Assembly (NCBI GenBank): GCA_902784165.1
Contig: CACZTL010000035.1
Coordinates: forward strand, 1 to 33,431
DNA: 33,431 nucleotides
Origin: an uncultured Lachnospiraceae bacterium
GTDB lineage: Bacteria; Bacillota; Clostridia; Lachnospirales; Lachnospiraceae
Direction of reading: 5' to 3'
How positions within the stretch are numbered: position 1 is the first letter of the stretch; every line of letters begins with the position of its first letter. A program made the position numbers and the translations under genes. A model generated the notes under the pieces. The model was not told where the DNA came from. It did no database searches and worked only from the letters and a program-made list of their open reading frames with translations. Below are positions 1 through 33,431 of the stretch, in pieces.

Positions 1-1283
1 AATCTTACATGTATAGAATTGGCGTGCGCCGTAAGCCCTTCTGCCTTTGCAAAGGTCTCCACATCTTCATGCACCGCCTCAAGCGCGGATCTTGAATAAG
101 ATATTATACTCGATTTCTTGATAAATGTATCGACCCCGAGCGGCGAGAAAAATCTTGCCGTTCCGTTAGTGGGAAGCACGTGATTGGGTCCGGCAAAATA
201 ATCCCCGAGAGGCTCTGAGCTGGACTCTCCGAGGAATATAGCTCCGGCATTTCTGACCCTTGTCATCACCTCAAAGGGATCCTTCGTTACTATCTCAAGA
301 TGCTCGGAGGCAACCGCATTTACAGCTTCTATAGCTTCGTCCAGATTGTCGGCTACAAGGATAGCGCCGTAATTATCAAGAGATGCCTGTATGATATCTC
401 TTCTTTCCAGTATCTTTACGAAGCCTTCTATCTCTTTAGCCACCTCGTCGGCTATTCTCTGAGATGTGGTAATCAGTATAGCACACGCCATCTGGTCGTG
501 CTCAGCCTGTGACAAAAGATCGGCAGCTACATATCGTGGATTAGCCGTATCGTCTGCAAGAACAAGAACCTCGCTGGGACCCGCAACCGAATCAATGCCT
601 GTATATCCGAAAACGGCCTTTTTGGCAAGGGCAACAAATATGTTTCCGGGGCCTACTATTTTATCGACCACCGGAATAGATTCCGTGCCGAACGCCATAG
701 CCCCTATTGCCTGTGCGCCCCCTGCTTTGTAAATGGTATGCACGCCTGCTTCATTTGCGGTTACAAGGGTTGTGGGATATACTTTACCGTACTTATCCGG
801 CGGCGTACACATAATGATCTCGTCAACACCCGCTACCTTTGCAGGAACCACATTCATAAGAACGGAAGAAGGATAAGCAGCTTTACCTCCGGGAACATAT
901 ACTCCTACTCTCTGAAGAGGCGTCACCTTCTGACCGAGTATCGTTCCGTCCGGCTTTGTCTCGATCCAGCTGTTCTGCTTCTGCAGCTCATGATAATCCT
1001 CGATATTTTTCATAGCGCGCCTGATAACACGTATAAGTTCATCATCAACCTGCTTGTAGGCTTCATCTATTTCTTCCTTCGTTACTTTAACATTATCAGC
1101 CGTAATTTCTGCCTTATCGAAATTCTTTGTATATTCAAAAAGAGCATCATCGCCGTTTTCCCTGATATTTGCTAAAATATCATTTACTATCTGCTCCTGC
1201 TCTTTGTAGTTATTCGGACTTCTCTTTAAAAGATTATCTAAAATGTCCTTTATGCTGTCTTCATTTAACTTTACTATCTTCAT
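1..1283 (-). CDS. hisD: Histidinol dehydrogenase, cut by the left edge of the window
   Basis: This gene encodes the NAD-dependent enzyme that makes the last two oxidations of histidine biosynthesis, histidinol to histidine, in the cytosol. It starts at the ATG at 1281-1283, eight bases after an AGAGGA ribosome binding site. Reading leftwards gives 427 codons with classic HisD blocks: YVPGGKAAYPSS, GPGNIFVALAK, GIDSVAGPSEVLVLADD and SQAEHD. The last visible residues, GLTAHANSIHVR, match the extreme C terminus of the family, so only a few residues lie outside the window. It follows hisG by 45 bases on the same strand and is almost certainly cotranscribed with it. The identification is firm. Confidence 0.96.
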   Translation of the reverse strand, partial: MKIVKLNEDSIKDILDNLLKRSPNNYKEQEQIVNDILANIRENGDDALFEYTKNFDKAEITADNVKVTKEEIDEAYKQVDDELIRVIRRAMKNIEDYHELQKQNSWIETKPDGTILGQKVTPLQRVGVYVPGGKAAYPSSVLMNVVPAKVAGVDEIIMCTPPDKYGKVYPTTLVTANEAGVHTIYKAGGAQAIGAMAFGTESIPVVDKIVGPGNIFVALAKKAVFGYTGIDSVAGPSEVLVLADDTANPRYVAADLLSQAEHDQMACAILITTSQRIADEVAKEIEGFVKILERRDIIQASLDNYGAILVADNLDEAIEAVNAVASEHLEIVTKDPFEVMTRVRNAGAIFLGESSSEPLGDYFAGPNHVLPTNGTARFFSPLGVDTFIKKSSIISYSRSALEAVHEDVETFAKAEGLTAHANSIHVR

Positions 1284-1328
1284 GATCAATTCCTCTTTTG
1301 TTAGACAAACTTTAGGGTGACGGTGACT

Positions 1329-1973
1329 TTAAGCGCTTTCAAGCACCGCCCTGACATCCCGTATAATCTGTGTTATGCGCTCATTTTCCATCTTCATGCT
1401 GACCTGATTTACTATCATCCTGGCAGACAGGGGCACGATCTCCTCAAGCACCTCAAGACCGTTCTCCTTAAGCGTAGCTCCGGTTTCAACTATATCCACA
1501 ATAACCTCGGAAAGGCCTACAAGCGGCGCCAGCTCCACGGAGCCGTTCAGCTTGATTATCTCGACAGTCTGCCGCTTTTTATTAAAGAAATAGTCCTTGG
1601 CAATGCCGGGGTATTTTGTGGCCACACGGATCAGCTCATGATGCTTTAGCCTCTCTGCAGCCTCCGCCGGACCGCATACACACATTTTACAGTTTCCTGT
1701 TTTTAAGTCAAGCACCTCAAAGAGCTTGCGTCCCTCTTCAAGTATGGTATCCTTTCCGACAATCCCTAAATCCGCAGCTCCGTACTCGACAAATGTAGGA
1801 ACGTCCGAGGGCTTGGAGAGGAAATACTTTATCTTCTTTTCTTCATTTGTGAAAATAAGCTTGCGGGAATCCTCATCTTTCATCTCCTCGCACGGAAGCC
1901 CTATCTTTTCAAATATCTCCATGGCTTTTTTTGCCAGCCTGCCCTTTGCGAGGGCAACCGTTAAATATCTCAT
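1329..1973 (-). CDS. hisG: ATP phosphoribosyltransferase, short form
   Basis: This enzyme catalyses the committed step of histidine synthesis, joining ATP and PRPP. The 214 residues begin with the family hallmark [18 protein letters not shown] and carry [11 protein letters not shown] and, near residues 164-170, the PRPP-binding segment [13 protein letters not shown]. At this length it is the HisG_S form, which lacks the C-terminal allosteric domain and in known systems needs the partner HisZ for activity and feedback control. No hisZ lies upstream, where clostridial operons often place it. The start is supported by GGAGAG five bases before the ATG. A strong promoter and palindrome lie about 180 bases upstream, so hisG is the first gene of this transcript. 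Confidence 0.96.
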
Positions 1974-2041
1974 ATTATCTCTCCGGCTTATACTCCATAT
2001 CCGATGTCACTTAAGAAAGCTAAGATCTGCTGATTTCTGTT

Positions 2042-2063
2042 TTTTGCATAAGGATATGCAAAA
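2042..2063. other. Perfect inverted repeat in the hisG leader
   Basis: A 9-bp arm TTTTGCATA and its exact complement TATGCAAAA flank a four-base loop. It sits in the untranslated leader of hisG, about 70 bases before the start codon. It is not followed by a T-run in the hisG direction, so it is not an obvious terminator. It could be a leader hairpin or a second operator. The function is unknown. Confidence 0.45.
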
Positions 2064-2121
2064 GCGCTTGATATAATGACATTAGATCAGGGATTTATAA
2101 TAAGTATCATATTTAAATTGT

Positions 2122-2151
2122 TTTATCACTTTACTATGGTAAAGCGATAAA
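2122..2151. promoter_or_regulatory. 30-bp palindromic operator overlapping the hisG transcription start region
   Basis: Outer arms TTTATC/GATAAA and inner arms CTTTAC/GTAAAG are perfect complements in one 30-bp palindrome, with mismatches at only two symmetric pairs. It begins a few bases downstream of the predicted transcription start of hisG, a classic repressor position. In Firmicutes, histidine operons can be controlled by a TrpR-family repressor (HisR/YerC). Assigning this site to that repressor is inference, since no regulator gene is adjacent. Confidence 0.65.
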
Positions 2152-2159
2152 TTGCTATG

Positions 2160-2188
2160 ATTATATATATTTTTTTTTACATTGTCAA
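2160..2188 (-). promoter_or_regulatory. Consensus sigma-A promoter of hisG-hisD
   Basis: The minus strand reads TTGACA (2183-2188), a 17-base spacer and TATAAT (2160-2165). Both hexamers and the spacing are perfect consensus. The predicted start is near 2153, giving a leader of about 180 bases that begins next to the 30-bp palindrome. Such a strong promoter needs repression, which fits the operator. Confidence 0.82.
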
Positions 2189-2190
2189 GT

Positions 2191-2224
2191 AAAAAAGATG
2201 ACCATGTCTTACATAGTCATCTTT
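2191..2224 (-). terminator. Rho-independent terminator after the trigger-factor-like lipoprotein gene
   Basis: The arms AAAGATGAC and GTCATCTTT pair perfectly, with a further ATG/CAT pairing inside. On the minus strand the stem runs into a T-rich tail. It lies 18 bases past the stop codon of the gene ending at 2242. The hisG -35 box starts only a few bases beyond the tail. Confidence 0.82.
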
Positions 2225-2241
2225 ACAACACATCAACCTTA

Positions 2242-3603
2242 TCAGCCCGCAGATGATGTTTCCGCCTGTGTCTCTGCCCCCGTCTCTGCCGGCGTTTCAA
2301 GCTCGATCATCTCCTCACTGCCCTCTTCCGGCTCGAGTGAAGGATCCGATTCACTTCCGAGATAGGAAACCACCTTATCATAAATAGCCTCAAAGACTGC
2401 ACTCTCTCTTACGCTGTCACCGTACTGCTTCTGCATAGCCTCGTAGGAATCAAAGCCATAGTAAAGAGCCATCTCATCGCCAAGAGCCTTTACATCATCT
2501 TCGCCTATCTCTATTCCTGCCGCGTCAGCTATAAGCGTAACGGCCATCTTATTCTGAAGATACTGCTGAGCCTGCTGCGTAGCATAGTCATCAAGCGCGG
2601 ACTCGCCCTCCATCTCGTATGCGTTCTTAAGGTATTCCTCAAGAGAATTCACGCTCATCATATCCTTATAAGCCTCGTACTCCTGCTGAATATTTGACTT
2701 CGTCTGCTCCTTAAGAGTGTTTAACTCATCCTCGGGATATGAAGTAAACTCTGACTGTGAGATCACATAACTGAGCGCCTCAGAGCCTCTTTCCTGAAGA
2801 AGAGACTTTGCTCTGTTTTCATCGGTATCTTTCTTGATCAAAGCCTTAAGCTCGTCTACGGTATTTACATTATCGTAAGAATATGCCGCAAGGTCTTCCT
2901 TATGATTCTTTACCCAATCATCATTCATGGTCTCTTCGGAAGGTCTCTCTATTTTGGAAATTTTTGACTTGAATATAAGAGTCTTTCCGTTTAATGAGGT
3001 TTCTCCTTCTTCAAGCAGCTCCTCATCTATATAGTCCGACGGAAATGTAACGCTAATCTCGAAATCTTCATTTGCCTTCTTGCCTACGAGCTGCTTATCG
3101 AAATCTTCCGCTATCAGCTGTGATCCGACCTCATAATACTGATCCTGAAGCGTGTAATCCTCATACGGCTGCCCGTCAAGTGTTGCCTCGGCGGTAAGCG
3201 TCAGGGCATCGCCCTCCTGCGTGGTCCCGCTCTCTGTTATATCCTCAAACTTTTTAAAGCTTTCACGCATCATGTCGAGCTCTTCCGTAAGCTCTTCATC
3301 TGTCATCGCATAAACTTCGCCCTTGGCAACCTTTACTCCCTTGTACTCCGCAAGCTTAACAAGCGGCTTATACTTCTCAATCTGTGCCGAAAGATCCACC
3401 TTTTCACCCTTCGCCTTCATATCCGCGCTGATATCAGGGACTGCAAGCGGTGTACCATGAGCCTGTGCGTCCTCTGCGCCGGTCGAAGCATCGGCTGCTG
3501 CAGATGTACCCTCACCGGTTCCTGAAGTGCTTCCCGATGAACAAGCAACCGCTCCTGCCGCGCAAAGCGCTATCGCTGAAATTCCGAATATCTTTTTTAA
3601 CAT
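2242..3603 (-). CDS. Trigger-factor-like lipoprotein (extracytoplasmic peptidyl-prolyl isomerase/chaperone)
   Basis: The 453-residue product starts with a lipoprotein signal peptide: a charged MLKK, a hydrophobic stretch and the lipobox-like AGAVAC with the lipidated cysteine at residue 21. A Ser/Gly/Ala-rich linker follows. Residues about 85-235 resemble the trigger factor isomerase region: YKGVKVAKGEVYAMTDEEL, then GDALTLTAEATLDGQPYEDY and FDKQLVGKKANEDFEISVTF. The rest, to about 400, is helical like the trigger factor C-terminal arms. The ribosome-binding N-terminal domain is absent, replaced by the lipoprotein signal. It probably assists folding of exported proteins on the outer face of the membrane, as PrsA does. 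The tail is rich in Glu and Thr. The start has GGAGGCGG upstream. It has its own promoter and terminator. Confidence 0.8.
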   Translation of the reverse strand: MLKKIFGISAIALCAAGAVACSSGSTSGTGEGTSAAADASTGAEDAQAHGTPLAVPDISADMKAKGEKVDLSAQIEKYKPLVKLAEYKGVKVAKGEVYAMTDEELTEELDMMRESFKKFEDITESGTTQEGDALTLTAEATLDGQPYEDYTLQDQYYEVGSQLIAEDFDKQLVGKKANEDFEISVTFPSDYIDEELLEEGETSLNGKTLIFKSKISKIERPSEETMNDDWVKNHKEDLAAYSYDNVNTVDELKALIKKDTDENRAKSLLQERGSEALSYVISQSEFTSYPEDELNTLKEQTKSNIQQEYEAYKDMMSVNSLEEYLKNAYEMEGESALDDYATQQAQQYLQNKMAVTLIADAAGIEIGEDDVKALGDEMALYYGFDSYEAMQKQYGDSVRESAVFEAIYDKVVSYLGSESDPSLEPEEGSEEMIELETPAETGAETQAETSSAG

Positions 3604-3636
3604 AGTCCGCCTCCGTTTTATGTAAATATGTTTTTT

Positions 3637-3695
3637 GTCACAATCGCTCTACATTATACCATGATTTAAGTGTGTTTGTCTGAAAATATTGTGAC
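3637..3695. promoter_or_regulatory. Inverted repeat pair flanking the lipoprotein promoter
   Basis: GTCACAAT (3637-3644) and its exact complement ATTGTGAC (3688-3695) bracket the -10 element of the lipoprotein gene, 43 bases apart. The spacing suits two separate half-sites or looping better than a single hairpin. No binding protein can be named. Confidence 0.35.
3653..3661 (-). promoter_or_regulatory. Extended -10 promoter of the lipoprotein gene
   Basis: The minus strand reads TGGTATAAT, a perfect -10 with the TGn extension. It lies about 50 bases upstream of the start codon at 3603. No good -35 is seen, as is usual for extended -10 promoters. Confidence 0.6.
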
Positions 3696-3702
3696 GATTA
3701 CC

Positions 3703-6066
3703 CTAACCACCAAATGCCATCCCTATCAGACGCACTATCAGCGCAGCCACCCATGCTACGCCGCACTGCCATAAAACAAGTATAAAAGCCCATTTCCCGC
3801 CAAGCTCTCTTCTCACGGCTCCTACCGCTGCCACGCAGGGTGTGTATAGCAGGCTGAATACAAGCATGGCCGCTGCTGAAAGCGGAGTCATAAGACCGGC
3901 CAGATTCGTACCGAAGAGCACCTCCATGGTGGATACCACACTCTCCTTAGCAATAAAGCCGGTAACAAGCGAGGTACAAATCCTCCAGTCCCCGAGTCCG
4001 AGAGGCACAAACACCGGTACCAGCACTCCCGAAACAATGGCAAGTATACTTTCATTGCTTGCCTCATCTACCATCCTCATATCCGGTGTGAAATGACTGA
4101 GGAACCATATCACTATAGTCGCAACAAGTATTATAGAAAATGCCTTCTGCAAAAAATCCTTTGCCTTGTGCCATAAAAGCTGAGCCACATTTTTTGCGGC
4201 AGGAAGCCTGTAATTGGGAAGCTCCATGACAAACGGCACTGCTTCACCCTTAAAAAGAGTCTTCTTAAATAAGAGAGCTATAAGCACCGCGACGATTATA
4301 CCGAGTACGTAAAGACCCGTCATCACAAGACCGCCGTATGCCGGAAAAAACGCATTTACAAAAAAGGCATATATAGGGAGCTTTGCGGTACAGCTCATGA
4401 AAGGAGTAAGCAGCACTGTCATGCGCCTGTCCCTTTCACTCGGCAGTGTCCTGGTAGACATAACCGCAGGCACCGTACATCCGAAGCCTATGATCATCGG
4501 AACCACGCTTCTTCCCGACAAGCCGATGCGGCGCAGCAGCTTATCCATAAAGAAAGCCACACGCGCCATGTATCCGCTGTCCTCAAGCAGCGATAAAAAG
4601 AAGAAAAGCGTTATTATGATCGGTATGAAGCTTATTACGCTTCCCACTCCGGCAAATATACCGTCTATGACCAGACCGTGCAGGACCTGGTGTACCCCCG
4701 CCGCAGTCATCGCCTCATCAGCAGCCCCGGTAAGGGCCTCGATCCCCATTTCCACAAGTCCCTGAAGCCCGGCTCCTATAACGTTAAATGTCAGGTAAAA
4801 GATTCCCGCCATTATTCCGATAAAGACCGGTATCGCCGTATATTTCCCCGTAAGTATCCTGTCTATCTTTTTGCTGCGAAGATACTCTCTGCTCTCCTCC
4901 GGTTGAAAGACAGTTTCTGAAGCAACCTTCCATATATAAGAAAACCGCATATCCGCCATGGCGGCATTACGATCAAGCCCGCGCTCGGTCTCCATCTGCT
5001 TTACCAACAGCTCTATCCCTGCCTTTTCATTGGCATCCAGCTTAAGCTGCTCCGTTATAAGCCCGTCCCCCTCCACCAGCTTTCCCGCTGCAAACCTCAC
5101 GGGAAGCCCATTTCTTTCCGCATGATCTTCTATAAGATGCCGGACGGCATGAAGGCATCTGTGTACGGCGCCGCTGTTTTCCTTGTCGTCACAAAAGTCA
5201 TGCTTCACAGGCTTTTCCTGAAAATGCGCCACATGCATAGCGTGACTTAAGAGCTCTTCGATGCCTTCGTCCTTGGCGGCTGATATAGGGATGACGGGAA
5301 CGCCCAGCATCTCCTCCATCTCATTTACATCGATAAAGCCGTTATTAGCGGTAACCTCATCCATCATGTTGAGCGCCACCACCATGGGAACCTCCATTTC
5401 AAGGAGCTGCATAGTGAGGTAGAGATTGCGTTCTACATTGGTCGCATCGACTATATTTATAATGCCGTCCGGCTTATCATCAAGGACAAAATTTCTGGAT
5501 ACTATCTCTTCCTTGCTGTAGGGAGACATGGAATAAATACCGGGAAGATCCGTGATCACGGCATTTTTGTAGCCTTTAATATGTCCCTGCTTTTTATCCA
5601 CCGTCACACCGGGAAAGTTCCCCACATGCTGCCTCGCGCCTGTAAGCCTGTTAAACAGAGTGGTCTTTCCGCTGTTCTGGTTACCTACAAGCGCAAATGA
5701 AAGCAGCTTATCATCCGGAAGCGGATCTCCGTCACCCTTTTCGTGATATATGCCGCCCTCGCCAAGCCCCGGATGATGTGATTCCTTTCCCTTCTTTTTC
5801 TTTAAGGCATTTTTCCTGCCGGAAGTAGTTTCGGTTTTTTCAACAGTCTCCTCTACCTCTATCTTTTCCGCTTCGGAAAGACGAAGCGTAAGTCTGTATC
5901 CGTGTATGAGAAGCTCCACCGGATCACCCATCGGGGCAAACTTCACTACCTTCACCCTCACTCCGGGTAAAACGCCCATATCCAAAAAATGCTGGCGAAG
6001 AGCGCCCTCACCGCCGACATTTTTTATAACTGCGCTGTTGCCTGCTTTTATGTCTTTTAAAGTCAT
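3703..6066 (-). CDS. feoB: Ferrous iron transporter with fused FeoA and FeoB
   Basis: This 787-residue membrane protein imports Fe2+. Residues 1-72 form a FeoA-like SH3 domain (ITNVGGEGALRQHFLDMGVLPG-type, here starting MTLKDIKAGN). A Lys-rich linker leads to the FeoB GTPase domain: P-loop GNQNSGKT (128-135), switch GVTVD, DLPG (173-176) and NMMD (233-236). The polytopic membrane part follows, with the gate motifs GFGCTVPAVMSTRTLPSERD and LLYTPCVAAVGAVRRELGG. FeoA is usually a separate gene; fusions occur in Clostridia. The start has AAGGCGA upstream. Its own promoter is seen, with palindromes around it that could bind an iron regulator. No terminator is evident before the next gene. The identification is firm. 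Confidence 0.97.
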   Translation of the reverse strand: MTLKDIKAGNSAVIKNVGGEGALRQHFLDMGVLPGVRVKVVKFAPMGDPVELLIHGYRLTLRLSEAEKIEVEETVEKTETTSGRKNALKKKKGKESHHPGLGEGGIYHEKGDGDPLPDDKLLSFALVGNQNSGKTTLFNRLTGARQHVGNFPGVTVDKKQGHIKGYKNAVITDLPGIYSMSPYSKEEIVSRNFVLDDKPDGIINIVDATNVERNLYLTMQLLEMEVPMVVALNMMDEVTANNGFIDVNEMEEMLGVPVIPISAAKDEGIEELLSHAMHVAHFQEKPVKHDFCDDKENSGAVHRCLHAVRHLIEDHAERNGLPVRFAAGKLVEGDGLITEQLKLDANEKAGIELLVKQMETERGLDRNAAMADMRFSYIWKVASETVFQPEESREYLRSKKIDRILTGKYTAIPVFIGIMAGIFYLTFNVIGAGLQGLVEMGIEALTGAADEAMTAAGVHQVLHGLVIDGIFAGVGSVISFIPIIITLFFFLSLLEDSGYMARVAFFMDKLLRRIGLSGRSVVPMIIGFGCTVPAVMSTRTLPSERDRRMTVLLTPFMSCTAKLPIYAFFVNAFFPAYGGLVMTGLYVLGIIVAVLIALLFKKTLFKGEAVPFVMELPNYRLPAAKNVAQLLWHKAKDFLQKAFSIILVATIVIWFLSHFTPDMRMVDEASNESILAIVSGVLVPVFVPLGLGDWRICTSLVTGFIAKESVVSTMEVLFGTNLAGLMTPLSAAAMLVFSLLYTPCVAAVGAVRRELGGKWAFILVLWQCGVAWVAALIVRLIGMAFGG

Positions 6067-6098
6067 GTGTCTGCTCGCCTTTTTCGTAATTTATGTTC

Positions 6099-6143
6099 GG
6101 TTATAATAAGCTAACCACGATGAGTTGGTCAAGGCTAATTAGC
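6099..6143 (-). promoter_or_regulatory. Promoter of the feoA-feoB gene with palindromic candidate operators
   Basis: On the minus strand TTGACC (6127-6132) and TATTAT (6103-6108) are 18 bases apart. Two palindromes sit on it: GGTTA/TAACC arms at 6099-6116 cover the -10, and a perfect GCTAATTAGC at 6134-6143 lies just upstream of the -35. The repeated GGTTAGC/GGCTAA words recall DtxR-family half-sites. Iron control is expected for this gene, but the regulator is a guess. Confidence 0.5.
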
Positions 6144-6150
6144 GGCAACT

Positions 6151-6172
6151 AAAAAAGGGCGTTACCGCCCTT
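6151..6172 (-). terminator. Terminator overlapping the stop codon of the DUF2828 gene
   Basis: On the minus strand AAGGGCG and CGCCCTT form a stem with a four-base loop, followed by six Ts. The stop codon (6162-6164) lies across the loop, so the last codons form part of the hairpin. Confidence 0.85.
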
Positions 6173-7706
6173 CCCACGCTTTCGCACATTTATCATATTT
6201 TTTCAGAGTCTTATCCATAAACTCCACCGCATCAACACTTCCGTGCTCAAGTATGGCTTTATATATCGCGTCAGTATATCCGGAAACAAACTGCACGCCG
6301 TCTATTTCATCAGTCGGGAACGAAAGATTAAGAGCGTTGACGTTCCAATAAGTCATAGTCGGGAAAGGTATGCCTGCGTCGGCAAATTTTTTCTTTGCCT
6401 TATCAAATGTTGACCGCTGCCTCTTTCGCTTATCCTTTACGAAACGGGGGTTGAAGCCGAAGTACATAAACTCACAATCCGCACCTATGTCAAACTGCAT
6501 ATCCGAAATAACCACGACATTGGTTATATAATCCTTCGGAGCGCAGTGTTTAGACGTTTCAAGGATGAGATCGTAGGTCGCCTCTATATTAGTATTAGTG
6601 CACTCAGCCTCATTTTCACAAAGCCTCCTTTTTTCTGCCAGACCTGCACATCCCGACAGATCCACGAGCCTGGGCTCAGATGAAAAAGTAATAAACCTAT
6701 CCTTAAACTCTCCCGTGAGCTTTCCGGCAGCAAGGATAGTAAGTGATGTCGCTATGTCGAGAGGATCTCCCCACATGCTCCCCGAGCCGTCCCTGACGAT
6801 GATTATTCTCTTATCCGTCTCCGGCACTCTTCTTTCTATCTCATCCCACTGTGCCTGCGATATGACACGCTCTGTGAGGGCTCTTTTGTACACCTGAACA
6901 GGACTTAATGTCGTTACTTTTATGTCGCTTTTTCCGGCCGCAAGCCACTCTTTATAAAGATTAAAGGAAAAACCGTCATTGCGCTCAAATGCATTTTGCG
7001 TATGCTTCGAATGATACGAGCCGAACCCTGAGTGCTTATGCATTGCCTGAGACGGTATTGCCGGGTAATTTAACCCTATTTCCTTGTTTGTAAGAGCCGT
7101 CTCCACAAGGTTAAGTTTACTGCGAAGCCTTGATAGAACACGTCGGTACTCATTTTCACTCATACCCAGCTCTTTTGCTATGATCCGCGCAAGCTCACGC
7201 TTATGCTTTGCCGTAGCATTCGGCTTGGGAAGCCATTTGGCAAGGAGGGATATCGACTCACCTTCCTTGAGCCTCTTAAGATCATCATCAATACGGGCCT
7301 TGATAAAAGCGCACACTAACCTTTTCGTAGCAATATTATCAACAAGCCCTAAAAGATCATCGCCCCTTCCGTACTCGAGAATGAATGGGAGTATTCCCTT
7401 TATAGCGGCAGGATCCGCCTGCGCCGCATGTTCCAAGCATACCCTGAAAAGCTCACGCTCACCCTTTCCCCCGCGGCAGTCACGCAAATAAAACATATTT
7501 TTGATCGCAAGCGCGGCATTTTCAGCAAAAGCCTTGCCGAAAAGATCGCGCATGCTGTTAGTTTTGAAGCGCATAGCGCCTCCGAGACCGAAAAGCTTGA
7601 GATTGTGCTTTACGTCGCCGGCCTTAAGTATCTGACGGTACGCTATGTCACCGTTCTCGGTAAATGTAGTGTTTTCTGCCTTTTCAAGTTCAGTAAAAAA
7701 TCCCAT
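6162..7706 (-). CDS. DUF2828-family protein with a von Willebrand A (vWA) domain
   Basis: The 514-residue product has an alpha-helical N-terminal half beginning MGFFTELEKAEN, with FYLRDCRGGKGERELFR near residue 75. Its C-terminal half is vWA-like, with the metal-binding motif DGSGSMWG followed by downstream Ser/Thr/Asp positions. This layout is that of the DUF2828 family, whose helical repeats and vWA domain resemble Ro60/TROVE RNA-binding proteins. A role with RNA is inference from that resemblance. The start is placed at 7706, because AAGGAGG lies seven bases upstream; a longer reading to 7757 has no such site. It is a single-gene unit, since a terminator overlaps its end. One copy of the three-copy intergenic element lies upstream. 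Confidence 0.82.
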   Translation of the reverse strand: MGFFTELEKAENTTFTENGDIAYRQILKAGDVKHNLKLFGLGGAMRFKTNSMRDLFGKAFAENAALAIKNMFYLRDCRGGKGERELFRVCLEHAAQADPAAIKGILPFILEYGRGDDLLGLVDNIATKRLVCAFIKARIDDDLKRLKEGESISLLAKWLPKPNATAKHKRELARIIAKELGMSENEYRRVLSRLRSKLNLVETALTNKEIGLNYPAIPSQAMHKHSGFGSYHSKHTQNAFERNDGFSFNLYKEWLAAGKSDIKVTTLSPVQVYKRALTERVISQAQWDEIERRVPETDKRIIIVRDGSGSMWGDPLDIATSLTILAAGKLTGEFKDRFITFSSEPRLVDLSGCAGLAEKRRLCENEAECTNTNIEATYDLILETSKHCAPKDYITNVVVISDMQFDIGADCEFMYFGFNPRFVKDKRKRQRSTFDKAKKKFADAGIPFPTMTYWNVNALNLSFPTDEIDGVQFVSGYTDAIYKAILEHGSVDAVEFMDKTLKKYDKCAKAWEGR

Positions 7707-7782
7707 AACGTACCTCCTTATGTAAATGCAATTGCGTTTCTTTTTGTTAAAGTACACTAAATCTGCTGAAGTGTACCCGCTC

Positions 7783-7972
7783 TCTGCTCTGTATACGTAT
7801 TGATCACTACTGTTTTTTTTGCCTTTGAAGTAATTGCTGTTAGAGCAGAAAAATATTAAATTGTAATAGGGAACGGTTGTTTAGATACATTTGCAGACGC
7901 GCTTACTTATCTGTGCGTCTGTTATTATTATATACATTCTTGCAAATAATTCTATCAACCGGTGGTTGAAAT
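7783..7972 (+). ncRNA. Copy A of a three-copy intergenic element, candidate structured RNA
   Basis: This copy shares with copies B and C the blocks TCTGCTC (7783-7789), AATTGCTGTTAGAGCAGA (ending 7849), TTGTAAT, and TCTATCAACCGGTGGTTGAA at the right end. TCTGCTC can pair with GAGCAGA about 55 bases later. The interior between the shared blocks differs from B and C. It carries its own 9-bp hairpin, CAGACGCGC with GTGCGTCTG (7894-7921), which includes a G-T pair that is stable only if the plus strand is the RNA. The upstream third seen in B and C is missing. The rest of this gene-free stretch (7707-8168) shows only the flanking promoter and terminator regions. The strand and function are inference. 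Confidence 0.5.
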
Positions 7973-8113
7973 ATGTCAAAGATGATGGTTTTGCTGAGGC
8001 ATATGGCAGGTGCGTCAGCAGAATCCTCACCTTTAACATACTTTGGGCTGAAGGCTAAACAATAATTGTATATTAATAACTTCCCTTTTCAAAAAACCGA
8101 ACCTTTGTAAAAT

Positions 8114-8143
8114 AAAAAAACAGACAGAGAACTTCCCTGTCTG
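8114..8143 (-). terminator. Terminator after the SDR gene
   Basis: On the minus strand CAGACAGG and the complementary CTGTCTG flank a short loop, followed by seven Ts. It lies 26 bases after the SDR stop codon. A near-identical hairpin ends the HipA-like gene at 24355-24381, so this terminator may belong to the same repeat family. Confidence 0.8.
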
Positions 8144-8168
8144 AATCTTTAATAAATGATATAAGCTG

Positions 8169-8909
8169 TTACGCCTCAAATCCTCCGTCTACCTTGATGA
8201 CCTGTCCGTCTATAAATGATGAATCATCACTTGCGAGGAACAATGCAACATTAGCGATATCCTCGGGCTGTCCCGCGCGCTTCATAGGGCAGGCATCGAT
8301 CATGAACTGAAGCGCGTCAAGACCTCCGATAGAGTCTACCATGGCTGTATGGATAAGTCCGGGGGAGATAGCATTTACCCTGATCTCCGGTCCGAGCTCC
8401 CACGCCATAGACTTGGAAAGTCCTGCCATCGCGTGTTTTGATGATACATATGCACCGAAGCCGTGATGTGCAGCATGAGCCGCTACAGACGCAGTATTTA
8501 CGATTACACCCTTACCCTTGCCTTTCATAATAGGCGCCACGAGCTGAGTCAGGTAAAGTGCTGCCGTTACATTTACGCGGAAAACACGATCCCACTCCTC
8601 GCGCGAAATCTCAGCAAGGGGTGACATGGAAAGCATACCTGCATTATTCACAAGGATATCAACCGTACCGTAGGCCTCCAGTGTTTTGTCAAGAAGGATC
8701 TTGCAGTCGTCTGTGTTTGATGTGTCTACGGTAACGTAAATCGCTTCACCTCCCGCTGCCTTTATATCGTCCACAACTTCCTTCGCGCGCTCTTCGTTAC
8801 GTCCGGTAACGACAACCTTTGCGCCTTCCTCGGCAAATTTCTTCGCTATGGCTCTGCCCATGCCCGAGGTGGAGCCTGTAATTATTGCAACTCTGTCCTG
8901 TAATTTCAT
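8169..8909 (-). CDS. Short-chain dehydrogenase/reductase (SDR), FabG-like
   Basis: The 246-residue product is a classical SDR that oxidises or reduces an alcohol/ketone substrate with NAD(P)H in the cytosol. It has the nucleotide motif TGSTSGMG (11-18), NNAG (88-91), Asn113, and the catalytic Ser141, Tyr154 and Lys158 (YVSSK), with the usual Pro-Gly at 183-184. The C terminus, FIDGQVIKVDGGFEA, is typical. Length and motifs match the FabG or glucose 1-dehydrogenase type, but the substrate cannot be read from sequence. The start is set by AGGAG before the ATG. It stands alone between a terminator and a 41-bp perfect hairpin in its upstream region. Confidence 0.93.
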   Translation of the reverse strand: MKLQDRVAIITGSTSGMGRAIAKKFAEEGAKVVVTGRNEERAKEVVDDIKAAGGEAIYVTVDTSNTDDCKILLDKTLEAYGTVDILVNNAGMLSMSPLAEISREEWDRVFRVNVTAALYLTQLVAPIMKGKGKGVIVNTASVAAHAAHHGFGAYVSSKHAMAGLSKSMAWELGPEIRVNAISPGLIHTAMVDSIGGLDALQFMIDACPMKRAGQPEDIANVALFLASDDSSFIDGQVIKVDGGFEA

Positions 8910-8943
8910 GATATTATCTCCTTTATTTTTCTAAATGTTAGCC

Positions 8944-9029
8944 AAGTGTGTCAGATGGGGACAGTCCCTTTGTGTCAAAATGGGTTTGCCCATTTTGACA
9001 CAAAGGGACTGTCCCCATCTGACACACTT
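8944..9029. repeat. 86-base perfect inverted repeat made of paired REP-like units
   Basis: A 41-bp arm and its exact complement flank the four-base loop TTTG. Each arm contains the GTGTCA...GGGGACAGTCCC...TGTGTCA unit found singly elsewhere in this window. No T-run follows, so it is not a terminator. Such GTGTCA/TGACAC repeats are common between genes in Clostridia and resemble REP/BIME elements moved by Y1 (IS200-like) transposases; no such transposase is in this window. It lies in the region upstream of the SDR gene. Confidence 0.85.
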
Positions 9030-9115
9030 TCCATATCCGGAAACTCCGCGCGGTTAAGATTGTACAACATTTTATACAAAAAAAATAAGTATCACTTTTC
9101 TGATAAAAAAAGGTG

Positions 9116-9439
9116 TCAGATACATACCGGCTTTTTCAGACGCGCGTATGTCTGCCTCTGACTTGTAAAAACACAAAGCTTCCCGCGGCTGACAAAAAAA
9201 GAAGCATCCCCGCTTCTAACGAGGATGCCGTCTATCGGTGTCTCCAGCACAACTGAAAGAATCACCATATTTTCTATGGACGGGAGACTTTGTCCGTTTA
9301 TCCACTTATACACGGCCTGGGGCGCCTCAAAGCCGCAGGCTGTCTGGATGTCACGGACATTCAGACATTTGTCATCCATCAATTTTTTGATACGCTTGCC
9401 GGTTTCTTCTTGTAACACAGTAATATAAACAGGTCTCAT
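9116..9439 (-). CDS. XRE-type helix-turn-helix DNA-binding protein
   Basis: This small protein of 107 residues has a Cro/C1-type helix-turn-helix at about residues 12-65. ETGKRIKKLMDDKCLNVRDIQ leads in, the recognition region is GFEAPQAVYKWINGQSLPS, and IENMVILSVVLETPIDGIL closes the domain. The tail has no recognised domain and ends in a short basic stretch. AAGGAGG lies six bases before the ATG. A promoter is seen about 175 bases upstream, giving a long leader. The target is unknown; it may control itself or the adjacent Fic gene. The last codons run up to a GTGTCA-like sequence. Confidence 0.83.
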   Translation of the reverse strand: MRPVYITVLQEETGKRIKKLMDDKCLNVRDIQTACGFEAPQAVYKWINGQSLPSIENMVILSVVLETPIDGILVRSGDASFFVSRGKLCVFTSQRQTYARLKKPVCI

Positions 9440-9612
9440 AGTAAGCCTCCTTTTAAAAGTCCGACGCTTATAAAGCGCATAAAAAGATACAGGATAAATT
9501 TCCTTTTTTTAAAATCTAAGGGGTAACTTTTAAAAAATATACAACTGAGTTAATTCTAACGTAGTCTTTAAGAAAAAGACCGGAAACCGTCCCACACCAA
9601 CGGAGTCGTTTT

Positions 9613-9640
9613 ATTGTATCAGATATTTTATATAAGTCAA
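9613..9640 (-). promoter_or_regulatory. Promoter of the XRE gene
   Basis: The minus strand reads TTGACT (9635-9640), 16 bases, then TACAAT (9613-9618). The transcript would have a leader of about 165 bases. Copy B of the three-copy element starts only about 13 bases upstream of the -35. Confidence 0.62.
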
Positions 9641-9652
9641 TACTAAAATTAA

Positions 9653-9926
9653 GAAAAAAGCACATTCCGATGTAAACTCTTAGAATTGAAATACCTTGAC
9701 AAGCTTCTCTTCTTATCTGTTACTCTGCTCGTTAATCGTATGTTGGGTTAAGTTATTTAAGCCCGCCCACCGTTTTGTTTTTGTTTTCGTTTTTGTTGAT
9801 TTAAATTTTTGATTAATTGCTGTTAGAGCAGAAAATAATTATGTTTTGTAATTTGTTTTATTTATGTATAGATGATAACACCACAGGTTTTTGATGTCTA
9901 TCAACCGGTGGTTGAATCATTTTTTC
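9653..9926 (+). ncRNA. Copy B of the three-copy intergenic element, candidate structured RNA
   Basis: This and copy C are the full-length copies. Blocks in order are AAAAAGCACAT(T/C)CCGAT (9655 on), AATACCTTGACA (9690-9701), a TTACTCTGCTC block, GTTAATC...TATGTTGG.TTAAG, ATTGCTGTTAGAGCAGA (9816-9832), TTTTGTAATTTGTTTTA, and TCTATCAACCGGTGGTTGAATCAT at the end. TCTGCTC (9724-9730) can pair with GAGCAGA (9826-9832). The last block forms TCAACC-loop-GGTTGA followed by TTTTTT, like a plus-strand terminator. No open reading frame of note lies inside. It lies between the XRE and Fic genes. Confidence 0.58.
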
Positions 9927-9936
9927 AACTCAAAGC

Positions 9937-9966
9937 GTGTCAAACGTGGACAGTCCCTTTGTGTCA
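9937..9966. repeat. REP-like unit
   Basis: A single GTGTCAAACGTGGACAGTCC-type unit ends in TTTGTGTCA. It lies 15 bases downstream of the Fic stop codon and just after copy B of the three-copy element. Confidence 0.7.
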
Positions 9967-9981
9967 GTCCTGCCATTAAGC

Positions 9982-10971
9982 TTATTTTTTTACATAACGC
10001 TGATTTCTGCTGCGCGGCTTATCCGGAATCGTCATATGAACTAATCCCAATTCAATCGCCGGATGCAGATAGTTGTTCCGAAAACTGTCCTTCGTTTTGA
10101 TCCCAACCTTTTTCATCAGATAATTTGATGTATAAGGTACATCATATTCCATGATTTCAAGCAGCCTGCCTACATACTCCGAAATCTGACCTTCCTTTGC
10201 AGAAGCCTGCTTTAGAATATCCTCAAAGGCATTGTCGATCTGATGCAGCATAAACTCAATAAACGCATCTGACCTTCCGGCATTGTTGCAATCTGCGATA
10301 GCCTTGTAATAACCGGTCTGATCTTTTTCTATCTTGCTCTCGATCGGCAGATACCTGAATATTTCGCGCCATTTTGCCAGAAGCGCCGTCTGCCAGAGTC
10401 TTGCCATACGACCGTTACCGTCAGAAAACGGATGGATGAAAACAAATTCATAATGAAAGACAGAGGACAGGATCAAAAGATTCAATTCCTTTTCTTTCTT
10501 CATCCATAAAAACAGATCCTTCATCAGAGAAGGCACTTTTTGTGGCAGCGGGGCAACAAATATAACCTTATCCCCGGCAAATACACCTTCATCACCGCTC
10601 CGAAAGACACCTGATTCTTCCACCAGCCCCTTAGTCATAATTCCATGGATTCTCTTTAATTCAGAAATAGAATACGGATCGATGTCCGGCAGTTCCTCAT
10701 AAGCTGCATAAGCATTTTTAACTTCAAGAATCTCGTTTCCCGGTCCAAGCACTTCATGCCCTGCAATGACATCCCTGACTTCCTTCAAAGAAAGTGAATT
10801 TGCTTCAATTCTCAAAGAAGAACGAATCGACCGGATCAGATTGCTCCTGCGCAGATGCGGCTTGGCATCCAGATTGTTATAAAGACTAATCTGCCCCAGC
10901 TTCTCTGAAATAGACGCTGTCAATGCCAGCATCGCCGGTGAAATATTAAACGGAGGAGTATAACTCGCCAT
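9982..10971 (-). CDS. Fic/DOC-family AMP-transferase (class II)
   Basis: Fic proteins usually attach AMP to a hydroxyl of a target protein, and some remove it. This 329-residue protein has the full catalytic motif HPFSDGNGRMAR (H180-R191), with the catalytic His and the phosphate-binding GNGR. An N-terminal helix carries the inhibitory motif as SLRIEAN (S52-E56), a variant of the usual (S/T)xxxE(G/N) with Ala in the sixth place. That order makes it a self-inhibited class II Fic protein. A winged-helix-like C terminus (from about residue 265) is common in this class. The start is placed at 10971 because GAGGT lies seven bases before that ATG; the ATG at 11007 has no binding site. Its target is unknown. 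No toxin partner is adjacent. Confidence 0.9.
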   Translation of the reverse strand: MASYTPPFNISPAMLALTASISEKLGQISLYNNLDAKPHLRRSNLIRSIRSSLRIEANSLSLKEVRDVIAGHEVLGPGNEILEVKNAYAAYEELPDIDPYSISELKRIHGIMTKGLVEESGVFRSGDEGVFAGDKVIFVAPLPQKVPSLMKDLFLWMKKEKELNLLILSSVFHYEFVFIHPFSDGNGRMARLWQTALLAKWREIFRYLPIESKIEKDQTGYYKAIADCNNAGRSDAFIEFMLHQIDNAFEDILKQASAKEGQISEYVGRLLEIMEYDVPYTSNYLMKKVGIKTKDSFRNNYLHPAIELGLVHMTIPDKPRSRNQRYVKK

Positions 10972-11406
10972 AAAACATACCTCATAAAATCTCCATTTAC
11001 TTGCCATTTATCTTACCATATTTCATGAATCCGCTCAAGCAAAATTAAACAGGCTTGCCGCTTTTGTAATAATGTTTAGGTCACATCCACCATCACGGAC
11101 TTGAAAGAGGCAGATACAACAATACGCCTATTTTGCGGTCAGTTTATCCGCCGAAAGATTATGCCACGCCTGTACTGTAATGTGAATACTCACGAAAAGA
11201 TTTTATATTCCACTTAGGAATCCAACTGATTTATAAAAAATATTTCTGAAAAGGTTTTACTTTTATATGAATCTATTTACTTCAAAAAATAACCCTGGCA
11301 AATATAAAAAGCATTGTTATACGTCTAAAAAAATGATAGATTTAACTAAAAGTCAGTTTATTTCTCATGTGCTGTTTTTAATGAACCGTAAACATTATAA
11401 GAAAAT

Positions 11407-11429
11407 ATGATAAAACTATCATTTTTTTT
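11407..11429 (+). terminator. Orphan plus-strand terminator upstream of the kinase gene
   Basis: ATGATA and TATCAT pair around a four-base loop and run into eight Ts. It would end plus-strand transcripts arising in 10972-11400, where only a 25-codon reading frame (11333-11410) is seen. It insulates the kinase promoter from upstream transcription. Confidence 0.55.
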
Positions 11430-11491
11430 GATTTCATGTGCTTCATATGAGACAAATAATAATAAAAAAGGTAAATTCAGTGCAAGAGATT

Positions 11492-11500
11492 TGGTATGAT
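11492..11500 (+). promoter_or_regulatory. Extended -10 promoter candidate of the kinase gene
   Basis: TGGTATGAT fits the extended -10 pattern TGn plus TATRAT and is placed to start RNA near 11507, about 27 bases before the preferred start codon at 11534. No good -35 is seen. Confidence 0.45.
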
Positions 11501-11533
11501 AATCTGACAATAATAATCGGCAAGGAATGTTTA

Positions 11534-13771
11534 ATGGTAAAAGAAAACGAAAACAAAAATCTTATATTAAACGAAAGCAAAAAGTACTATTCTGACAAAG
11601 AAAATGTCCTTAAAAAATGGCTGACAAACTACGGACGTATCAGCGAAGATAATGATTATTATACTAATAAAAAATGTATTTCCGAGATCTTCAATATGAT
11701 AGATATTATTGCATACAATAAAATTGATGATTTCCGGAAGCAAGCTTCTCGTTTACCTGACGAAATAATAAATGATAAAGTTTATGAAGTGTATGAGTTC
11801 AATGACAGAAAAACAAAATTTTGGCCGCCCACTACATTTGCATCAAGAATCACAGCTTTGAAAAGAATCGGATATATAATTCCTAATGAACTTAACAATA
11901 GTATACGCTCTTTAAGAAATGAAACTATGCATGGGAATGAAACCATTCTCATGGAGCATATGGAACTCGATTATGCGTATACAAAAAAGATAATGCTTTC
12001 ATTTGCTGATTGTCTTATAGCTCTTGATATGCTAAATACAGATAACAGGGTACCCACATTTGAACTGCTTCGCGTGAACGAAGGAAGCACTCTAAGGAAC
12101 TCTGAATATAGGATAGACTCACTTCTCGGAGAAGGCGGCTCTGCGCGCGTTTATAAAAGCACTCACAAAAGACTTGGCAACTCTCTTGCTATCAAGGAAT
12201 TAAAACCTAATATGTATTCGAAAGAGCTGCTTCGAAATGAAAGTAAAATCTTAACACGTTTAAAGCACCATAATATTCCTCAGATTTTTGATGTTTTTTC
12301 AGAAAATGGCACTTATTATATTGCGATGGAGTACATCAATGGAATAACCTTAGATAAATATTTATCGACAAACAAGCTTGCAAATAATGAAAAAAAACAA
12401 ATTGCCGTTAAATTATGCGATATAATGAGATATCTGCACGGCCAAAAGGAAACTATTCTTTATTGTGACCTTAAGCCTCGAAATATCTTGGTAAATACGG
12501 ATAACGAACCATTTCTTATAGATTTTGGTGTTTCTGAAATATATGGTAGCAAACAAAACAACTCATTTATCACCAAGGGATATACTGCGCCTGAAAAATA
12601 CTCACAAAAAGAAGATAATAGATCGGACATTTATTCTTATGGAATGATTCTTAAGGATTTATTCGGTTCCGAATCCGATTTCTCCCATATAGCAGAAAAA
12701 TGTATCTGCTATAACCCTGACGATCGGTACCAGAGTTTTGAAGATATATACGAAGCACTGACCGATACAACGCCCGATCGGTGTGAAACATCCGAATCTG
12801 CTTTTGATAGCCGTAAAAAATCAGGTTCAATAAAATGGCTTATACCTATTGCCGTTGCAGGTGTCGGAATTGGAATTATTATCTCTGTTTCTTTAGGAAT
12901 GACAACTAAATCCCACAAGGATTCCGAAGACCCAATCACAACTTTATCTGCCACATACAGTGACACCGAACGAGGCTTTCAGGCTCTGTCTGAATTTCAA
13001 AAGATTTTTGAGAAAGCCTTTGTATTTGCAAAAAATAATGATAAGGAATCCTATTTAAGTTTATTTAAGATTGATGAAGACCCGATAAACAAACAAAGCA
13101 TCCTCAATCGTATTGAAACAGAGTATAATACTCTATTCAATCATATAAAAAACAACAATGTGACTATCAATGATTACGAGTATTACTACATAACTGATTC
13201 AGGTGAATACTTTGGTGTTGGTGTACTGGATAAATCTGTATATACTTCTGACAACCCGGATAAATACTCCTATAATCTTTATACTCCGATATCAGAAAAC
13301 AACGGAAAATGGATGTTTGATTATACACTTACTGCACACAATGCCTTGGGTGCCAAGACTGAAAGTCTTTGGCCTGCTGAAATACTTCCGTTCTTTAATG
13401 AGGTAGGTCTTCCCGATAATAATTTTTGGGTAGATATCGATGACTACTCATGGATGAGACCATCCGTGGTAATTGATGATGTGCTTTCGGCTAAAATTTG
13501 TTTTTTATTCCAGGATAAAAGCGGTAATATACTGGCCGGAGTTAACATAAAAAATGGTAAGGACTCTGAACAAATTATTTCAAAGTTACATTTACATGCT
13601 GATGATAAAGTATTCGGTAAAATGTTTGACATTGCTGTTGATGGAGATATCATTCCGTCTAAACAATCGAAGACCCTTATTGTTCACATATCTTCAGATT
13701 TAGTGTCTGACAAAGCAAAAGCCCAGACTTGGTCTGAGCCCTGTAATTTAAAAGCGGATATCACTGTTTAG
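11534..13771 (+). CDS. Transmembrane Ser/Thr protein kinase with an extracellular sensor-like domain
   Basis: The 745-residue product has four parts. Residues 1-180 are helical and resemble DUF4145-type domains (FWPPTTFASRI, then SLRNETMHGNE at 126-136). Residues 193-410 are a Hanks-type kinase: glycine loop GEGGSARVYK (199-208), Lys221, Glu236, catalytic loop YCDLKPRN (D312, K314, N317), DFG (330-332) and APE (352-354). A single membrane helix lies at 433-455. Residues 460-745 are outside the cell, with no PASTA repeats. The catalytic loop has Tyr in place of the usual His. The ectodomain segment 547-615 resembles the small secreted protein at 15189-15638. The start at 11534 follows AAGGAA; a GTG at 11438 lacks a site. 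Its last 11 bases overlap the convergent surface-protein gene. Confidence 0.86.
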   Translation: MVKENENKNLILNESKKYYSDKENVLKKWLTNYGRISEDNDYYTNKKCISEIFNMIDIIAYNKIDDFRKQASRLPDEIINDKVYEVYEFNDRKTKFWPPTTFASRITALKRIGYIIPNELNNSIRSLRNETMHGNETILMEHMELDYAYTKKIMLSFADCLIALDMLNTDNRVPTFELLRVNEGSTLRNSEYRIDSLLGEGGSARVYKSTHKRLGNSLAIKELKPNMYSKELLRNESKILTRLKHHNIPQIFDVFSENGTYYIAMEYINGITLDKYLSTNKLANNEKKQIAVKLCDIMRYLHGQKETILYCDLKPRNILVNTDNEPFLIDFGVSEIYGSKQNNSFITKGYTAPEKYSQKEDNRSDIYSYGMILKDLFGSESDFSHIAEKCICYNPDDRYQSFEDIYEALTDTTPDRCETSESAFDSRKKSGSIKWLIPIAVAGVGIGIIISVSLGMTTKSHKDSEDPITTLSATYSDTERGFQALSEFQKIFEKAFVFAKNNDKESYLSLFKIDEDPINKQSILNRIETEYNTLFNHIKNNNVTINDYEYYYITDSGEYFGVGVLDKSVYTSDNPDKYSYNLYTPISENNGKWMFDYTLTAHNALGAKTESLWPAEILPFFNEVGLPDNNFWVDIDDYSWMRPSVVIDDVLSAKICFLFQDKSGNILAGVNIKNGKDSEQIISKLHLHADDKVFGKMFDIAVDGDIIPSKQSKTLIVHISSDLVSDKAKAQTWSEPCNLKADITV

Positions 13772-15092
13772 TTTTTTTACGACAGTATAACATCCCGGCA
13801 GTTATGCAAAATCCTGTTGCTGCAACCAGCGAATAACTCAAAAAATCATTAATATCACCTGTAACCGGCACTTCTGAAAGCTGAGTTATACGGCTTTCTT
13901 TGTGTACCGGATTTAAAGCACTTGTTATTTGATTTGTTTCATAATATTTATCTTTAACCTCTTCTTGTATTTCCTGATTATCAGCCTTTCTTTCAGAAGT
14001 AATATTTTTCGTCTGATAACCGTGCTGACTGAAAATCATCTGTTTACCACCTGATATATTCGAAACAGCTGACTCCTGTATTTCATGTCTTATCACATCA
14101 TGTTTGGGATCATCACCTTGACCTTTACCGACTACTGTATCATTAACTTTTTTTTCATCGTCAGTTTCCTTAATCTCTTCAGCCAGTCTTTTAGAACTAT
14201 TATTATCTTCCCAGGAAGTCAACAACCCCGGATGGAGTAAATGCTTCGGTCCACCACCTTTTGCATCCTCAGGTGAATCATAAACTGTATAATTGATATT
14301 ATTATCAAATAGATTCTCTAAATAGGTAACGTGCTCAATGCCTTCATCGTCCTTATATCTGCCATAAAAAGCTCGTACCGCATATTTCCCGTTTTTAGTC
14401 TCCTCACTTACTCTGTTTATACCGGAAAGGCGTCCGTCTGCACCCTTTTCGTATTGAAGTATAAAGCCGTATCCGCCACCGTGTACGCTTGTTACTACCA
14501 AGCCTTCTTCTATGTCATTAGATATGTATGGCGGCTTTGTTTCAAAAGTTACTCCCAAATTGTCTTCCGGTGTAACCTCTTCCTTATCAAACTTATAATT
14601 ATCTAAAATAAAACTGCTTTCCGATGCTTTTACTTTTAATCCGGTTTCTCCTACAACCGGATATGATGATGAGTTTATATCTACCAGTCGTATTAAATAA
14701 TCCCCCGGCGATAATAATAACCCCAGCTTGCCTACAGATTTTTCATCATTTACAAATGAAATATTAAAATAAGAAATATCCGGATAAAAAGCTACACTAT
14801 TCCCATCTTTATATAACCAGACTTCATAATTATATTTTATTGCATCTTTACTCATAAATGTGATTTCTGCCTCTTCTCCGAAATCTAATTCTTCTTTATT
14901 GCTTATTATTTCTACCTCATACGTATCTGAATATCTCGTACCGCCATTATCTTCAGATAATAGCTGTTTATTACCTGTTTCAGACTCATCATTTGCAACT
15001 GCTAATTCTGAAAAAGATACAAATAAAGTTAAAGCTATTAAAGCGCCACCCCAAAAAAAAAGGAGGTTCTTCTTTTTTTTGCTCGTTTTCAT
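13761..15092 (-). CDS. Secreted protein with a sortase-type C-terminal anchor
   Basis: The 443-residue product has a signal peptide (MKTSKKKKN, then a hydrophobic stretch ending near residue 33). A predicted beta-rich middle (40-280) follows, then a hydrophilic Lys/Glu region. The C terminus is VPVTGD (408-413), a hydrophobic segment and CRKKTKQ. That order is a cell-wall sorting signal, with VPVTG in place of LPXTG. No catalytic motif is seen. It lies downstream of the small secreted protein gene on the same strand and converges on the kinase gene with an 11-base overlap, so the three probably form one locus. AAGGAG precedes the start. Confidence 0.72.
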   Translation of the reverse strand: MKTSKKKKNLLFFWGGALIALTLFVSFSELAVANDESETGNKQLLSEDNGGTRYSDTYEVEIISNKEELDFGEEAEITFMSKDAIKYNYEVWLYKDGNSVAFYPDISYFNISFVNDEKSVGKLGLLLSPGDYLIRLVDINSSSYPVVGETGLKVKASESSFILDNYKFDKEEVTPEDNLGVTFETKPPYISNDIEEGLVVTSVHGGGYGFILQYEKGADGRLSGINRVSEETKNGKYAVRAFYGRYKDDEGIEHVTYLENLFDNNINYTVYDSPEDAKGGGPKHLLHPGLLTSWEDNNSSKRLAEEIKETDDEKKVNDTVVGKGQGDDPKHDVIRHEIQESAVSNISGGKQMIFSQHGYQTKNITSERKADNQEIQEEVKDKYYETNQITSALNPVHKESRITQLSEVPVTGDINDFLSYSLVAATGFCITAGMLYCRKKTKQ

Positions 15093-15156
15093 CGTCTTTT
15101 ATCTCCTTAAACAATTTATTAAATACAGGCGAAACTTACGCTGACAATTACGTTAC

Positions 15157-15185
15157 ATTTTACAATATATTACTTCAAGAGGCAA
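15157..15185 (-). promoter_or_regulatory. Promoter candidate of the sortase-anchored protein gene
   Basis: The minus strand reads TTGCCT (15180-15185), 17 bases, then TAAAAT (15157-15162). The -35 lies just past the stop codon of the upstream gene. The match is moderate. Confidence 0.4.
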
Positions 15186-15188
15186 TCA

Positions 15189-15638
15189 TCAGATGAGTCT
15201 CCATGCCTCGTCAGGATAACAGTGCTTTGTAGCGGCACTTATCCTATTAGCTGCCTCGTCTGTATTGTCAATGCTCCACTCCTTTCCGTCATATGATAAG
15301 CTTAATTCCAAATTATGAGTTTTATAGTCGGTATTCGGGAATTTTCCGGCAACAATAGAGTTGATTATACCAAATGCAAAATAATTACCGTCGCCACCTA
15401 TAACAAAATAATCAGTAATGGGATAGTTATCGTAAATAGCGTCCTCCTCAGATGCCTTTGCTCCTGAATTATCAGCGAAAGTCCGGGCTGTTTCTGTTTC
15501 AGCCGTTTTTCCTTCAGTTGCAGCAGTCGTTTCTTTTACTTCCGTGCTTTGAGCTAAGAATGAGAAGCCTGTCAGGGTACTGCCGGCAGCGCACAGTGAA
15601 ACGCTAAATCCTTTAATTATTTTTTTCAGCCTTTTCAA
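15189..15638 (-). CDS. Small secreted protein resembling the ectodomain of the nearby kinase
   Basis: The 149-residue product has a signal peptide (MKRLKKIIKG plus a hydrophobic stretch to about residue 30) and a Thr/Glu/Ala-rich linker. The compact domain from about residue 75 reads DYFVIGGDGNYFAFG, then NLELSLSYDGKEWSID and PDEAW. This lines up with kinase residues 548-615 with about two one-residue gaps: shared positions include D-Y, G-x-YF, NL, GK-W, D-x-T, A-x-N and P-x-E. Homology is inferred from this pattern. The start is TTG at 15638, ten bases past the stop of a 51-codon ORF; an in-frame stop just upstream excludes a longer form. The ribosome binding site is weak. Confidence 0.65.
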   Translation of the reverse strand: MKRLKKIIKGFSVSLCAAGSTLTGFSFLAQSTEVKETTAATEGKTAETETARTFADNSGAKASEEDAIYDNYPITDYFVIGGDGNYFAFGIINSIVAGKFPNTDYKTHNLELSLSYDGKEWSIDNTDEAANRISAATKHCYPDEAWRLI

Positions 15639-15647
15639 TGGCTAAGT

Positions 15648-15803
15648 CTATTTCTTTATTTTTTTTTTTATCCCTGCGCCTGATAAGATAGAGCGTATTG
15701 TATCTATATTGCATGAATCGTTCTCATTGATGTGCAATTTTTTATAAATAGTTCTTCTTCCAATGCCTTTAAGTTGCAGAAGCGCTACGATAAGTTCAAT
15801 CAT
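15648..15803 (-). CDS. 51-residue protein with a helix-hairpin-helix-like motif
   Basis: An open frame from ATG at 15803 encodes MIELIVALLQLKGIGRRTIY followed by a Lys-rich end. The segment LLQLKGIGRRTIYKKL is typical of a helix-hairpin-helix, as at the N terminus of DprA/Smf. The frame ends ten bases before the start of the small secreted protein gene, which suggests translational coupling. GAGA lies six bases before the ATG. It could be a truncated DprA-like remnant or a true small DNA-binding protein. Confidence 0.42.
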   Translation of the reverse strand: MIELIVALLQLKGIGRRTIYKKLHINENDSCNIDTIRSILSGAGIKKKIKK

Positions 15804-15908
15804 TTTTATCTCATATTATTTTTTATGTTTAATACATAGTTCAAACATGGTACCGTTACATGACAATAAGTAAGTATTTCTTTGTCACTTATCCGTCTGC
15901 AATAAAAG

Positions 15909-16196
15909 GAAAAAGCACATCCCGATATAAACTTTTATAAGTAAAATACCTTGACATGCTTCCTGTTACTCTGCTCTCTTCGTTTTTGGTTGCTCTGTTC
16001 GTTAATCCTATGTTGGATTAAGTTTAATTAAGATGATTTACAGCTTCATAATTGCTGATGTTTAATTTTATATCTTGAATTATTGCTGTTAGAGCAGATA
16101 ATTATTTTGTTTTGTAATTTGTTTTAGTTCTGTATAAATAATACCACCGCCGGGTACAGTCGTCTATCAACCGGTGACTGAATCATGATTTTTCTT
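15909..16196 (+). ncRNA. Copy C of the three-copy intergenic element, candidate structured RNA
   Basis: It carries all blocks seen in copy B in the same order, from AAAAAGCACATCCCGAT to TCTATCAACCGGTGACTGAA. TTAATCC (16002-16008) and GGATTAA (16015-16021) form a perfect hairpin; in copy B the matching pair has a T-G wobble in its stem, which is allowed only in RNA from the plus strand. A CTCTGCTC block can pair with GAGCAGA before 16100. Its right end lies about 20 bases from the stop codon of a shortened PIN toxin gene. Confidence 0.58.
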
Positions 16197-16218
16197 CCTT
16201 TGTCAACTTCTCCTTTAT

Positions 16219-16452
16219 TTATTTATCTAACCCTAAAAATTCATCCAGCATAGAAACTGAAAAAATCATATCTATTATTTTTTCCGCTTTATCCGGCCAC
16301 TTACGATAGGCGATATAAGAAAACTCATTAAATACATACTCTGACACCACAAGTGAATATCCCTTTTTAATCAGATTCAACAAAAGGCGTCTTGGTTTTC
16401 CGCCAAATACAATAGCAGAAATAATTACATTTGTATCAATCAATATTTTCAT
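16219..16452 (-). CDS. PIN-domain toxin, C-terminally truncated
   Basis: PIN toxins are metal-dependent RNases. This 77-residue product has the N-terminal half of the family: MKILIDTNVIISAIVFGG with the first acidic metal ligand (Asp6), and SEYVFNEF with the conserved Glu. Family members of this type are about 130-140 residues long. The second half, with the other acidic ligands, is absent; the frame stops after FLGLDK. It is therefore probably inactive. It overlaps the antitoxin gene by four bases (ATGA). Copy C of the three-copy element begins about 20 bases past the stop, so the loss of the 3' half may be linked to that element. Confidence 0.78.
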   Translation of the reverse strand: MKILIDTNVIISAIVFGGKPRRLLLNLIKKGYSLVVSEYVFNEFSYIAYRKWPDKAEKIIDMIFSVSMLDEFLGLDK

Positions 16453-16682
16453 GATATCACTCTCTTTTTTCTAAACTCGGACATTTCATGAAGCATTTCT
16501 TCTTCTGACTCCCACCCCTTGTCATCTGCCAAAATAGCATCGATATCTGAAAAGAGATTTTCATTCTTTTTTACTTTCTTAATGTTACCTCGAGATACAA
16601 GGAACTGTAGATAATCTAAAACCAGATTTTTATCTTCTTCCGTAAGCTTTTCATAAAGACTATTTATGTTTGCTGGAATCAT
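16449..16682 (-). CDS. Antitoxin partner of the PIN toxin
   Basis: The 77-residue acidic protein begins MIPANINSLYEKLTEEDKNL and has a helical N-terminal region (YEKLTEEDKNLVLDYLQFL) seen in antitoxins that pair with PIN toxins. A more disordered C-terminal tail follows, which would wrap the toxin. GAGGAGG precedes the ATG. Its last four bases overlap the start of the toxin gene. The role is inferred from size, order and overlap. Confidence 0.72.
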   Translation of the reverse strand: MIPANINSLYEKLTEEDKNLVLDYLQFLVSRGNIKKVKKNENLFSDIDAILADDKGWESEEEMLHEMSEFRKKRVIS

Positions 16683-16807
16683 AATAATCTCCTCCTCTTA
16701 AATAAGATAGATCGCAAAGTCTTAACTCCCTTTTTCTTTATAATTTAACACAAGAAGGAAAATATTTAAATACTATAACCACTCTCATTACTATTAATCG
16801 TTCAAAA

Positions 16808-16841
16808 GTGTGTCAGATGAGGACTGTTCCGTTTGACACAC
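16808..16841. repeat. REP-like unit abutting a regulator stop codon
   Basis: GTGTGTCAGATGAGGACTG continues to TTTGACACAC, so its ends pair as GTGTGTC...GACACAC. Its right end reaches the stop codon of the 340-residue regulator gene at 16841-16843. Confidence 0.72.
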
Positions 16842-17863
16842 TAATCCCGGTACCTCTCAAGCCTCCTTAACGCCGACTGATACATATCCTCCGCAAGGCT
16901 TAAGGGCTCCAGCGCTACCACCGAGGCTCCGTACGTACGTAGCCACTTTTTAAAGGAATTTAGGCCGCACACCTCATCTTCATAGTACGCAATCCCTTCC
17001 TCTTTAGGGTCATCGTAGAGCTTACGGTATTTCCTGCCGTTTGTTTCCGTCTTTATTTTTTCAAATATATTTTTCGTCTCTTTATATATTTTTATCTTTA
17101 CATGCACCTTCTCATCCGTGGAGGCGTCGGCTCCCCACATATAATCAAGCTTATCTATCGCACCGTCCGGCAAAGGCGACATCTGTTCGTCTTCATGAAC
17201 GTAAAGCTCACTTATACGATCCAGACGCCTAAGACTTAAGCTGCCGTCTTCCGTTACTCCTACGCAATACTTTACCCCGTTATCCAAAACTTCATATATA
17301 TACCTTGCGCAAAATCCGTTGCAAATCTCTTCACCCTCACTGCTTACATATTTAAATGATATGGGATGGTTTTGTTCTATGGCGATCTGTATGGAGCCCA
17401 GGCAACCCGGATCTTTCTGACCTGAGGCAAATACCGGATCCTTTATCCACACTGCTTCGGATATTCGGGAAATATCTGCTATCTTAGAAAAAACATTTTT
17501 TTCAAAGGGGGTTAAATTTACAAAGAAAGCCTCTCCCTCTTCCATATCCGTAAAACTACTTGCAGAAATACTTAAATTTGCTGCAAATGCTTTTTTTTCC
17601 TCACGTCGCAGAGCATTAAGCCATGCTTTCTTTCTTTCATCATTATTACCGGCCGTTTCATCAGCCCAAGTCACGGAGAGTTCATTATAAATTTTCTTAT
17701 TTTCGCACAGATAAAGAAGGTCGTTTCGCAATACATTTCGCGGTATACCTGTTAGATCACTTATCCTATCAAGACTAAACTTACCGGCTTCGTCCGAGAT
17801 ATCTGACATAAGCAGTGTCATAAGCTCTGAAATTCTTACAAATGCGTTTTTGTATTTTTCCAT
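16841..17863 (-). CDS. WYL-domain transcriptional regulator (340 residues)
   Basis: WYL proteins bind a ligand, often nucleic acid or nucleotide, and control transcription. The N-terminal 60 residues (SLDRISDLTGIPRNVLRNDL) look like a winged helix. A WYL-like core lies at about 155-235 (ISFKYVSSEGEEI..YCVGVTEDGSLSLRRLDRI) and a WCX-like C-terminal domain at 250-335 (KVHVKIKIYKETKNI..FKKWLRTYGASVVALEPLSL). It follows the 455-residue WYL regulator gene by 15 bases, so the two are cotranscribed. It resembles the 231-residue protein at 20002-20697 at both ends. The start at 17863 has AAGGAG about 12 bases upstream. Confidence 0.82.
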   Translation of the reverse strand: MEKYKNAFVRISELMTLLMSDISDEAGKFSLDRISDLTGIPRNVLRNDLLYLCENKKIYNELSVTWADETAGNNDERKKAWLNALRREEKKAFAANLSISASSFTDMEEGEAFFVNLTPFEKNVFSKIADISRISEAVWIKDPVFASGQKDPGCLGSIQIAIEQNHPISFKYVSSEGEEICNGFCARYIYEVLDNGVKYCVGVTEDGSLSLRRLDRISELYVHEDEQMSPLPDGAIDKLDYMWGADASTDEKVHVKIKIYKETKNIFEKIKTETNGRKYRKLYDDPKEEGIAYYEDEVCGLNSFKKWLRTYGASVVALEPLSLAEDMYQSALRRLERYRD

Positions 17864-17878
17864 CTTTCTCGCAGCTCC

Positions 17879-19246
17879 TTACTCTTGTGTGTCAAACGAA
17901 GACTGTTCCCCTTTGACATATTCTTCATGCAGCTCCTTATATTTTTCAAGCAGCTCCTCCGTCTTTTTTATCATATGCTCTCTTGCTCTTGCCGGCTCTA
18001 TGATTACCGCGGAAGATCCCATGCCGCGCACAAAGCGCATAAATGCATCCACGCCTATTATATCGTCTTTATATTTTATCCACCCTCCGGTGCCTTGGTT
18101 TACCGGATAACTGACCTTAGCCGTGCCGGCTCTTGCGTTCTTGAGTATATCTATCTGCCTTTTGATATACGGCATATCCTCAAACCACACCTCCACATGA
18201 GTCGGCTCTTCCGTCACCACCGACCACATTTGCCTAAAGAGCCTTTTATATTTCCGGCTTTCATAGATGTCATTTTTCGTATTTTTATCAGCCACGGCCT
18301 TTACCACGCGCTCCGGTCTGAATACGATACGGCTCCAGCCTTCTTCATTCTTCGCCTCTCCGATCAGGTAAAAACTGTTGGTCTCCACGCTAAAAACTAT
18401 CAGGGCAGTCTTGAAGCAATAGTCCTTTTCATTGTCTTTTTCCCTGTAGCGTATGTTTAGGGCAAGTTCTTTAAAGGGCAGACTTAAGATAAAATCCAGC
18501 TTATCGGTAAGCTCATCAGATATATCATTTTTTCTTCCGAAGGTTCTTATCGCGCCCGACTCCGGATCTTCCGTTTCGGGACTTACGAAGGCAATTTTTT
18601 TTCTTATTGCCTTGAGAGTCTCTTTAAGCTCCGAATCATAACCCCTGTCTGAATAATAGCCGTTAAATTCCATCAGATCATCTTTGTATATAAGACCGGG
18701 CACCGGGGCATTTTCCGAAATATGATAAAACCTTTTATTCGGAGCTTTACCGTCTGTATCCTCATCAAGATGTGACCGGCTGCGGATCTCTTCAAAGGAA
18801 TATTTAGAAATGAACCTAAGCTTTTCAAGCTTTGCCAAATGTGTCCGCAGCTTTGTATCGCTTATTTTCCCTGCCATGTCTTCATACGCAAGATGTATAT
18901 CCTCCACGGACATATATCTGTCATGTTCCTTTTCAAATATCAACAAAAGAAGCCACTGCTCGGCCGTATCCTTATTTGCCGGTTCATAATCCTCATCCGC
19001 AATTCCTGAAGCATCTATCATGGCTTCTGATTCCTTTAGAATGTAACCTCCGTTTTGGGTGGATTCTATGTTGAAGCCCTCCTTTCTCAGGCCGTTTATA
19101 TTATCGGTTAAAGTGTTTTTTTTGATCGAGCTGCCCCCTCTCTTGATTATCTCTTGTATGAGCTGCTCGCCGCGTATGCCGCCGGCGGCTCTGAGTATTT
19201 CTATGATCATCTTTTTTCTTTCTCTTACTTCTTGCCTTCCTGCCAT
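17879..19246 (-). CDS. WYL-domain transcriptional regulator (455 residues)
   Basis: This long regulator has an N-terminal helix-turn-helix (MAGRQEVRERKKMIIEIL to about residue 70) and a second winged helix (EQWLLLLIFEKEHDRYMS to about 180). A WYL-type domain spans about 255-345 and a WCX-type domain about 350-435 (FMRFVRGMGSSAVIIEPARA). The start at 19246 is chosen because AAGGAGG lies six bases upstream; a frame reaching 19318 would begin upstream of the predicted transcription start and translate a repeat. Its last eight residues, SSFDTQE plus the preceding Gln, are encoded by a REP-like unit. It leads a two-gene operon divergent from a second regulator pair. Confidence 0.82.
   Translation of the reverse strand: MAGRQEVRERKKMIIEILRAAGGIRGEQLIQEIIKRGGSSIKKNTLTDNINGLRKEGFNIESTQNGGYILKESEAMIDASGIADEDYEPANKDTAEQWLLLLIFEKEHDRYMSVEDIHLAYEDMAGKISDTKLRTHLAKLEKLRFISKYSFEEIRSRSHLDEDTDGKAPNKRFYHISENAPVPGLIYKDDLMEFNGYYSDRGYDSELKETLKAIRKKIAFVSPETEDPESGAIRTFGRKNDISDELTDKLDFILSLPFKELALNIRYREKDNEKDYCFKTALIVFSVETNSFYLIGEAKNEEGWSRIVFRPERVVKAVADKNTKNDIYESRKYKRLFRQMWSVVTEEPTHVEVWFEDMPYIKRQIDILKNARAGTAKVSYPVNQGTGGWIKYKDDIIGVDAFMRFVRGMGSSAVIIEPARAREHMIKKTEELLEKYKELHEEYVKGEQSSFDTQE
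17887..17919. repeat. REP-like unit forming the C-terminal codons of a regulator gene
   Basis: GTGTGTCAAACGAAGACTG continues to CTTTGACAT. It lies inside the 3' end of the 455-residue WYL gene, so the repeat supplies the last codons before the stop at 17879. Confidence 0.72.
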
Positions 19247-19284
19247 ATGCAGCCTCCTTAAGCAGTTGTGTAGTGGGGGAAGTG

Positions 19285-19316
19285 GTGTGTCAAGGTGGAC
19301 GGTTATACTGACACAC
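19285..19316. repeat. REP-like unit in the 5' leader of the WYL operon
   Basis: GTGTGTCA...TGACACAC ends pair around a GGTGGACGG centre. It lies between the predicted -10 (19317-19322) and the start codon at 19246, so it would form a hairpin at the very 5' end of the transcript. Confidence 0.72.
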
Positions 19317-19325
19317 ATTATACCA
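19317..19325 (-). promoter_or_regulatory. Extended -10 promoter of the minus-strand WYL operon
   Basis: The minus strand reads TGGTATAAT, a perfect -10 with TGn extension. RNA would start near 19310, which excludes the in-frame codon at 19318 as a start. Confidence 0.6.
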
Positions 19326-19362
19326 CCTAATAGCTTTATTTGCCTTTTTTATATCCCTTTTA

Positions 19363-19397
19363 GTGTTCGGATTTTTAAAAATCGGCTTTGATATAAT
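19363..19397 (+). promoter_or_regulatory. Promoter with shared 21-bp box, upstream of the HTH/WCX operon
   Basis: A 21-base box (19363-19383), GTGTTCGG followed by ATTTTTAAAAATC, ends eight bases before TATAAT (19392-19397), which has a TGA extension (19389-19391). The same 21 bases occur with the same eight-base gap before the -10 of the giant surface protein gene. The core GGATTTTTAAAAATC is nearly palindromic. It fills the -35 region, so it may be an operator or an AT-rich activating element. Confidence 0.72.
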
Positions 19398-19429
19398 GCA
19401 ATAACAAAAAAAATACCGGAGTGAATAAT

Positions 19430-20005
19430 ATGCAACGAACAGAAGAACACATTTACAGAGACAGATGCGTTTTAAAGATCCTGCTTAAGGAACGGCAAGT
19501 CAGATCAGCCCGTCTGCGCGAGCGTTTTGAAATATCTAAGGCTACGCTCAGTGACTGCTTAAAGCGCCTAAGAGATCAGACGGACTTTGACATACTTGCC
19601 GACAAAAACGGAATCGTGCATCTTAAAGGCGATGAGCGGCAGATAAAAGAATACCTTGCCGTATGTGAGCACGAACCTTCAGGTATGCACCGCGTTACGG
19701 AATGGATGATACTTTTTATCATGAGGGCTGAGGAACGCTCTATGCCCTTTAATGAGTTGTACGAAGCTGTGTGTGATTTCTTCGGTATTTTTATATCTGA
19801 TTCATCTGTCCGAAAAAGGCTCAAGCACCTGGAAATGGTTGATCGCGTTATCAACACAAGCGTTATAAAGGAAAATAATACGTATATCTACAGCCTTGCA
19901 AATGACGCGCCGGTTTTTACCTTTCTGCCTAAGAAAGAGATGTCGGCAAAAAAAAGGGCTTTAAAAGAAATTCTTAAGATGTATGAGGGAGAAAAAAACA
20001 TATGA
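19430..20005 (+). CDS. HTH regulator matching the N-terminal half of the WYL regulator but lacking the WYL domain
   Basis: The 191-residue product has a first helix-turn-helix (ILLKERQVRSARLRERFEIS to about residue 65) and a second winged helix (TEWMILFIMRAEERSMPF to about 165). The order and the motif SLANDAPVFTFLPK match the N-terminal part of the 455-residue WYL regulator (ISENAPVPGLIYKD). It stops where that protein enters its WYL domain. The ATG at 19430 is preferred, since GGAG lies eight bases upstream; a GTG nine bases earlier overlaps that site. Its stop overlaps the next start by four bases. Autoregulation through the upstream box is possible. Confidence 0.76.
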   Translation: MQRTEEHIYRDRCVLKILLKERQVRSARLRERFEISKATLSDCLKRLRDQTDFDILADKNGIVHLKGDERQIKEYLAVCEHEPSGMHRVTEWMILFIMRAEERSMPFNELYEAVCDFFGIFISDSSVRKRLKHLEMVDRVINTSVIKENNTYIYSLANDAPVFTFLPKKEMSAKKRALKEILKMYEGEKNI

Positions 20006-20697
20006 AGGAAGGCACGAATCCGCTTGAAAGAGTCAGCGTGATCATATCAACACTTCTTGCACTTAAAAAGAATGATTCAAAAAAGACTGCCGGTCTTGCT
20101 TTGACGGATTTAAGCACCGGCACGGGTATACCCGCATCTGTGATCTTAGAGGATCTTTTTTCTCTTTTTGAGTATTCTTTTTTCAGGGAAAGTCTTGTTA
20201 TTTCAAATGCCGCAGGTGAGCCGGTAACCCCCGGTGACCTCTCTGCTCTTTCCGGTGATATCTTTGTAAATATCGATACCGATATGTTCTGTTACGGTTA
20301 TGCCAATGAGCAGGTTGCTGTTATGCTTTCTGCTGATGAACGCAGGATTCTTTTGCATGATAGTACTTCGATTGAAAATTTCCTATCCTCCTCTGAAGGC
20401 GGTTCGTTTTCTTCCGGAACCCCTGTTAAAATCCGGCTGAAGATACACGATACCTCGAGAAATGTAATTAAAAAAATCCGGGCGGATGCAGCTGAACGCC
20501 CGGACATGGTTCTTTCTCCCTCAAAGGATGAGGAATCGGTATGGTACTGTGAGGATACTATTACTGATAAAGCGCGATTCTTCAGTATGCTTTCAGAATA
20601 CGGCACCTCTGTTGTTTTAGTGGAGCCTGATAGTCTGATAGAGGACTATACCGGACTTTTGAAGGGACTTGTAAAAAAGCTTGATGGGGGCGGGTGA
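20002..20697 (+). CDS. Regulator with HTH and WCX-like ends but no WYL core
   Basis: The 231-residue product matches the 340-residue WYL protein at its N terminus (DLSTGTGIPASVILEDLFSL against DLTGIPRNVLRNDLLYL). It also matches at its C terminus (FFSMLSEYGTSVVLVEPDSL against FKKWLRTYGASVVALEPLSL), preceded by a WCX-like strand pattern (VKIRLKIHDTSRNVIKKI). The central WYL core is missing. It overlaps the preceding gene by ATGA, so the two are translationally coupled and likely act as a complex. No obvious terminator follows. A role in regulating this locus is inferred. Confidence 0.74.
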   Translation: MKEGTNPLERVSVIISTLLALKKNDSKKTAGLALTDLSTGTGIPASVILEDLFSLFEYSFFRESLVISNAAGEPVTPGDLSALSGDIFVNIDTDMFCYGYANEQVAVMLSADERRILLHDSTSIENFLSSSEGGSFSSGTPVKIRLKIHDTSRNVIKKIRADAAERPDMVLSPSKDEESVWYCEDTITDKARFFSMLSEYGTSVVLVEPDSLIEDYTGLLKGLVKKLDGGG

Positions 20698-20750
20698 AAG
20701 TACGGTCATTTATTCTTTTTGTTCATACCTCTTTCAGCCATCTGCTTTTT

Positions 20751-20894
20751 CTAATCTCTTCCGACATAGATTACAGCCAGTATCTTAACAGAAGTATCTG
20801 TTTCGGAAATACCCGGCTTTGAGAGAATCTCCTCTGCTTTTGCTTTAACATCAGGCTCCACCCTTGCCGCAACATTTGAACTCTTAATCGCCAT
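20751..20894 (-). pseudogene. Truncated RelB/DinJ-type antitoxin gene
   Basis: An ATG at 20894 with AAGGTGG upstream opens MAIKSSNVAARVEPDVKAKA, the standard start of RelB/DinJ antitoxins. After EEILSKPGIS the family sequence is lost and the frame ends with VYVGRD-like residues after 47 codons, where intact members run to about 85-95. No toxin gene follows. The rest of the gene-free stretch 20698-21059 holds only this remnant and a terminator. Confidence 0.68.
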
Positions 20895-20989
20895 TCTAAC
20901 ACACCACCTTTATACTGTTACTCTTTCGATAAATCATATTACTTTGTATGTCGTATTGCAATATATTATCGCTCCGGCTTGCTCGTACT

Positions 20990-21031
20990 AAAAAAGGAGA
21001 CTTTAACATTTTACTTAAAGTCTCCTTTTTT
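20990..21031. terminator. Strong, possibly bidirectional terminator after the giant surface protein gene
   Basis: A 17-bp perfect stem (AAAAAAGGAGACTTTAA and its complement) surrounds an eight-base loop, with T-rich ends on both strands. It lies 28 bases past the stop codon of the minus-strand surface protein gene. Confidence 0.9.
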
Positions 21032-21059
21032 GAGACAATGAACCGTCATACTGTAACTT

Positions 21060-24000
21060 TTATTCGCTTCTTTTTCTGCGCTTTGCAGCTATCCCCATAC
21101 CGGCAATCGCTGCTGCGGCAAGAACCGTATAAGCTGCTATCTGCGCATAGCTGCTATCCCCTGTGTTTGCTGCCGTAATTGTTTTTGCTCCGGTTCCTGT
21201 GACATTTGCCGATACTACGGAAGAACCGGTTGCTGCTCTTTTTGAAGACGAACCCGTTACATTTTTAATAACTTGTACGTCCGGATAAGTTGGCTGCGTA
21301 GGATTTGGTTTAACCGGTTCGGTATTACCGTTTTTCTTTTCCATCAGGAATACAAGCTCTACATTTCCTGTCTGCAGGTCGGCGCCGTTTATCCTAAACC
21401 AATTACCCGACAGGACTTTACCCTTAGAATCAGTAAGCACCGCTTTTACGATCTCTTTATCCGATCCTTCTTCGGTTGTTTTTATAAATTTAAGGAAATA
21501 GCCTTCGGGTGAGTTCTCATCACCTGCGCTTGCCAGTGTATACTCATCTAATCCTCCTGTCTGAGCAATAAAGTTTATCCTTATCACAGTATCAGTATTA
21601 ACTAATGTAGCCGGAAGACCAAACGCGCCGTTTTCGGTATACTTACCGTCTATATATATTTCGGTATGCACTACATTGGCTAATTCCCCGTCCTGTGTCC
21701 TGAAATTGATGCTGACCGTAACGTCCTTAGCCATATGACTTTCACATTCCTTCTCGGCTGCTTCAAGAGCCAGCTTTGCAGCCGTCAGCCTGTCTTGGGC
21801 AGCCTTAAGAGCTTCCTGCGCTTTAAGAGTATCTTCCTTACTATCTTCGTACAACGCTTGTTTCGATGCAGCTAACTCTGATTTTTCCTCATAATCCTTC
21901 TTTGCTGACTGAAAAGCTTCATATGCGCTCTTAACTGCTTCGGCATCTGAGGCAACGCGCATATTGGCAACTTCAAGTGCGCGTTTGGCTTCATCATATA
22001 CAGTCTGGGCAGCCTCTGTGTCAGCCTTTGCCTGCTCTAAAGCTTTTGCTGCATCACCGGCAAGCGCTAAAGCTTTATCATATGCTTCCTGCTTCGGCGC
22101 TGCATTAGAAAGCTCGGCAAGGGCTTTGTCGGCTGCTTCATCCTCTGCAAATGCATTTTCATATGCTGCCTGCTTTGTATCATAATCGTTTTGTGCCGCA
22201 TCAAGCGCTACCTGTGCCTCTGTATTGGCTTTAGTTGCCGTTTCTAAGGCGTCAGCTGCGGTATCAGCTGCTGCTTTGGCTTCTGTCAGCTCCTTGTCTG
22301 CTGCGGCTAAAACTGCCTCGGCTGCTGTAAGAGCGTCTTTAGATGCTTTTTCTTTGGCGGTTGCATCCTCAAAGGCTTTTACCTTTTCTGCCTGATTATT
22401 TTGAGCGAAAGTCAGGGCTGTTGCGGCATCCTGAGCGGCTTTGTCTGCAGCTTCTTTTGCTGACAGGGCTTTGGCTGAATTTTCTTTTGCCTGCTCATAT
22501 TCAGCGTTTGCGTTATCATAAGCAGTTTGTAAATTTTCAAGTTTAGCTTTAAATTCCGACTCATATTCTGAAATCAAGTTTCTATACTCATCTGTAGATA
22601 AACCCGTTCCGAAAGAAAATGTCTGACTATGATGACTATAGAACCAACCGTCATTAGTCGTTGATGATGTTCGTCCGTATCCTGTAATATCATAATTTTC
22701 ATCTTTACCCGTAAGTGCAGTATAGTGACCTGTTACAGCACCCGGTGTCTTATTGTCATAATCAATTTTTTCTTCATCATACCATCCGTAATATGGATTA
22801 TAATTTTCATTATAAATATCCGTAGGAACCGGGTTTACCCCTCCTCTTGCTATGTTTTCTCTCGAATTAAATGAAAGTGCATGCCTCTGTTCAACAGTAA
22901 GGTGATCAGCATTAACTTCCCCCATAGCCATAAGTACAGGTGATACCATAAGTGCAGGCAAATTCTCTCTTGCACGTCTCTCATTTCCTATGTCAATATA
23001 ATTCAATGAGGCTTTCACATTTCTGAAATCAGTTGCATCCCTGCTGTCACCTATTTTTGTCGCACTTATCATTTCCTCATATGATATAGGTGTCAAAGGC
23101 TCTCCGTTTTTTGTAGCAGTATATTTACCGCCAATATACAAATTTTTATCTTGATCAGTTAATTCATTACCAAGTATACGTGCTGCCGCCGCTGCCTGTT
23201 GTCTGATTTCCTCAGTTATATTTTGATTCTCAGACATCCATTTATAAAAATAATAAGAATTGCTTTTCTCTTCAATTTCTTTTTTATATGCATCAAGCTC
23301 AGTCTTAGCTTCTGCTGCTTTTTGCTCAGCTGCCTTTTCTGCGGCAGAGGCATCTTGATACCTTTTTTCTGCATCATCTTTAGACCTATCAGCCGCATCC
23401 TTTTCCGCAGTTTTATCAACTACATCTTTATCAGCAGCTTCCTTCTCCTGCGTAGCGGTATTTAACGCATTTACATCCGCATCATGCTCCGTCTTAGCGT
23501 CATCGGCAGCCGTCTGCGCATCTTCCGCCTTTGTCTGCTTATCATTTAAGGTCTGCTGCTTTTCATCATTATCCTTGGTTGCCGCATCCAAAGCATCTGT
23601 TTTCTCAGCCGCATCTGCCTTTGCCGCATCCAGCGTATCACCAGCTGCGTCCCTGTCAGCCTCAGCTGCGTCAAGCGCCGCCTGCTTCTCCTGCGCCGTC
23701 TTATATTCTTCGGTGTCTTCTATAGGCAAAGTACCGTCTCTGTAGCCTATAGCAGTATCAAGCTCTTCTTTAGCTGCGTCAGAAGCCGTTTTTGCCTCAT
23801 AAGCCGCAAGCTCTGCCTGTCCTTCCTTTACAACAGCCTGATTAAGAGCATCTGAGGATGCTGCTTCTGCTTCAGCTTTCTTTTCCTGATCTGCCTTGAT
23901 AGCTGCCTCTTCCGTTGCTAACGCATCATTATAAGCTGTTTCAACCTCATTCATAGCATTCTCAGCTGCTTTTGCAGCCGCTGTTGCCTCATCGGCAGCA

Positions 24001-24251
24001 TCCTTTGCCATTTTCTCGGCGCCATCCGCGAAATCGGCATCCGTCTGCGCTGCCTGCTTGTAACGCTCCGCTTTTTCAAACACCTTAGCCGCATCCGCAC
24101 AACCGCAGGTGCAGTCCTGCGTGTGATTGCCCGGCTCACAGCTGCAAGCCTCATCTGCATATGCCGGAGCTGCATACAAAAGCATTCCCGCTGCAAATGC
24201 AGCTGCTGAGGCCGCGCCAATACCTATCGCCTTCTTTGTTTTTTTCTTCAT
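21060..24251 (-). CDS. Giant coiled-coil surface protein with an embedded CAP domain and sortase-type anchor
   Basis: The 1063-residue product starts with a signal peptide ending near residue 33 (APAYADEA). A Cys cluster, CSCEPGNHTQDCTCGC, follows at about 36-51. Two long Ala/Lys/Glu/Asp-rich coiled coils (about 55-330 and 560-870) flank a CAP/SCP domain at about 408-555. CAP hallmarks seen are NERRARENLPAL, HALSFNSRENIARG and a GHYT block after YGWYDEEKIDY. A beta-rich domain (870-985) and a Thr/Ser/Pro-rich stalk lead to NTGD (1029-1032), a hydrophobic helix and KRRKRSE. It is probably wall-anchored and held away from the cell by the coiled coils. The ATG at 24251 is chosen, since GGAGG lies eight bases upstream. 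The promoter carries the 21-bp box shared with the regulator operon. Confidence 0.86.
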   Translation of the reverse strand: MKKKTKKAIGIGAASAAAFAAGMLLYAAPAYADEACSCEPGNHTQDCTCGCADAAKVFEKAERYKQAAQTDADFADGAEKMAKDAADEATAAAKAAENAMNEVETAYNDALATEEAAIKADQEKKAEAEAASSDALNQAVVKEGQAELAAYEAKTASDAAKEELDTAIGYRDGTLPIEDTEEYKTAQEKQAALDAAEADRDAAGDTLDAAKADAAEKTDALDAATKDNDEKQQTLNDKQTKAEDAQTAADDAKTEHDADVNALNTATQEKEAADKDVVDKTAEKDAADRSKDDAEKRYQDASAAEKAAEQKAAEAKTELDAYKKEIEEKSNSYYFYKWMSENQNITEEIRQQAAAAARILGNELTDQDKNLYIGGKYTATKNGEPLTPISYEEMISATKIGDSRDATDFRNVKASLNYIDIGNERRARENLPALMVSPVLMAMGEVNADHLTVEQRHALSFNSRENIARGGVNPVPTDIYNENYNPYYGWYDEEKIDYDNKTPGAVTGHYTALTGKDENYDITGYGRTSSTTNDGWFYSHHSQTFSFGTGLSTDEYRNLISEYESEFKAKLENLQTAYDNANAEYEQAKENSAKALSAKEAADKAAQDAATALTFAQNNQAEKVKAFEDATAKEKASKDALTAAEAVLAAADKELTEAKAAADTAADALETATKANTEAQVALDAAQNDYDTKQAAYENAFAEDEAADKALAELSNAAPKQEAYDKALALAGDAAKALEQAKADTEAAQTVYDEAKRALEVANMRVASDAEAVKSAYEAFQSAKKDYEEKSELAASKQALYEDSKEDTLKAQEALKAAQDRLTAAKLALEAAEKECESHMAKDVTVSINFRTQDGELANVVHTEIYIDGKYTENGAFGLPATLVNTDTVIRINFIAQTGGLDEYTLASAGDENSPEGYFLKFIKTTEEGSDKEIVKAVLTDSKGKVLSGNWFRINGADLQTGNVELVFLMEKKNGNTEPVKPNPTQPTYPDVQVIKNVTGSSSKRAATGSSVVSANVTGTGAKTITAANTGDSSYAQIAAYTVLAAAAIAGMGIAAKRRKRSE

Positions 24252-24319
24252 GGTCAAATCCTCCCTGATTTGTCATAAGCTTTTACAAAGGCTTTACCTT
24301 GTAATTTTACTACTTTACA

Positions 24320-24354
24320 ATACTATCACAAGGGATTTTTAAAAATCCGAACAC
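24320..24354 (-). promoter_or_regulatory. Promoter with shared 21-bp box, upstream of the giant surface protein gene
   Basis: On the minus strand the 21-base box (24334-24354) is identical to that at 19363-19383. After eight bases comes TAGTAT (24320-24325), preceded by TGA, matching the extended -10 layout of the other site. The start of RNA would be near 24313, giving a leader of about 60 bases. Confidence 0.72.
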
Positions 24355-24381
24355 AAAAAAGACAGAGAACTGTTCCCTGTC
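24355..24381 (-). terminator. Terminator after the HipA-like gene
   Basis: On the minus strand GACAGGGAA and TTCTCTGTC pair around a three-base loop and run into six Ts. It lies 59 bases past the stop codon, after a REP-like unit, and closely resembles the terminator at 8114-8143. Confidence 0.8.
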
Positions 24382-24402
24382 TGACATATCATGCGGCCGG
24401 CT

Positions 24403-24434
24403 GTGATACAAAGGGACTGTCCCCGTTTGACACA
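24403..24434. repeat. REP-like unit
   Basis: GTGATACAAAGGGACTGTCC continues to GTTTGACACA. It is the complement-oriented form of the unit at 9937-9966. It lies between the HipA-like stop codon and its terminator. Confidence 0.7.
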
Positions 24435-24439
24435 TTTCC

Positions 24440-25555
24440 TCATTCTTGCAACATCTTTACCTTTTGCACTCGCTCCCTAAAACAGTCCACTATATCCCTT
24501 ATATCATTCTCGCGCATATTTTTATTACTCAGAAATACTGAAGCTATATGATTACCAAAATCGTCAAGCCCCGTAAGATCAATATGAGCGAAGTTCTTTA
24601 CATACTCAAGAGAACGATTCATATCCACATTCAGCATAAGATTTTTAAAACCGCTGTCCTGCACTTTATCAAAAACCAGACCATATTCCCGCGAAAAGCT
24701 CATCCCTGTATCAAAAATTGGTGCCATAGCTTTTATACGACCGCTGTCCGAATCTCGTATTACCCCGAAATTACCCCAGTGACGATCTACATTTAACATG
24801 AGATAGTCAAACACTATCATATTGTCTGTTATAAAAGCTATATCCTCAATTCCGTTTTCTTTACATTTATCCGTAAATCTTTCAAAGTCGGTTTTTTCAT
24901 CAATATATTTTAGAGTCCTGATAAAATTCTTTGCATTTACCAGTTCATTTTTTTCGTCAGTAAATGCTTCACATATGCTGTAATAGCCTCTTTCATCCTC
25001 GCCTATGTCATAAGTCACATGAGCTAATCCCATGGCTTTTGCCAGGTCAGAGGCTATCTTCTCACAAAACGGTTCCTTCTGATACGGATTTTTTCCTCTT
25101 TTCAAGAGAACCGGTCTTTTATCCACATACTTCCATCTTTTTTCAAGCTCGCCGTTAAGCGAAAAGTCAGGACTTGATGATGAGGAATTAATCGGCTGCC
25201 TGTTGAAGAAATTTATCCCGACATCTTCCGAAAAACCGTTTTTATAAAAATTCACCTCGTCCCATTTTTTATCAGAGCCTTCCGGTTTAAACCAGTAGCA
25301 GTCAGTCAAAGAAAGACCCATGGAATTAAATACAGCGAGATTCCTTTCAGCTTCATTTTCCATCCTCGATACGGGTACTGAGCGGCTGTTGAACCAACTT
25401 ATGAAGTCATCTGTGCTTACCCCCATATTCTCATACACAGGAAAAAATATACTTTTTTTTACATCCCATACATCAGTGACTCTGTTCATTTCGTCAAGCG
25501 CTAATGAGGCTAATTTTATTTCTTTATGCATAAAATCATATATTTTTTCAGACAT
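24440..25555 (-). CDS. HipA-like protein kinase
   Basis: HipA-type kinases phosphorylate cytosolic proteins and can cause growth arrest. The 371-residue product carries the HipA catalytic loop NVDRHWGNFG (255-264) and the metal-binding FDTGMS (281-286). A lysine-containing strand, VLLKRG (149-154), probably contacts ATP. The N-terminal half has the SLTDCYWFKPEG signature common in clostridial HipA-like proteins. No HipB-type antitoxin gene is next to it, so it is an orphan. GGAG lies eight bases before the ATG. Its promoter, TTGACA-16-TATAAT, is divergent from that of the methyltransferase gene. The target and any toxicity are unknown. Confidence 0.84.
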   Translation of the reverse strand: MSEKIYDFMHKEIKLASLALDEMNRVTDVWDVKKSIFFPVYENMGVSTDDFISWFNSRSVPVSRMENEAERNLAVFNSMGLSLTDCYWFKPEGSDKKWDEVNFYKNGFSEDVGINFFNRQPINSSSSSPDFSLNGELEKRWKYVDKRPVLLKRGKNPYQKEPFCEKIASDLAKAMGLAHVTYDIGEDERGYYSICEAFTDEKNELVNAKNFIRTLKYIDEKTDFERFTDKCKENGIEDIAFITDNMIVFDYLMLNVDRHWGNFGVIRDSDSGRIKAMAPIFDTGMSFSREYGLVFDKVQDSGFKNLMLNVDMNRSLEYVKNFAHIDLTGLDDFGNHIASVFLSNKNMRENDIRDIVDCFRERVQKVKMLQE

Positions 25556-25609
25556 AGCATAGCTCCGTTTTATAAACCTTCAATAAAGTAGATTTCATTA
25601 TTAATGATT

Positions 25610-25637
25610 ATTATAATCTGAATGATTGCCGTGTCAA
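25610..25637 (-). promoter_or_regulatory. Consensus promoter of the HipA-like gene
   Basis: The minus strand reads TTGACA (25632-25637), 16 bases, then TATAAT (25610-25615). RNA would start near 25603, giving a leader of about 47 bases. No operator-like palindrome is seen. Confidence 0.75.
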
Positions 25638-25681
25638 GGGTGTCAGGATCGAAAAGAGCTTTCAATCAGGAACACACCCAT

Positions 25682-25709
25682 TTGATATTTCACAGAAATA
25701 TGATACACT
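25682..25709 (+). promoter_or_regulatory. Promoter of the methyltransferase gene
   Basis: TTGATA (25682-25687), 16 bases, then TACACT (25704-25709). RNA would start near 25716, about 86 bases before the start codon. Confidence 0.55.
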
Positions 25710-25801
25710 TTGTCGGTATAGATGATTGTTTACGGAATGCGCTTCTAATTATAAAATGAAACTCATCCCGAATACTAAGATAATGAGGATATAAAAAAGA
25801 T

Positions 25802-26890
25802 ATGACAACCCATCAAGTGATAACCGGAAACAGTAATGATATGAACTTAATTGAAGATCAGTCCGTTAATTTAATTATTACATCACCACCTTATCCGATG
25901 ATCGAAATGTGGGATGAAATGTTTTCTGACCAAGACCCTGAGATAAAAATGCATTTAGAAAAAGGAGATGGCAACAAAGCATTTTTATCAATGCATTCCA
26001 TTCTTAACTCAGTATGGGATGAATGTGACAGAGTCCTTAAAGACAACGGATTTATATGTATAAATATCGGTGATGCGACCAGAACAATTAATAGTGATTT
26101 CCAAATGTATTCGAATCATTCGCAAATCATCGATTACTTCCGTAAAAAAGGCTATAGCGTTCTTCCGGATATCCTTTGGCGCAAGCAGTCAAATTCACCA
26201 AATAAATTTATGGGATCAGGAATGTATCCTGCTGGAGCATATGTTACTTATGAGCATGAATACATTTTAATATTCAGGAAAGGCGGAAAGCGGATTTTTA
26301 AAGGCAATGAGAAAATGTTACGGCAAAAAAGCGCTTTTTTTTGGGAAGAGCGTAACATCTGGTTTTCCGATTTATGGGATATCAAAGGGACAACTCAGTC
26401 TATGGGAAAAACAAAAAAAGGAAGAGACCGGAACGCCTCTTTTCCTCTTGAAATCCCATATCGCCTTGTAAATATGTATTCCGCCGAAGATGATGTGGTT
26501 CTTGACCCCTTCGGAGGTCTCGGCACCACCGGAATTGCCTGTATGCTCGCAAAAAGAAACAGTATCAGCTATGAAATAGATTCTGATGTGACAAAGACTT
26601 CGTTAGATAACATGAATATTTCGCTGTTTACTGCCAATGAATTTATTCAAGCCAGAATAAAGCGCCATCTTAATTTTATAAATAATCTGCCTGAAGAAAA
26701 AAAAGAAAAATGTTATCATAACACTCCGCATGGCTTTGAAGTAAAAACACGTCAGGAAACCGCCATCGAAATAGAACAGCTTAAGAGTATAATAAAAACA
26801 GATACCGGTTACGAATGCGATTATACAAAATTAGAGTTATCAGCTGAACCGGAACAGCTGTCGATTCCATTTGCAAAATTATATGCTTAA
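25802..26890 (+). CDS. Type II DNA (cytosine-N4) methyltransferase, probably CTAG-specific
   Basis: The enzyme transfers a methyl group from SAM to DNA. The 362 residues carry the catalytic motif TSPPYP (27-32), whose SPPY form marks N4-cytosine enzymes, and later the SAM-binding DPFGGLGTTG (235-244). Catalytic motif before SAM motif is the beta order. NASFPLEIPYRLVNMYS (about 211-227) is the usual block before motif I. It faces an MjaI-type endonuclease gene tail to tail with a shared terminator, so the two are a restriction-modification pair. CTAG specificity is inferred from the known specificity of MjaI and from the lack of CTAG here. AGGAT lies some distance before the ATG. Confidence 0.88.
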   Translation: MTTHQVITGNSNDMNLIEDQSVNLIITSPPYPMIEMWDEMFSDQDPEIKMHLEKGDGNKAFLSMHSILNSVWDECDRVLKDNGFICINIGDATRTINSDFQMYSNHSQIIDYFRKKGYSVLPDILWRKQSNSPNKFMGSGMYPAGAYVTYEHEYILIFRKGGKRIFKGNEKMLRQKSAFFWEERNIWFSDLWDIKGTTQSMGKTKKGRDRNASFPLEIPYRLVNMYSAEDDVVLDPFGGLGTTGIACMLAKRNSISYEIDSDVTKTSLDNMNISLFTANEFIQARIKRHLNFINNLPEEKKEKCYHNTPHGFEVKTRQETAIEIEQLKSIIKTDTGYECDYTKLELSAEPEQLSIPFAKLYA

Positions 26891-26895
26891 ACTTT

Positions 26896-26936
26896 AAAAA
26901 CCTGCCAGAGCTTATAACCTCCGGGCAGGTTTTTTT
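26896..26936. terminator. Bidirectional terminator between the convergent methyltransferase and endonuclease genes
   Basis: AAAAACCTGCC and GGGCAGGTTTTT form the stem, with T-runs on both strands. The endonuclease stop codon (26935-26937) lies in its tail. Confidence 0.88.
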
Positions 26937-27525
26937 AATCTTCAACCTCAATCTTTAATCCGGTCTTTGTCTTTGTGTAATAAATCATTTTTACATCAAT
27001 TTTCTCAGATAAAGGTCCCATGGTTTTGTAAGTATCAGGCTTAACAGAGTATGCGACATCACCGACATACCCGTCTATTCCCTTTGCCTCTTCTTCAGGT
27101 GTGGCAAGACGATAATCCGTATCTTTCAGATCGGCCAGTGAAGCAAGTACAGCCTTTTGCACATACAGCCCGTTAAATGTTTTATTGATAATAAGATCCT
27201 CTACCCATCGCTTTACCATATCGCGGTCAATTAGCTTAATGGCTTCCCGCAGATTCTCTATCTGCGCATATATTTTATCCGTTGCCTCATCGAATGCTTT
27301 AGGGTGCTGCATAACATAGAATCTTTTCCAATATTCAACAGTGACGGGATGCGTTTTACTGATAAATTCAGGGAACAACTCTGACATTTGCCCCACTACC
27401 CGAGGTCTTGTTCCCTGAGCATTTTGATTTGCCCAGTTTATTAGCTGCGAAGTGTATTTGGGAAAGGAATAACTATCGCTCTGATTATAACCTTCGATAC
27501 TCTCGTTTTTCAGATTGTAGATCAT
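26935..27525 (-). CDS. MjaI-family type II restriction endonuclease
   Basis: The 196-residue product resembles the MjaI endonuclease family, recognised by NQNAQGTRPRVVGQMSELFP (about 34-53), HPVTVEYWKRFY and overall length near 200. Characterised MjaI cuts within CTAG. An acidic and lysine-rich region at 150-185 could hold the catalytic residues, but I cannot assign them. GGAGG precedes the ATG. It converges on its cognate-looking methyltransferase. No controller protein is seen. Confidence 0.76.
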   Translation of the reverse strand: MIYNLKNESIEGYNQSDSYSFPKYTSQLINWANQNAQGTRPRVVGQMSELFPEFISKTHPVTVEYWKRFYVMQHPKAFDEATDKIYAQIENLREAIKLIDRDMVKRWVEDLIINKTFNGLYVQKAVLASLADLKDTDYRLATPEEEAKGIDGYVGDVAYSVKPDTYKTMGPLSEKIDVKMIYYTKTKTGLKIEVED

Positions 27526-27583
27526 AATGAATTTTCCTCCGTTTGTTATTTCATTCCTAATAATTTCTAAGCGTTTTTTAAAA

Positions 27584-29464
27584 TTACACCGGTATCTCTT
27601 TGTAAGATTTCCTTCTGATAAACCCGGTGGGAATTATAAAGGCGATGGCTCCTCCGTTAAAGATGTAGGTTAAAACCTCCGCAAGTACTCCCTGCTCATT
27701 ACGCGTGTTATTTTGTACGTCTTGTGACGCTTCCACGGCTCCGGTATTTGCGATTTCAACTTCTTTTTCGGTAAATGCAATTTCTTCAGACTGCGGTTTA
27801 TGTAACGGCTCAAAAAGCTCAGCGTTTTCCGTAATTTCTACCTCGTTATGTGAAACGATTTCTGCAGCGTTATAGGCATTTATTGCCTCAGCTTCTGAGT
27901 TCGTTATTTCTTGTTCTTCATCTATCTGCTGTTGTAGCTCGCTGGAAACTTCTCCATATGACTCCCCAATCTGCAATCCTTTATTAAAAAAAGCTTCAAA
28001 ACTTGCCGCCGCCTTATCATAATCATCCTGCGCCTCTTTAAAATTACCTAATCTTTCTGACAATAGGCCATCTGCCATACTTAGTTCTTTACGGGCGTTT
28101 GAAAGATCGTTATCTTTCTCCATAAATGCTGCCCTTTTCAAATTCGGATCTACTGATGAATAATAATCACGAAAAGCCTGCATATACTCACTTAATGTAC
28201 AATCAGGCAAGACATCTGCTGTACACCATACTATGAAATCGCCTTGTTCAGACGAACCTATTGCAAATCCCATCGTAGGTGAAGGGCTCATTTGCTCACT
28301 AATTGTGTAAATCCACTCATACCTTTCAGTATCATATATATCACCGATTTCTTCCAGTGACCTATGTTGAAAATACACATCTTCAGGAATTTGGTCTTCT
28401 ATTTCATATACTTTATATTTCTTATTACTATTTCTTTTATCTATAACAGCGCTGGGGTCTTCATAAACAACTTTAAAGTTAAACAGCTCCTTAGGAAACT
28501 GTCCGGTATAATGAAACCTTTGATTAATATCATAATAAGAAGTGTCAGGAGATTTTTCATTAAGAAGCATATAGTAGAACTTATATAAACGGTAATCATC
28601 ATCTAAGCCCTCTGTTTCCCAGCCATTATATTCAATTACCTCACCAACCTTGGCAGTATTTTGCATATCATTGTAATCATTAGCTAAAAAAGTAGCAAAA
28701 TCCATCGTCTGCAACATTAACTCATGAGATATATTGAAGTCCGATATAATGTACGACTCATCATGATCTATGAGGGGCGCAAAATCCATATTTAAAAGTA
28801 TACCAAGTTCCGGAACCCAGCCTGTGGGCTCTGAGATCACATCTGACGCTAATAGAGTATACATTACTTCACTACTCTCAACTGCCTCCATCCAGTCTAA
28901 AGTATAATACACACGTGTCAAATCAGTAGGTGAGTCTGAATTTCCCATAACATCAAGTTTCATATACCTAAAAGGCTTATAAAAATCACACTCTATTATA
29001 CTTTTTACCCATTCATCCGCTAAATACTTCTCATAACCCGGAAATCTGTTAGCAACAAGAATACCTATTTCTTCAATATCTTTCCGAACATCAAGTTCTT
29101 CATAAAATAATCTGTCTTGATCATTGTAATGTCCTTTAAGGTTATCAATACAAAACTGCAAAAAACCCGCATATCCTTTGGAATAATCCTCCATTGAGCG
29201 GTCATATGCTTCCTGCGCTTCATCTCTTGCTCTTTCAGCATTTACCACCACATCCCTTGCGGCCTGCTGTCTTTCAAGCGCCTCATCATACTCCGCCTGC
29301 GCCCTGTCTAATTCTGCCTTTTTTGCATCCAAATCTTCCTGTGTCACAACTGCTTCAGACGCAAGCACAGGAGAAGCTGCGACTACCGGCAGCGCAACAG
29401 ATCCTATGCCGACAGACGCTATTCCCAAAGATATAAGCTTTCTTACAAATACCTTTTTCTTCAA
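27584..29464 (-). CDS. Coiled-coil surface protein with an uncharacterised central domain
   Basis: The 626-residue product has a signal peptide (to about residue 36, PVLASEA) and a coiled coil at about 42-95 (EDLDAKKAELDRAQAEYDEA). A central region of about 95-455 has no clear domain, and a second coiled coil lies at 456-500. The C-terminal region holds ANTG (572-575), then 17 residues, a hydrophobic helix and IRRKSYKEIPV. It repeats the architecture of the giant CAP protein: coiled coil, globular part, coiled coil, ANTG-type end. Parts of the centre, such as LMLQTMDFATFLANDYN, vaguely recall CAP helices, but the ENIA/GHYT motifs are missing. It has its own promoter. Confidence 0.72.
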   Translation of the reverse strand: MKKKVFVRKLISLGIASVGIGSVALPVVAASPVLASEAVVTQEDLDAKKAELDRAQAEYDEALERQQAARDVVVNAERARDEAQEAYDRSMEDYSKGYAGFLQFCIDNLKGHYNDQDRLFYEELDVRKDIEEIGILVANRFPGYEKYLADEWVKSIIECDFYKPFRYMKLDVMGNSDSPTDLTRVYYTLDWMEAVESSEVMYTLLASDVISEPTGWVPELGILLNMDFAPLIDHDESYIISDFNISHELMLQTMDFATFLANDYNDMQNTAKVGEVIEYNGWETEGLDDDYRLYKFYYMLLNEKSPDTSYYDINQRFHYTGQFPKELFNFKVVYEDPSAVIDKRNSNKKYKVYEIEDQIPEDVYFQHRSLEEIGDIYDTERYEWIYTISEQMSPSPTMGFAIGSSEQGDFIVWCTADVLPDCTLSEYMQAFRDYYSSVDPNLKRAAFMEKDNDLSNARKELSMADGLLSERLGNFKEAQDDYDKAAASFEAFFNKGLQIGESYGEVSSELQQQIDEEQEITNSEAEAINAYNAAEIVSHNEVEITENAELFEPLHKPQSEEIAFTEKEVEIANTGAVEASQDVQNNTRNEQGVLAEVLTYIFNGGAIAFIIPTGFIRRKSYKEIPV

Positions 29465-29519
29465 GTAGATTCACCTTCTTTCTAAAATGTGATGAAATTA
29501 TGAAAATACATTTACAGTA

Positions 29520-29548
29520 ATAATAATATTTTCCCTTAAAATGTTCAA
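29520..29548 (-). promoter_or_regulatory. Promoter of the coiled-coil surface protein gene
   Basis: The minus strand reads TTGAAC (29543-29548), 17 bases, then TATTAT (29520-29525). RNA would start near 29513, about 50 bases before the ATG. Confidence 0.68.
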
Positions 29549-29587
29549 GTTTTATTCACAATTAAATAAAGTGTCCTTTGTGAAAAA

Positions 29588-29845
29588 TTAAAACTCTTCA
29601 TACTCTATACTGCCGTCTGAGTAAACTATCTCGTTATACCCATGTCCGGAGCCATCACAGTCATAAAAAGGTGACCTTGACACCTCGGTTCTTCCTGCTG
29701 TTGTTGACGGTACAGGTTCCGCTGTTGTAGGCAGTGGCCGGTACGGCTGTAACGGTTGCTGCTGTTGTCGTGGGCTCAGGTGTGGTTGTACATTGTTTCT
29801 TTTGAAATAGTCAATAACGTCACGAGATTCCCAACACTCGGACAT
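29588..29845 (-). CDS. Small Gln/Pro-rich protein with a C-terminal YDCDGSGHGY-type motif
   Basis: The 85 residues include a Gln/Pro/Thr-rich middle (SPRQQQQPLQPYRPLPTTAE) and an end domain, SPFYDCDGSGHGYNEIVYSD followed by GSIEYEEF. That end looks like a short beta module of secreted proteins; I know no function. No signal peptide is seen. The frame stays open for 22 codons upstream of the ATG, to the AlgJ-like stop region, without a start codon. An AGGGAAGG there is placed for a start that does not exist in this frame. The protein may be complete, or its N terminus may have been lost. Confidence 0.5.
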   Translation of the reverse strand: MSECWESRDVIDYFKRNNVQPHLSPRQQQQPLQPYRPLPTTAEPVPSTTAGRTEVSRSPFYDCDGSGHGYNEIVYSDGSIEYEEF

Positions 29846-29901
29846 AACCCTATGTTCGTAATTATAATCATAGATTTCATAATGACATTCTTGCCTTCCC
29901 T

Positions 29902-31254
29902 TTAAACAGCAAACACCTTTATATCAGCCGGAAGACTAAGTGCATCCTTCTTGATATATACGCAAAAAGCATTTTCCCCCATATGATATGCTCTGTAAGT
30001 AACGCCGTTTACATTTACCAATATTTCAGTCTCTGTTTCAAGCATATCCCTGCTGACGGTGCCGGATATCTCATAATAATCCGCCGCCGCTTCAAGCGGC
30101 TTTACACTAACCTGTGAGCCTTCAGCAACCTGCCCAGCCGCAGTCTCTGCTTCATCCAATGCAGCGCCTTCATAGACCGGCGCTGATATGATAGGCGGCA
30201 TAGTTATAAACTCCTCAATATTTCTCTGCACCTTTTCAAATATAACTGTATCCGGCTTCTTTTCTTCCACGTATCGTTCCAGAGAATAGAGATTCTCTCT
30301 TGTAAAGAAGCACTCTCCGAACTCATTAGCTACCAGAGGCACAAGCGTATTCCCGAAAGAATCCCGAAACATAAGAAGCCTTCCGTTTTCTCCGGTACCC
30401 TTTGTCTCTATCTTTCCGTCCTCGACACTTTTAAAATTGCCCTGATACTCATAATTTTGCTCTATAGCGTACACCGGATTATCCTCCTTGTCTCCATAGA
30501 ACGTATACATCATTTTGCTCAGATCGCCTCCTTCCCCTACAATACCCGTCACCTGCGCCTGTGAATAGTCATCATGAGCAAGTCCGAGACCATCCATGAT
30601 GATATTGTAAGCTAAAACAGCTCCCTTATTACTCCAATGAGAATCCGTCTTTAAGTAAAGCACCTCGTCCTCTTCCTTAAAGCCTTTTATAAGATCCGCA
30701 TACGGTATGCCCTTTGCCTCCAGCAGCGGTGCGAGCACATCTGTATTTTGGGTGGTATCAACCTTTAAAGAATCGTAATACGGCATATACTCCCCATAAA
30801 GAGTATTCTTATTGGCCGGCACAGTCAGGATAAAGTTACTGCCCTTGCCCTTTACATAATCATACGCTATGGAAATGTTGTGTGCTATATTATAAATCTC
30901 TCTGTCGGACAATCTGTCTGTACCCAAATAATCCTTCAATGTAGAAGTATAAAAAAGCCATCCGTCTTTTCCTGAGATTACGTTATCTACATTGGAAACC
31001 TTGAATATATCATTTTGAATTTTTGCATCAGCATATATAAGCTCATTTCTGAAGGCAAAATGATCCTTAAACCAACTCTCAAAGTCCGTAAAGAAAGCAA
31101 GATTCGGACCTTCGTCTGCATCAACGACAGAAGGAAACTCCGCAAGCCTTCTGTTATCTGTACTCTCATTGGTCGGCCGGAATGCCATGACAACCAGTGG
31201 AATGAGCAATATCGAAATGCACGCTATTATAAATCCTAAAAGAAATTTCTTCAT
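29902..31254 (-). CDS. AlgJ/AlgX-like (DHHW-type) SGNH O-acetyltransferase partner
   Basis: The 450-residue product has an N-terminal membrane anchor (residues 4-24) and an outside domain with the AlgJ/AlgX pattern: FPSV and a WFKDHFAFR block, GKDGWLFY, the DxHW signature TDSHWSNKG, and FRDSFGN carrying the likely catalytic Ser. Such proteins take acetyl groups passed across the membrane by an MBOAT protein and add them to a polysaccharide. The MBOAT gene lies 14 bases upstream, which supports this. The C-terminal 80 residues form an extra, probably beta-rich, domain. Which glycan is modified is not known. Confidence 0.85.
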   Translation of the reverse strand: MKKFLLGFIIACISILLIPLVVMAFRPTNESTDNRRLAEFPSVVDADEGPNLAFFTDFESWFKDHFAFRNELIYADAKIQNDIFKVSNVDNVISGKDGWLFYTSTLKDYLGTDRLSDREIYNIAHNISIAYDYVKGKGSNFILTVPANKNTLYGEYMPYYDSLKVDTTQNTDVLAPLLEAKGIPYADLIKGFKEEDEVLYLKTDSHWSNKGAVLAYNIIMDGLGLAHDDYSQAQVTGIVGEGGDLSKMMYTFYGDKEDNPVYAIEQNYEYQGNFKSVEDGKIETKGTGENGRLLMFRDSFGNTLVPLVANEFGECFFTRENLYSLERYVEEKKPDTVIFEKVQRNIEEFITMPPIISAPVYEGAALDEAETAAGQVAEGSQVSVKPLEAAADYYEISGTVSRDMLETETEILVNVNGVTYRAYHMGENAFCVYIKKDALSLPADIKVFAV

Positions 31255-31268
31255 TTTCGTTTTCCCGA

Positions 31269-32684
31269 TCAGAATCTGAAATATATAAACGGGTTATACG
31301 CTCCGCTCGATAGCCTTATCACACACCATGCAAGAAGAGCAAAGGCTGCAACATAGAAAACTATCTGCAAGGCGTAAGCCTTACGCGAGAACGAAGCGCT
31401 GTCTGCCCCGCTCCTAATGCGCTTTATAACATTTGCCAAAGGACCGCAGGTTGCTATCGCTATAATCAGCATGACGATAAACTGCGGAGTCAGCTGCTGA
31501 AGCACTAAAGACATAGAAGCTGCTGATAATTCAAACCCCGAAAACATCTTACCTATCATCCCGAATCCGTAGCCTATCGTATCTGCCCGGAATATAACAA
31601 ATCCTACAGTCACAACCGCTATCAGGTAAATGTGGCTTAAAAACCGTGGCATCCGCCTCAGTGCCGGCACATATTCCTCTAAAAAACTAAACAGTCCGTG
31701 AAACATACCCCAGACCACAAAAGTCCAGTTGGCACCGTGCCATAATCCCGTAAGAAAGAACACTATAATCTTATTGAGTACAGTACGCCCTTTACCCTTG
31801 CGGTTACCGCCGAGAGGGATGTAGACATATTCCTTAAACCATGAGGAAAGAGAAATATGCCATCTGCGCCAAAAATCCTTAATATTTAGGGATACATAAG
31901 GGAAGTCGAAATTCTCCTTAAAGTGAAAACCGAACATCCGCCCCATACCTATGGCCATATCACTGTAGCCGCTGAAATCAAAATAAATCTGCATAAGATA
32001 GGCGATAGCTCCTATCCAGGCTCCGAGTATGTTTATCTGTGTCAGATTCTGACTGAAAATATTGTCGGCACATACCGCCATCGCATTGGCAATGATGACT
32101 TTTTTCCCCAGACCTATGATAAACCTGCGGAGTCCCGGAGCAATCTCTCTGATAGATATAACTCTGTGATCTATCTCCTCTGCTATATCCCTGTATTTTA
32201 CAATTGGACCTGCGATAAGCTGAGGGAAAAATGAGATGTAAAGGAGGACCTTTGCAAAATTCCTCTGTACTTCTACATTTCCCCTGTAAACATCTATCAC
32301 ATATGACATAGCCTGAAATGTAAAAAATGATATCCCCACGGGAAGAGCTATCTGCGGAACCGGTATGGATGCACCGCTCCAGGCATTGATAGTCCCTACT
32401 ATAAATCCCGTGTATTTAAAAATGCACAAAACTCCTATGTTTATTATCACTGCTATAGTCACAACCGCTTTACGGTTAAACCTTCCCATGGCAAGCGCAC
32501 ACAGATAATTGGCAAATGCATTGGCAACCATGAGTATAACAAAAAGCGGTTCTCCGAATGAGTAAAACAATAGACTCGCAACTATGAGCAGTATATTTTT
32601 CACCTTAAGAGACGGTATAAAACTGTGCGCCGCAAAAACAATGGGGAAAAATATACACAGGAAAACCAAAGAACTGAAAACCAT
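31269..32684 (-). CDS. MBOAT-family membrane O-acyltransferase (AlgI/DltB type)
   Basis: This polytopic membrane protein of 471 residues moves acyl groups, usually acetyl, across the membrane for surface glycan modification. It has the typical blocks ALPVGISFFTFQAMSYVIDV, FPQLIAGPIVKY, DFSGYSDMAIGMGRMFG, FKEYVYIPLGGNRKG and LTGLWHGANWTFVVWGMFHG with the catalytic His. Length matches the family. GGAG precedes the start. With the adjacent AlgJ-like gene it forms an O-acetylation pair; the absence of dlt genes favours a polysaccharide over teichoic acid. Confidence 0.94.
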   Translation of the reverse strand: MVFSSLVFLCIFFPIVFAAHSFIPSLKVKNILLIVASLLFYSFGEPLFVILMVANAFANYLCALAMGRFNRKAVVTIAVIINIGVLCIFKYTGFIVGTINAWSGASIPVPQIALPVGISFFTFQAMSYVIDVYRGNVEVQRNFAKVLLYISFFPQLIAGPIVKYRDIAEEIDHRVISIREIAPGLRRFIIGLGKKVIIANAMAVCADNIFSQNLTQINILGAWIGAIAYLMQIYFDFSGYSDMAIGMGRMFGFHFKENFDFPYVSLNIKDFWRRWHISLSSWFKEYVYIPLGGNRKGKGRTVLNKIIVFFLTGLWHGANWTFVVWGMFHGLFSFLEEYVPALRRMPRFLSHIYLIAVVTVGFVIFRADTIGYGFGMIGKMFSGFELSAASMSLVLQQLTPQFIVMLIIAIATCGPLANVIKRIRSGADSASFSRKAYALQIVFYVAAFALLAWCVIRLSSGAYNPFIYFRF

Positions 32685-32716
32685 TATCTACAACTCCAAC
32701 AATTATTATAACTATT

Positions 32717-33431
32717 TTAAGACAGCTTTACCCTTGCATAAGGATTTGCGGAACCGAATATCCACTTATATTTCTGATTTCCTATCGTATCATTGTAACT
32801 AACAGCATAGAAATTACCTGCGTGATGTCTCTCCCACTCCGCATCGTATACCAGTCCGTTTACCTCAGCCCAGCCGTGACCGGTTCCGTTTACGGCATAA
32901 ACATTTTCATATCCGATCGCAGCCGCCATATATGCAAATGCAGCTCCGACACTTATACAGTTACCGCCTTTATTTATAAAAATGTCATTGGCATAGGTGA
33001 TATGCCAGCCTTCACCTGCAAAATGCGGTATCCTTGGGTTGTATTCCGGATATTTGTCCCTTATATGGATGTAGCATGCTCTAAGCTTCTGCTCCTTGGT
33101 CATACTTTCATTTGTGATCTGCTCAACCAACTGAATAGCTCTCGCCATAACCTTCTCATGCTCTGTCTGTACTTTTGTAGCCCAGCCTCTTGAATCAGCT
33201 ATGTACTGTACATTTTTCTCCGTAAAGAGTTTATTTACCACAAGCCACCCGTTTCCGCCGAAGTAAGAAAGATGCTGTTTGCTTCCGCCATCCGGGTTTG
33301 ATGCAGTTCCCATGGTCTGCATGCCAGTGCGCAGCCAGCCATTGTCTCCGAAATATGACCAATGCCTGTTTGAGTTGCCATCCGGATTTGAAGTGCCTTT
33401 ACCTAACTGTACCCAGCCCGTACGCAGCCAG
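32717..33431 (-). CDS. Transglutaminase-like wall-binding protein, N terminus outside the window
   Basis: The frame stays open to the right edge, so the N terminus is missing; 237 residues are visible. The first 60 are glucan/choline-binding-like repeats with the unit GWLRTGxx...NPDG...YFGxNGWL, seen about two and a half times. The last 150 residues are a transglutaminase-like cysteine domain with the triad GGNCISVGAAFAYMAA (Cys), GHGWAEV (His) and YDAEW (Asp). Such domains act as proteases, cross-linkers or wall enzymes at the cell surface. It lies 32 bases upstream of the MBOAT gene on the same strand and may be cotranscribed with it. Confidence 0.86.
   Translation of the reverse strand, partial: WLRTGWVQLGKGTSNPDGNSNRHWSYFGDNGWLRTGMQTMGTASNPDGGSKQHLSYFGGNGWLVVNKLFTEKNVQYIADSRGWATKVQTEHEKVMARAIQLVEQITNESMTKEQKLRACYIHIRDKYPEYNPRIPHFAGEGWHITYANDIFINKGGNCISVGAAFAYMAAAIGYENVYAVNGTGHGWAEVNGLVYDAEWERHHAGNFYAVSYNDTIGNQKYKWIFGSANPYARVKLS

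What the first reader, a model, noticed from the sequence alone, without database searches (positions are those of the whole stretch)
7783..16196. Three-copy intergenic element with conserved pairings: candidate new structured RNA or RNA-bearing mobile element
Copies at 7783-7972, 9653-9926 and 15909-16196 share ordered blocks, including ATTGCTGTTAGAGCAG and TCTATCAACCGGTG. All three lie in the same orientation between minus-strand genes. TCTGCTC in each copy can pair with GAGCAGA 55-130 bases later, and the right end is a TCAACC/GGTTGA hairpin, followed by a T-run in copy B. Copies B and C differ in the TTAATCC/GGATTAA stem by a change that stays paired (T-G) only in plus-strand RNA. Spacer lengths vary while the pairing blocks are kept. 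No protein is encoded. I do not recognise it as a described RNA family.
Basis: partly seen in the sequence, partly recalled or inferred. Interest (0 to 1): 0.78.

Follow-up and report, generated by a model that had tools for sequence, protein, structure and literature searches.

The report
Ro60-partner RNAs, read from opposite strand
Three repeated spacers in a bacterial genome are most likely genes for small RNAs (Y RNAs) that partner a bacterial relative of the human Ro60 protein, and relatives in phages carry parts that imitate transfer RNA, including its anticodon loop.

Summary
On the minus strand each has a promoter with a dyad, then UCUGCUCU-A-ACAGCAA...GAGCAGA-G. Copy A leads into a minus-strand gene (6162-7706) whose AlphaFold model matches only TROVE, Rsr and Ro60 in the PDB at E<=1e-3; copies B and C end at terminator-like stems. 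In the genus 4 of 11 genomes have this Ro60-like gene, and the same 4 have the element.

Near distant relatives of the gene in Clostridia and phages lie single or tandem elements of the same plan with different stems: 146 of 249 ACAGC sites upstream carry a >=7 bp stem (permuted motifs about 5%; antisense 2 of 36), with covariation. A covariance model built without this genus has copy A, minus strand, as its best window hit. RtcB is a frequent neighbour; some interiors are permuted tRNA T/acceptor/D arms, as in known bacterial Y RNAs. So: Y RNAs of a DUF2828-type Ro60.

Less expected: short phage elements often hold anticodon stem-loop mimics (22 of 112 short elements, all in phage loci; shuffles 0.4), suggesting Ro-bound tRNA decoys or sensors. 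The window's copies show no tRNA-like part. Transcription and Ro binding are untested.

The parts
7783..7849 (-). Copy A core RNA: stem UCUGCUCU (7849-7842), ACAGCAA (7840-7834), stem AGAGCAGA (7790-7783); lies in the 5' leader of the Ro60-like gene
   Evidence: best window hit of a covariance model made without this genus (7781-7849, E 0.0025); 75 nt from stem end to the ATG
7927..7969 (-). Copy A promoter region: dyad TCAACCACCGGTTGA (7969-7955), TAGA, -10 TATAAT (7932-7927)
   Evidence: not in the list of the promoter scan
9724..9832 (-). Copy B core RNA: stem UCUGCUC / GAGCAGA with UA-ACAGCAA; long interior
   Evidence: partial covariance-model hit at 9787-9827 (E 0.46)
9872..9915 (-). Copy B promoter: dyad TCAACCACCGGTTGA, -35 TAGACA, 17 nt, -10 TATCAT with TG before it
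9653..9706 (-). Copy B terminator-like end (weak stem, then U-run)
   Evidence: -9.9 kcal/mol on minus, -3.2 on plus (stretch slightly longer than these coordinates); not listed by the terminator scan, whose loop limit is 8
15970..16098 (-). Copy C core RNA: stem UCUGCUCU / AGAGCAGA with A-ACAGCAA; longest interior of the three
   Evidence: not found by the covariance model
16138..16181 (-). Copy C promoter: imperfect dyad TCAGTCACCGGTTGA, -35 TAGACG, 17 nt, -10 TATTAT with TG before it
15908..15966 (-). Copy C terminator-like end
   Evidence: -18.6 kcal/mol on minus, -6.7 on plus; not listed by the terminator scan
6162..7706 (-). Ro60-like (TROVE-like + vWA) protein, 514 aa, DUF2828/DUF7788
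   Evidence: Pfam; phrog_850 'RNA-binding protein' 8.5e-88; AlphaFold pLDDT 90.5; Foldseek: TROVE 9kop, Rsr 2nvo, Ro60 9nf8
9116..9439 (-). HTH_3 protein after copy B; a homologue follows the Ro60-like gene in relative G254
16841..19318 (-). Two proteins with weak WCX (WYL-type) matches, upstream of copy C; homologues lie beside a Ro60-like gene fragment in relative G258

Best explanation
The three copies are minus-strand genes for Y-RNA-type partners of the Ro60-like protein encoded at 6162-7706. A sigma-70-type promoter with a dyad, probably an operator, stands before each. The RNA's 7-8 bp basal stem plus the constant ACAGCAA beside it is the protein-binding handle (inferred), and the variable interior is the effector part (inferred). 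Copy A also lies in the 5' leader of the Ro60-like gene, which would allow feedback by the protein on its own message (inferred); B and C look like stand-alone RNAs ended by terminators. By analogy with Rsr/Y RNA, the RNA would gate or direct the Ro60-like ring towards damaged or tRNA-derived RNAs. Shown: homology, strand, covariation in relatives, link to the gene, protein fold. Inferred: transcription, binding, function.
For: Gene and element occur in the same 4 of 11 genus genomes; the exact GCTGTTAGAGCAGA lies upstream of the gene in all four. In 91 regions of up to 900 nt upstream of the gene, ACAGC has a >=7 bp stem at 146 of 249 sites, in 63 regions; of the other 29 arrangements of its letters, CAGCA and CACAG, which overlap it, give 107 and 21 hits and the remaining 27 give 0-7 each (74 of 1384 sites); antisense ACAGC 2 of 36. 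Leave-one-pair-out: pairs 2-7 are Watson-Crick in 80-95% against 31-77% expected. Covariation score 0.699, shuffled 0.233, slid at most 0.186 (elements preselected for pairing). The external model has copy A as best window hit. ACAGCAA plus stem finds A, B and C and nothing else in the window; 0 of 200 shuffles reach three. Protein fold: only TROVE, Rsr and Ro60 at E<=1e-3. RtcB within the fetched 1.5 kb flanks in 14 of 33 non-genus bacterial loci. T arm plus D arm, permuted, in elements of L087, L150, L203.
Against: No transcript or binding data. Window copies have no T/D arm or anticodon hairpin. Their stem (UCUGCUCU) departs from the common AAGRYRC...GYRYCUU-G. Within the genus the stem never varies, so no local covariation. 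Antisense cores fold more stably than sense in 7 of 8 genus members. The model finds B only partly, C not at all, and misses both L121 copies at E<=1; whole-genome E for A is only 0.12, with 150 of 761 candidates scored. 28 of 91 regions have no element by the pattern. Leave-one-out pair 1 fails (3 of 34 Watson-Crick, 27% expected), which I put down to the variable spacer. One interior pair of B/C favours plus. Two G258 copies lack the dyad. Profiles of the family do not reach Ro60 by sequence; profile-profile comparison gives 71.5% probability over the vWA part only; the structural matches are remote (TM 0.37-0.53, rmsd 9-12 A).
Confidence: 0.82

Rival explanations
1. The element is only a cis-acting leader: an autoregulatory protein-binding site or attenuator for the Ro60-like gene, with B and C as displaced or decoy copies rather than Y RNAs.
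For: In A, G254 and G258 C49 the ribosome-binding site follows 16-64 nt after the stem. A short local hairpin UGCU/AGCA could compete with the long stem (by eye).
Against: B, C and a G258 copy end at terminator-like stems. Elements come in arrays of up to seven (L087) and in some phages lie downstream of the gene. Some interiors are tRNA-like.
Confidence: 0.12
2. One reading: plus-strand structured RNA ending at the TCAACC hairpin.
For: Plus-strand T-run after B; one T-G pair that holds only on plus; cores have lower folding energy on the strand antisense to the gene in 7 of 8 members.
Against: Signal in relatives is on the gene-sense strand: 146 stem hits sense, 2 antisense. The model hits only the gene-sense strand, in the window and the genus loci. 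The hairpin sits 20-21 nt from a -10 box on minus in five of eight members.
Confidence: 0.03
3. DNA-level element (transposon end, attC-like site or operator array) with no RNA function.
For: Three copies around accessory genes; a DNA dyad is present.
Against: Stem arms covary at spacings of 15-161 nt. The plan recurs beside one gene family in Clostridia and phages. No extra copies found in the genome.
Confidence: 0.03

Closest known systems
Bacterial Y RNA (YrlA) with Rsr
   Same: Stem pairing the RNA's ends, variable effector domain that in some relatives is a tRNA-like T/acceptor/D module (described for YrlA in PMC8394870, passages read); Ro60 orthologue encoded nearby, often with rtcB (PMC7790460, passages read).
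   Different: Partner is a DUF2828/DUF7788-type protein not matched by the TROVE Pfam model. Stem carries an adjacent constant ACAGCAA; elements occur in arrays; some phage ones hold anticodon arms. Window copies lack a tRNA-like part. Seven loci taken as canonical Rsr (TROVE by Pfam in the two checked) show no such element by the model. Whether published Y RNAs carry ACAGCAA I could not check.
Candidate Y RNAs near an Rsr-like protein in Listeria phage CKA15 (PMC12282133, passages read)
   Same: Three highly transcribed non-coding regions within 2 kb upstream of a protein that HHpred matched to Rsr; the authors suggest Y RNAs. In the related phage cka17 three of our elements lie just upstream of the homologous gene.
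   Different: The one coordinate range given (26,236-26,727) does not coincide with those three elements, taking cka17 and CKA15 coordinates as comparable (untested).
Vertebrate Y RNA
   Same: Works like: a Ro60-bound stem plus variable loop.
   Different: The window matches no Rfam model at the copies (I did not check which Y RNA models Rfam holds). PMC4726728 (passages) calls bacterial Y RNAs not homologous to the vertebrate clades.

Membership tests
Bacterial Y RNA | Encoded beside a Ro60 orthologue | tested here: met
   Copy A lies directly upstream of the gene; Ro60-like fold; same 4 of 11 genomes
Bacterial Y RNA | RNA ends pair in a basal stem | tested here: met
   Pairing by covariation in relatives, invariant within the genus; that the stem is at the RNA's ends is not shown, since promoters and terminators lie outside it
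Bacterial Y RNA | tRNA-like domain in at least one Y RNA of the species (requirement recalled from Chen et al. 2014, not held) | tested here: not met
   None in A, B, C; T and D arms present in relatives L087, L150, L203. Genome is 89% complete, and other copies with different stems could be missed
Bacterial Y RNA | Bound by the Ro60 protein | not testable with these tools
   -
Bacterial Y RNA | Expressed as a small RNA | not testable with these tools
   Only promoter- and terminator-like sequences
Ro60/TROVE protein | Ro60-like fold by structure search | tested here: met
   Foldseek 9kop 2.2e-7, 2nvo 2.3e-6, 9nf8 7.7e-5, the only three at E<=0.001, 531-592 alignment columns with gaps; remote: TM 0.37-0.53, rmsd 9-12 A
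Ro60/TROVE protein | Pfam TROVE PF05731 match | tested here: not met
   Window protein: none at E<=10. DUF2828 and DUF7788 in 21 of 21 homologues, TROVE not among the 25 families shown of 30, vWA_Ro60 in 2 at best E 0.0042. phrog_850 matches both kinds: 1.7e-88 here, about 1e-50 for L141 and L146, which have Pfam TROVE
Rfam families | Gathering-threshold match at the element | tested here: not met
   Window none; relatives give only tRNA and glmS
Mobile element | Dispersed copies | tested here: not met
   Three copies found, all within 8.4 kb

The most novel reading that the evidence does not exclude
DUF2828-type Ro60 systems display a library of tRNA-part mimics: tandem Y RNAs share one Ro-binding handle, but each presents a different piece of tRNA. 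Some are anticodon arms (loops CUGUUAA, CUUUUAA, CUGCUAA, CUGCAAA, CUUCUAA), others permuted elbows. They would act as decoys or sensors for anticodon-cutting nucleases, in bacteria often next to the RtcB ligase; phages would carry them as counter-defence. Basis: 22 of 112 short elements have such an arm of >=5 bp against a shuffle mean of 0.4, maximum 3; all 22 are in phage loci (two bacterial loci, L101 and L133, have 4-bp arms). Seven-base loops show the largest excess (34 against 6.5 in shuffles; lengths 6, 8 and 9 also exceed: 14, 11, 16 against 7.0, 5.5, 5.2), and 20 of the 34 are YU...AA against 0 or 1 at other lengths.
Probability: 0.35. Interest if true: 0.88.

Novelty: new variant of a known kind. 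Interest (0 to 1): 0.66.

Why it matters
It ties an RNA element without an Rfam match to a widespread protein family often annotated only as hypothetical (relatives in 679 of 50,697 phage records). It supplies a simple signature (stem, ACAGCAA, stem, G) by which such RNAs can be found. The anticodon-arm mimics give a testable answer to an open question: what bacterial and phage Ro60/Y RNA particles act on.

Tried and rejected
Plus-strand RNA (see rivals). Transposon, integron attC and REP readings: no dispersed copies found; I did not search for transposases. Two-block pattern scans gave nothing in viral contigs and five hits in 84,980 genomes, scattered over unrelated groups, which I did not follow and take as chance (near relatives of the window may be left out there). 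40 viral contigs hold the bare 16-mer, not followed. The first BLAST survey gave short matches in 32 of 250 family genomes; a check of the 30 loci listed by then for the two blocks found them only in the window's own, plus one inexact block in L027, so I take the rest as noise. Plasmid and phage nucleotide searches: no match. Close-relative protein scan of viral contigs: none, before the alignment query succeeded. Sequence search of the PDB: no Ro60; only the fold showed it. Dyad regulon: only A and B match with at most one mismatch in the genome (C differs more). Listeria transcript map: could not be tied to our elements. ARAGORN sees no tRNA in the window.

Rows dropped: of the bacterial loci L104, L105 (fragments), L139 (contig end), L100 and L106 (no usable start) and L141-L147 (no tblastn match) are out, leaving 37; of 80 phage loci 54 were used (those of alignment A2: 79 had a usable frame, 56 were left at 80% identity, 54 given to A2). 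45 of 65 distinct short elements (of 133 found), picked by hand, went into alignment A4. These had been chosen for at least 7 pairs, so leans towards the structure; searches are the fairer tests. Antisense is a poor control for anticodon loops, because their reverse complement also fits the loose pattern (28% against 39%); searches used single-letter shuffles. My first scan lost copy A to a G-U filter, mended.
Full report
Check of the observation. The three copies exist at the stated places, in one orientation, between minus-strand open frames. B and C are 72% identical over 294 bases; A shares the two blocks. No other copy was found in the 1.6 Mb genome, 89% complete, by BLAST with C or by the 14-mer GCTGTTAGAGCAGA with at most one mismatch. 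There is no Rfam match at gathering score in the window, and none at the copies at E<=5.

The link to a gene. The gene that copy A faces, 6162-7706 on minus, carries DUF7788 (3e-27) and DUF2828 (3e-13) and matches the phage family phrog_850 'RNA-binding protein' at 8.5e-88. Among 11 genomes of the genus, 4 have the gene, and the exact 14-mer occurs in the same 4 and no other (one-mismatch hits in G043, G254 and G258 look like coding sequence by eye). It lies upstream of the gene in all four. G258 has three copies, two of them on a contig that also carries a second, partial gene.

The strand. Read on minus, each of the eight genus members has TCTGCTCTAACAGC and, later, GAGCAGAG. In six of eight the 'right-end hairpin' is a dyad upstream of a -10 box (arms paired 6, 6, 4, 4, 6, 3 of 6); in A, B, C, G256 and G254 the gap from TTGATA to the box is 20 or 21 nt. 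The script chose a box at 24 for G258 C49, where TATCAT stands at 21 by eye. The two G258 C45 copies lack the dyad. An independent promoter scan, which finds no more sites than shuffles do overall (33 against 29.7), lists the B and C boxes with TG before the -10. In A, G254 and G258 C49 the stem is followed 29-75 nt later by the ATG of the gene; in G256, 187 nt later. In B, C and G258 C45a the left end folds better on minus than on plus and ends in a U-run.

The wider family. Upstream of distant homologues in Clostridia the same plan recurs with different stems, often in tandem. It also flanks the gene in 54 of 80 phage loci, and occurs near the gene in named Listeria, Mycobacterium, Escherichia and Campylobacter phages (one record each). 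Controls: in 91 upstream regions (37 bacterial, 54 phage), 146 of 249 ACAGC sites have a stem of >=7 bp, in 63 regions. CAGCA and CACAG overlap the motif (107 and 21 hits); the other 27 arrangements of the letters give 0-7 hits each, 74 of 1384 sites in all; antisense ACAGC gives 2 of 36. When one pair is left out of the search, it is still Watson-Crick in 80-95% of cases for pairs 2-7 (31-77% expected). Pair 1 is not: 3 of 34. On an alignment of 45 elements all 9 pairs show changes on both sides, with covariation score 0.699 against 0.233 shuffled and at most 0.186 slid, but those elements had been selected for pairing. A covariance model from them, with no member of this genus, has copy A on minus as its best hit in the window (E 0.0025) and a partial hit at the ACAGCAA of B (E 0.46); C is missed, its interior being far longer than the model's. 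It finds the G254, G258 C49 and G256 members (E 0.0005, 0.009, 0.44), misses both G258 C45 copies, and finds nothing in 7 loci taken as canonical Rsr. In the whole genome A is the only hit at E<=1 (0.12), with 150 of 761 candidates scored.

The protein. AlphaFold with 54 phage relatives gives pLDDT 90.5 and pTM 0.90. Foldseek's only PDB matches at E<=0.001 are a TROVE domain (9kop), Deinococcus Rsr (2nvo) and human Ro60 (9nf8), with TM-scores of 0.37-0.53 and rmsd of 9-12 A, that is, remote. Sequence profiles do not reach Ro60, and profile-profile comparison with canonical TROVE proteins is weak. phrog_850 matches both kinds. Some mycobacteriophage records call it 'Ro-like RNA binding protein'. 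RtcB stands within the fetched 1.5 kb flanks in 14 of 33 non-genus bacterial loci; the window's genome has RtcB on another contig. Homologues of the window's HTH_3 and WCX-type proteins stand beside the gene in G254 and beside a gene fragment in G258.

What is inside. Of 190 non-redundant elements, 73 have an interior over 48 nt; 18 of these 73 hold a T-loop hairpin of >=5 bp (shuffle mean 0.01). Three elements show a T arm and then a D arm, with, by eye, an acceptor stem closed by a loop between them, that is, a tRNA opened at the anticodon. This agrees with the published YrlA description: end stem plus D, T and acceptor arms (PMC8394870, passages). In the 112 short elements (26-48 nt) there are 22 with an anticodon-type hairpin, shuffle mean 0.4, all in phage loci. 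Seven-base loops are 34 against 6.5 in shuffles; lengths 6, 8 and 9 are also raised (14, 11, 16 against 7.0, 5.5, 5.2), lengths 4, 5 and 10 little or not. But 20 of the 34 seven-base loops are YU...AA, against 0 or 1 at any other length from 4 to 10. By a slightly different pattern 21 arms, in 20 of 81 loci with elements, were placed: 19 have the loop 15-19 nt after ACAGCA; anticodons GUU 7, UUU 5, GCU 3, GCA 2, UCU 2, UCC 1, CAA 1. I saw no description of anticodon arms in Y RNAs in the listings and passages seen (searches; passages); the key papers are not held. The window copies have neither kind.

How it most likely works. The stem plus ACAGCAA is the handle for the Ro60-like ring; the interior is the effector (inferred from covariation, constancy and the Ro60/Y RNA precedent in PMC4726728 and PMC7790460, passages read). 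The leader position of copy A suggests that the protein can bind its own message. Near RtcB and with tRNA-part mimics in relatives, a role in tRNA damage (sensing, decoy or clearance) is the likeliest theme; PMC7790460 raises the YrlA tRNA-like domain as a possible competitive inhibitor of an anticodon nuclease. This last step is a hypothesis.

Against. No expression or binding evidence; window copies lack the tRNA-like part and the common AAG...CUU-G stem; the stem is invariant in the genus; antisense folding energies are lower in 7 of 8 cores; 28 of 91 regions have no element by the pattern.

Verdict. A real, conserved, minus-strand RNA element: most likely Y RNAs of a DUF2828-type Ro60. New variant of a known kind, with an open and more surprising possibility in the anticodon mimics.

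Noticed in passing
window 8943-9030 and 9937-9966: Near-perfect inverted repeat built on GTGTCA..GGGGACAGTCCC..TGTGTCA, with a partial second copy beside copy B; REP-like by eye; draws sub-threshold miRNA-family hits in Rfam.
   Followed up: no
window 25802-27525: DNA methylase (N6_N4_Mtase) next to an MjaI-type restriction endonuclease.
   Followed up: no
window 16219-16682: Small gene pair that looks like a PIN-type toxin and its partner, by eye only.
   Followed up: no
L121 8646 and 12819 (G258): Two element copies about 4.2 kb apart share an identical core and terminator side but diverge on the promoter side of the core.
   Followed up: no
L230, L231, L228: In one coliphage, one Campylobacter phage and one Listeria phage the Ro60-like gene and its elements sit beside or among tRNA genes.
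   Followed up: partly
L228 4480-4971: In Listeria phage cka17 this stretch would correspond to the very highly transcribed non-coding region reported for CKA15 (26,236-26,727), if coordinates are comparable; it lies upstream of our three elements and holds none by the pattern.
   Followed up: no
L089 3084-3250: glmS ribozyme.
   Followed up: no
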